DNA of 42,999 nt. Origin: Lysobacterales bacterium. GTDB lineage: Bacteria > Pseudomonadota > Gammaproteobacteria > Xanthomonadales > SZUA-36. Location of the stretch: NCBI GenBank assembly GCA_013042915.1, contig JABDPF010000009.1:1-42999 (forward strand), in the 5' to 3' direction. Shown here in pieces: positions 1 to 42,999 of the stretch. The notes under the pieces are model-generated. The model made no database searches, was not told where the DNA came from, and saw only the letters and a program-made list of their open reading frames with translations. Within the stretch, counting starts at the first letter, position 1. Each line of letters begins with the position of its first letter. The position numbers were made by a program, and so were the translations under genes.

Positions 1-180
1 CAACTGCTCGCCCGTTCCGGCAATACCGGGTTCAGCTCGGGCCCGCACCTGCATTTCGCAATCCAACAGAACGTCGGCATGAAACTGGTTTCACTGCCGT
101 TCGAGTTCCGGCAAGGTGACGGCGGCACCGCGCCGCCGCGCGAGGGCCGCTTCGTGGGCGCGGTTCCGGGCACGGACTAA
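1..180 (+). CDS. M23 family metallopeptidase, C-terminal fragment
   Basis: This is the last 59 codons of a gene that begins before the window. The readable frame contains [14 protein letters not shown], matching the end of the LytM/M23 peptidase domain, where the HxH motif (here HLH) supplies zinc-binding and catalytic histidines. M23 enzymes cut peptidoglycan cross-links in the periplasm or activate amidases. After the HLHF motif come about 40 residues of Gly/Pro-rich tail before TAA at 178-180. Whether it is an active hydrolase or an EnvC/NlpD-like activator cannot be judged, because the N-terminal half and the first metal-binding motif are missing. Confidence 0.8.
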
Positions 181-243
181 GCGGGATTTTCTAGGCCGCC
201 CCTTTCGGACTCTGGGTCGATGGCCTTCGCCGCTTCGGGATTC

Positions 244-252
244 TGATAGAAT
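244..252 (+). promoter_or_regulatory. Candidate extended -10 promoter for prfC
   Basis: TGATAGAAT matches an extended -10 element (TGn followed by TAGAAT, five of six to consensus) about 40 bases upstream of the prfC start. No good -35 hexamer lies at the right spacing, as expected for extended -10 promoters. Motif reading only. Confidence 0.4.
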
Positions 253-292
253 GGCGCGCCGCCGAACGTGCCAGCAAACTGCCGCAGGAACC

Positions 293-1900
293 ATGTCCGA
301 ACCGTCCTCAATACTCGAACGGGAAATCGATCGCCGCCGCACCTTCGCGATCATCTCGCACCCCGATGCCGGCAAGACCACGCTGACCGAAAAGCTCTTG
401 CTGTTTGGTGGCGCCATCCAGATGGCCGGCACCGTGAAAGCCCGCAAGGCAGCGCGTCACGCCACGTCCGACTGGATGAAGCTCGAAAAAGAGCGAGGCA
501 TCTCGGTGACGTCTTCGGTGATGCAGTTCAAGTACCATGACCGGGTCGTCAACCTGCTCGACACGCCGGGCCATGCGGATTTCTCCGAGGACACCTATCG
601 AACGCTGACGGCCGTCGACTCGGCCCTGATGGTGATCGACTGCGCCAAGGGTGTGGAAGAGCGTACGATCAAGCTGATGGAAGTCTGCCGCTTGCGCCAG
701 ACGCCGATCTTCACCTTCATCAACAAGCTCGACCGCGAGGGCCGCGAGCCGATCGAACTGCTCGACGAGGTCGAATCGGTACTGGGAATCCAGTGCGCGC
801 CGGTGACCTGGCCCATCGGCATGGGACAGCGGCTGAAGGGCGTCTATCACCTGCTGGACAACACCGTGCACCTGTACGAATCGGGCAAGAATTACGAGAC
901 CCAGCAAGCCGAGATCATCGAGGGCCTGGACAACCCGGAACTGGACGCGCGCCTGGGCACGGACGCGAGCGAACTTCGCGAGGAGATCGAGCTCGTACTG
1001 GGCGCCAGCCACGAATTCGACCCGCAGGCCTACCTGGCCGGAGAACAGACCCCGGTGTTCTTCGGCTCGGCAATCAACAATTTCGGCGTAACGCCGCTGC
1101 TGGACGCCTTCGTCGAGCACGCCCCGGCGCCAGGCCCACGCGACACGGTCGGCCGTACGGTGAATGCCGATGAAACCAGACTCACCGGCTTCGTTTTCAA
1201 GATACAGGCGAACATGGATCCAGCCCACCGCGACCGCGTGGCGTTCATGCGCATCTGTTCCGGGCGCTTCGAGGCCGGCATGAAGATGCAGCACGTTCGC
1301 CTGGGCAAGCCGGTCAAGGCAGCCAACGCGCTGACCTTCATGGCCCAGGACCGTGAACACGTCGAGAGCGCCTGGCCGGGCGATATCGTCGGCCTGCACA
1401 ACCACGGGACGATCAGCATCGGGGACACCTTTACCGAGGGCGAATCGCTGCAGTTCACGGGCATTCCACACTTCGCGCCGGAATTGTTCCGCCGCGCACA
1501 GTTGCGTGATCCGCTGAAACTCAAAGCCCTGCAAAAAGGCCTCGAGCAACTCTCCGAGGAGGGCGCGACACAGTTTTTTCGCCCGCTCATCAGCAATGAC
1601 CTGATCCTCGGCGCGGTCGGTATGCTGCAGTTCGACGTGGTGGCCTATCGTCTGAAAAACGAGTACGGCGTCGAGGCCAGTTTCGAGAAGATCAACGTGC
1701 AGACCGCCCGCTGGGTGCATTGCAAAGACGAGAAGATGCTGCAGGATTTCAAGCGGCAATTGCAGAACAACCTGGCCGAAGACGGCGCAGGACAACTGGT
1801 TTACCTGGCCCCGACCCGCGTCAACCTCCAACTGACCGAGGAACGCTGGCCGGACATCCGCTTCGCGGCGACCCGCGAGACCACGATCTTCGCCGACTGA
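293..1900 (+). CDS. prfC: Peptide chain release factor 3 (RF3)
   Basis: A 535-residue translational GTPase that removes RF1/RF2 from the ribosome after peptide release. The start at 293 gives [18 protein letters not shown], in register with known RF3 and close to the 529 residues of E. coli PrfC; the open frame extends further upstream but that part has no family resemblance. G-domain motifs are clear: SHPDAGKTT (residues 22-30, P-loop), DTPGH near residue 90, and NKLD at 144-147. The C-terminal FFRP and [11 protein letters not shown] stretches are typical of RF3 and separate it from EF-G. The MATE gene starts 4 bases after its stop, so the two are probably co-transcribed. Confidence 0.97.
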
Positions 1901-1904
1901 TTCG

Positions 1905-3260
1905 ATGGAAGCCGCCGGGACCTTCAAGTCACTTTTTCCCGGTCGCGAGCGGCGCAAAATGATCTGGGGTATCGCCCTGCCCATCATGGGCGGGATGATG
2001 TCGCAGAACGTACTCAACCTGGTGGACATCGGCATGGTAGGCCGCCTTGGCGACGCCGCGCTGGCGGCCACCGGTATCGGCAGTTTCAGCAGTTATCTCG
2101 CCATTGCCTTCATCATCGGGCTGTCCGCCGGCGTGCAGGCACTGGCGGCCCGGCGCCTGGGGGAAGAGAAACACGGCGAGACCGCCATCCCGCTCAACGG
2201 CGGCCTGCTGCTGGCGCTGATCATCGGGCTGCCGCTCTGCCTGCTGCTGATCACCATCACGCCGTGGGCCTTCGGCTTTCTGACGCAGGATGCGCAGGTC
2301 CGCGAACTCGGCACACCCTATCTGCAGGTGCGTATCGCCAGCATGGTGGCGGTCGGAATGAACTTCTCGTTTCGCGGCTACTGGTCCGCCATCCACATGA
2401 CCGGCGTGTACCTGCGCACTCTGCTGATCATGCATGCGATCAACATCTTTCTGAACTGGGTGTTGATTTTCGGAAACCTGGGCGCACCCGAGCTGGGCGT
2501 GTTCGGCGCCGGGCTGGCCACGACCATCTCGCTGTACATCGGCACCCTGCTGTATTTTTTCTTTGCGCTCCGCCATGCCCGCGACAAGGGCTTCCTGCAT
2601 GGTATTCCTTCACGCCAGACCCTCTGGCAGCAACTCAAGCTGTCGCTACCGAGCAGTTTGCAGCAACTGTTCTTCGCAGCAGGCCTGGTCACCCTGGTCT
2701 GGATCGTCGGCAAGATCGGCACCCAGGAAGTCGCCGCCGTGAACATCCTGATGACCTTCCACCTCACCGTGCTTCTTCCCTCGTTCGGCGTCGCCCTGGC
2801 GGCTACCACGCTGGTGGGCAACGCGCTGGGGCGGGGGGACATCGAGGACGCCGCGGCCTGGGGCTGGAACTGCGCCGTGATGACCTTTGTCTACGGACTG
2901 GCCGTGGGCCTGGTGCTGATTCCGCTGGCCGGGCCTTTGTTGGGCGTCTTTCTGACCAATCCGGAAACCCGCGACCTCGCCTACGTGCCAATGCTGTTGT
3001 GGGCGTCGGCGATCGCCTTCGATACCGCCGGCATGGTGCTGATGAACGCCCTGATCGGAGCGGGCGACACCCGTCGGAGCATGTGGATCAGTGTCACCTG
3101 GCAGTGGTTGTTTTTCCTGCCGGCAGCTTACGTGGCCGGGCCGTTGCTCGGCTTTGGCCTGGTCGGTGTGTGGGCAATCAACGCGGTCTACCGCACCGCG
3201 CAGTCCGTCAACTGCGCGCGCCAGTGGGCCGGGCAAAAGTGGACCCATATCCGTATCTAG
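1905..3260 (+). CDS. MATE family multidrug/Na+ antiporter
   Basis: A 451-residue inner-membrane protein with about 12 hydrophobic segments. The N-terminal region (IALPIMGGMMSQNVLNLVDIG, then VGRLGDAALAATG) is the signature of MATE transporters in the NorM/DinF class, which export cationic drugs or metabolites in exchange for Na+ or H+. Length fits the family (about 440-470). It starts 4 bases after prfC and has no clear ribosome-binding site of its own, so translational coupling is likely. Its TAG stop overlaps the stop of the convergent XRE regulator in a shared CTAG. The substrate cannot be inferred from sequence. Confidence 0.93.
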   Translation: MEAAGTFKSLFPGRERRKMIWGIALPIMGGMMSQNVLNLVDIGMVGRLGDAALAATGIGSFSSYLAIAFIIGLSAGVQALAARRLGEEKHGETAIPLNGGLLLALIIGLPLCLLLITITPWAFGFLTQDAQVRELGTPYLQVRIASMVAVGMNFSFRGYWSAIHMTGVYLRTLLIMHAINIFLNWVLIFGNLGAPELGVFGAGLATTISLYIGTLLYFFFALRHARDKGFLHGIPSRQTLWQQLKLSLPSSLQQLFFAAGLVTLVWIVGKIGTQEVAAVNILMTFHLTVLLPSFGVALAATTLVGNALGRGDIEDAAAWGWNCAVMTFVYGLAVGLVLIPLAGPLLGVFLTNPETRDLAYVPMLLWASAIAFDTAGMVLMNALIGAGDTRRSMWISVTWQWLFFLPAAYVAGPLLGFGLVGVWAINAVYRTAQSVNCARQWAGQKWTHIRI

Positions 3261-3451
3261 GCTTCATCGTCGAAAATTTCCTCGATCGGCATGCCAAACA
3301 ACCGTGCCGCCTTAAACGCCAGCGGCAGGCTCGGGTCGAACTTGTCTTTCTCGATGGCGTTGATGGTCTGGCGGGAGACATTCAGTGCCTCGGCCAGGTC
3401 GGCCTGGGTCCAATCGCGCTCGGCCCGGAGCACCTTGAATCGGTTTTTCAT
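3257..3451 (-). CDS. Small XRE/Cro-CI family transcriptional regulator
   Basis: A 64-residue single-domain DNA-binding protein. The helix-turn-helix runs from about residue 15 to 36 (TQADLAEALNVSRQTINAIE), followed by KDKFDPSLPLAFKAARLF, the pattern of YozG-like minimal XRE regulators. ATG at 3451 overlaps the TGA of the upstream membrane-protein gene (ATGA), so the two are translationally coupled. A longer upstream frame exists but would overlap the partner gene and adds no homologous residues. Small XRE proteins paired with a short membrane protein commonly repress their own promoter. Here the shared promoter near 3911-3938 is flanked by AAGT/ACTT dyads that could be its operators (inference). 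Confidence 0.9.
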   Translation of the reverse strand: MKNRFKVLRAERDWTQADLAEALNVSRQTINAIEKDKFDPSLPLAFKAARLFGMPIEEIFDDEA

Positions 3452-3867
3452 CGGTAGCGCCAGACCATGAACATCGCGCTGGCCGCGTATGAAAGGCACA
3501 TCAGCATGAACATGTCGGAGACCTCCTCGTCCACGATGAAACCCCAGGTAACCGCCAGCATGTAGGCGGAGCAACCGACCAGGCTGATACCCAGTGAAAG
3601 CGAGAGCGCGTCCAGTTGGATTTTTCGTTGCAGATCATCCATGCGCTTGAGCATGTGCATGAAGAACCCCACCATGCCGAGGCCGACGGTGACGTTCAGC
3701 AGGATTCCGGCCACGCCGGCCCAATCGCTTACCCACCAGCCGTGCAGATGCGCCTTGTCCGCAATCGTAAGTGTTGCCATCCAGACGAAAATCCAGAGCA
3801 CGAGCAACAGCTGGTCCCGAATACTGCGGCGGTCATAGCTGCCGACTTCACGATTTTCACAACCCAT
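3448..3867 (-). CDS. Small integral membrane protein paired with the XRE regulator
   Basis: A 139-residue protein with about four hydrophobic segments: LLLVLWIFVWMATLTIA, a Gly/Val-rich segment near 50-72, LSLSLGISLVGCSAYMLAV, and a C-terminal segment MFMLMCLSYAASAMFMV. A charged loop, MLKRMDDLQRKIQLD, sits in the middle. I do not recognise a characterised family. A well-placed AAGGA lies about 10 bases upstream of ATG 3867. It is the first gene of a two-gene operon whose second gene overlaps it by 4 bases. Regulator-plus-membrane-protein pairs of this size are common and often envelope- or stress-related, but no function can be assigned here. Confidence 0.8.
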   Translation of the reverse strand: MGCENREVGSYDRRSIRDQLLLVLWIFVWMATLTIADKAHLHGWWVSDWAGVAGILLNVTVGLGMVGFFMHMLKRMDDLQRKIQLDALSLSLGISLVGCSAYMLAVTWGFIVDEEVSDMFMLMCLSYAASAMFMVWRYR

Positions 3868-3893
3868 AAGTCAATTTCCTTTTCCATAATGTA

Positions 3894-3951
3894 AAGTGTA
3901 CTTGTCCATAAGCATAAAGCCATTCGCTTTTTTGTCAAGTGTTATTTACTT
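3894..3951. promoter_or_regulatory. AAGT/ACTT dyads around the XRE operon promoter
   Basis: AAGTGTACTT (3894-3903) and AAGTGTTATTTACTT (3937-3951) are inverted repeats with the same AAGTGT...ACTT arms but different spacing. They lie on either side of the -10 and -35 elements of the minus-strand operon, in an AT-rich stretch unlike its GC-rich surroundings. Placement suggests operators for the XRE regulator (inference). Confidence 0.4.
3911..3938 (-). promoter_or_regulatory. Sigma70-type promoter of the membrane protein/XRE operon
   Basis: Read on the minus strand: TTGACA (3938-3933, perfect -35), a 16-base spacer, then TATGCT (3916-3911, four of six -10). This places transcription start about 35-40 bases upstream of ATG 3867. 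It is one of the better promoters in the window. Confidence 0.6.
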
Positions 3952-4030
3952 TTTGAAAAGTTTGATTGACATGAAACGAGTAGCCTCTCCGAGGCGACGG
4001 AGAAACGAGACCCGCTTGCGGATTTTTAGC

Positions 4031-4036
4031 TAGAAT
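4031..4036 (+). promoter_or_regulatory. Possible -10 element for the phosphorylase-phosphatase operon
   Basis: TAGAAT lies about 95 bases upstream of ATG 4131 and is the same hexamer seen before prfC and surA. A perfect TTGACA occurs at 3966-3971 but is about 60 bases away, too far to pair with it. The remaining leader to 4130 shows no other clear signal. Weak evidence. Confidence 0.25.
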
Positions 4037-4130
4037 ACGTCCCTGTTTGCCGACCCACTGACCGATCCCCCGGCCCGTTACGGATACCCGGCGCACCGGA
4101 CTCGACAAGACCAAGAAAAAGACAATCCCT

Positions 4131-5879
4131 ATGACCGACAAGAGCACGAGCAACGCGCAGCCCTACCCCAACGGGGTGATGATCAACGCCTACCCCGACA
4201 GCATCGGCTGCGAACTCCTCGATACCATGTGGATGCTGCGCAAACCCGATCTCGAGGGAGTTTTTTCGCTTTTCTATGTTCTGCCAACGTTTTTCCACAG
4301 CGACCTCGACCGTGGTTTCTCGGTTATCGACTACGACATCAACGAGGATTTCGTTTCGCCACGGGACCTGGAAATCGCGGCCGAGCTGGGCATGGGATTC
4401 AAATTCGACCTGGTGCTGAACCACATGTCGGTGGGCTCGCTGCAATTCCAGGACATGCTGCAAAAAGGCGACGAGTCCGACTACCGGGATTTCTTTATCG
4501 ACTGGAACGAGTTCTGGTCCGGGCACGGCGACATCGGGCCGGAGGGCTACATTATTCCTGAACAGAAATACCTGGACAGGCTGTTCATGCGCAAACCGGA
4601 GATGCCCATCCTCAAGGTCCGGTTTCCCGATGGCTCAGAGCGCCCCTACTGGAATACCTTTTACCAGGAGGTCAATTACCAGCCGCTGACCATCGACGAC
4701 CTCGAGGGCATTGAGGGTTTGCCCTCCGAACATGCCGAGATCATCCTGATCAGGATCAATACGGCAATTGCGGCGCAGCAAGATTTTAGCGAACTGACGC
4801 TCGACGGCTACCGCGAGCAACTGATGAACATCGTCGAGCAGAAACGCCAGTACCTCGGCCAAATGGACCTCAATGCCGGTTCGGAAAAAGTATGGGAGTT
4901 TTACGACGAGACGCTGCAGAAGCTTTCCGGCTACGGCGCCGAGTTCGTGAGGCTCGACGCCTTCGCCTACCTGCACAAGGCCGTGGGCGAAACCAATTTC
5001 TTCAACAAGCCGGGAACCTGGGAATATCTTGAGCGCCTCAAGCACCTGGCCGCCAACCACGGCCTCACCCTGTTGCCCGAGATTCATGCCGAATACGGAA
5101 GCGGCCTGCACGAGGAAGTCGCAGCGCAGGGGTTCCCGGTATACGACTTTTTCCTGCCCGGACTGGTGATCGACGCACTCGACCGTGGGTTGAACACGCC
5201 GCTTTTGCGCTGGATCGGGGAACTGGACGAAACCGGCATCCACACCGTCAACATGCTGGGCTGCCACGACGGCATCCCCGTGCTCGACCTGAGGGGCAAA
5301 GACGTCGATGGCGAGTATCGCGAGGGATTGCTGACCGACGATGAGATAGAGGCGGTGATCGAAAACATCCTTGCGCGCGGCGGCCGCATCAAGAACCTTT
5401 ACGGGCCCGACGGCAGGAAGATTGCTTATTACCAGGTCAACGCCACGTACTTCAGTGCCCTGGGCGAGGACGAGCAGAAACTGCTGCTGGCGAGAGCCAT
5501 CCAGATTTTTACGCCGGGGATTCCGCAGGTTTGGTACCTGGACCTGTTTGCGGGTAAAAACGACTACGCGGCCGCAGACCGCGGTGGCACCGGCGGCCAC
5601 AAAGAAATCAACCGCACGACCCTCTCGCTGGCCGATATCGAAAACGGCCTGCAAACGGAGGTCGTGCGACAGCAATTGCAGTTACTGAGACTGCGCAACA
5701 CGCACCCGGCTTTTTCCGGCACGCTGGAAATCCACGATACGCCGTCCGACCGACTGCACCTGACCTGGCGCGACGGCGACGCCTACGCCATACTCGAGGC
5801 CAACCTGCGAAGTCACAATTTCAGCGTGACCCACCGTGGCGGGCCCGGCAGAGACGGTGTCATGCGTTTCGTGCGTTGA
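4131..5879 (+). CDS. GH13_18-type sucrose/glucoside phosphorylase
   Basis: A 582-residue alpha-amylase superfamily enzyme of the sucrose phosphorylase subfamily (GH13_18), cytoplasmic. Family members use phosphate to split a glucoside into alpha-glucose-1-phosphate plus an acceptor. The N-terminus NAYPDSIG and LPTFFHSDLDRGFSVIDY match the sucrose phosphorylase start. The catalytic residues are readable: nucleophile Asp276 (VRLDAF), acid/base Glu317 (LLPEIHAEYG) and transition-state stabiliser Asp380 (GCHDGIPVLD). Compared with classical sucrose phosphorylase, about 60 residues (roughly 184-243) are inserted between WNTFYQEV and QMDLNAGSEKVWEFY. The CHDGIP motif differs from the THDGIG of classical enzymes and recalls sucrose-6'-phosphate phosphorylase. 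The acceptor (fructose, fructose-6-phosphate, glycerol, glycerate) is therefore undecided. A phosphatase gene starts 25 bases downstream. Confidence 0.85.
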   Translation: MTDKSTSNAQPYPNGVMINAYPDSIGCELLDTMWMLRKPDLEGVFSLFYVLPTFFHSDLDRGFSVIDYDINEDFVSPRDLEIAAELGMGFKFDLVLNHMSVGSLQFQDMLQKGDESDYRDFFIDWNEFWSGHGDIGPEGYIIPEQKYLDRLFMRKPEMPILKVRFPDGSERPYWNTFYQEVNYQPLTIDDLEGIEGLPSEHAEIILIRINTAIAAQQDFSELTLDGYREQLMNIVEQKRQYLGQMDLNAGSEKVWEFYDETLQKLSGYGAEFVRLDAFAYLHKAVGETNFFNKPGTWEYLERLKHLAANHGLTLLPEIHAEYGSGLHEEVAAQGFPVYDFFLPGLVIDALDRGLNTPLLRWIGELDETGIHTVNMLGCHDGIPVLDLRGKDVDGEYREGLLTDDEIEAVIENILARGGRIKNLYGPDGRKIAYYQVNATYFSALGEDEQKLLLARAIQIFTPGIPQVWYLDLFAGKNDYAAADRGGTGGHKEINRTTLSLADIENGLQTEVVRQQLQLLRLRNTHPAFSGTLEIHDTPSDRLHLTWRDGDAYAILEANLRSHNFSVTHRGGPGRDGVMRFVR

Positions 5880-5904
5880 GCAGACACCACGGAGATTGGA
5901 TGAC

Positions 5905-6720
5905 ATGAGAATTCTGGCGACCGACATGGACCGCACCCTGCTTCCCAACGGCCATTGGGAAGCCGACGAGCAAGCCATCGAATTGTTCAATGAACTGACC
6001 CGCACACACGATATCCTGGTGGTGTATGTAACGGGCCGCAACCAGGCGCTTACCGAAGCGGCAGTCGAGGAGTTTGGCGTCCGCCCGCCCGACATCCTGA
6101 TCGGCGACGTCGGCACGACGATCCGCAAATACGAGAAGGGCGAGTGGCGTTTCGACGAGGGATGGACGGCTCACGTTCGACGGGTGAGTCCGCGTTGGGA
6201 CGCGGAGGCGATCAAGGCCGCAGTCGCCGGCATCGACGGCCTGCGCGAACAGGAGTCCGAGCACCAGAACCCCTTCAAGCAGAGCTATTACGCCGACCAC
6301 GGGCGCCGGGAGGAAATCCTCGCGCAGATTGGAAAACGCGTCGAGGGCCGTTTTGACGAGGTTATCGTCTACAGCTACGACTCGATGGACGAAAAAGGGC
6401 TGGTCGATTTTCTGCCCGACAGCGCCACCAAGCAAACGGCTCTGGAATACGTGGCCGAGGAATACAGCTGCGAAAAGGGCGAGGTGGTGTTCTGTGGGGA
6501 TAGCGGCAACGACATTTTTCCGCTAACCGCCGGCTTTTCCGGTGTGCTGGTGCGAAATGCCGACGACCAGTTGGTCGAGAATGTCCGCAGGGCGATGGCC
6601 CAGAACCCCTCGCTGAAAGTCTATTTCGCCGAGGGCGGTTTCAGGGGGCTCAACGGGTATTACACCAGCGGCGTACTGGAAGGCGCCGATCACTACGGCC
6701 TGTTCGACACCGGCCGCTGA
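5905..6720 (+). CDS. Sucrose-6-phosphate phosphatase-like HAD hydrolase
   Basis: A 271-residue HAD-superfamily phosphatase of the sucrose-phosphate phosphatase (SPP/Cof) class. Motif I is TDMDRTLLP with nucleophile Asp7 and general acid Asp9. Motif II is the Thr in YVTGRN. Motif III is a Lys in SATKQTALEY. Motif IV, FCGDSGND, is intact. The cap contains GTTIRKYEKGEW and the ending FRGLNGYYTSGVLEGADHYGLF, as in sucrose phosphatases. ATG 5905 follows a GGAGATTGGA ribosome-binding region; the open frame extends upstream but overlaps the phosphorylase. It probably dephosphorylates sucrose-6-phosphate made by the convergent synthase. Pairing with a phosphorylase leaves a related sugar phosphate possible. 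Confidence 0.85.
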   Translation: MRILATDMDRTLLPNGHWEADEQAIELFNELTRTHDILVVYVTGRNQALTEAAVEEFGVRPPDILIGDVGTTIRKYEKGEWRFDEGWTAHVRRVSPRWDAEAIKAAVAGIDGLREQESEHQNPFKQSYYADHGRREEILAQIGKRVEGRFDEVIVYSYDSMDEKGLVDFLPDSATKQTALEYVAEEYSCEKGEVVFCGDSGNDIFPLTAGFSGVLVRNADDQLVENVRRAMAQNPSLKVYFAEGGFRGLNGYYTSGVLEGADHYGLFDTGR

Positions 6721-6762
6721 CCTGGCCGACCTTTTGCAACCGGCAGGTCTCACGACTCGCAG

Positions 6763-6779
6763 CGGGGCGCTCAGCCCCG
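6763..6779. other. GC hairpin at the convergent junction of the sucrose arms
   Basis: CGGGGC-GCTCA-GCCCCG forms a perfect 6-bp stem with a 5-base loop and includes the amylosucrase stop codon. Neither strand has a T-run after it, so it is not a classical intrinsic terminator. It could still slow or end transcription coming from both sides. Confidence 0.4.
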
Positions 6780-8729
6780 GGTGCTCAACCAGTAGAACTT
6801 CCGCGGCGGCACAACCAGCTTGTCGCTGAACATCGCCGGGGCTTCGCCTGAATAAAGGTCCCGGAGCGGTCCGCGTGCGAATCGGCTGCGATGGCCAAGG
6901 TCATCCATTGTGATCGCGTGGGGCAGCTCGTCGAAATTCACTACCACCAGCACCTGGTCGCTGAAGTCCACCGGATTGCTGCGAATGAACGCGAAAAGGT
7001 GGGGGTTTCGAGTGTCGATCAGCTCGCGATTGTTGAAGTCGGCGAAAGCAGGGGTGCTTTTGCGTACCGCGATCATGTGCGATATGCCGTCGAAAATCTG
7101 TTGCTCGGTCGTTCCCCGCTGGTGTCGGCGCTCCGCCTTCTCCCAATCGATCACGGGCCGGTGAATCCAACGCGTGTCGTGCGCCTTGCTCTCGTCTTGC
7201 ATGAAGGAGGGATCGTTCAGGGTGCCGATCTCGTCGCCATGATAGAGCAGCGGAATGCCCCCGAAGGACATGATCATGGCGTGCAGCAGCAGGATCAGGT
7301 CGATGCAATGCTGGATCGCTTCCTCGTCACCCTGTTCGCATGCCGCCTCGAGGCCCACCAGGGAGGCCAGTGAGCCCGAAATACGTGCATCGCCGCTCTT
7401 CTCGTCGCGCCCAAACGGAACGCCGCGCGCCAGCGAGCCTTCAAAGGCCCCGGTGAAATAATCGAGCAGGAAGCGGCGGTGCGCCGCGGGCTCGTAACCG
7501 GCGCGCGCCACGTCGGCGTCGTCGAAGCCCAGCCCGATATCGTCGTGGCAACGCACGTAGTTCAGCCAGGTCGCGCGGTCCAGCTTGGCGGGCAGGCTGC
7601 TGATGCCCTCGTCCAGCAGCTTTGCGTTACGGGTGGCCACGGCGTCCCACAGCAGCGCCATGAACGTGGCGTTGTAGGCGATTTCGCATTCCTTGGCGAT
7701 GACCGCGTCCTCGCCGAAGTACTTGATGATCTCGACCGGCGCCACGATCGCCTCGGCGATGAACAGCACGCCCGGAGCGGTCACCTGGCAGCAGTCCTTG
7801 AGCAACTGCAAAATCAGGTGCGCCTCGCGCTCGTTCTGGCTGACCGTGCCGATCTTTTTCCACAGGAAGGCCACCGCGTCGAGGCGCAGGATGTCGGCGC
7901 CCCGGTTGGCCCAAAACAGCAGGACGTCGAGCATCTCGATGAACACCGCCGGATTGCTCCAGTTGAGATCCCACTGGTAGGTGTTGAACACCGTCATGAC
8001 CCACTTTTCCATTTCGGGGTCCCAGGTGAAGTTGCCGGGTGCGTTTTCCGGGAAGATCTCCGGCAGGGTTTCCTCGAACATGTCCGGAACGGTGCGGTCG
8101 TCAAAGATGTAAAAGTAATCCTGGTATTTTTTTTCTCCCGCCCGCGCCCGCGCGGCCCATTCGTGCTGATCGGAGACATGGTTGACGACCACGTCGAGGG
8201 TTAGCAGCATCTCGCGCTGGCGCAGGTTGGCCGCCAGGGCTTCGAGGTCCTCCATGGTTCCCACTCGCTCGTCCACGGCGCGGTAATCGCTGACCGCATA
8301 GCCGCCGTCGCTGGCGCCCGGTGGACACTTCAGAATCGGCATCACGTGCAGCATGTTGACACCCAGTTCCTGCAGGTAAGCCAGGCGCCCACCGATGCCC
8401 TCGAGGTCGCCGGCGAAAGAGTTGGCGTACAGGGCTATGGCGGCCCATTCCTGGCTCAGGAACCAGTTGTGGTCGGACTCCCGCTGGCGATCCAGGCGCT
8501 TGGCGCTTTTGCGACGCTGGATATAGTTTTTCGCCAACACCTCCACCAGGCGGGCCATCTGTTCCTCGAAGTCATCGCGCTTTCCGTACAGCAGGTGAAA
8601 CAGCGAGTGGATGGCGTAAAAGTTGGCGCCCAGGCGGGAGTAGAAGTAGTGAAGCTGCTTCTTGCGAATCTCCGGCTTGATGTCCTCGAGAATCCGGTTC
8701 AGCAGGGAATGAGAGACCTGTTCGTACAT
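6771..8729 (-). CDS. ams: Amylosucrase (GH13_4)
   Basis: A 652-residue glucansucrase that converts sucrose into alpha-1,4-glucan plus fructose. The long helical N-terminal domain (HYFYSRLGANFYAIHSLFHLLYG) and the LYANSFAGDLEGI and VNHVSDQHEWA stretches are typical of amylosucrase. Catalytic residues fall at Asp284 (ILRLDAVAF), Glu326 (LFIAEAIVAP) and His395-Asp396 (VRCHDDIG), very close to the 286/328/393 numbering of the Neisseria enzyme. A TAGGAG ribosome-binding site precedes ATG 8729. It is the third gene of the sps-frk-ams operon, beginning 7 bases after the fructokinase stop. That matches known sucrose clusters in methanotrophs. The product would feed glycogen-like storage while fructose is recycled. 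Confidence 0.94.
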   Translation of the reverse strand: MYEQVSHSLLNRILEDIKPEIRKKQLHYFYSRLGANFYAIHSLFHLLYGKRDDFEEQMARLVEVLAKNYIQRRKSAKRLDRQRESDHNWFLSQEWAAIALYANSFAGDLEGIGGRLAYLQELGVNMLHVMPILKCPPGASDGGYAVSDYRAVDERVGTMEDLEALAANLRQREMLLTLDVVVNHVSDQHEWAARARAGEKKYQDYFYIFDDRTVPDMFEETLPEIFPENAPGNFTWDPEMEKWVMTVFNTYQWDLNWSNPAVFIEMLDVLLFWANRGADILRLDAVAFLWKKIGTVSQNEREAHLILQLLKDCCQVTAPGVLFIAEAIVAPVEIIKYFGEDAVIAKECEIAYNATFMALLWDAVATRNAKLLDEGISSLPAKLDRATWLNYVRCHDDIGLGFDDADVARAGYEPAAHRRFLLDYFTGAFEGSLARGVPFGRDEKSGDARISGSLASLVGLEAACEQGDEEAIQHCIDLILLLHAMIMSFGGIPLLYHGDEIGTLNDPSFMQDESKAHDTRWIHRPVIDWEKAERRHQRGTTEQQIFDGISHMIAVRKSTPAFADFNNRELIDTRNPHLFAFIRSNPVDFSDQVLVVVNFDELPHAITMDDLGHRSRFARGPLRDLYSGEAPAMFSDKLVVPPRKFYWLSTRG

Positions 8730-8736
8730 AGCGCTC

Positions 8737-9636
8737 CTATAAGGCCGCGTCGTGCCCCCAGGCCACGATGAAAGGCTGATAAAACGCCGGATCGTCCACG
8801 GTGGCGCCGCGGCGGCCCACGATCGCGCTGGCGAAGGCCTGGGCGCGTTCGAGCGTGGTCTGCAGGGGCCAGCCTCGCATCATTCCCAGTATCGTCACCG
8901 AGGACAGAGCGTCGCCTGCTCCCACGGTGTCCACGACCTCCAGCGCCGGTATCGTGTGGGCGCGAAACACCTCGCCCTGCGCGTTGTACATGGCCGCGCC
9001 CTCCTCGCCAGCGGTCACCAACAACCCCTCCAAGCCGTGGGTTTCGATGAGGCGGGCGATTCGTGCCTCGGCAGTGCGGCCCGGGGCGAGCGCGTCCAGT
9101 TCGTGCTGGTTGAGCTTGACCCACTGCGCACCGTCGAGGCTGGCCAGGACCTGGTCGCGATTCCACCACGGTGGACGCAGGTTGACGTCGACGAACACGG
9201 TTTTCGGCTTGCCGGCGCGCAGGGCCTGCAACGCATCGCGGGAGGCCGCGTCTCGCAACGCCAAGCTGCCGTGATAAAGAAAGGAACACCGCGGACCGCC
9301 AGCTGGTGCCGCGATGGCATCCCAAGCGGCGGGGTGAACGATGTCGTAAGAGGGCTCGCTGTCTTCGAACACCACCCGGACCCGTCCGGTTGGCAACTTG
9401 GGGTCGGTCTGCAAGCCCGAGGCGTCCATGCCGTGTCCGCGCATCGACCGGCGGACTCCGATGCCGTCTGCATCCTCGCCCACCCGGCTGACCAGCAGCG
9501 GCGCCTCGCCGAATGCGGCCAGGTGCCAGGCGACGTTAAACGGTGCGCCGCCCAGTACGCGGCGGCCGTCGGGAAATTCATCGAAGAGCACTTCGCCGAA
9601 CACGCACAGCCCCTGGTTTGAGGAATCTCCGCGCAT
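8737..9636 (-). CDS. Fructokinase, PfkB/ribokinase family
   Basis: A 299-residue sugar kinase that would phosphorylate fructose released by amylosucrase to fructose-6-phosphate. The N-terminal GEVLFDEFPDGRRVLGGAPFNVAWHLAAFG is a PfkB signature, with the sugar-binding GGAPFN. The C-terminal DTVGAGDALSS carries the anion hole and the catalytic Asp242. The canonical GAGDAF has Leu in place of Phe here, which is unlikely to matter. ATG 9636 overlaps the synthase stop by one base (TGATG), so translation is coupled. Fructokinase is the most probable specificity given its place between synthase and amylosucrase. Confidence 0.9.
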   Translation of the reverse strand: MRGDSSNQGLCVFGEVLFDEFPDGRRVLGGAPFNVAWHLAAFGEAPLLVSRVGEDADGIGVRRSMRGHGMDASGLQTDPKLPTGRVRVVFEDSEPSYDIVHPAAWDAIAAPAGGPRCSFLYHGSLALRDAASRDALQALRAGKPKTVFVDVNLRPPWWNRDQVLASLDGAQWVKLNQHELDALAPGRTAEARIARLIETHGLEGLLVTAGEEGAAMYNAQGEVFRAHTIPALEVVDTVGAGDALSSVTILGMMRGWPLQTTLERAQAFASAIVGRRGATVDDPAFYQPFIVAWGHDAAL

Positions 9637-11801
9637 CAGCCTGACGCATTCCCGTCATCACGCAGGAAATCATAGTGCTCGATCGCATCCAGCAAACCAC
9701 CCGCGTAGGGACGCTCGGAGAAGTAGACCCGTTCGAGGTCGACCAGGGCGGAAAGTTCTTCTTCGTGGCGGTTGCCGACCACGACCGCCAGGGCGTTGCC
9801 GCGAATCATGTCCTCGTCGGCGCCCGATCCACCGGCCACCAGGATGTTCTCGAGGGGTATGTCCAGTCGCAGCGACGCATAACGCAGGGCCAGCCCTTTC
9901 GAAGCGCGCGCCGGCACCACGTCGAGAAACTGCCCGAAGGAGATGATTACGTTGGCGTTGAGCTCGTTCTTGTGGAGCGCGGCCATGATTTCATCCTGGC
10001 CTGGCGCCTTGGCCGAGTCGTAATAATAGGACAACTTGAACCCGGTTTGCCGATTCTTCTCCTGGATCTTCAATCCCGGAATGTCGTCCAGCACGCGACG
10101 TAAACGGGGTCGGTTCCAGTCGTGATCGATGTGATCCAACCAGTGCCTGTCCTCGGTCAGGTTGGAGCCGTAGTGGATACGCGTGCCCAAACCGCTGATC
10201 AACACATCGGGCGCCGGCACGCCGTGTTTCTTGAGGATCGCCAGCGTGGAATCGATGCGGCGCCCGGAAACGATACCGAACGCAACGCGCTTGCGGATGC
10301 GGCGGATGGTGTCGGAAAATTCCGCCAGGGCCCCGGTATCACCCAACAGCGTCTGGTCGATGTCGGTGAAGATGGCCCGGTCACGGTAGTGCGCGGCCCG
10401 GTCGGCAGGCCAAGCCACCGGTTCCCGCCGCGGCCTGTCGATCATCGCGCGCACCTTCTCGACGTAGGTCTCGGCATGAGCGGCCCAGGTGTAGTGCTCG
10501 CGCACGCCCTCGAGGCCGTTTTTCCTGGCCGTCTCGTAGCGGTCCTTGTCGTTCAACAAGGCAAGCAGGGCTTCGGCGATCGCGTCGGCATCCAGTGGAT
10601 CGACCAGGATGCCGTTTTTGCAGTTGGCGATGATATCGACCGGCCCGCCATTCTCGGTCGCCACCAGCGGTAGCCCGCACGCGGCGGCCTCGAGCAGTGT
10701 CAGGCCGAACGGCTCGGTCAGCGCCGGGTTGACGAACACGCCTCCACTGGCTGCCACGCCCCGGTAGACCTCGGGAATCTCATCTCCGGTATGCCGTTTC
10801 GGCAGGGCCACCTTGCCATATAGATTCCAGGCATCCAGGTCGAGCAACAACTGGGTCAGCACGGCCTGCGCGCCCTGGTCGAGGTCTCGGATATCGTCTC
10901 GGTTTCCGGCGATCAGCAGCAGGTTGGCTGCCTCCCGTAACGGTTCGCTTTTGCCGAACGCCTCCAGCATGACCGGGATGTTCTTGCGTTCGTCGGGGCG
11001 CGAAAGCGCCAGCACAAGGGGTTTCTCCGGGTGTTCAAAGAACGGCCGGTACTTCTTCATGCAGGGTAATGATTCACTTTTCTTGGGCGGGTAGAAGCGC
11101 CCGAGGTCGGTGCCCGGCGGGATCACGGTCATCGAATCCGGGTCGTAGTAATCGTACAGGCCGTACTGGGCCTGAATCTCGTTGCGCGTGCTGGTGATGA
11201 CCATGTCCGCGTTGGCGAGGAGTTCTTCCTCCGCGTTGACGCGGCGACTCATGTTGTAGGTGGACTCGATCGCTTCGCGGTCCAGCCCTTTCGCCAGCAG
11301 GCGCTTGCGCTTGTCGCGGCCGAGGGAATGCCCGGTGTGTATCAGCGGCACCCCCAGCAGGTTGACCAGGCGGACACCGACATAGCCGGCATCGGCGTAG
11401 TGGCTGTGCACCACGTCGGGCATTCGCGGCTGCTCGCCCAGCCATTGGGTCAGGTTATCCGTGAACGTGTCGAGGTGATCCCACAGTTGTTCCTTCGGTA
11501 TGTATTCCTCGGGCCCGGCGTCGATACGAATGATGTTGGCGTGATCGGATAGCGACTCCTCGACAGCGGTGTAGTCGTCGCTGACTGCCGGGTCGACAAT
11601 GCGGCGGGTGACCAGGTCGACACGCTCGACGCCGTCGAGCTCGCCCAGCGCACGCGCCAGTTCGACAACATAGAGAGTCTGCCCCCCGGTGTCGGCGTCG
11701 CGGCCGAGTTCGAGGTCGTGGCCCCGAATCAAGCCGTGGACACTGATCAGGAGAAAGTAGAGACCGGTTTTTTTGTCGGGCGCAGGCTGTTTTGCGGGCA
11801 T
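9636..11801 (-). CDS. sps: Sucrose-phosphate synthase, GT4 plus C-terminal HAD domain
   Basis: A 721-residue two-domain enzyme. Residues 1 to about 455 are a GT-B glycosyltransferase (GT4): HGLIRGHDLELGRDADTGGQ near the start is the fructose-6-phosphate site of sucrose synthases, with HTGHSLGRDKRKRL and TEPFGLTLLEAAACGLP later. It joins UDP- or ADP-glucose to fructose-6-phosphate. Residues about 475-715 are a sucrose-phosphatase-like HAD domain. Its motif I is intact (FTDIDQTLL, Asp480 and Asp482). Motif IV reads GGSGAD (657-662) where active phosphatases have GDSGND: the first acidic residue is Gly658 while Asp662 is kept. The fused domain may therefore be weak or regulatory, consistent with a separate phosphatase in the opposite arm. 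It heads the sps-frk-ams operon. Confidence 0.93.
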   Translation of the reverse strand: MPAKQPAPDKKTGLYFLLISVHGLIRGHDLELGRDADTGGQTLYVVELARALGELDGVERVDLVTRRIVDPAVSDDYTAVEESLSDHANIIRIDAGPEEYIPKEQLWDHLDTFTDNLTQWLGEQPRMPDVVHSHYADAGYVGVRLVNLLGVPLIHTGHSLGRDKRKRLLAKGLDREAIESTYNMSRRVNAEEELLANADMVITSTRNEIQAQYGLYDYYDPDSMTVIPPGTDLGRFYPPKKSESLPCMKKYRPFFEHPEKPLVLALSRPDERKNIPVMLEAFGKSEPLREAANLLLIAGNRDDIRDLDQGAQAVLTQLLLDLDAWNLYGKVALPKRHTGDEIPEVYRGVAASGGVFVNPALTEPFGLTLLEAAACGLPLVATENGGPVDIIANCKNGILVDPLDADAIAEALLALLNDKDRYETARKNGLEGVREHYTWAAHAETYVEKVRAMIDRPRREPVAWPADRAAHYRDRAIFTDIDQTLLGDTGALAEFSDTIRRIRKRVAFGIVSGRRIDSTLAILKKHGVPAPDVLISGLGTRIHYGSNLTEDRHWLDHIDHDWNRPRLRRVLDDIPGLKIQEKNRQTGFKLSYYYDSAKAPGQDEIMAALHKNELNANVIISFGQFLDVVPARASKGLALRYASLRLDIPLENILVAGGSGADEDMIRGNALAVVVGNRHEEELSALVDLERVYFSERPYAGGLLDAIEHYDFLRDDGNASG

Positions 11802-11846
11802 GGTCTTTTCAATCCTAAAGATTCACTTTTTTGGTGTCGCCCCGGC

Positions 11847-11863
11847 GCCGGCTGCCTGCCGGC
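11847..11863 (-). other. Stem-loop in the sps leader
   Basis: GCCGGC-TGCCT-GCCGGC (or its complement on the transcript) is a perfect 6-bp GC stem with a 5-base loop, about 45 bases upstream of the sps start and inside its predicted leader. No T-run follows, so a leader structure rather than a terminator. Confidence 0.35.
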
Positions 11864-11886
11864 CAGAACTCTGGGGGGGCCCGGTC

Positions 11887-11915
11887 ATTCTGTGGGCGCC
11901 GGACGCGTCGATCAA
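11887..11915 (-). promoter_or_regulatory. Candidate promoter of the sps-frk-ams operon
   Basis: On the minus strand: TTGATC (11915-11910), a 17-base spacer, then CAGAAT (11892-11887). Each hexamer matches four of six consensus positions at ideal spacing. The predicted leader is about 80 bases and contains the GC stem-loop at 11847-11863. Confidence 0.4.
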
Positions 11916-11937
11916 GCATTGCTTTCGGCGCGGGCGA

Positions 11938-11953
11938 GGGACAAACGTGTCCC
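11938..11953. promoter_or_regulatory. Perfect dyad GGGACA-AACG-TGTCCC between sps and nupC
   Basis: A 16-base inverted repeat with perfect 6-base arms, about 22 bases upstream of the sps -35 element and about 60 upstream of the nupC -10. It could be a regulator site for one or both divergent units. No regulator gene is adjacent, and I do not recognise the motif. Confidence 0.4.
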
Positions 11954-12012
11954 GCTTCATACCGGCGTGCTCTTTCGAAGCAAAAATCGACCGAATTCTC
12001 TCCCGGGGCCGG

Positions 12013-12018
12013 TATACT
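12013..12018 (+). promoter_or_regulatory. Candidate -10 of nupC
   Basis: TATACT (five of six to consensus) lies 34 bases upstream of ATG 12053. The region 17 bases further upstream has no convincing -35. It precedes the GGGGAGA ribosome-binding site at about 12039-12045. Confidence 0.35.
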
Positions 12019-12052
12019 GCGCCCCATAACAACGAGTTGGGGAGAACACCGC

Positions 12053-13330
12053 ATGCTGGGCACCATCGCCTTCGGTTTTTTCGGGCTGGCCGTGCTGGTC
12101 ACCATCGCTTTCCTGTTTTCCGCCAACCGGAAAGCGACCAACCTTCGATTGATTCTCACCGGCGTCACGCTCCAGATTTTCTTTGCCGTGCTGGTCATCC
12201 TGGTGCCCGGCGGCCGGGAGTTTTTCGAGGCCCTGAGTCGCATATTCGTCATTGTCATCGGTTTCTCCCTGGACGGCGCGGCATTCATTTTCGGATCTTT
12301 GGCCGACCCTTCCAACCTGGGTTTCATTTTTGCCTTCCAGGTGCTGCCCACCATCATTTTCTTCGCCTCTCTGATGGGCGTTCTTTACCATCTCGGTATC
12401 ATGCAGAAAGTCGTTCAGGCGATGGCGTGGGTGATGTTCAAGGTGATGCGAATCAGCGGATCCGAATCGTTGTCGGTCGCCGCCAACGTGTTCGTCGGCC
12501 AGACCGAAGCGCCGCTGGTCGTGCGCCCCTACATCAGCCGCATGACCGAGTCGGAACTGTTCACGATGATGGTGGGCGGTATGGCGACCATTGCCGGCGG
12601 CGTGTTGGCGGCCTACATCACGATGCTGGGTGGTGCCGACGAGGCGCAGCGGATTTTCTATGCCAAGCACCTGCTGTCCGCCAGCATCATGGCCGCGCCG
12701 GCAACCGTCGTGATCGCCAAGATCCTCAAACCGGAAACGCAGGAATCGCTGACGGCCGGTTCGGTCAGGCTGCACGTGGAGAAAACCGCGACCAACGTGA
12801 TCGAGGCTGCCGCCAACGGCGCCGCCGACGGCTGGCGCCTGGCCTTGAACGTGGGCGCGATGCTGCTGGCTTTCATCGCGCTGATCGCCATGATCGACTA
12901 CCCGCTGAACTGGATCGGCGGCCTCGTCGGTTTTGAAGAATGGGTCGGTCGCCCACTGAGCCTGTCGACAATCCTGGGCTATATTCTCTCGCCGTTGGCG
13001 TGGGTCATCGGGGTACCCTGGGGTGACGCCGTCACGGTGGGTGGACTGATCGGCCAGAAGATCGTCACCAACGAGTTCGTCGCCTACGCGGCGCTCAACG
13101 AGGTCCAGGCCTCGCTGAGTCCGAAAGCGGTGCTGGTATCGACCTATGCACTGTGCGGTTTTGCCAATTTCTCTTCGATTGCCATCCAGATCGGCGGCAT
13201 CGGCGGCATCGCCCCGGACCGGAAGTCGGACCTTGCCCGCCTCGGGCTGCTTGCCGTGCTGGGTGGCACGCTGGCCACCATGATGACGGCTACGATCGCA
13301 GGCGTGTTGACCACCATCGCGAATGCCTGA
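12053..13330 (+). CDS. NupC-family concentrative nucleoside transporter
   Basis: A 425-residue inner-membrane protein of the CNT/NupC family, which imports nucleosides with H+ or Na+. Diagnostic stretches are FGSLADPSNLGFIFAFQVLP, the QTEAPLVVRPYI nucleoside-binding segment, LAAYITMLGG, and the C-terminal TNEFVAYAAL and CGFANFSSIAIQIGGIG. Start ATG 12053 is preceded by GGGGAGA 8 bases upstream; the longer open frame upstream has no membrane character. The next gene overlaps its last 8 bases, giving a two-gene operon. The product supplies nucleosides, but why it is joined to a phospholipid-remodelling gene is unclear. Confidence 0.94.
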   Translation: MLGTIAFGFFGLAVLVTIAFLFSANRKATNLRLILTGVTLQIFFAVLVILVPGGREFFEALSRIFVIVIGFSLDGAAFIFGSLADPSNLGFIFAFQVLPTIIFFASLMGVLYHLGIMQKVVQAMAWVMFKVMRISGSESLSVAANVFVGQTEAPLVVRPYISRMTESELFTMMVGGMATIAGGVLAAYITMLGGADEAQRIFYAKHLLSASIMAAPATVVIAKILKPETQESLTAGSVRLHVEKTATNVIEAAANGAADGWRLALNVGAMLLAFIALIAMIDYPLNWIGGLVGFEEWVGRPLSLSTILGYILSPLAWVIGVPWGDAVTVGGLIGQKIVTNEFVAYAALNEVQASLSPKAVLVSTYALCGFANFSSIAIQIGGIGGIAPDRKSDLARLGLLAVLGGTLATMMTATIAGVLTTIANA

Positions 13331-15203
13331 ACACAGCCAGTTCCAGCTGTTTTCTGAACGGCGCTTCATGCCGTTCTTCATGACCCAGGGCTTGGGTGCG
13401 TTCAACGACAATATCTTCAAGAACGCCCTGGCCGCGATGCTGGTGTTCAAGGGCAGCCAACTGGGCGGCCTTAATACCGACCAGGTCGTGAACCTGAGTG
13501 CGCTGGTGTTCATCCTGCCGTTCTTTCTGTTCTCGGCACTCTTCGGCCAGTTCGCCGACAAGTTCGAAAAATCGATCCAAATTCAACGCATCAAGCTGTT
13601 TGAAGTGGTCATCATGGCCTTGGCCACGCTAGGATTCTGGACGAACAGCGTGGCTCTTCTGCTGTTTGTGTTGTTTCTGCTGGGACTTCAATCGACCATC
13701 TTTGGGCCGATCAAGTACGGCATCCTTCCTCAAATTTTGCGGCGCGAGGAACTCGTCGGTGGCAATGCGCTGGTCGAGATGGGCACCTTCGTGGCGATCC
13801 TTGCCGGCACCATCGCGGGGCCCCAACTGGCGGGCATCGACGTGAGTTGGCCCTACTGGGTGGGCGTTGCCGGCCTGGCCGTGGCCCTGCTGGGCTGGCT
13901 GTTCAGCCTGCGCGTGCCGGTGGCGGAGCCTGTCGCGCCGGACCTGGAGATCAACTGGAACATCGTTACCGAAACCATCCGAAACCTGAAATTCCTGAAC
14001 GAAAACCGGGTCGTGCTCAACAGCGTGCTGGGCATCGCCTGGTTCTGGTTTTTCGGCGCGACGTTCCTGGTGCAGATCCCGAGCTACAGCCAGAACGTGC
14101 TGGGCGGGGACGAAAACCTGATGTCCGGCCTGCTGGCCCTGTTCATCATCGGGATCAGCGCGGGATCGCTGCTGTGCGAAAAACTCTCCGGCCATCAGAT
14201 CGAGATTGGGTTGGTGCCATTCGGGTCGATCGGCCTGACTTTGTTTGGACTCGACCTGTTTTTCGCGTCCCCGGCCACACCCGGCATGGCCGTCTCCTTC
14301 GGCCAGTTTCTGTCCGTGGGCGCCAACTGGCGCATCATCATCGACCTGGTGCTGATCGGCGTGTTCGGTGGTTTTTACATCGTCCCGCTCTATGCACTGG
14401 TTCAGTCCCGGTCAGAGCCGGACCATCGCTCTCGCGTGATCGCCGGGTTGAACATCCTGGACGCCCTGGCGATGGTGATCGCGGCGATCACCGCGATGCT
14501 GTTGCTGGGTCCGGCCGATCTCACGATTCCGCAACTGTTCCTGATCACGGCGCTGCTGAACGCGGTGGTGGCCATGTACATTTTCACGCTGGTGCCCGAA
14601 TTCCTGATGCGCTTCCTGGTCTGGATCCTGATTCACACGATCTACCGCGTGCGCGTCACGGGCATGGAAAACATTCCGGACGAGGGTCCCGTGATTATCG
14701 CGAGCAACCACGTCAGCTTTGTCGATCCGTTGATCCTGGGTGGCATGGTTCGCCGGCCGGTTCGTTTCGTGATGTACCACAAGATCTACAAGATTCCCCT
14801 GCTGAAATTCATTTTCAAAAACGGCAAGGCAATTCCGATCGCCCCCCGCCACGAGGCACCCGAGGTCCTAGACGAAGCCTGGCGGCGCATGCACGAGGTA
14901 CTGGCCGAGGGCGATGTTCTGGGCATATTCCCGGAAGGCCAGATCACCCGGGACGGCGAGATCCAAGAGTTCAAGTCCGGCGTGGAAAAACTGGTCGCCG
15001 AACACCCGGTCGTGGTCGTGCCGGTGGCGCTGTGTAACCTCTGGGGCTCGATGTTCAGCCGGCGTGACCCCTTGCACAAGCGCCGCCCGTACAAACTCTG
15101 GTCGAGAATCGATGTGCGGATTGGCGCACCCGTCTACGCCGGTGAACTGTCGGCGGAACGATTGGAACGCGAAGTCAAAGCGCTTCGCGGCGCGGACCGC
15201 TAA
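13323..15203 (+). CDS. LplT-like MFS transporter fused to PlsC-type acyltransferase
   Basis: A 626-residue two-domain membrane protein. Residues 1 to about 425 form a major facilitator domain of the lysophospholipid transporter (LplT) type: MTQGLGAFNDNIFKNAL and FGPIKYGILPQIL. Residues about 430-620 form a PlsC acyltransferase: NHVSFVDP (His463 and Asp468, the NHxxxxD site), then FPEGQITRDG (from 536) for substrate binding. The likely role is flipping lysophospholipid inward and re-acylating it. In many Proteobacteria this fusion continues into an acyl-ACP synthetase (Aas) domain; here the protein stops after PlsC. ATG 13323 overlaps nupC by 8 bases. Its TAA stop overlaps the stop of the convergent acyltransferase-3 gene. 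Confidence 0.9.
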   Translation: MPEHSQFQLFSERRFMPFFMTQGLGAFNDNIFKNALAAMLVFKGSQLGGLNTDQVVNLSALVFILPFFLFSALFGQFADKFEKSIQIQRIKLFEVVIMALATLGFWTNSVALLLFVLFLLGLQSTIFGPIKYGILPQILRREELVGGNALVEMGTFVAILAGTIAGPQLAGIDVSWPYWVGVAGLAVALLGWLFSLRVPVAEPVAPDLEINWNIVTETIRNLKFLNENRVVLNSVLGIAWFWFFGATFLVQIPSYSQNVLGGDENLMSGLLALFIIGISAGSLLCEKLSGHQIEIGLVPFGSIGLTLFGLDLFFASPATPGMAVSFGQFLSVGANWRIIIDLVLIGVFGGFYIVPLYALVQSRSEPDHRSRVIAGLNILDALAMVIAAITAMLLLGPADLTIPQLFLITALLNAVVAMYIFTLVPEFLMRFLVWILIHTIYRVRVTGMENIPDEGPVIIASNHVSFVDPLILGGMVRRPVRFVMYHKIYKIPLLKFIFKNGKAIPIAPRHEAPEVLDEAWRRMHEVLAEGDVLGIFPEGQITRDGEIQEFKSGVEKLVAEHPVVVVPVALCNLWGSMFSRRDPLHKRRPYKLWSRIDVRIGAPVYAGELSAERLEREVKALRGADR

Positions 15204-16246
15204 GCGGCCTTTTTACCCCGCCCCAACTTCATTGCCGGCCGTTCCACCCAGCGCAGGGAGATCCAGGCCAGCAACAGTGTGAACGGCAACACCGCGAGAG
15301 TCAGCCACACCATGCTGTCGGCCAATCGCGGTTGGAAATGGAGCAGCGAGAGGATGACCGGAAGGTGCCAGAGGTAGATGCCGTAACTGACCTCCCCCAG
15401 CCAAACCGGAACACCATGCGCCAGCAGACGCTTTTCGCTGTCGAAAAGGGCAGCGATCAGCGCCGAGATGAACACCGCGCTTACGCTGCCCCAGACGTAC
15501 AGCAGCACCGACCCCTTCCAATAGCCCTCGACGTCGACCAGCAACACGGCGATCCAGGCGATGAATCCCAGCAGCGCGACCGGCAGCAGCCATACCGGAC
15601 GCCTTTCCGGCCACGAGTGCATCCACCACGCGGCGACCATTCCGGCGCCAAAGACGCTCAACACGCCGGGCAGTTGCTCGATCAGAATCCCGACCTCGCT
15701 GCCGAAGCACCGGAACATCACAAACCTGAACGCGATAGTCGTCGCCACGGCGAAGACAAAAAACGCCAGCGGCCTCAGCTTGAGCAGCATCCACAAAAGC
15801 ACGGGCAACAGGAGGTAGAACCCAAACTCCACCGGCAGTGTCCACCACACGCCGTTCATCGGCTGAGCGACGCGCGGCGGAAGGTTGAAAAACATGAAGA
15901 TGTGTTCTGGCCAGTATTGCCTGGCCGCGGCCGTATCCAGTCCCACCCACGCACCGAGCGCGACCAGCAGGATGAGTTGAAACCAGTAAGCGGGAAAAAT
16001 CCTGAGAAAGCGCCGTTTGAAAAACAGGCCGTAGCTCCTGTCCTTCGCCTTCAAAAGGTGCATGGTCAGCAGGAAAGCCGACAAAGCGTAGAACAGGTGC
16101 ACCCCCAACCATCCCACTTTGAACAGCTTGTCCAAACCAACGATGAGTTCCTTCTCACCGGAAAAGTACCAGGTGTGAAACACCAGGACCCACAACGCCG
16201 CCAGGCCCCGCAGGGAATGCAGGGCGGGGAAGAAACGGTGGCGCAT
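15200..16246 (-). CDS. Acyltransferase family 3 (OafA-like) membrane protein
   Basis: A membrane O-acyltransferase of about 348 residues with about ten hydrophobic segments. The N-terminal PALHSLRGLAALWVLVFH holds the conserved RG and the family histidine. GVHLFYALSAFLLT, FFKRRFLRIFPAYW, WWTLPVEFGFYLLLPVLL and GIYLWHLPV are further signature segments. Such proteins acetylate or succinylate surface glycans using acyl-CoA from the cytoplasm. ATG 16246 was chosen because it sits right before the conserved region; ATG 16309 would add 21 unconserved residues and is possible. Its stop overlaps the LplT-PlsC stop (CTAA). No glycan-synthesis genes are nearby, so the acceptor is unknown. Confidence 0.88.
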   Translation of the reverse strand: MRHRFFPALHSLRGLAALWVLVFHTWYFSGEKELIVGLDKLFKVGWLGVHLFYALSAFLLTMHLLKAKDRSYGLFFKRRFLRIFPAYWFQLILLVALGAWVGLDTAAARQYWPEHIFMFFNLPPRVAQPMNGVWWTLPVEFGFYLLLPVLLWMLLKLRPLAFFVFAVATTIAFRFVMFRCFGSEVGILIEQLPGVLSVFGAGMVAAWWMHSWPERRPVWLLPVALLGFIAWIAVLLVDVEGYWKGSVLLYVWGSVSAVFISALIAALFDSEKRLLAHGVPVWLGEVSYGIYLWHLPVILSLLHFQPRLADSMVWLTLAVLPFTLLLAWISLRWVERPAMKLGRGKKAA

Positions 16247-16380
16247 GACCAGCGGGTAGTTGATCTGGGGCTTGTTCACGGGAGGGCGTAAACCTCGGAC
16301 AGAACCCATCCGTGGTGACGCTTGTCGTCAGCGAGCGGCGGGAAGACCATGATTCCAGTGAACGTGCGTTGGCGTCGCCG

Positions 16381-16695
16381 TCACGCGGAGTCCTTCGAGG
16401 CACTGCACTTCCAGCAATGGGAAAACGCGGCGTCGTTCTCTTCATTGCAAGCGGGACAGGTCCAGACCGGTCCGGGCGGGTTGTCGGCGGTTTCGGCCTC
16501 GATCAACGAGCGGGCGCGGTCGACATCGTCTTCGTTAAGCACGAACAGTTGTGGAACCGTCTCGACAAAAGGAAGCTCGCCCGTTCCGCCGAAGCCGAAC
16601 TGGTTTTTTAGAAACGTCTTGATGCCCTGCGCCTCGAGGATCGACTGTAATTGGCCGACCCGCATGTAGTCGAAATCCTCGAAAACCTTGATCAT
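16381..16695 (-). CDS. DUF2007 protein with C-terminal zinc ribbon
   Basis: A 104-residue cytoplasmic protein. Residues 1 to about 70 match the DUF2007 (putative signal-transducing) fold: VFEDFDYMRVGQLQSILEAQGI, then LFVLNEDDVDRARSLIE. Residues about 77-98 form a short zinc ribbon with two CxxC pairs (CPAC and CWKC). Its start codon overlaps the msrB stop (ATGA), so it is the second gene of a msrB operon. DUF2007 domains resemble the PII-like or ACT-like small folds, and no biochemical role is established to my knowledge. Confidence 0.85.
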   Translation of the reverse strand: MIKVFEDFDYMRVGQLQSILEAQGIKTFLKNQFGFGGTGELPFVETVPQLFVLNEDDVDRARSLIEAETADNPPGPVWTCPACNEENDAAFSHCWKCSASKDSA

Positions 16696-17102
16696 TCCTC
16701 ACCAATCTCCGGGTCGGGCCGAAACTCGAGCGAGACCGAGTTGATGCAGTACCGCTGGCCGGTGGGTGGAGGGCCGTCCGGGAAGACGTGGCCAAGGTGC
16801 GCATCGCAAGCGGGGCACAGCAATTCCACACGACTCATGCCATGGCTGAAATCCGGCCGCTGGACGATGCCGGCTTCTTCGAGTTCCCCGTGAAAGCTCG
16901 GCCAACCGCAGCCCGGGTTGAATTTGCTTTCCGAATCGAACAGGGCGTGGCCACAGCACACGCAGTGATAGGCGCCCTTGTCCCAGCACTGGTCATACTC
17001 ACCGCTGAAAGGCGGCTCGGTGCCGGCCTGGCGGGTGACTCGGTGTTGCTCGGGAGAAAGCTGCGCTTTCCATTCTGCGTCGGTCTTGTTAATTTTGGCC
17101 AT
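16692..17102 (-). CDS. msrB: Peptide-methionine (R)-S-oxide reductase MsrB
   Basis: A 136-residue repair enzyme that reduces the R form of methionine sulfoxide in proteins. The catalytic Cys lies in RYCINSVSL near the C-terminus. The structural zinc is held by two CxxC pairs (CVCC and CPAC). GTEPPFSGEY, GCGWPSFH and DAHLGHVFPDGPPPTG are classic MsrB blocks. ATG 17102 gives MAKINKTDAEW, like E. coli MsrB; a TTG at 17120 would add six residues. No secretion signal, so cytoplasmic. It is divergent from the aminopeptidase gene with only about 35 bases between starts. Confidence 0.96.
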   Translation of the reverse strand: MAKINKTDAEWKAQLSPEQHRVTRQAGTEPPFSGEYDQCWDKGAYHCVCCGHALFDSESKFNPGCGWPSFHGELEEAGIVQRPDFSHGMSRVELLCPACDAHLGHVFPDGPPPTGQRYCINSVSLEFRPDPEIGEE

Positions 17103-17137
17103 GACGACATGGTAATCCAAAGCATCCCCTCCCCCAA

Positions 17138-18235
17138 GTGACCTCCTCGCGCCGAACCCCCGTAACGGTCTCGCTGCTGCTGGGCCTGCTCATCGCCGTG
17201 CCGTTTCTACCGGGCTGTGCCGGGCCCTCCTATTACGCCCAGGCCGCAGCCGGCCAGATCAGTCTGATGCGGCAACGGCAGGAGATCGAACCGCTACTGT
17301 CAGACCCGTCAACGGATCCCGAACTGGCCCGGCGCCTTCGAACGGCCCAGGAGATTATCGACTTCGGCACCCGCACGCTCGGCCTGCCCTCGAGCGGAAG
17401 CTATACCCACGTCACGCAGACAGGACGCTCCGCGGTGACGTGGACCGTTACGGCCGCACCGGAATTCTCGCTCGAGCTGAAAACCTGGTGCTTCCTGGTC
17501 GCCGGTTGCGTCCCGTACCGCGGATATTTCGATCCCGATGATGCGGAGCGTTTCGCCGGCAAACTGCGCCGGAAAGGCTACGACGTGTTCGTGGCGCCGG
17601 CCACCGCCTATTCGACGCTGGGCTGGTTTGACGACCCCTTGCTGGACACCATGTTTTCGCGCGGCGACACCGCCCTGGCCGGCGTGCTGTTCCACGAAAT
17701 GGCGCACCAGGCGCTCTACGTGAAGGACGATACGGTGTTCAACGAGTCGTTCGCCAGTTTCGTCGAGGAGACCTCCGTGCGGCAATGGCTCGAGGGAAAG
17801 GGCAAATCGACCGAGTGGAGGGCGTGGCAGCTCGAGCGCCGCAAGGCCAGAGAGGTGGACGAACGGTTCGAGCACGCACGGGGCGAGCTTTCAGCCCTCT
17901 ACACCTCGGACACGACCGACGAGGCCATGCGCGAGGGAAAAGCAAGAATCATCAATAGGCTGTGCGAAGCGGCGCGGCGCTTGCCGGGTTTCCCGTCGAT
18001 TGGGGACACCAACACAGCGGAGGCCGCACCTTGCCTGATCAATAATGCCCGCGTCGCGCTGCACGCCAGCTACCGTGGCGGCGGCTGCTCCTTTCAGCGG
18101 CTTTTTGACGCCTCCGGCCACTCCATGCCGGAGTTTCTGCTTCGCGCCGGGCAGATCGCGGACCTTTCGGCGGAGGCACGCAAGCAATGGCTGGATCAGC
18201 CCTGTTCGACGGTTGCGCGGGAGGGCAATCTGTGA
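17138..18235 (+). CDS. Putative lipoprotein aminopeptidase (Pfam Aminopep type)
   Basis: A 365-residue predicted zinc peptidase anchored as a lipoprotein. The N-terminus is a lipoprotein signal with lipobox LPGC (Cys27). Residues 186-190 read HEMAH, a gluzincin-type HExxH zinc motif, with NESFASFVEE about 20 residues further, supplying the likely third ligand and matching the predicted aminopeptidase family PF10023. Earlier conserved stretches are CVPYRGYFDPDDAERFAGKL and YSTLGWFDDPLLDTMF. The start is GTG 17138 with no obvious ribosome-binding site, kept because it directly precedes the signal peptide. Substrate unknown. Confidence 0.85.
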   Translation: MTSSRRTPVTVSLLLGLLIAVPFLPGCAGPSYYAQAAAGQISLMRQRQEIEPLLSDPSTDPELARRLRTAQEIIDFGTRTLGLPSSGSYTHVTQTGRSAVTWTVTAAPEFSLELKTWCFLVAGCVPYRGYFDPDDAERFAGKLRRKGYDVFVAPATAYSTLGWFDDPLLDTMFSRGDTALAGVLFHEMAHQALYVKDDTVFNESFASFVEETSVRQWLEGKGKSTEWRAWQLERRKAREVDERFEHARGELSALYTSDTTDEAMREGKARIINRLCEAARRLPGFPSIGDTNTAEAAPCLINNARVALHASYRGGGCSFQRLFDASGHSMPEFLLRAGQIADLSAEARKQWLDQPCSTVAREGNL

Positions 18236-18407
18236 CACCGTGCCGGGATTCGGCAACCCCTTGAACACAGTGCCTGAAACCTTGCCCTTTTCGACGCCAA
18301 CGACGCTGAATTTTAGGAGTCTCGCTTCCCTGCTCGCGCCAGCGGCGGGGCAACTGTGGCCTGAAGGCAAATACCGCTTTTTCTCCGTTGTCTCTGCTTC
18401 GGCATTC

Positions 18408-20567
18408 ATGAGAGGCCTGGGCTTGAATCTCCTGCTTTGGTTCGGAGCGTTTTATCCGGCACTCGCCGTAGCCCAGGCCGAACAACCTTTCGTCTGTCCA
18501 TCGATGGAATTGGGACCGGCGATGCCACCGTCACCCGACCGCTCACAGGCGCCCCTGGTGATCGAAGCTCAGTCGCTGGACGCAGGTCGTTTACGGGCCG
18601 GTAAACTGCGGGGCAATGTCGAATTGACACGGGGCGATCAATACATCGCCACCGAGTTGCTGATGTTCGATCCCGCCGAACAGTTCATCACGGTGCCCGG
18701 GAAGATCTCCTATCGCGATCAGCAGGTGTGGCTGCAGGGCTCCGGGGCCAGTTACGACCTGGGTAAGGAAAGCGGTTATTTCTCGCTGGTTGAATTCGGC
18801 CTGAGTGGTTCCAGCGCTCACGGCAGCGCCCGGCGCGCCGAGCTGGAAGGAGGCCATACGTCCCGTCTCTTCGACCTGAACTACACCTCCTGTCCGGATC
18901 AGGACCCGGACTGGCAAATGGAGATGAAAGAACTCGAATTGCGCCACGACGAGGGCATGGGGGAAGCGAAAGGCGTCAAACTCGAATTCAAAGGGTTCCC
19001 CCTGCTGTACGTTCCGTGGTTTACCTTCCCGATCGACGATCGTCGGAAATCCGGATTTCTCTATCCGAACCTCGGCTACAGCAGCGACACCGGCGTGGAA
19101 ATAGGCGCTCCGTGGTACTGGAACATCGCCCCGAACCACGACGCCACGCTGGAGCCCCGCTGGTTTTCCGAACGCGGTTTCATGCTGACCGGCGAGTACC
19201 GCTTTCTGACCCGCCGCACCCACGGTGAGCTGGAATTTGACTACATGCCCGATGACCGTGAAACCGACGATGAGCGTTATCACTACCAGTTCCGCCACTA
19301 CGGCACGCCGTGGCAACGGTGGCGAACAGAACTGGTCCTGGACCGTGTCAGCGATGAGCGCTATTTCCAGGATTACGGCACCAGCCTGCGCCAGACGGCT
19401 CGACAGTTCGTGCGCAGCAGCGCCCTGCTCAGCGGTGTCGGCCGCTACTGGGATTTTGAATTCATGGCGGACAACTTCCAGGTCATCGACGAATCGATCC
19501 AACCCCAGAACGAACCTTATCGCCGCGTGCCCCGCATTGCGTTCTGGTTCGACCGCCCGCTGGCGGGCACCGGCCTGGCCTTTGGACTGGACTCGGAACT
19601 GGTCGCCTTTGACCGCGGCGTGGGAGTGACCGGTGCCCGCCTCGACCTATTCCCCAACCTCTCCTGGGACCGCTACAACCGCTGGGGCTTTGTCAAGCCG
19701 CGCATCGGCTATCGCTACACCGCTTACGAACTGGACTACCAGGGCCTGCCGGGCGACGAATCGCCCTCGAGGGGCGCTGCGGTTGCCAGTCTAGATACGG
19801 GCCTGGTGTTCGACCGGTTCACCAACGATGGCGGCTACCAGACCCTGGAGCCTCGACTGTTTTACCTCTACGTGCCGTACGAGGAGCAGGACGACCTGCC
19901 CGTATTTGACAGCGGCCAATTCACCTTTGGCTTCAGCCAGCTGTTCAACCCGAACCGCTTTGCCGGCGGTGACCGGTTGGGTGACGCCAACCAGCTCTCG
20001 TTGGCGGTTTCGACGCGCAAGTTCGACAGCCTCGACGGCCGCGAGCGTTGGAGCTTGAGCGTCGGCCAGATTTTTTATTTCGACGACCGAAGGGTCCAGT
20101 TGGATGAAGAAGCTGTCGAAGACGCAGACCTGTCACCCTTCCTTGCCGAGTTGAGCTGGCGCGTGTCGCCGAAGCTGCGGGCCGTGGCCGGCCTGCAGTG
20201 GGATTGGGACCGAAGCGAAATGGACGTGGGAACGCTTGGCCTGCGCTATACCGGCGAGACAGGTCAGCGGATTACGTTCGAGTATCGTTACCGCGCCCAG
20301 CGGGTCGACCAGTTCGATTTCCGTATTCTTTGGCCCCTCGGCGAGCGCTGGCGAATGCTTTCGCGCATCAATTACTCCTTCGCCGATGACGAACTTCTCG
20401 AAATCCAGGGCGGCTTCGAATACGAAAGCTGTTGCTGGGCTTTTCGCACCGTGCTGCGCCGATACCTGAAGAACCGGGATGGAGAATTTCGAGACGGCAT
20501 TTACCTGGAACTCAACCTCAAGGGGCTTGCCAGCATCGGCAGCGGGTCGCGTAACCTGTTCCCCTGA
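18408..20567 (+). CDS. lptD: LPS-assembly protein LptD
   Basis: A 719-residue outer-membrane beta-barrel that, with LptE, inserts lipopolysaccharide into the outer leaflet. A signal peptide ends near ALAVAQA. An OstA/LptA-like domain follows (about residues 45-160; LRGNVELTRGDQYIATELLMFD). The barrel occupies the rest, with many aromatic alternating strands. The four disulfide-forming cysteines are recognisable: Cys30 (QPFVC), Cys162 (NYTSC) and Cys675-Cys676 (ESCCW), corresponding to E. coli 31, 173, 724 and 725. ATG 18408 was chosen for the signal peptide; the longer frame would overlap the aminopeptidase gene. The 172-base gap upstream shows no clear promoter. Confidence 0.95.
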   Translation: MRGLGLNLLLWFGAFYPALAVAQAEQPFVCPSMELGPAMPPSPDRSQAPLVIEAQSLDAGRLRAGKLRGNVELTRGDQYIATELLMFDPAEQFITVPGKISYRDQQVWLQGSGASYDLGKESGYFSLVEFGLSGSSAHGSARRAELEGGHTSRLFDLNYTSCPDQDPDWQMEMKELELRHDEGMGEAKGVKLEFKGFPLLYVPWFTFPIDDRRKSGFLYPNLGYSSDTGVEIGAPWYWNIAPNHDATLEPRWFSERGFMLTGEYRFLTRRTHGELEFDYMPDDRETDDERYHYQFRHYGTPWQRWRTELVLDRVSDERYFQDYGTSLRQTARQFVRSSALLSGVGRYWDFEFMADNFQVIDESIQPQNEPYRRVPRIAFWFDRPLAGTGLAFGLDSELVAFDRGVGVTGARLDLFPNLSWDRYNRWGFVKPRIGYRYTAYELDYQGLPGDESPSRGAAVASLDTGLVFDRFTNDGGYQTLEPRLFYLYVPYEEQDDLPVFDSGQFTFGFSQLFNPNRFAGGDRLGDANQLSLAVSTRKFDSLDGRERWSLSVGQIFYFDDRRVQLDEEAVEDADLSPFLAELSWRVSPKLRAVAGLQWDWDRSEMDVGTLGLRYTGETGQRITFEYRYRAQRVDQFDFRILWPLGERWRMLSRINYSFADDELLEIQGGFEYESCCWAFRTVLRRYLKNRDGEFRDGIYLELNLKGLASIGSGSRNLFP

Positions 20568-20723
20568 TAGGTCTGAACTTCCCCCACGAACGCGGGTCTT
20601 TTTCCCTGTGAACCGCAAGCGGATGCGGCGCAAACCAGCGGTGGAGGACACCCGGCGACCCTGACCCCGGCGTGACGACTCATCTTCAACGGGCGAAAGC
20701 GGGGAAGCCAGCCGCCTTTGTTG
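20568..20723. other. lptD-surA intergenic region, nothing clear
   Basis: About 155 bases lie between the lptD stop and the candidate surA -10. A partial stem around CCCACGAACGCGGG followed by TCTTTTT (from about 20584) could be a weak terminator, but one pair is mismatched and the loop is too short. No convincing open frame or other signal is present. Confidence 0.3.
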
Positions 20724-20729
20724 TAGAAT
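20724..20729 (+). promoter_or_regulatory. Candidate -10 element of surA
   Basis: TAGAAT lies about 60 bases upstream of ATG 20791, the same hexamer as before prfC and the phosphorylase. No good -35 sequence is found at standard spacing. Confidence 0.3.
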
Positions 20730-20790
20730 ATCGATCTTCACTCCCGGCCCATCGGTGTCGGGGCTCTATAGTTTCGGAGTAGGCTTTTTG

Positions 20791-22131
20791 ATGCGTCACC
20801 CAATTACGAAAACTTTCTCGCCACGCCTGGCGCTGCTTTGCATGCTGACGGCATTCGTCCTGCCCATCGGTGCTGCGGCGCAGCTGTTGAACACCGACAC
20901 GTCCGGGGAAATCGATGGAATCGTCGCCCTGGTCGACGAGGACGTGATCCTGCGCAGCGAACTCGACCAGGCCATCGCCGGTATCGTCGCGCAGATTCGC
21001 GCTCGCGGGGAAGCCATGCCGCCACAGCACCTGCTTGAATCGCAGGTGCTCGAGCGCCTGATCATCAATGAGCTTCAGATCCAGCGCGCCCTGCAGACCG
21101 GAATTCGCATCAGCGATGCCGATATCGACCAGTACATGGTGAACATCGCCCAGTCCAACGGGATAACCGTTCAGCAGATGCGACAGAGTATCGAGGCCGA
21201 CGGCATGGAGTTCGGCGAATTTCGGCGCAACATCGGCGAGCAGCTGATGACCGACCGCCTGCAGCAGCGCATCATCAACGGCATGGACCCGATCACCGAC
21301 ACCGAGGTGGATATCCTGCTGGCTTCAGAGGACGCCAGCGGCGGCGAATACAACGTCTCCCACATACTCGTGACCATCCCCGATGGCGCGACCCCCCAAC
21401 AGATCGCAGAAGCCCAGGCCAAGGCCGATGACATTTATCAACGCCTGCAGGATGGCCTCGATTTCGCGTCTGCGGCGATCTCCTACTCGGAAGGACAGGA
21501 GGCCTTGCAAGGCGGCCTGGTCGGCTGGCGCGACTTGAACAGCGTACCCGCCTTTTTCGCCGACGCGATCCGTGACGTGGAGCCTGGAGAGATTACCGAG
21601 CCCGTTCGAAGCCAGGTGGGCTTGCACATCATCAAGGTCAACGATTTTCGCGAGCAGCGCCAGGTCGTTGTAGAGGAATACAATGCCCGTCACATCATGG
21701 TCGAGGTCAACGAACTCGTGACGCCCCGGCTCGCCATGGAGCAAATCGTCGAGATCCAGGAAAAGCTGGAGGACGGCGAGGATTTCACTGAGCTCGCTAA
21801 GGAATATTCGGATGACGTCTCCACGGCCAATATCGGTGGCGACATGGGCTGGTTCCCTCCCGAGGCATACGGCGAGCGGGTGTTCCAGGCCCTGCAGGGG
21901 CTGGATACCGGCGAGACCTCACAGCCGTTCCAGACCGGCAGCGGCTGGCACATCGTCGAATTCCTCGGCAAACGTGAAACCGATCGAACCGAGGAAGCGA
22001 TCCGCAACGAGGCCCGGGAAAAAATCATGCGCCAGAAGGCCCAGCAGGAAATAGAGAAGGTGCTGCGCCAGTTTCGCGACGAAGCGTTCGTCGAGATTCG
22101 CCTGCCCGGCCACGAGAGCGACGCCGGTTAG
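20791..22131 (+). CDS. surA: Periplasmic chaperone and peptidyl-prolyl isomerase SurA
   Basis: A 446-residue periplasmic chaperone for outer-membrane proteins, LptD among its known clients. The signal peptide (LALLCMLTAFVLPIGAAA, cleaved before QLLN) is followed by the chaperone N-domain with DGIVALVDEDVILRSELD. Two parvulin domains follow, starting at NVSHILVTIPDG (about residue 187) and ARHIMVEVNE (about 302). The C-terminal helix is EKIMRQKAQQEIEKVLRQFR. ATG 20791 has GGAGTAGG upstream; a GTG at 20755 would spoil the signal peptide. The order lptD-surA-pdxA-rsmA-apaH is the standard gammaproteobacterial arrangement. Confidence 0.96.
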   Translation: MRHPITKTFSPRLALLCMLTAFVLPIGAAAQLLNTDTSGEIDGIVALVDEDVILRSELDQAIAGIVAQIRARGEAMPPQHLLESQVLERLIINELQIQRALQTGIRISDADIDQYMVNIAQSNGITVQQMRQSIEADGMEFGEFRRNIGEQLMTDRLQQRIINGMDPITDTEVDILLASEDASGGEYNVSHILVTIPDGATPQQIAEAQAKADDIYQRLQDGLDFASAAISYSEGQEALQGGLVGWRDLNSVPAFFADAIRDVEPGEITEPVRSQVGLHIIKVNDFREQRQVVVEEYNARHIMVEVNELVTPRLAMEQIVEIQEKLEDGEDFTELAKEYSDDVSTANIGGDMGWFPPEAYGERVFQALQGLDTGETSQPFQTGSGWHIVEFLGKRETDRTEEAIRNEAREKIMRQKAQQEIEKVLRQFRDEAFVEIRLPGHESDAG

Positions 22132-22245
22132 CCCGAACAATGCTCTTGGCGTAACAGCACCAAGACCCAAGCAGCTGGAAGTCAACAAGACAATGGAAGG
22201 ATTGCCCACCAAGGAGTCTCGCTGTCCTTCGCCATCATTCGGGCT
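22130..22245. other. Leader between surA and pdxA bounded by an 8-base inverted repeat
   Basis: AGCCCGAA (22130-22137) and TTCGGGCT (22238-22245) are perfect complements enclosing about 100 bases. A second pair, CTTGG and CCAAG, occurs inside near 22145-22165. An AAGGAG motif at 22211-22216 is well placed for a ribosome but has no standard start codon after it. This could be a folded intercistronic region, or chance. Confidence 0.3.
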
Positions 22246-22275
22246 TTGGGTGCACGGTTCGGGCCGGGTGTGGGC

Positions 22276-23286
22276 ATGACCGGATCCAGGCCGGTGCTGG
22301 CGGTCACCCCGGGCGAACCCGCCGGAATCGGCCCCGAAATCCTGCTTCGTTTCCATCGCGATCATCCGGACTTCCGGATCGTGGCCGTGGCCGACCCGGT
22401 TCTGCTCGAACAGGCGGCCTCGGACTTTCGCCCGGCGCCCGTCATTCGACCCTGGCGCCCCGGCGATGATTGGGAGGAAGGCGTGCTGTCCTGCCTGCCC
22501 GTGCCACTCGAATCAGCCAGCCAGCCCGGACGGCTCGAACCGGCCAATGCGGGCTACGTGCTGGAAACCCTGCGCCGGGCGGTTGACCTGGTCCAGGTGG
22601 GTCACGCGAGCGCGCTGGTTACCGGGCCGGTGCACAAGGGCATCATCAACGACGGGGGCTTCGCTTTCTCCGGGCATACCGAATTCCTGGCCGATCTGGC
22701 CGGTGTCGACCAGGTGGTCATGATGCTGGCTGCCCCAGGCCTGCGCGTGGCGCTGGCCACAACCCACATACCGCTTTTGGCGGTTTCCGAAACTCTTACG
22801 TCCAAGCGCCTGGAGGCCGTCATCCGGATCACCGAGAGAGAACTGCGGCAACGCTTCGGCATCCGGCGCCCGCGATTGCAGATCCTGGGCTTGAACCCGC
22901 ATGCGGGCGAGGGCGGCCACCTGGGCAACGAGGAAATCGAGACCATCACCCCGTGCATCCGCAAACTCGTGGCCGAAGGAATGGATCTGAAAGGCCCGGT
23001 TCCCGCCGATACCGCGTTCCATCCGCCCCGGCTCAAGCGTTGCGACGCCGTGGTTGCGATGTACCATGACCAGGGCCTGCCGGTACTCAAACACATGGGG
23101 TTCGGGCGGTCCGTGAACATCACCCTCGGCCTGCCGTTCATTCGTACCTCGGTAGATCACGGAACGGCGTTGGACCTGGCAGGAAAAGGACTCGCCGACG
23201 CGGGCAGCCTGTACCATGCGGCCCTGGCCGCCGAGGAACTGGTTGCGTCGCAACAGGATCGTGAAGATGCAGCACCGGGCGCGTAA
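22276..23286 (+). CDS. pdxA: 4-hydroxythreonine-4-phosphate dehydrogenase
   Basis: A 336-residue NAD-dependent dehydrogenase of pyridoxal-5'-phosphate synthesis. The N-terminal TPGEPAGIGPE, then FSGHTEFLA, LNPHAGEGGHLGNEE and AMYHDQGLPVLKHMGFG are the family blocks, with metal-binding histidines in HTEF, MYHDQG and SVDHGTALDLAG. ATG 22276 (MTGSRPVLAVTPGEP) aligns with other PdxA starts; a TTG at 22246 would add ten residues. The rsmA start lies inside its last 20 bases, so the two are coupled. Confidence 0.96.
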   Translation: MTGSRPVLAVTPGEPAGIGPEILLRFHRDHPDFRIVAVADPVLLEQAASDFRPAPVIRPWRPGDDWEEGVLSCLPVPLESASQPGRLEPANAGYVLETLRRAVDLVQVGHASALVTGPVHKGIINDGGFAFSGHTEFLADLAGVDQVVMMLAAPGLRVALATTHIPLLAVSETLTSKRLEAVIRITERELRQRFGIRRPRLQILGLNPHAGEGGHLGNEEIETITPCIRKLVAEGMDLKGPVPADTAFHPPRLKRCDAVVAMYHDQGLPVLKHMGFGRSVNITLGLPFIRTSVDHGTALDLAGKGLADAGSLYHAALAAEELVASQQDREDAAPGA

Positions 23287-24046
23287 ACGATTCGGACAGA
23301 ATTTTCTGATCGACAGGGACGTCATCGCCCGTATCGTGGAAACCGTCTCTCCGCTGCCGGAGGACCTGTTGATCGAAATCGGCCCGGGCCAAGCCGCCAT
23401 GACGCACCCGCTGGCGGATTCCGGCGCCGAGATGGTGCTGCTGGAAATCGATCGCGATCTCGCAGCCCGGCTGCGCACCGATTTCGCCGCTTATCCCAAC
23501 GTCAGCATTCACGAGGGCGATGCCCTCAAAGAAGACCTCGGCGCGCTCGCAGGCAACCGGCCGTTCCGATTGCTGGGCAACCTGCCCTACAACATCTCGA
23601 CACCGCTATTGTTTCACGCCCTGCAGTGGAGCGATCATATTCGGGATATGCACTTCATGTTGCAGCAGGAAGTCGTCCAGCGGCTCGCCGCCGTACCGGG
23701 CAGCAAAGCCTGGGGGCGGCTGTCGATCATGTGCCAATACCGCTGCGCGGTCGCGCCGCTGTTCGACGTGCCGCCCACCGCGTTCTCACCTGTCCCACGA
23801 GTGACTTCGAGCGTCGTACGCTTGGTTCCGCACGCAAGCCCACCCGTGCAGGTCGACGACCCCGCCGGGTTCGAGCGCGTCGTGAAGCAGGCCTTTTCAC
23901 AACGCCGAAAAACCCTGCGAAACAGTTTACGGAGCCTGGTCGACGCCGCTGCCATGGAGGCCGCCGGTATCGACCCCGGCGCCCGGCCGGAAACGCTCGG
24001 CCTGGGCGAATTCGCCGTCCTGTCCCGACTGCTGGCAGAACAGTAA
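23267..24046 (+). CDS. rsmA: 16S rRNA dimethyladenosine transferase (KsgA)
   Basis: A 259-residue SAM-dependent methyltransferase that dimethylates two adjacent adenosines near the 3' end of 16S rRNA, a late 30S assembly checkpoint. RKRFGQNFL at the N-terminus, EIGPGQAAMT (SAM motif I), and LLGNLPYNIS (the NLPY catalytic motif) are all present, followed by FSPVPRVTSSVVRL. ATG 23267 is preferred; GTG 23261 two codons upstream is an alternative. It overlaps pdxA by 20 bases, and apaH follows 2 bases after its stop. Confidence 0.97.
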   Translation: MQHRARKRFGQNFLIDRDVIARIVETVSPLPEDLLIEIGPGQAAMTHPLADSGAEMVLLEIDRDLAARLRTDFAAYPNVSIHEGDALKEDLGALAGNRPFRLLGNLPYNISTPLLFHALQWSDHIRDMHFMLQQEVVQRLAAVPGSKAWGRLSIMCQYRCAVAPLFDVPPTAFSPVPRVTSSVVRLVPHASPPVQVDDPAGFERVVKQAFSQRRKTLRNSLRSLVDAAAMEAAGIDPGARPETLGLGEFAVLSRLLAEQ

Positions 24047-24048
24047 CG

Positions 24049-24870
24049 ATGGCGACGTACGTTGTGGGTGACATCCAGGGCTGTTACAAGCCACTCCGAA
24101 ACCTCCTCGACACGATTCGTTTCGATCCCGACCGCGACCAACTCTGGTGTTGCGGGGACCTGGTCAACCGTGGCGGCAAGTCACTGGAGGTACTTCGCCT
24201 GCTGCACAGCCTTGGCGATAGCCTGGTCGCCGTGCTCGGCAACCATGACTTGTTCCTGCTCCAGGAGAACTGGAAATACCCGGACGGCAATGCCTGTCCC
24301 AAGCGCGAGTTCAGAAAAATCCTGACCGCGAAAGACCGCGTTGAATTGATAACCTGGTTGCAACACCAGCCGCTGGCCCACTGCTCGCGCAAACACAACG
24401 TGCTGATGGTGCATGCCGGCGTGATTCCCCAATGGACCGTGCAGGACACGCTCGATCACGCGGCCGAAGTAGAACGTAAGCTGCGGTCACCCAAGGCGGG
24501 TAAATTCTTCTCTAAGCTGCGGAAGAACGCGCCACGCCGTTGGCACGACGACCTGACTGGTTGGCGCCGCCGCCGGTTGATCAGCGACATACTGACCCGG
24601 GTCCGGTTTTGCGACTCGAACGGCAAAATTCTGCCTAACCCAAGCGGCCCACCCAGGTCCGCCAAGAAACCCTACAAGGCGTGGTTCAAGCATAACAACC
24701 GGATGACCAGCGAGACGACCATCGTGTTCGGTCACTGGGCCCGACTCGGCTTTTACAAAAAAAGGAACCTGGTCTGCCTCGACTCAGGCTGCGCCTACGG
24801 CGGGCAACTCACCGCGTTGCGCCTGGAGGACCGGGAAGTATTCCAGGTGCAGGGTCGCAAGCGGCGCTAG
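24049..24870 (+). CDS. apaH: Symmetrical bis(5'-nucleosyl)-tetraphosphatase
   Basis: A 273-residue metallophosphatase that splits Ap4A into two ADP and also decaps Np4-capped RNA in E. coli. The metallophosphoesterase motifs are visible: GDIQGCY (residues 8-14), GDLVNRG and GNHD, then a later VFGHWA. The C-terminal LDSGCAYGGQLTALRLED is the ApaH ending. ATG 24049 matches other ApaH N-termini (MATY). In E. coli apaG lies between rsmA and apaH; here the two are only 2 bases apart, so apaG is absent from the locus. Its TAG stop shares CTAG with the folA stop. Confidence 0.95.
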   Translation: MATYVVGDIQGCYKPLRNLLDTIRFDPDRDQLWCCGDLVNRGGKSLEVLRLLHSLGDSLVAVLGNHDLFLLQENWKYPDGNACPKREFRKILTAKDRVELITWLQHQPLAHCSRKHNVLMVHAGVIPQWTVQDTLDHAAEVERKLRSPKAGKFFSKLRKNAPRRWHDDLTGWRRRRLISDILTRVRFCDSNGKILPNPSGPPRSAKKPYKAWFKHNNRMTSETTIVFGHWARLGFYKKRNLVCLDSGCAYGGQLTALRLEDREVFQVQGRKRR

Positions 24871-25364
24871 GCTTTCCTGGTGTATTCGATCACGCGGTAC
24901 GCGTGTCGATTGTTCTCATCCTGGCGTTCTTCCCGCTGAATCGTCTCGACCCAATCGTCCCGTTCCCAGGCGGGAAACCAGGTGTCTGCCCGGGGTTCGC
25001 ATTCGATGTGAGTCAGCACCATCCGGTCGGCGACAGGCAGGGCTTCCTCGTACAGTTGCCCGCCGCCGATCACCATGACCTCATCCCCGTCGGCGGCCTC
25101 AACGGCTGACCTCAAAGAAATCGCCGTGTCGCAACCCTCGCTTCGGTAATTACGGTTCCGGGACACCACAATATTCTGGCGGCCAGGTAGCGGCCTGCCG
25201 ATCGACTCGTGCGTTTTCCGCCCCATGACGACCGGCTTGCCCAGCGTGGTGTCCCTGAAGTGCTTCAATTCCCGTGGCAGGTGCCAGGGCAAGGCGCCTT
25301 CGAAACCGATGGCGCGATTGCGGGCCATCGCGACGATTAGCGTGATCCGCTTGCCTGCAAGCAC
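24867..25364 (-). CDS. folA: Dihydrofolate reductase
   Basis: A 165-residue NADPH-dependent enzyme that regenerates tetrahydrofolate, directly matched to its neighbour thyA, which consumes it. The start ITLIVAMARNRAIGFEGALPW is the DHFR N-terminus. GRKTHESIG is the cofactor loop, with VIGGGQLYEEALPVADRMVLTHIE after it. The start is probably GTG 25364, 4 bases after the thyA stop; an upstream in-frame extension lies inside thyA and has no DHFR similarity. The first in-frame ATG would remove the first beta strand. Confidence 0.94.
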   Translation of the reverse strand: MLAGKRITLIVAMARNRAIGFEGALPWHLPRELKHFRDTTLGKPVVMGRKTHESIGRPLPGRQNIVVSRNRNYRSEGCDTAISLRSAVEAADGDEVMVIGGGQLYEEALPVADRMVLTHIECEPRADTWFPAWERDDWVETIQREERQDENNRHAYRVIEYTRKA

Positions 25365-25368
25365 CGTC

Positions 25369-26202
25369 TCAGACCGCGATGGGGGCGCTGATCGCCGGGT
25401 GGTGCTCGTAGCCAAGCAGCTCAAAGTCTTCGTATCGAAAGGCGAACAGGTCCTTGACGTCGGGGTTGATACGCATCTGCGGCAACGGATACGGTTCACG
25501 TGCCAGCTGCGCTTGAACCTGGTCGAGGTGGTTCAGGTAAATATGGACATCGCCGAAGGTGTGCACGAAATCGCCCGGTTTCAGCCCCACCACCTGGGCG
25601 ATCATCATGGTCAGCAAGGCGTACGAAGCGATATTGAACGGGACCCCCAGGAACACGTCCGCGCTGCGCTGGTACAGCTGGCAACTCAACCGCCCTTCCA
25701 CCACGTGGAACTGGAACATGGTGTGGCAGGGGGGCAGCGCCTGGAGGCCGGCAGCCGCGTTTTCGCGGGGGCTGCGGGACTCGTCGGGCAACAGGGCCGG
25801 GTTCCATGCAGACACGATGTGGCGGCGCGAGTCCGGCCTGTTGCGCAGGTCTTCCAGCAATTGCGCGATCTGATCGATGCAGCGACCGCCTGGCGCGACC
25901 CAGTTGCGCCACTGCGCTCCGTAGACCGGCCCCAGTTCGCCCTCCTCCGTGGCCCACTGGTTCCAGATACGGACTCCATTGTCGTTCAGGTAGCCGATAT
26001 TCGTATCGCCGGCGAGAAACCACAATAACTCGTGGATGATCGACTTGAAGTGCAACTTCTTGGTGGTGACCGCGGGAAAGCCCTCGGCAAGATCGAAACG
26101 CATCTGGTAGCCGAACAGGCTGATCGTGCCGGTTCCGGTTCGGTCCGATTTTTCCGAGCCCTTGTCGAGGATGGTCTGGAGCAGGTCAAGATAGGTTTTC
26201 AT
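25369..26202 (-). CDS. thyA: Thymidylate synthase
   Basis: A 277-residue enzyme making dTMP from dUMP with methylene-tetrahydrofolate. The catalytic Cys is in [34 protein letters not shown] is the ThyA signature, and the protein ends in [25 protein letters not shown] marks the N-terminus. About 13 extra residues ([11 protein letters not shown] region) precede the catalytic Cys compared with the 264-residue E. coli enzyme. ATG 26202 overlaps the lgt stop (ATGA), so lgt-thyA-folA is one operon. Confidence 0.97.
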
Positions 26203-27080
26203 GCACGATCCCTGTATCGGTAGGCGGCCACCATCATGACGGTACCGGCCAGGACCATGGGAAGGGTCAGGACCATTCCCATGGTCAGCCAATCGCCGAC
26301 GAGGTAGCCGATATGCGCGTCAGGTTCTCTGAAAAATTCAGCCACAAAGCGAAACACCCCGTAGCCGATCAGGAACAGGCCGGAGACCGCAGCGGCCGGC
26401 CGCGGGACCCGGGAAAATATTGCCAGCAGGATGAAGAGCCCCAACCCCTCGCCCAAGGCCTGGTACAGCTGGCTCGGATGACGCGCCAGGTGGTCGAGCG
26501 CGCCACTCTGCCAGGCCGCACGCAACTCGTCTGAGGCCCAGCCGTCGGGTTGAACGGCATTGGCGAAAACCATCGCCCAGGGCGCATCGCTGTACCGGCC
26601 CCATAATTCCCCGCCGATGAAGTTGCCGACTCGTCCCAGCGCCAGGCCGATGGGCACCAGAGGGGCCGCGAAATCCGACACCGCCCAGAACCCGCGCCCC
26701 GACGTGCGCCCGTACCACCACATCGCGGCGATGACGCCCAACAATCCTCCATGGAACGACATCCCGCCCTGGGTGATGCGAAAAAGGAACAACGGGTCCT
26801 GCAAAAAACTGTCGAATGCGTAGAAAAGCACGTAACCGAGCCGGCCACCGATGACCACGCCGAGCATGCCGTAGAACAGCATGTCGCCGATGTCCTGTGA
26901 TTTCCAACCCAGCCACTCCCGCCGCCGCACCAGCCAGCTGCCGGCCGCCCAGAAAAACAGGAAGGCGAGGAGATAAGTAATGCCGTACCAGTGCACGCTG
27001 AAAGGCCCGATGGAAAGCGCAACGGGATCGATGGCTATGTAAAGGTGTACGGACGAGCTCAAGACGAGGTCGAAATCCAT
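26199..27080 (-). CDS. lgt: Prolipoprotein diacylglyceryl transferase
   Basis: A 293-residue inner-membrane enzyme that attaches diacylglycerol to the lipobox Cys of prelipoproteins, the first step of lipoprotein maturation. Seven or so membrane segments are present. Signature blocks are [40 protein letters not shown] (with the essential His), [14 protein letters not shown] and [13 protein letters not shown]. In E. coli the signature reads NFINGE; here the second Asn is Gly. ATG 27080 was chosen; an ATG at 27104 would add eight residues. Only 31 bases separate it from the divergent DUF255 gene. Confidence 0.94.
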
Positions 27081-27111
27081 TTTCGGGTCGGGCTGTGGCA
27101 GCATATGCCAG

Positions 27112-29133
27112 ATGAATCGACTTGGCAACGAGACCAGCCTGTACCTCAGGCAACACGCAGACAACCCGGTGAAATGGCAGCCGTGGGACCAGCAGGCACT
27201 GGACCAGGCGCGGCTGGACGAGTGTCCCATCCTGCTTTCGATCGGTTACAGCGCCTGCCACTGGTGCCACGTGATGGCCCACGAATCGTTCGAGGACGAG
27301 GAAACCGCCGAGCTGATGAACCGGCTGTTCGTCACGATCAAGGTGGATCGCGAGGAGCGGCCCGACCTGGACCGGATTTACCAGTTGGCGCACCAGATGC
27401 TGACTGGCCGCGGGGGCGGCTGGCCGCTTACGGTCTTCCTGGACCCGGTCGACCACGTGCCGTTTTTCGCCGGCACCTATTTCCCGCGCGAGCGACGATA
27501 CGGGATGCCCGCTTTTCCCGAAGTGCTGGAAACCGTGCACGCGTGGTTTCGCGACAACCGCGACGACATCAGCCAACAGAATAAAAAAATACTGGCGGCC
27601 CTGAAGTCCATCCAGCAACCCGCAACCCGAACGTTGGATCAAGCCCTGCCCCGGGAGGCTGCGGCGCTCGCTGAAACGGGCGCGCGGCAAATACTGGCGC
27701 GCTCCGACCCGGTAAACGGCGGTTACGGCGGCGGGCCCAAATTTCCACAGGCGCCCACTCTCGAAGCCGTTGCCGCGCTGGGTGAGAAGCGCAGCGACAG
27801 CCGCCTGCACGAAAGCCTGAAATTCACACTTCGGCAAATGGCGTTGAGCGGGCTCCGTGATCATCTTGACGGCGGGTTTTTCCGTTACTGCGTGGACGCT
27901 GACTGGACGATCCCGCACTTCGAAAAAATGCTGTACGACAACGCCCAGCTGCTGCCGCTGTATGCCGAAGCCGCCCGGCGATGGGACGATCCGCTGCTGG
28001 AGGCCGCGGCGCGCGGCATCGCGCGGTGGCTTGAAACGGAGATGGCCCAGGCCGACGGCGGTTTCGCAGCGAGTATAGACGCCGATGCCGATGGCGAAGA
28101 AGGCGGCTTTCACGTTTGGACGCGCGAGGAAGTGATGACCCTGCTCGGCAGCAAGCGCGGAGCCCCGTTCAGCAAGGAGTACGGGCTTGACCTTCCGCCG
28201 AACTTCGAGTCGAAAGCCTGGCACCTGCAGCGTACACGCCCGGGCGAGCCGGACGCGGCGCCGGAGTCTTTCGGGGAGGAACGCGCCCAGCTGCGCAACA
28301 CCCGGGAGCAACGCATCCACCCGACGCTAGACGACAAGCGCCTGCTCTCCTGGAACGCGCTACTGGCGGGCGGCTATGCCCGTGCCGGGCGCGCGCTGGG
28401 CGAAGCGCAATGGCTTGACCAGGCGGACGGGATCTTTGTCTTCGTGCGCCGGGAACTCTGGCGTGGCGACGGGTTGCTGGCCGTGTTCAACCGCGGTCAA
28501 GCGCGGTTCGAAGCCTATCTCGACGACTATGCGTTTTTGCTGGACGCATTACTGAATTTTTTGCAGGCCCGCTGGAATTCACGTTGGCTGGCGTTCGCGA
28601 TAGAGGTGGCCGACGCCATGCAGGCCCGGTTCGAAGACCACGAAAACGGAGGCTTTTATTTCAGCGATGAGGCGGTCGACGTGCCGATGACGCGCAGCAT
28701 GATTTTCCAGGACGATGCTACGCCGGCCGGCAACGCGTTGGCTGTTCGCGCCCTGTCCAGACTGGGGCACTTGCTGGGCGAACCTGGCTACCTTCGTTCG
28801 GCGGAACGTTGCCTGCAAAGGTCTCTGGCAGCGGTCGGGCAAGCCCCAGCGGGGCACGCCAGCATGTTGCTGGCACTGCACGAGGCCGCCACCCCCCCTC
28901 CCCACCTGGTGATCGGAGGTGCCGACACCGCCCGGGGCGAAACCTTAAAAGCGTGGGTCGACCGCCGCTATCGGGTAGACTGCTACCTCATCGCGCCGGC
29001 AGAGGCCTCCTTGCCAGGTATGCTCGGGGAGTTTCGAAGCAGTGAGCCCGTGACCGCCTGGCTTTGCCGCGGCACCCAATGCCTGCCGCCGGTGCACACT
29101 GAAGACGAACTGAAAAGGTTGCTGGATTGGTAG
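27112..29133 (+). CDS. DUF255 thioredoxin-domain protein (YyaL/SPATA20 family)
   Basis: A 673-residue cytoplasmic protein. Residues 1 to about 165 form a thioredoxin-like DUF255 domain beginning LGNETSLYLRQHADNPVKWQPW, with CHWC (Cys49 and Cys52) in the CHWCHVM motif and GGWPLTVFLDP. The remaining about 500 residues form an alpha/alpha barrel like N-acylglucosamine 2-epimerases: GGFFRYCVDADWTIPHFEKMLYDNAQLL, SIDADADGEEGGFHVWT and LDDYAFLLDALL. The family is widespread from bacteria to humans, yet its reaction is not established. The next gene overlaps its end by 7 bases. Confidence 0.93.
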   Translation: MNRLGNETSLYLRQHADNPVKWQPWDQQALDQARLDECPILLSIGYSACHWCHVMAHESFEDEETAELMNRLFVTIKVDREERPDLDRIYQLAHQMLTGRGGGWPLTVFLDPVDHVPFFAGTYFPRERRYGMPAFPEVLETVHAWFRDNRDDISQQNKKILAALKSIQQPATRTLDQALPREAAALAETGARQILARSDPVNGGYGGGPKFPQAPTLEAVAALGEKRSDSRLHESLKFTLRQMALSGLRDHLDGGFFRYCVDADWTIPHFEKMLYDNAQLLPLYAEAARRWDDPLLEAAARGIARWLETEMAQADGGFAASIDADADGEEGGFHVWTREEVMTLLGSKRGAPFSKEYGLDLPPNFESKAWHLQRTRPGEPDAAPESFGEERAQLRNTREQRIHPTLDDKRLLSWNALLAGGYARAGRALGEAQWLDQADGIFVFVRRELWRGDGLLAVFNRGQARFEAYLDDYAFLLDALLNFLQARWNSRWLAFAIEVADAMQARFEDHENGGFYFSDEAVDVPMTRSMIFQDDATPAGNALAVRALSRLGHLLGEPGYLRSAERCLQRSLAAVGQAPAGHASMLLALHEAATPPPHLVIGGADTARGETLKAWVDRRYRVDCYLIAPAEASLPGMLGEFRSSEPVTAWLCRGTQCLPPVHTEDELKRLLDW

Positions 29134-30956
29134 AACTGGCGCTTCCCAACGCACACGCCCTGTTCGTGATGATTCTGATCATCGTCGCGCTGGTGCTGTT
29201 CACCCGGGAAAACATTCCCCTGCAAACCACCAGCCTGCTCGTGCTGGTCGCCCTGGCCGTCGGGTTCACCCTGTTCCCCTACACCAGCGAGGGCCGCACG
29301 CTGCAACCCAGCGACTTCTTCCTGGGCTTCGGCCACAAGGCCCTGGTGGCCGTGAGCGCGTTAATGATCTGCGGGCAGGGTTTGATTCGAACCGGCGCGC
29401 TGGAACCCGTGGGCCGGTTGCTTGCACGCATGTGGCGCAAGGGGCCGGCCATTTCGCTGCTGGCGACCATCCTGATTACCGCGGTTCTCAGCGCTTTCAT
29501 CAACAACACGCCCATTGTCGTGTTGATGCTGCCGATACTGGTCGGCGTGGCCGTTCGCACCGGCGCATCACCGTCGGGCACGCTGATACCCATGGGATTC
29601 GCCTCCATCCTCGGCGGAATGGCGACCACCATCGGCACCTCGACCAACCTGCTGGTGGTCAACGTCGCGGCGGACATGGGAATGGACGCGTTCAGCATGT
29701 TCGACTTCCTGGGCCCGGCCGCCATCGCGGCATTCTTTGCCACTCTGTATCTGTGGCTGATCGCGCCGCGCATCACGCCCGAGCGCACGCCGCCCATGGG
29801 AGAAACCGTTTCCCGTCTCTACACCGCACAGATCCGGCTAAACGAGGATAGCCCGGTGGCCGGCCGACGCCTGGCGACGGCCATCCTGAGAACCGGTGAC
29901 GGGCTCAAGGTGGAAGGTGTGCAGCGAGGCCAGGGCGTCCACATCAATCCGCTGCCGGACGTCGTTCTCCAGCCCCGCGATCGAATCACCACGAGCGATA
30001 CCCAAGACAACCTCCGGGAATACGCGCGCCTGTTGGGCGGCACGCTGTTTTCCGGCGACCACGCGGTCGATGCAGAACACCCCCTCAGCGCGGAAAGCGA
30101 ACAGATCGCCGAAGTCGTGATCACGCCGGCATCCCGCCTGATCGGGGTGCGTATCGGTAACGCGCGGCTGCGCAGACGGTACGGCCTGCGCCTGCTGGCA
30201 TTCAACCGCTTCGAGGGCTCACAGGAACGCAAGTCGCCCGGGCTGGACGAGGTGCGGTTGCGCTCCGGTGACGTCCTGCTGGTGCAGTCCACCGTCGAAA
30301 ACCTGCGCAATCTGAAGGAAACAGCGGATTTCCTGGTACTCGATGGCAGCGTCCAACTGCCGAGTACCCGCAAGGCGCCGGTCGCGCTGGCGACCATGCT
30401 GGGCGTGGTAGCGCTGGCGGCAACCGGCATCATGCCGATCGAGATCAGCGCCGTACTCGGCTTTCTCGTCCTGATCCTGACCCGGTGCCTGAACTGGAAG
30501 GACGCGATGAGCGCGCTCTCCACGCAGGTGATCCTGATCATCGTGGCTTCGCTGGCGATGGGCGCGGCCCTGCTCAAGACGGGGGGCGCCGACTACATCG
30601 CGCGCCTGTTCGTGAACGTCACCTTTGGCGCACCGCCTTCGGTGGTGCTGGGCGGCCTGATGCTGATGATGGGCATCATGACCAACATCGTTTCCAACAA
30701 TGCCGCCGCGGTGATCGGCACGCCCATTGCGATCGGTATCGCCCAGCGCCTGGGCATGCCGCTCGAACCGTTCGTTCTCGCCGTGCTGTTCGGCGCAAAC
30801 CTGAGCTTTGCGACCCCGATGGCCTACCAGACCAACATCCTGCTGATGAACGCCGGGGGCTACAAGTTCGGTGACTTTGTTCGCGTGGGCGTGCCCCTCT
30901 CGATCGGACTCTGGCTCATCCTGACGACGGTTCTCGTGTGGGCTTACGGACTGTAG
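29127..30956 (+). CDS. SLC13 family permease with two TrkA-C domains
   Basis: A 609-residue inner-membrane carrier of the DASS/SLC13 (CitT-like) family. Membrane halves occupy about residues 10-215 and 415-609. The motifs SAFINNTPIVVLMLPI and IGTSTNLLVVN, and in the second half MGIMTNIVSNNAAAVIGTPIAIG, are the paired Na+/substrate-binding elements. Two cytoplasmic TrkA-C (RCK_C) domains lie between them (about 225-300 and 315-390). Such proteins move sulfate, dicarboxylates or other anions; the substrate is not predictable here. The start is TTG 29127, inside the end of the DUF255 gene; the next ATG is within the first membrane helix. Confidence 0.9.
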   Translation: MVELALPNAHALFVMILIIVALVLFTRENIPLQTTSLLVLVALAVGFTLFPYTSEGRTLQPSDFFLGFGHKALVAVSALMICGQGLIRTGALEPVGRLLARMWRKGPAISLLATILITAVLSAFINNTPIVVLMLPILVGVAVRTGASPSGTLIPMGFASILGGMATTIGTSTNLLVVNVAADMGMDAFSMFDFLGPAAIAAFFATLYLWLIAPRITPERTPPMGETVSRLYTAQIRLNEDSPVAGRRLATAILRTGDGLKVEGVQRGQGVHINPLPDVVLQPRDRITTSDTQDNLREYARLLGGTLFSGDHAVDAEHPLSAESEQIAEVVITPASRLIGVRIGNARLRRRYGLRLLAFNRFEGSQERKSPGLDEVRLRSGDVLLVQSTVENLRNLKETADFLVLDGSVQLPSTRKAPVALATMLGVVALAATGIMPIEISAVLGFLVLILTRCLNWKDAMSALSTQVILIIVASLAMGAALLKTGGADYIARLFVNVTFGAPPSVVLGGLMLMMGIMTNIVSNNAAAVIGTPIAIGIAQRLGMPLEPFVLAVLFGANLSFATPMAYQTNILLMNAGGYKFGDFVRVGVPLSIGLWLILTTVLVWAYGL

Positions 30957-31093
30957 CCCTCATCCCCTGTTTGCTGCTCCGCTTCAAGGCTGCATGCCGG
31001 ACTGTCACCCGACTATTCCCTAACCGAGGGTGGGGAGATTCGAAATTCCGCGTTATAAAAACGTTAAAGCGCGTAACAGCGCGGCGGAAAGAA
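30957..31093. other. Upstream leader of the TonB operon, no gene
   Basis: This stretch has no convincing open frame. It becomes AT-richer from about 31040 (GTTATAAAAACGTTAAAG), which may help promoter opening or contain a second -10 (TATAAA). CGCG-TAACAG-CGCG near 31072-31085 is a small palindrome. No SLC13 terminator is evident. Confidence 0.3.
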
Positions 31094-31121
31094 TTGACTG
31101 AAGTATTCCGCAAGTTATACC
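31094..31121 (+). promoter_or_regulatory. Promoter of the TonB2-type operon
   Basis: TTGACT (31094-31099, five of six), a 16-base spacer and TATACC (31116-31121, four of six) form a good sigma70 promoter about 70 bases upstream of the first gene. No clear Fur box was seen overlapping it. Confidence 0.5.
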
Positions 31122-31191
31122 CTTCGGTGTCCGGAACAGATTTTTTTAAATGCAACCGCCATCCTTTTTTTTGTCAACACCGAGATCCAGT

Positions 31192-31971
31192 ATGCTTATC
31201 AATCGAATGAATAGAATGCTCTTGCTCGGCGCAATGGCCTCTGCGGTCTTCTCCGCATCGGTCTATGCCCAGGCGACTGTGGACCAGGTCATGGCCGAAG
31301 GTGAGAAACGCGCCGACGCAGGTGCTGCCGAGCAGCGCCGCGTGGAGCAGATCGCCGACCAAACGATCGACCTCCTCAACGACTACAACACAGTATCCAA
31401 AGTGGTTGACGGCCTGGTGACCTACAACGCCCTGTTGCAGCGCCAGATCACCAACCAGGAAGAGGAAATGGCCGCTCTCAACGAGTCCATCAAGAACGTC
31501 GCGCTTATCGAGCGCCAGATCGTTCCGATGATGACCAGGATGCTGGACTCGATGGAAGCGTTCATCGCACTCGATACGCCGTTCTTGCTCGAAGAGCGCG
31601 GGGAACGCCTGGAACGCCTGCGCGGCATGATGGAACGCTCCGACGTGTCCGCCGCCGAGAAGTTCCGCCGCGTGATCGAGGCGTATCAGATCGAAAACGA
31701 TTACGGCCGCACCATCGAAGCCTACAAGGACACGATCGATATCGATGGCGTGAAACAGGAGGCAGACTTCCTGCGAATCGGCCGTGTTTCCCTGGCCTAC
31801 CAGACGGTCGGTGGCGGCACCACCGGCGCATGGGACCCTGCAGCCGGACAGTTCATCGTTCTCGACGATGCCGAGTTCAAAAACCAGGTCTCTCATGGTT
31901 TGAGGGTAGCGCGAAAGCAGGTTGCTCCAGACTTGCTGGTCGTTCCCATTCCTGCGCCGTCGGAGGGCTAA
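31192..31971 (+). CDS. DUF3450 periplasmic protein of the TonB2-type operon
   Basis: A 259-residue exported protein. A signal peptide (MLLLGAMASAVFSASVYAQA) is followed by a long coiled-coil (about residues 30-110, rich in E/Q/R heptads such as ITNQEEEMAALNESIKN), then the DUF3450 core IALDTPFLLEERGERLERL and GVKQEADFLRIGRVSLAYQT. DUF3450 proteins are regularly encoded before TtpC-like MotA/TolQ/ExbB proteins. A structural role in a trans-envelope complex is inferred. ATG 31192 is preferred over an upstream ATG at 31150 because of the signal peptide. The next gene starts 3 bases after its stop. Confidence 0.88.
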   Translation: MLINRMNRMLLLGAMASAVFSASVYAQATVDQVMAEGEKRADAGAAEQRRVEQIADQTIDLLNDYNTVSKVVDGLVTYNALLQRQITNQEEEMAALNESIKNVALIERQIVPMMTRMLDSMEAFIALDTPFLLEERGERLERLRGMMERSDVSAAEKFRRVIEAYQIENDYGRTIEAYKDTIDIDGVKQEADFLRIGRVSLAYQTVGGGTTGAWDPAAGQFIVLDDAEFKNQVSHGLRVARKQVAPDLLVVPIPAPSEG

Positions 31972-31974
31972 GAC

Positions 31975-33339
31975 ATGATCCGCAAATTACTCAAAACAAC
32001 AGTGATCGCCGCGTTCGTTCTCGGACTTGGCCAGACCGCCTTCGCCGCTCAGCCCGTCTCGATGGACGAATTGCTCGAGCAGGTTCGACAGGGCCGCGTC
32101 AAGGACGCAGCCGAAAACCAGAAGCGTATCCAGGAATTCCAGGCCGCTCGCGGACGTCAGCAGGAACTGCTGCGTCAGATGCAGGCTGAGCAGACTCGCC
32201 AAGAGCGGCTCTCGGAGCAACTCGAAAGCACCTTCGAAGTCAACGACGCCGCCATCATGGATCTCGAGCGCGCCTTGCAGGATCGCCTGGGTGAACTGAA
32301 GGAGTTGTTCGGCGTGCTACAGCAGGCCGCCGGCGACGCGCGCGGCAACTTCGACACCTCCGTTACGCAGATCCAGTTCCCGGATCGTGGCGAGTGGCTG
32401 ACCCAGTTTGCCCAGAAGATGGGCTCCACCACCCGCATGCCGACGATGGAAGAAATTGAACGCATCTGGTTCGAGCTGCAGCGCGAGATGACCGAATCCG
32501 CCAAGGTGCTCGAGATTCCCGCTACCGTGGTCAACTCGGATGGCGAGGAAGAGCAACGGCAAGTGGTTCGCGTCGGTCTGTTCAACGTCGTTTCCGACGG
32601 TGATTACCTCGAATACGTGCCCGAAACCGGCCGCCTGGTGGAATTGCAGCGCCAACCGCAGAGCCGCTATACCGGCCGCGCGGAAGGCCTGCAGGAAACC
32701 CAGGCAGGCCTGGCCGGCTTCGGTATCGACCCGACTCGAGGCCAGCTGCTGGCCCTGCTGGTCCAGTCTCCAAGCCTGACCGAGCGTATCGCGCAGGGTA
32801 AGGAAGTCGGCTACGTCATCATCACGCTGGGTATCATCGCCGTGCTGATCGCGATCTGGCGCCTGCTGGCCCTGACCGCAACCAGCGCCAAGGTCAACAG
32901 TCAGGCCAAGAACCTGGAGAACCCGGGCAACAATCCGCTGGGCCGTGTGCTGAAGATCGCGCACGAAAACCCGGAATCGGACGTCGAGGCGCTCGAGCTG
33001 AAGTTGGGCGAGCAAATCCTGAAGGAAACACCGAAGTTCAACAAGATGCTTCCGTTCCTGAAGATCATCTCCGTCGTGGCGCCGCTGCTGGGTCTGCTGG
33101 GTACCGTTACCGGTATGATCATCACCTTCCAGGCCATCACCCTCTACGGTGCGGGCGATCCGAAGCTGATGGCCGGCGGTATCTCAACCGCCCTGGTGAC
33201 CACCGTGCTGGGCCTGGTCGTCGCTATTCCGACGGTCTTCATGCACACGCTGGTTCAGAGCCGCGCCAAACGACTGACGCAGATTCTCCAGGAAGAGGCC
33301 GCCGGCATGCTCTCAGAGCGTGCAGAAAGAATGGGATAA
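31975..33339 (+). CDS. TtpC-like MotA/TolQ/ExbB proton channel protein
   Basis: A 454-residue protein with a signal peptide (ending QTAFAAQ), a long periplasmic N-terminal coiled-coil (about residues 30-110), a periplasmic linker to about 270, and a C-terminal MotA/TolQ/ExbB domain. Its membrane helices are VGYVIITLGIIAVLIAIW (about 275), SVVAPLLGLLGTVTGMIITF (about 360) and STALVTTVLGLVVAIPTVF (about 400). LLGLLGTVTGMI is the family's channel signature. In Vibrio TtpC is required for TonB2-dependent iron uptake. GGAGG 8 bases upstream of ATG 31975 is a strong ribosome-binding site. Confidence 0.92.
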   Translation: MIRKLLKTTVIAAFVLGLGQTAFAAQPVSMDELLEQVRQGRVKDAAENQKRIQEFQAARGRQQELLRQMQAEQTRQERLSEQLESTFEVNDAAIMDLERALQDRLGELKELFGVLQQAAGDARGNFDTSVTQIQFPDRGEWLTQFAQKMGSTTRMPTMEEIERIWFELQREMTESAKVLEIPATVVNSDGEEEQRQVVRVGLFNVVSDGDYLEYVPETGRLVELQRQPQSRYTGRAEGLQETQAGLAGFGIDPTRGQLLALLVQSPSLTERIAQGKEVGYVIITLGIIAVLIAIWRLLALTATSAKVNSQAKNLENPGNNPLGRVLKIAHENPESDVEALELKLGEQILKETPKFNKMLPFLKIISVVAPLLGLLGTVTGMIITFQAITLYGAGDPKLMAGGISTALVTTVLGLVVAIPTVFMHTLVQSRAKRLTQILQEEAAGMLSERAERMG

Positions 33340-33345
33340 GTCCTT

Positions 33346-33885
33346 ATGGATACCATTTATTATTATCTGCCATTCCTCGAGACCATCCGTGACTTTTTTG
33401 AGCTCGGAGGACCGGTTCTCAATGTGATCGCGCTGGTAACGCTGTTCATGTGGATGCTCATCATCGAGCGCCTCGTTTACTTTCGCACCGGTCACAAGAA
33501 ACTGATTCGCCAGGCCCATGTCTACTGGGATGTCAGGCCGGAATACTCGTCCTGGAATGCCCACCAGATTCGGGATCGGATCATTTCCCAGGTCAGTTCG
33601 AGCGCCGAGCGCAACATGGCGCTGATCAAGACCTGTGTCGCGCTGTGCCCCCTGCTGGGCCTGCTCGGCACCGTGACGGGAATGATCGAAGTCTTCGAAG
33701 TCATGGCGATCTCCGGATCGGGCAACCCCCGATCCATGGCGTCAGGCGTTTCCAAAGCCACCGTGCCCACGATGGCGGGCATGGTGGCCGCGCTTTCCGG
33801 CGTAGCCATGTCGGCTTTCCTCGAAAACAAAGCGCGCAGGGAACGTGATTTCATCTCTGACGAGTTGATAATCGAGCACGGCTGA
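33346..33885 (+). CDS. exbB: ExbB2-type biopolymer transport protein
   Basis: A 179-residue inner-membrane protein of the ExbB/TolQ family, forming the proton-conducting pentamer around ExbD. Three helices are seen: VLNVIALVTLFMWMLIIERLV, LCPLLGLLGTVTGMIEVF and VPTMAGMVAALSGVAMSAF. This short form lacking a long N-terminus is typical of ExbB2 in TonB2 systems. It begins 6 bases after the TtpC-like gene. Confidence 0.94.
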   Translation: MDTIYYYLPFLETIRDFFELGGPVLNVIALVTLFMWMLIIERLVYFRTGHKKLIRQAHVYWDVRPEYSSWNAHQIRDRIISQVSSSAERNMALIKTCVALCPLLGLLGTVTGMIEVFEVMAISGSGNPRSMASGVSKATVPTMAGMVAALSGVAMSAFLENKARRERDFISDELIIEHG

Positions 33886-33924
33886 GGGAACTATCCCCCA
33901 GCCTGCTGATCAGGAGAAGTACAT

Positions 33925-34332
33925 ATGCGGCAACATCTAGCCACTCAATACGAAGAAGAAGAATCGGAGATCAACATCACGCCAATGCTCGATGTGGTGT
34001 TCATCATGCTGATCTTTTTCATCGTGACCGCAACGTTCGTGAAAGAGGCCGGTATCGAAGTCAACCGGCCCGACGCGGCGACGGCGGTCAAACAGGAAAA
34101 GGCCAACATCCTGGTGGCCATCGGCCCCAATAATGACATCTGGATCGACCGTCGCCAGATCGATATCCGGTCCGTGCGACCGAACATCGAACGTCTGCAC
34201 GCCGAGAACCCGCAGGGTTCAGTGGTGATTCAGGCAGACAAGGATTCCAAGACGGATACGTTGATCCAGGTAATGGATGCCGCCCGCCAGGCGGGCGTGT
34301 TCAACGTGTCGATTGCGGCAAATGAGCCCTAA
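33925..34332 (+). CDS. exbD: ExbD2-type biopolymer transport protein
   Basis: A 135-residue protein with a single N-terminal membrane helix and a periplasmic ExbD/TolR domain. INITPMLDVVFIMLIFFIVTATFV contains the proton-binding Asp that energises TonB (Asp25 in E. coli ExbD). The periplasmic part ends VMDAARQAGVFNVSIAA, the ExbD C-terminal signature. AGGAGA lies about 10 bases before ATG 33925. Confidence 0.95.
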   Translation: MRQHLATQYEEEESEINITPMLDVVFIMLIFFIVTATFVKEAGIEVNRPDAATAVKQEKANILVAIGPNNDIWIDRRQIDIRSVRPNIERLHAENPQGSVVIQADKDSKTDTLIQVMDAARQAGVFNVSIAANEP

Positions 34333-34343
34333 AGAGGTATGCC

Positions 34344-35000
34344 ATGTCGGCTACGATTAATGAAACCCTGACACTACCCAAAGCCGGTAATTCCTTCCGA
34401 CTTATTGTCGGTATCGTTCTTGGCGTCTGCGTAACGGCCGGTCTGTTCTGGTTCATGCAGTACCTGATCGTAACCGCCGATCGTGATTTGAATGAAGGAA
34501 CCTCAGGTCACCTGATCGACTTCGTCAGACTGAAACGCGACGAGTCCATCCAGCGCAGGCAACTCAAGCCCGAGAAACCACCACCGCCGGATGCCCCGCC
34601 GCCGCAGCCACCGACTCCGCAGCTTGAGAACCTGAATCCCTCGGCCGAGAAGATCGCCATCCAGGCGGCGCCGGTTGAAACCGACATCGAGATGTCGGGA
34701 GGCTTCAGCCTGGGTGTCGGCGAAGGCGACTATCTGCCGATCGTCAAAGTAGCGCCGATCTACCCGCAGCGTGCTCTTTCCCGCGGTATCGAAGGCTACT
34801 GCGTGGTCCAGTACACGGTGACCCGGAACGGCACGATCCGCGATCCCTTTGTCATCGAGGACCAGTGCACCAGTTCCCTGTTCCATCGCGCCTCGATCCA
34901 GGCGGCCCTGAAATTCAAGTACAAGCCGCGGGTCGTCGATGGCCAGTCCATCGAGGTGCCCGGTGTACAGAACAAGTTCACCTACGAGATTCAGGAATAA
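34344..35000 (+). CDS. tonB: TonB2-type energy transducer
   Basis: A 218-residue protein linking the ExbB-ExbD motor to outer-membrane receptors. A membrane helix at about residues 18-45 (RLIVGIVLGVCVTAGLFWFM) is followed by a short proline-rich spacer (KPPPPDAPPPQPPTPQ) and a C-terminal TonB domain beginning VKVAPIYPQRALSRGIEGYCVVQYTV. The spacer is much shorter than in E. coli TonB, as expected for TonB2 proteins. An AGAGG ribosome-binding site precedes ATG 34344. Confidence 0.94.
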   Translation: MSATINETLTLPKAGNSFRLIVGIVLGVCVTAGLFWFMQYLIVTADRDLNEGTSGHLIDFVRLKRDESIQRRQLKPEKPPPPDAPPPQPPTPQLENLNPSAEKIAIQAAPVETDIEMSGGFSLGVGEGDYLPIVKVAPIYPQRALSRGIEGYCVVQYTVTRNGTIRDPFVIEDQCTSSLFHRASIQAALKFKYKPRVVDGQSIEVPGVQNKFTYEIQE

Positions 35001-35012
35001 AGGAGCGAACGA

Positions 35013-36359
35013 ATGACACAGTATTTGAGTAAATTCGTCGTCGCCCTGGTCACGGGTGTCCTGCTGATTGGCTCCAGCACCCCGCTGCTGGCCCAGTCCG
35101 GCGACAAGGAAAGAGAACGTAAGACCAAGGAAACGGTTGCGATGAGCCAGCAGGTGTATGAGCAACTCACCGAACTGCAGGAACTCATCGAGGCCCAGGA
35201 CTATGCCCAGGCCGAGGTGAAAGTCAGAGATCTTCGCAACAAGAAGGGACTGAGCGACTACGAACGCGCCCAGATCTGGAACATCACGGCATACTCCTAC
35301 TACCTGCAGGAACGTTACTCGGACGCGATCGACGCGTACGACCAGGTCCTGGCACAGCCCGACCTACCCGCTGCTCTCCAGCAGAGTACGCTGAAGACGA
35401 AGTCACAGCTCATGTTCACGCAGGAGGATTACGAGGGCGCACTCGTGGTGATTCGCGAGTTGATGGCCGTGATTCCCGAGCCCAGCGCGGACGTGCTGAT
35501 GATCGAAGGCCAGGCCCTATTCCAACTGGCGCGTTACGACGAAGCCCTGGTGCCGATCAAGACCGCCATCACGATGTACCGCGACCAAGGACAGAAACCC
35601 AAGGAAAACTGGCTGTTGCTGCTGCGCGTGATTTACTTCGAGCAGAAGGATTACGAGAAGATGCTCGACGTGGTCAAGGAACTCATCGCCTACTATCCCA
35701 AAGACACCTACATCCTGGTCCTGGCAGGTATCTACAGCGAGTTGGGCGACACCAAGAAACAGTTGACGCTGTCCGAGGTGCTGTACGAAAAGGGATACCT
35801 GAACAATGCGTCTCAGGTGACGAACCTCGCCAACCTCTACTTGCTTCATGGCCAGCCCTACAAGGCGGCCGTGCTGCTGCAAACGGAGATTGACAAGGAA
35901 GTGGTCAAGAGCAACGAGCGCAACCTGAGGCTGCTCTCGCAAGCATGGTACACGGCCCGCGAAGACGAAAAAGCCATTCCACCCCTCGAGCGCGCCGCGG
36001 CGATCGCCGGCGACGGCGAGCTGTACATACGACTCACGCAATCGCACATCAACCTGGAAAACTGGTCCGAGGCGGCAGCCGCCGCACGAAGAGGCATCGA
36101 GGTGGGTGGCCTGAAACGTACCGACCAGGCGCACATCATGCTCGGCATGGCGCTGTTTAACCAGAAGAAGCTGGAGCAAGCCCGCGGCGCTTTCCAGCGC
36201 GCAGGCCGGGACAATCGCTCTGCCCGAACGTCCTCCCAGTGGATTAATTACGTGGACAGCGAGATCAAGCGCCGCGACCTGATGAGACAGGAAGTCCCGA
36301 ATTATCAGCCGCGCGAGCGCGACGAACTGCTCGACGTGATCGAGGGTGGAACGAACTAG
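35013..36359 (+). CDS. TPR-repeat periplasmic protein of the TonB2-type operon
   Basis: A 448-residue exported protein. The signal peptide ends near STPLLAQ. Tetratricopeptide repeats fill most of the protein, for example AQIWNITAYSYYLQERYSDAI, SELGDTKKQLTLSEVL and AHIMLGMALFNQKKLEQA. TPR proteins close TonB2-type clusters in several Gammaproteobacteria and may act as assembly platforms; the partner is not shown by sequence. AGGAG precedes ATG 35013 by 8 bases. The operon ends at the terminator 27 bases after its stop. Confidence 0.88.
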   Translation: MTQYLSKFVVALVTGVLLIGSSTPLLAQSGDKERERKTKETVAMSQQVYEQLTELQELIEAQDYAQAEVKVRDLRNKKGLSDYERAQIWNITAYSYYLQERYSDAIDAYDQVLAQPDLPAALQQSTLKTKSQLMFTQEDYEGALVVIRELMAVIPEPSADVLMIEGQALFQLARYDEALVPIKTAITMYRDQGQKPKENWLLLLRVIYFEQKDYEKMLDVVKELIAYYPKDTYILVLAGIYSELGDTKKQLTLSEVLYEKGYLNNASQVTNLANLYLLHGQPYKAAVLLQTEIDKEVVKSNERNLRLLSQAWYTAREDEKAIPPLERAAAIAGDGELYIRLTQSHINLENWSEAAAAARRGIEVGGLKRTDQAHIMLGMALFNQKKLEQARGAFQRAGRDNRSARTSSQWINYVDSEIKRRDLMRQEVPNYQPRERDELLDVIEGGTN

Positions 36360-36386
36360 TCAAAACATTTAAAAGCAAGACAATAG

Positions 36387-36416
36387 AAAGCCGGCTGGAT
36401 TCAGCCGGCTTTTTTT
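36387..36416. terminator. Intrinsic terminator of the TonB2-type operon
   Basis: AAAGCCGGCTG-GATT-CAGCCGGCTTT is a perfect 11-bp stem with a 4-base loop, then four more T on the plus strand. It lies directly between the TPR gene stop and the stop of the convergent GNAT gene. The A-rich opposite side means it may also work for the minus strand. Confidence 0.92.
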
Positions 36417-36420
36417 GTAA

Positions 36421-36978
36421 TCACTCCCGCCAATGCCGTGGGTGCATCAAGGCATCGCCACATCGAACCCTGCCCCTGACTTTCCCCAGGTAACCCGGAT
36501 TCAGTTCCCTGACCATCCAGGCCCCCTGTGCTTCCCTGGGCAGGGTATACGGTGCATCGAGGCCGAGTAGCCCGGCCGGTTCGAAACCACTCCGCGAATA
36601 GTAGGCGGGGTGACCGAGCACGAACACCAGGCCCACACCCTCCCCTCTCAGCCGATCCAGGCCGACGTGGATCAGTCGACCGCCCACCCCTTGCCCCTGC
36701 GCATGCGGGATCACTCCCAAGGGCGCGAGGATGCGTGCCGGGGTGCCTGGATGGTTGCCTTCTACGACCACGGAGGAGTAGAGAACGTGACCGATCGTTT
36801 CGCCATGATGCTGGGCGCACAGGGAAAGGATCGGGTGAGACGTCGGGTCGTTCAACAAGTCGTCCACTAACGCGGCGACCTCAGTTCCCTCGCCGTGGCC
36901 AAAAGCCTCGAGGTGCAGCGAGCCCACGGCTTTGAGGTCACTTTTACCGCATTCGCGAATTTCAAGGGATTCGAGCAC
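36421..36978 (-). CDS. GNAT family N-acetyltransferase (YhbS-like)
   Basis: A 185-residue acetyltransferase. The acetyl-CoA pyrophosphate-binding motif A is APLGVIPHAQGQGVGGRLIHVGL (the Q/RxxGxG/A signature, at about residues 86-108), followed by LVFVLGHPAYYSRSGFEPA, typical of the YhbS branch. The substrate is unknown. The start is GTG 36978; there is no ATG that keeps the first strand. A 22-codon open frame with a strong ribosome-binding site ends 17 bases upstream and may be its leader. Confidence 0.88.
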   Translation of the reverse strand: MLESLEIRECGKSDLKAVGSLHLEAFGHGEGTEVAALVDDLLNDPTSHPILSLCAQHHGETIGHVLYSSVVVEGNHPGTPARILAPLGVIPHAQGQGVGGRLIHVGLDRLRGEGVGLVFVLGHPAYYSRSGFEPAGLLGLDAPYTLPREAQGAWMVRELNPGYLGKVRGRVRCGDALMHPRHWRE

Positions 36979-36995
36979 GTCGGGCTGCCGGCAAT

Positions 36996-37064
36996 CTAGC
37001 TGAAGACAGGGCGCAGGTCACCGCGTATGTCGCACAAGTCAAGGGCGTACACGGCATTGCTCAT
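36996..37064 (-). CDS. Possible 22-residue leader peptide upstream of the GNAT gene
   Basis: ATG 37064 is preceded by AAGGGAG at optimal spacing, stronger than most ribosome-binding sites in the window. It opens a 22-codon frame (MSNAVYALDLCDIRGDLRPV ending FS) that stops with TAG at 36996. It lies after the Usp-gene terminator and 17 bases before the GTG of the GNAT gene on the same strand. I know no homologue. It may be a leader peptide that couples translation into the acetyltransferase gene, or a small protein in its own right. Confidence 0.4.
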   Translation of the reverse strand: MSNAVYALDLCDIRGDLRPVFS

Positions 37065-37099
37065 GTTCGTCTCCCTTCCAAGGTGCCCGATTCTGTTGC

Positions 37100-37122
37100 A
37101 AAAACCCCGGCCGTGGCCGGGG
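37100..37122 (-). terminator. Intrinsic terminator of the Usp gene
   Basis: On the minus strand CCCCGGC-CACG-GCCGGGG forms a perfect 7-bp GC stem followed by TTTTT. It sits about 30 bases after the stop of the universal stress protein gene. Confidence 0.9.
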
Positions 37123-37150
37123 TAACTGCTGTTCAGGATTCGAACGCGTC

Positions 37151-37954
37151 TCAGTTGAGCGCGACCACGTCGACGGTGATCTTCTCCATCACTTTTTCGG
37201 TGGTGTGGCTCGCGAACTTGGCGGAGAGCCCCGTGCGCGGGCTGATGCCGATGATGACCATGTCGGCCCCTATCCGTTCGGCAGTCGCGGCAATCACGTC
37301 TTCGGGCTTGCCCATATCGCGGTAAATCTTCTCGCGCGGCAGTCCGCTCATTCGAGAGATTTTCTGGCGATCCGGGAAGTTCTCGCTGTCCGTATAGGCG
37401 TTCACCACATGGTAGTCCGCATTGAAATACTCGGCCAGGAACTTGCCTCGCTCGAGGATGCGGTCGTTCAGCGCCTGGTGGCCTGCGTCCTTTGCTTGCG
37501 TATTTACCGCCGCCAGGATGGTCTTGATCGGCGCCTCGGTGCCTTCGTCGACGATAACGACGTCGCAACGGGCCTGGCGCACCAGGTCCCACTTGGAGTC
37601 GGTGATGCCGCGCTTATGCTCCGCCGATGATTCGCAAAGCATGATGGTATCGCATTCGAATCGTTCGGCTGCATCGGTGATCGACTTACGCCAGTTCGCG
37701 GTCCAGAAGAACTCAACCGTGTAATCCACGCCGGTCGCGTCGACCGGGGCCATCAGCTCGTCAAACCACTGCTTACCTCGGATGACCTCGCTGGGTGCGT
37801 TGGGATCGGCCTTGTCCGCTCCTTCGAACCCGACGAGCAGATGGAAGTTGGCGATCGACTCGCGACGCTGGGTCACGATGTCGAGCATACGTTCCAGCGC
37901 AAGGTGACGTTCATGGGACGGATCGACAACGACCAGGAATTTTCTTTTCTCCAC
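37151..37954 (-). CDS. Tandem universal stress protein (UspE-like)
   Basis: A 267-residue cytoplasmic protein with two Usp domains. The first is about residues 4-135 (KFLVVVDPSHERHLALERML to CDVVIVDEG). The second is about 140-267 (IKTILAAVNTQAKDAGHQALNDRIL to the ending TTEKVMEKITVDVVALN), with GADMVIIGISPRTGLSAKFASHTTEKV, a degenerate form of the ATP-binding GxxG-x9-GS/T motif. The layout resembles UspE. The start is GTG 37954 with GGAGG 9 bases upstream. It is a single-gene unit with its own terminator. Confidence 0.9.
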   Translation of the reverse strand: MEKRKFLVVVDPSHERHLALERMLDIVTQRRESIANFHLLVGFEGADKADPNAPSEVIRGKQWFDELMAPVDATGVDYTVEFFWTANWRKSITDAAERFECDTIMLCESSAEHKRGITDSKWDLVRQARCDVVIVDEGTEAPIKTILAAVNTQAKDAGHQALNDRILERGKFLAEYFNADYHVVNAYTDSENFPDRQKISRMSGLPREKIYRDMGKPEDVIAATAERIGADMVIIGISPRTGLSAKFASHTTEKVMEKITVDVVALN

Positions 37955-38017
37955 TTGAAATAACCTCCAGGCAATCTTGTGTTATTCGACGGTCCGCCAA
38001 AGCGGTGGCGTTTCATT

Positions 38018-41000
38018 CTACCTGATAAATAACTGAAAACCCGCCCATTGAACCAAATTAGGCCCGGTTTCAGCGTCAAGGAGCGCCTTTCGCGTATCGT
38101 GAAGCGCCTTCGCCACGTCTTTTTCCTGCACCAGGCGATCGTAAAACGCCTCCATGAACGTCGCCGAGCGTTCATCGTCCAGCGGCCAGAGCGACGCAAT
38201 GACCCGCGATGCCCCGGCCTGGTTCAAATCGTGAAGTAGCCCCAGTTGGCTGGCAAAGTACGGCGCCTTCCGGTCGACGAACGCCGTGCCACCCAGCACG
38301 GCCAGTTCCGCCCGCACGGGGATCGAACGCAGATCGGCGGGTCGCAGGAAGTCGGCGGTCGGTCGTTCCCGTTCACCCGACAGCAAGAGCCGGGAGTCAT
38401 CCGGGTGCGCGAGGTCGACACGCCCTGGCATCGTGAGGTGGATCAGCGAGGCATTGGCGTAGCGCCCGTCCTGGAATTCGTCGCCTCGCAGCGCAACGCC
38501 CTGGACGATATGCAGCCCGTCGCCAACGAAACGGTCGCGTACTGCGTCGATCTCCCGGGAAGTGGTTACGCCGTAGCTGAAGAGCTCGCGCCCGGCTCGC
38601 GGGTTACCTGCCAGAAACACCTGCAGTCCGAAATCGCTCGAAAGCGCTTCGAGCGCCGGCTGTATTCCGATTACCGAATCGATATTCACCAGGCGGTGCC
38701 GGACTGCCAGGAAGCGGCCCTCAACGCGGAGGGCATCCAGAGGAAAACCGTTAACCGGTCCCGACGGCATCAGCAGAATCGTGTCGCCGATCACATCAGC
38801 CAGCGGTTCCAACAAGTCGGCTCCGAGCCGGTCCAGCAGGGGTTCCACCACCGCTTCCGGGGCCTGTATTGCCGCCCAGGCTTCGTCGAGACGCGTGCGG
38901 GTCCGGGCCGAATCCGCCAGGCGATGCAGCCGGGCGCCTTCTTGCGAGGCGGTAACCGCGTGAACACGCTCGCCGGAAAAATCGAAGGCCAGTACGCTGG
39001 TTCGACGGTCCAGTTGGGCCAGTGCTGCGCGGATATCCGCTGTTGTGGGTCTTGCATTACCCCAATCGGCGCGCTCCCGGAAACGTCTGATGGCCCCGTG
39101 CGCCTGGCGGGAAGGCACGTCGATGGCGGTCGGCTGAGCAGTCATTGCCCGTTGCACGGCTGTACGTACGGCGTCTTCCGGCGACCGCTCCTGGGGCACG
39201 ATCCCCTCGAGTCTCCGGATGTACTCCAGGGCGCGCAAGGTTTCGAGCGCCGAGACGCCTCTGGCCAATTCCAGGTAGGCGCTGAATAGTTCGCCACGAT
39301 TGACCGCGTGCCAGTGGACGATTACGCCGGGCAGCCGCTCCCGGTAAAACTGGACGGTATCGAGAAGGCTGTTCACCTCGTCTCGCGCCTGGTCCGTTTG
39401 ACCCTCTCTTTGCAGAAGTTGGACCCACGCCAGGCCGGCTTCTACCTCCAGCGACGGCAAGCCGCTGCGCTTGAGCACGGCCAGACTCTCCCGGACCTGT
39501 TGCGGCGTGCAAGAGCCGCGCCCGCTTACCCTCAGAAGCAGACACCGTTGCAGCCCTGCCCGGTGTTCCGTCAGCCGATCCCGGCCCTTGGCCTCTGTTC
39601 GGGCATCGCCGAGCAATCGAAGCGCCTCCGCGCTGTCACCGCGTGCCCGGGCATCCATGGCAGACTCATACAGGAAGGCCGCCCTACCGACCTCGGCCCA
39701 GGCCGCTCCTTCCTGGCGTCGGCGGTATTCAGCGGCTTCCGCGTGCATTCCCTGATCTCGGGCGATCGAGGCCAGCGCACCCAGAGCGCGGTAGCGTTCA
39801 CCCGCGCGCGCCCGCGGAGTACGCAGAAGCGCATCGTTCAGCGTATTCAATGCCGTATCGAAATCACCCAGCGCGAACTGCGAGCGCCCCAGTTCCAGGC
39901 CGGTCGGACCCCAGGGTTCGGAAGCGCCATGCCGTTGCCGCAATGTCAGTGCCCGCTCGAGAACGGGCAATGCCTCGGCAAAGCGGAACGTTTCGTTCAG
40001 GAGGCGGCCCCGCTCATACAGGTTATGCGCCAATTCCAGTGCCATCGCCGCCTCGTCGCGCTCCGACAGGTCGCCCGTGATGTCCTCCAGCAAACCCAGC
40101 GCTCCGCTGGTGCTGCCGCTGCGTTCATAAGCCGCGGCCGCGGTCGCGCGCACCGTATTCAGCAACTCCTGGTCCGGCCCGGGCGCAATGACGGCGAGGG
40201 CCTGCTCGTAGCGCTCGATGGCGGAATCCAGGCGGTCCTGGCGCTCGTAGGCAATTCCGTCGCGGTACAACGATCGTCCGCGCTCGTTTTCGAAACCCAG
40301 CACCTCCGCCATGGCGGCGACCTGCTCCCAAAGCGGATGCGCCTGTTCATAGCGCGCGGTGGCTTGCTCGCCCACCGAACGCTCCGCCTCGCGCATGAGG
40401 CTCTCGGCTTCGAGCAAAGCAGCAAGCAGTTCGATCGCAGGCAGCCCGGCCCTGCGCGCAGCGGTGTAAACCCGGCGAGCGCGTTCACGCGCCAGCAGCA
40501 CGTCTCCAACCCCGTGAAGCACAAGATGCGCGGCATAGTATTCCGACCACAACTGCATCTCTTCGTTGCCCATCGATGCAAACACCCGGGCCGCATTGCG
40601 CAAGGAAGACGTGCGCTCCGCCCACGTCGCGCCCGAAGGCCGATAGACCCGCTCCATGCCGTGAGACAACATTCGATAGGCCTTTGCCTGCAGTTGGGCA
40701 TTCGGATCCTGCCGCGGAAACTGCAGCAGTTTCATGCTGATGCGCGATCTCTGGACCTTCTGCTGCGGGCGAACCTCCACCATCAACTGGCGTGGCGTAT
40801 CGACCGCCGCGATGTACTGGTAAACGGGACCGATAAGCCGGCCCGGAACGTTGGCCTCGCTGACGAGCGTCCCCTCGGGCCCGGTGATGCGCGTATCGAA
40901 TTCCGCCTCGCGAACGTCAACGATCACTACCAGCGTCATCCCCGGGTACTGGTAGATCATGTACTCGGCCGCTTCCGCCGAAGGGGAAGCAGATGTCTGC

Positions 41001-41077
41001 GCCAGGGCCACGGAATGCCAGAGCAGAAACGCAACGACCAGCGAGAAAACGTTCAGATAGTGAGACAGTAAACGCAT
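38018..41077 (-). CDS. Exported TPR protein with catalytically degenerate CHAT domain
   Basis: A 1019-residue protein. A signal peptide ends near HSVALAQTS. A region of unknown fold follows (about 35-120, including EYMIYQYPGMTLVVIVDVRE), then TPR repeats from about 130 to 640. A C-terminal CHAT domain (about 710-1019) ends ASRVIASLWPLDDERSATFM and AFYDRLVQEKDVAKAL, both family hallmarks. CHAT is a caspase-like peptidase fold with a His-Cys dyad. Here HLTMPG (880-885) puts Pro884 where the catalytic His of HxxxHG should be, and VLGGT (927-931) puts Thr931 where the Cys of VLSAC should be. The domain is probably a binding or scaffolding module. It is divergent from the twin VWA genes. No ribosome-binding site is seen before ATG 41077. 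Confidence 0.85.
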   Translation of the reverse strand: MRLLSHYLNVFSLVVAFLLWHSVALAQTSASPSAEAAEYMIYQYPGMTLVVIVDVREAEFDTRITGPEGTLVSEANVPGRLIGPVYQYIAAVDTPRQLMVEVRPQQKVQRSRISMKLLQFPRQDPNAQLQAKAYRMLSHGMERVYRPSGATWAERTSSLRNAARVFASMGNEEMQLWSEYYAAHLVLHGVGDVLLARERARRVYTAARRAGLPAIELLAALLEAESLMREAERSVGEQATARYEQAHPLWEQVAAMAEVLGFENERGRSLYRDGIAYERQDRLDSAIERYEQALAVIAPGPDQELLNTVRATAAAAYERSGSTSGALGLLEDITGDLSERDEAAMALELAHNLYERGRLLNETFRFAEALPVLERALTLRQRHGASEPWGPTGLELGRSQFALGDFDTALNTLNDALLRTPRARAGERYRALGALASIARDQGMHAEAAEYRRRQEGAAWAEVGRAAFLYESAMDARARGDSAEALRLLGDARTEAKGRDRLTEHRAGLQRCLLLRVSGRGSCTPQQVRESLAVLKRSGLPSLEVEAGLAWVQLLQREGQTDQARDEVNSLLDTVQFYRERLPGVIVHWHAVNRGELFSAYLELARGVSALETLRALEYIRRLEGIVPQERSPEDAVRTAVQRAMTAQPTAIDVPSRQAHGAIRRFRERADWGNARPTTADIRAALAQLDRRTSVLAFDFSGERVHAVTASQEGARLHRLADSARTRTRLDEAWAAIQAPEAVVEPLLDRLGADLLEPLADVIGDTILLMPSGPVNGFPLDALRVEGRFLAVRHRLVNIDSVIGIQPALEALSSDFGLQVFLAGNPRAGRELFSYGVTTSREIDAVRDRFVGDGLHIVQGVALRGDEFQDGRYANASLIHLTMPGRVDLAHPDDSRLLLSGERERPTADFLRPADLRSIPVRAELAVLGGTAFVDRKAPYFASQLGLLHDLNQAGASRVIASLWPLDDERSATFMEAFYDRLVQEKDVAKALHDTRKALLDAETGPNLVQWAGFQLFIR

Positions 41078-41083
41078 CGGACA

Positions 41084-41112
41084 TAAATAGCGGCAGCGGC
41101 ACGGCCCGTCAA
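41084..41112 (-). promoter_or_regulatory. Candidate promoter of the TPR-CHAT gene
   Basis: On the minus strand: TTGACG (41112-41107, five of six), a 17-base spacer, then TATTTA (41089-41084, three of six). The -10 ends only 7 bases before the start codon, so this promoter would give an almost leaderless mRNA, in line with the missing ribosome-binding site. Confidence 0.35.
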
Positions 41113-41145
41113 CAGCCTATCGCGCAGCGAGGGGACAGCCAATTG

Positions 41146-41156
41146 CCGATTATCGG
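41146..41156. promoter_or_regulatory. CCGAT-T-ATCGG dyad in the CHAT/VWA divergent region
   Basis: An 11-base perfect palindrome with a single central base lies in the 104-base region between the divergent starts. It may be a regulator binding site for the VWA genes. The loop is too short to be a terminator despite the CTTTTT that follows. Confidence 0.3.
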
Positions 41157-41181
41157 ACTTTTTGTTAGCGTGCGGGGGTCC

Positions 41182-42105
41182 ATGCGCAGACTCAACCGCG
41201 AAACTACCGTGTTCTCCACCTCGGCGATCGACCTGTTCGCGTCGGCGCTGGGTGCCTTCATCCTGTTGGTGATGATCCTGTTCCCGTATTACCGGAATGC
41301 CGGCAGCGACGATGCGTTTTCGCGCACGCAGGAGATCCAGGACATGCGGCGGCTTGCCTCCGGTGAGATAGCCGATCTTCTGGCCGAGGCCCGAACGGCG
41401 AACAGCGAACTGCAGGACATGGACGAGGCCAACCGCGGCATCGAGACGAGCATTTCGCGGATCGAACGCCAGATGGCGGACCTCAAGACCCAGTTGGCCG
41501 AAGAACCGATTCCCGAGCCGGAACCCGTGGAGGAGATCACTGAAGAGCCCGAGGCGCTGGTATCGGGCGTCGAGTTCTCCCTTCTCGGCCTGGCCACGGA
41601 GGCGAAGTCCTTCGTGATCGTTATCGACATGTCCGGCAGCATGTTGTCCTACACCGATCTGATGGTGAACTCGGTGCTGGAAATGCTGGAACCGCTGGAC
41701 GAAACCAATACCTTCGCCGTGGTCGGCTACCAGGGCAGCCCGGCGCCCACGCTCTGGTCCTACCCCGATCGAACGGCGCTGGTCCAGGCCACGCCGGCAA
41801 ACCTGGCCGAGGCGAAAAACTTCGTTCTCACGCTGGCTCGCCGTTTCGCGGGCTCCACGCCCACACATTACGCATTGTTGTCGGCCCTGCAGTACCCCGC
41901 TGAGACCGTCATATTGCTCAGTGACGGCGAACCGGACAACGCCCCGGGCTTTATTATCCAGGACATCACCGGCCTGAACCGCTACCAGAACAAGGAAATC
42001 CACACCGTGGCGATCGGTGACTACACGCAGAACCGCGGCCTCGTGATGTTCCTGCAAACCCTCGCGCGTCAGAACGGCGGAGATTTCGTGGGGGTATCGC
42101 GGTGA
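41182..42105 (+). CDS. Membrane-anchored VWA-domain protein with MotB-like helix
   Basis: A 307-residue protein. Residues about 14-36 form one membrane helix, SAIDLFASALGAFILLVMIL, whose pattern (Asp17, AxxxAF, LxM) resembles the proton-binding helix of MotB. A coiled-coil (about 50-100) and a Pro/Glu-rich linker follow. A VWA domain spans about residues 143-307: MIDAS DMSGS (149-153), the GSTPTHYALLSAL Thr region, and LLSDGEPDN. The topology would place the VWA domain outside the cytoplasm. ATG 41182 has GGGGG 6 bases upstream. The next gene starts within its stop (GTGA), encoding a paralogue. Confidence 0.87.
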   Translation: MRRLNRETTVFSTSAIDLFASALGAFILLVMILFPYYRNAGSDDAFSRTQEIQDMRRLASGEIADLLAEARTANSELQDMDEANRGIETSISRIERQMADLKTQLAEEPIPEPEPVEEITEEPEALVSGVEFSLLGLATEAKSFVIVIDMSGSMLSYTDLMVNSVLEMLEPLDETNTFAVVGYQGSPAPTLWSYPDRTALVQATPANLAEAKNFVLTLARRFAGSTPTHYALLSALQYPAETVILLSDGEPDNAPGFIIQDITGLNRYQNKEIHTVAIGDYTQNRGLVMFLQTLARQNGGDFVGVSR

Positions 42106-42999
42106 GGTCACGACGGCGCGTATTCGAGGTCTATTCCCTGTCGGCCGTCGATCTGTTCGCCTCGGCGATGGGTGCATTCATCATTATCAGCATCATCCTG
42201 ATGCCGGATTACCAAAAGGAAGTCCGCTCGCTGGGCGACCTGGAATACCTGGAGGAACTGGCCGGAAAGACCCAGGCGATGCTCGACCAGACCGAGCAGG
42301 GGCGCCGCGATGTGCTCGATGCGCTGCGCGCCGCGCAAACCCGCCAGCGGGAGTTGCAGGCACGTTACGAAACCGTCTCGTCGGAACTGGAAACGTTGGA
42401 AGCCCAGCAACAGGCGCGGCTCGACCAGCCGCCCCCTCCGCCACCTTCACCCGAAGTGACCGAAGAAGAGGACGGCAGCAACCTGGTCACGTTCCGTTTC
42501 CTCGGCTTGAAAACCGACCAGAAACAAATCCTTTTCCTGGTCGATATGAACCGCTTCCTTGCGCCGCACGAGCCCCTCGTTCGGGAGTCGGTCATTCGCG
42601 CGATGGATTCACTGCAGGACGGCTACCGTTTCGCCATCCTGGGGTTTCAACAACAAGACCAGGGGCCGGTGTACTACCGCTGGCCGGAAGGCGGTGAACT
42701 GGCGCCTATGAACGACCGCAACCGGGCCGATGCGCGGGCTTTCATGAGGGAGATATCCGGCAAGTACGAAGGCTCCTCCTCGCTTTTGAGCGCCTTCGAC
42801 GAGGCATTCACCAACCAGGCCGGGGCCATTGTTCTGTTCAGCGACGGCCTGCCCAACCCCAGCTACAACAACGGGCTGGCGGCTGGGCCCCTGGTGCGCT
42901 CGATTACCGTGGCGAACCGGCGTCAGCAGGAAATCCACGCGGTGACCCTGGGCGACTACTTCAAGTACCGGGGCACCATCGAGTTCATGGAATCGTTGG
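42102..42999 (+). CDS. Second MotB-like-anchored VWA paralogue, degenerate MIDAS, partial
   Basis: The open frame begins at GTG 42102, overlapping the previous stop, and runs off the window after about 299 residues. It repeats the neighbour's architecture: SLSAVDLFASAMGAFIIISIIL with the Asp again at residue 17, a coiled-coil (about 40-95), a PPPPPP linker, and a VWA-like domain (LFLVDMNRFL to ITVANRRQQEIHAVTLGDYF). The MIDAS position reads DMNRF (148-152), lacking both serines of DxSxS. GSSSLLSAF and LFSDGLPNP parallel the first protein's GSTPTHYALLSAL and LLSDGEPDN. Metal-dependent ligand binding is therefore doubtful. Confidence is limited by truncation. Confidence 0.83.
   Translation, partial: MRSRRRVFEVYSLSAVDLFASAMGAFIIISIILMPDYQKEVRSLGDLEYLEELAGKTQAMLDQTEQGRRDVLDALRAAQTRQRELQARYETVSSELETLEAQQQARLDQPPPPPPSPEVTEEEDGSNLVTFRFLGLKTDQKQILFLVDMNRFLAPHEPLVRESVIRAMDSLQDGYRFAILGFQQQDQGPVYYRWPEGGELAPMNDRNRADARAFMREISGKYEGSSSLLSAFDEAFTNQAGAIVLFSDGLPNPSYNNGLAAGPLVRSITVANRRQQEIHAVTLGDYFKYRGTIEFMESL

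Follow-up and report, generated by a model that had tools for sequence, protein, structure and literature searches.

The last genes of the window, i.e. the whole 42,999-nucleotide stretch of Lysobacterales DNA that was analysed and which is a complete contig (C12), raise the question of whether a TPR-CHAT protein and two VWA proteins with MotB-like helices are parts of one ion-driven envelope machine, as an earlier note had suggested. The observation itself is confirmed, the three genes are real, and the interpretation in the note is supported, none of its three grounds for refutation having turned up. Our answer, held at slightly less than even confidence, is that the locus may encode a phospho-controlled, ion-driven stator of the MotA/TolQ type with VWA1 and VWA2 as its B subunits; its complex, ion flow, relay and task are what we infer from the genes. 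The features concerned are as follows.

38018..41077, minus strand: CHAT-TPR, exported TPR protein with a C-terminal pseudo-CHAT (caspase-like) domain, 1019 aa (Pfam)
38030..38836, minus strand: CHAT domain, residues 748-1016 (Pfam match)
41078..41181, no strand: spacer of 104 bases between the divergent CHAT and VWA1 genes (from the gene ends)
41182..42105, plus strand: VWA1, with membrane helix, coiled coil and VWA domain with intact MIDAS (DMSGS); proposed stator B subunit 1
41230..41232, plus strand: D17 codon in the VWA1 membrane helix, proposed ion-binding Asp (invariant, 16/16)
42102..42999, plus strand: VWA2, cut by the contig end, built like VWA1 with MIDAS changed to DxN; proposed stator B subunit 2
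42150..42152, plus strand: D17 codon in the VWA2 membrane helix (invariant, 16/16)

VWA1 (307 aa; VWA_3, Pfam E 1.2e-9) probably starts at 41182 and not at 40993, because the longer ORF overlaps the CHAT gene and the shorter form is the one that 15 relatives match from its first residue on. The GTG start of VWA2 (42102) overlaps the VWA1 stop, and the 299 codons up to the contig end encode a protein 35% alike to VWA1 (E 3.7e-35), in line with the two overlapping genes being paralogues; the VWA_3 match of VWA2 (E 3.4e-5, 24.4 bits) lies below the Pfam cut-off of 27. The predicted structure of VWA1 (pLDDT 79.8, pTM 0.56) consists of one helix (residues 15-40), a coiled coil (43-106) and a VWA fold (130-305), in keeping with the single-helix build first read from the window. 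The top Foldseek match of this model was the ITIH1 structure (E 4.4e-11), and a PDB sequence search with VWA1 returned two inter-alpha-inhibitor VWA chains and one coiled-coil chain. The metal site (MIDAS) is kept in VWA1 and lost in VWA2. Since D17 is invariant in 16/16 VWA1 and 16/16 VWA2 sequences, the MotB/ExbD-like helix pattern proposed for both proteins goes beyond chance. VWA models were the only Pfam models of note matched in either protein, and no peptidoglycan-binding domain was matched.

The CHAT-TPR ORF has a Sec-like N-terminus, which agrees with export, and Pfam matches to CHAT (E 2.5e-25) and TPR_12 (E 4.7e-9); a PDB sequence search with it gave a TPR match only. At the positions that we take to be catalytic, the His is replaced by Pro and the Cys is missing in 16/16 family CHAT-TPR proteins, whereas both residues are kept in 6/6 other CHAT proteins from related genomes used as controls. 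To judge from these residues, CHAT-TPR is a catalytically dead caspase-like fold, unlike the active CHAT proteases, and the label pseudo-CHAT was apt.

The contig stops inside VWA2 at 42999, and contig C22 of the same genome opens with its final 13 codons; we infer the C12-C22 junction from the reading frame and two overlapping bases. After these codons, C22 encodes five further proteins: one with FHA, one of the MotA/TolQ/ExbB type, a pseudoprotease-TM-FHA protein, a Ser/Thr kinase-TM-FGE protein and one that is secreted. The cluster does run past the window. The ion-channel partner predicted from the window thus exists, as C22 both continues VWA2 and carries a MotA/TolQ/ExbB gene (C22:20073-20813; PF01618, 50.5 bits against a cut-off of 22.9). 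Its 247-aa product matches PF01618 at residues 125-229, lacks a long tail and keeps the channel Thr residues; P160, G163, G166, T167 and T204 are common to two ExbB proteins and to three MotA proteins of a second system (L050-L052, L137-L144). This second system resembles the source locus in having a MotA-like protein and two VWA proteins with an Asp-bearing helix, and differs in the helix itself (SLSFLDxxxCGFGA) and in its partners, namely an actin-like protein (so read, with no Pfam match), a PEGA-FGE protein and a coiled-coil protein. In a tree that left out 9/41 MotA-like segments (repeats or fragments), the MotA proteins of both systems lay apart from the ExbB/TolQ proteins of the genome, subject to a long-branch caveat. 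A PDB sequence search with the MotA profile gave no match. The ExbB-ExbD-TonB cluster within the window (31975-36359), whose ExbD gene (33925-34332) lies with it on the far side of CHAT, was rejected as the ion channel of the VWA/CHAT system on its neighbourhood, because it adjoins CHAT in L042, L043 and L044 and not in L039, L040, L041, L045 and L046.

Throughout this family, whose bacteria are uncultured, the co-occurrence of CHAT with both VWA genes is conserved in a fixed order. CHAT is divergent in 20/20 loci with more than 1 kb of upstream sequence (19 within 1 kb; the L065 match is split), VWA2 and FHA precede MotA in 22/22, and the pseudoprotease-FHA, kinase and secreted protein genes follow MotA in 18/18; counts over the named and G loci are not independent, because L056-L095 and the G loci overlap (e.g. 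L059 is the G005 locus and L073 the G019 locus). The locus was found in 29/37 family genomes, the other 8/37 giving no VWA1 match below 1e-20, and neither MotA nor CHAT adjoins the second copies (L037 and L048). MotA is the most conserved member compared, at 76-89% to the source copy vs 26-42% for CHAT. When the phylum was scanned with the MotA profile (E 1e-30), the source genome alone matched (1/398). The MotA gene is met again in Alphaproteobacteria and in Beggiatoa-like bacteria, where FHA, VWA-type and kinase genes accompany it in most cases. Among Beggiatoa-like and other gammaproteobacterial loci were some whose protease is still active and which also encode a PP2C phosphatase.

The genes around MotA carry the features of a phosphorylation relay. 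The kinase Lys and DFG are kept in 15/15 kinase-FGE proteins, a set whose filter itself demanded an HRD-type loop, and the C-terminal domain matches FGE-sulfatase (E 4.7e-48 in the source protein, 8.9e-46 in a relative). The small FHA protein beside MotA ends in a conserved T-G-x-I/V tail, which looks like a phosphothreonine switch; its phosphorylation is conjecture based on the motif and the neighbouring genes. A TGx[ILV] tail occurs in 40/45 FHA ORFs vs 6/328 long ORFs, the latter background still including FHA ORFs and both sets containing repeat loci. In the membrane FHA protein, the FHA pocket residues are each kept in 16 to 18 of 18 members. Several members have a degenerate pocket in the small FHA protein (R in 33, S in 26 and N in 24 of 38, with 4/42 loci, i.e. 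L078, L082, L083 and L091, having no usable upstream FHA gene and L086 entered in the wrong frame here, though in the right one for the tail count), and therefore the relay parts may differ between lineages; L083 reads VWA1-VWA2-MotA-kinase, apparently without a small FHA gene. The membrane FHA protein also has an HtrA-like fold, in which the triad His is present in 0/19, the Ser in 0/19 (in L064, L077 and L091 a Ser stands one position later) and the Asp in 1/19, in a comparison that included one of three source-genome HtrA controls (L149). By its residues this domain, too, is catalytically dead.

Taken as a stator, the assembly would be 5:2. Five MotA-like proteins would form a ring in the inner membrane, and VWA1 and VWA2, as two unlike B subunits, would each contribute one D17-bearing helix to the ring and hold a VWA domain in the periplasm. 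The membrane Ser/Thr kinase would sense an outside signal via its FGE-like domain and phosphorylate the tail of the small FHA protein; the FHA domain on the membrane protein that bears the outside pseudoprotease would recognise the phospho-tail, and this recognition would clutch or release the motor. The VWA pair would act on envelope partners, the likeliest being the exported pseudo-CHAT TPR protein; VWA1, which retains its metal site, would be the arm that grips. The fully specified version, in which the kinase writes on an R-[ND]-[PAL]-x-T-G-x-[IV] tail, the pseudoprotease FHA reads it, a motor with asymmetric VWA arms is clutched, and the wiring with active protease and PP2C is the older form, is possible but doubtful.

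The core of such a machine has been predicted before. PMC12204202 (Mol Biol Evol 2025), in the parts consulted, describes TPH-vWA pairs with TolQ homologues, proposes that the vWA proteins of a pair serve a TolQ-like motor as its B subunit and reports no phenotype. Both that class and the source locus have an unlike vWA pair in tandem, a single N-terminal helix with a conserved Asp before the vWA domain (VWA2 scoring under the Pfam cut-off), an adjoining TolQ-like gene and no tolR or exbD gene, the latter from the ORFs on C22 and in relatives' operons. These shared features make the source locus a probable member of the vWA/TolQ motor class, which is defined by Idiomarina proteins. The Ser/Thr kinase, two FHA proteins, HtrA-like pseudoprotease and pseudo-CHAT of the source locus are absent from the vWA/TolQ section of PMC12204202. 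No other description of the core was found in the literature searched, outside which most subscription papers and bioRxiv preprints lie, nor was a characterised family with exactly this architecture; the available parts of a paper on vWA conflict systems (PMC7159879) held no mention of MotA, TolQ, ExbB or CHAT. The description 'undescribed' is accordingly limited to the kinase-linked, elaborated version, since the vWA pair and TolQ core was predicted in 2025. What appears new is the kinase/FHA layer, the two putatively dead protease folds and the T-G-x-I/V tail. Like the PpkA-Fha threonine phosphorylation pathway of the T6SS (as far as described in PMC3953482), the locus has a Ser/Thr kinase in the membrane and an FHA reader that would control a membrane machine; it differs in that the source genome has no T6SS sheath gene and that an ion-driven motor would here be what is controlled. 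A T6SS-control reading was set aside, TssB (PF05591) being found in 0/1 source genome and 2/23 family genomes.

The motor and VWA pair may instead be a force transducer of the TonB/TolA or Agl-Glt kind, acting on outer-membrane or surface partners in gliding or adhesion, with the kinase and FHA proteins steering only assembly or place and not the flow of ions. This reading is unlikely. In its favour, force transduction is suggested for vWA pairs in the portion of PMC12204202 consulted, and the Agl-Glt system, as presented in the sections seen of PMC3169522, likewise joins one MotA/TolQ-type subunit (AglR) and two unlike B-type subunits (AglQ/AglS) to the FHA membrane protein GltG and to TPR proteins. 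However, its B subunits are of the ExbD/TolR type and its FHA protein has a TonB domain where the one here is HtrA-like; nothing at the locus was recognised as a gliding component of the surface or outer membrane, and the gene for a ~640-aa lipoprotein that follows in 12 named loci lies on another contig in the source genome.

Zorya, which the earlier note had named as a precedent, holds as a resemblance and not as a membership. ZorA/ZorB (PMC11890865, as consulted) is likewise a MotA/MotB-like pair outside motility, and weak profile matches were obtained (MotA to ZorA2, E 4.1e-6; VWA2 to ZorB1, E 0.0032), but Zorya has a peptidoglycan-binding domain where VWA1 and VWA2 have VWA, and a long cytoplasmic ZorA tail that the MotA-like protein lacks. 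No PADLOC match to ZorC/D or ZorE effectors was found among the three window and four operon proteins, and kinase matches to PD-T4-6 were set aside as general kinase similarity.

A signalling platform without ion flow, with the MotA ring and VWA helices anchoring the kinase and FHA proteins, is improbable: two enzyme folds at the locus already look like dead scaffolds and the ring could be a third, but the proposed ion-path residues are invariant and MotA, not CHAT, is best conserved. A Zorya-like system for conflict or for defence against phages, in which the motor senses envelope damage and the kinase or caspase-like part is the effector, is very improbable, for although the MotA/MotB-like pair, the weak ZorA and ZorB matches and the CHAT and FGE domains, both found in conflict systems, speak for it, the caspase-like and protease-like domains appear dead, the operon showed neither a nuclease nor another effector, VWA1 and CHAT have no PADLOC match, the kinase match is one to kinases generally, and presence in 29 of 37 family genomes differs from the patchy spread of defence genes.

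Judged by its residues, this one envelope locus keeps two protease folds as dead scaffolds. We know of no precedent for an ion-driven stator under Ser/Thr phospho-control; if the preferred reading of a phospho-controlled stator is true, such control is possible. The locus also gives the vWA/TolQ motors, so far known only from prediction, a wiring diagram, its elements being a kinase, a pair of FHA proteins, and candidates for the phosphosite and for the outside partner.

The genome to which the window belongs (2.69 Mb in 105 contigs) holds this stretch as one whole contig (G000:C12, 42,999 bases), and the three genes of interest all lie at its right end:

38018-41077, leftward: exported 1019-aa protein with TPRs and, at its C-terminus, a CHAT domain (Pfam CHAT E 2.5e-25)
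41182-42105, rightward: VWA1, whose VWA domain follows a single N-terminal membrane helix and a coiled-coil-like stretch
42102 to contig end, rightward: VWA2, of the same build as VWA1, its GTG start overlapping the VWA1 stop

The arrangement described in the earlier note, a CHAT-TPR gene divergent from two overlapping VWA genes, is confirmed by these coordinates. The predicted structure of VWA1 (pLDDT 79.8) was best matched by the VWA structures of inter-alpha-inhibitor (E 4.4e-11).

A cluster running beyond the window with a MotA-like partner had been anticipated, and that partner was found on contig C22 of the same genome. In a search of this genome, a relative's MotA-like protein matched C22:20073-20813 at 89% identity, and the kinase-FGE protein of the same relative also matched C22; the encoded protein is of the MotA/TolQ/ExbB type (PF01618, 50.5 bits against a cut-off of 22.9). 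Read from its end, C22 starts with ARANGGGFLALSG and a stop, as expected for the end of VWA2 (ESLARANAGGFLALAE in the relative), and overlaps the window end by 2 bases; the C12-C22 junction within VWA2 is one that we infer rather than one that was assembled. There follow a short divergent ORF (143 aa; its counterpart in locus L042 gave no match in a Pfam search), a small FHA protein, MotA, a membrane FHA protein, a Ser/Thr kinase-TM-FGE protein (Pkinase E 3.3e-33, FGE-sulfatase E 4.7e-48) and a secreted protein, past which lies an unrelated transporter-like gene.

Within the family, 29 of 37 genomes gave VWA1 matches below 1e-20, against none of 24 genomes from eleven other families of the order. 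A VWA1 profile at 1e-6 detected 8 of 369 genomes in a class sample, the own genome counted. Scanning named genomes with a MotA alignment yielded 40 loci, 29 of them window-type and from gammaproteobacterial MAGs (L056-L082, L085, L091) titled Lysobacterales, Xanthomonadales, Chromatiales, Oceanospirillales or less precisely. The remaining 11 comprised one titled Sphingomonadales (L083), seven alphaproteobacterial loci (Rhodospirillales, Kiloniellales, Inquilinus and an unnamed order), one Parabeggiatoa and two Thiomargarita. Wherever the contig sufficed, the window-type loci kept a fixed order: CHAT on the opposite strand, VWA1, VWA2, FHA, MotA, pseudoprotease-FHA, kinase-FGE and secreted protein. 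The neighbourhood proposed for checking is constant, with CHAT in 20/20 loci (19 within 1 kb; the L065 match is split) and VWA2 and FHA upstream of MotA in 22/22; the three downstream genes were present in 18/18. Behind the system, 12 loci carry a gene for a lipoprotein of about 640 aa (a relative's copy had no match in a Pfam search), then one of about 265 aa; the own genome instead carries the lipoprotein gene on contig C62, where two copies form a tandem pair at C62:13494-17317 (L154, L155). Second copies of the system occur in two genomes (L037, L048), with MotA and CHAT not adjoining, and may borrow the main copy's MotA.

Alignments bore out the MotB-like helices claimed for both VWA proteins, D17 of the membrane helix being invariant in VWA1 (16/16) and VWA2 (16/16). 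The MIDAS motif DxSxS is kept in VWA1 (16/16) and replaced by DxN in VWA2 (16/16). The "pseudo-CHAT" designation also held: the dyad is lost in 16/16 and retained in 6/6 other CHAT proteins. Identity to the own copy was 76-89% for MotA (14 relatives) and 26-42% for CHAT (15 relatives). MotA residues P160, G163, G166, T167 and T204 are common to three MotA proteins of a second gene set (system 2) and two ExbB of a TonB-type cluster in the window (31150-36359: exported coiled-coil protein, two ExbB, ExbD, TonB-like, TPR protein; ExbB identified genome-wide by Pfam, the others named by reading). This cluster adjoins the CHAT gene in L042-L044 and not in L039-L041, L045 or L046. An ORF run at 4131-11801 resembles, by reading only, sucrose or glucosylglycerate metabolism genes.

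System 2 (L050-L052, from some of the family genomes, and L137-L144) was detected at 1e-10 in 30/369 class genomes. It encodes a MotA-like protein (PF01618 E 1.8e-13), two VWA proteins with the helix SLSFLDxxxCGFGA, a PEGA-FGE protein, a coiled-coil protein (fused to a kinase-like stretch in L139) and an actin-like protein, named by reading, Pfam having given no match. In a tree whose weight is limited by long branches and few references, the MotA proteins of the two systems, together with those from the alphaproteobacterial and Beggiatoa-like loci, separated from the own ExbB/TolQ (100/100). Subsets of FHA, MotA, transpore-helix protein, protease-FHA, kinase and PP2C genes occur together in L084, L089, L145, L146 and L147, where PP2C and most kinase calls come from reading and BLAST. 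The C-terminal part of the transpore-helix protein lacks a VWA look in L145 (no VWA model match) and L084; these genes (L145:7637-8326, L084:12122-12985) adjoin protease-FHA and kinase genes. Both proteins have the Asp-bearing helix of the VWA proteins with another C-terminal part, which suggests that the arm carried by this stator helix can be exchanged.

Modelling of the membrane FHA protein from a relative (L059) gave a periplasmic part folded like HtrA (Rv3671c E 2.8e-8; also DegQ, Deg1, DegS). Among 19 family members the triad His was kept in 0, Ser in 0 and Asp in 1, three having a Ser one position later. The dead form looks derived, since outside the family four of five such proteins keep the triad; the fifth, in L147, adjoins an intact one (neighbouring protease-TM-FHA genes at L147:4750-6234 and L147:6254-7573).

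In the small FHA protein preceding MotA, a weakly conserved stretch is followed at the very C-terminus by a short motif that is conserved, R-[ND]-[PAL]-x-T-G-x-[IV], present in 36 of 38 MotA-adjacent FHA proteins (37 with the correct L086 ORF), including alphaproteobacterial, Parabeggiatoa, Thiomargarita and L147 proteins, and absent from that of L081. TGx[ILV] lay within the last 40 residues of 40/45 FHA ORFs against 6/328 long ORFs of the named loci, with repeats included and FHA ORFs in the background. Ile or Val at +3 from Thr matches a known FHA preference. Pocket residues were G 38, R 33, S 26, H 37 and N 24 over 38 small FHA proteins, and G 18, R 16, S 17, H 18 and N 17 over 18 membrane FHA proteins; in L072 and L073 the small protein's own pocket is degenerate and the tail still present. 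On the simplest reading, this tail would be phosphorylated by the operon's kinase and recognised by the membrane FHA protein.

The absence of TssB from the own genome counts against a T6SS regulator, and B subunits without a peptidoglycan-binding domain and a MotA without a long tail count against Zorya membership. Most likely, the locus encodes an ion-driven 5:2 stator with VWA1 and VWA2 as its B pair, which would be under phospho-control and would act on the periplasm or outer membrane. It is highly probable that the VWA pair and MotA form one motor; its phospho-gating is a tentative proposal, at best evenly balanced, and pseudo-CHAT as a direct partner is somewhat doubtful. Pairs of unlike vWA proteins with a transpore helix and a conserved Asp have been predicted as B subunits of TolQ-like pentamers (PMC12204202), a class identified there through homology with a protein of Idiomarina and described as of unknown function; our literature search found no other account. 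The section of that paper on vWA pairs names no kinase, FHA, CHAT, FGE or protease-like partner, whereas the present locus has these. Since the core is of a kind already predicted there and the partners are not mentioned in that section, the locus is a signalling-linked variant of that core.
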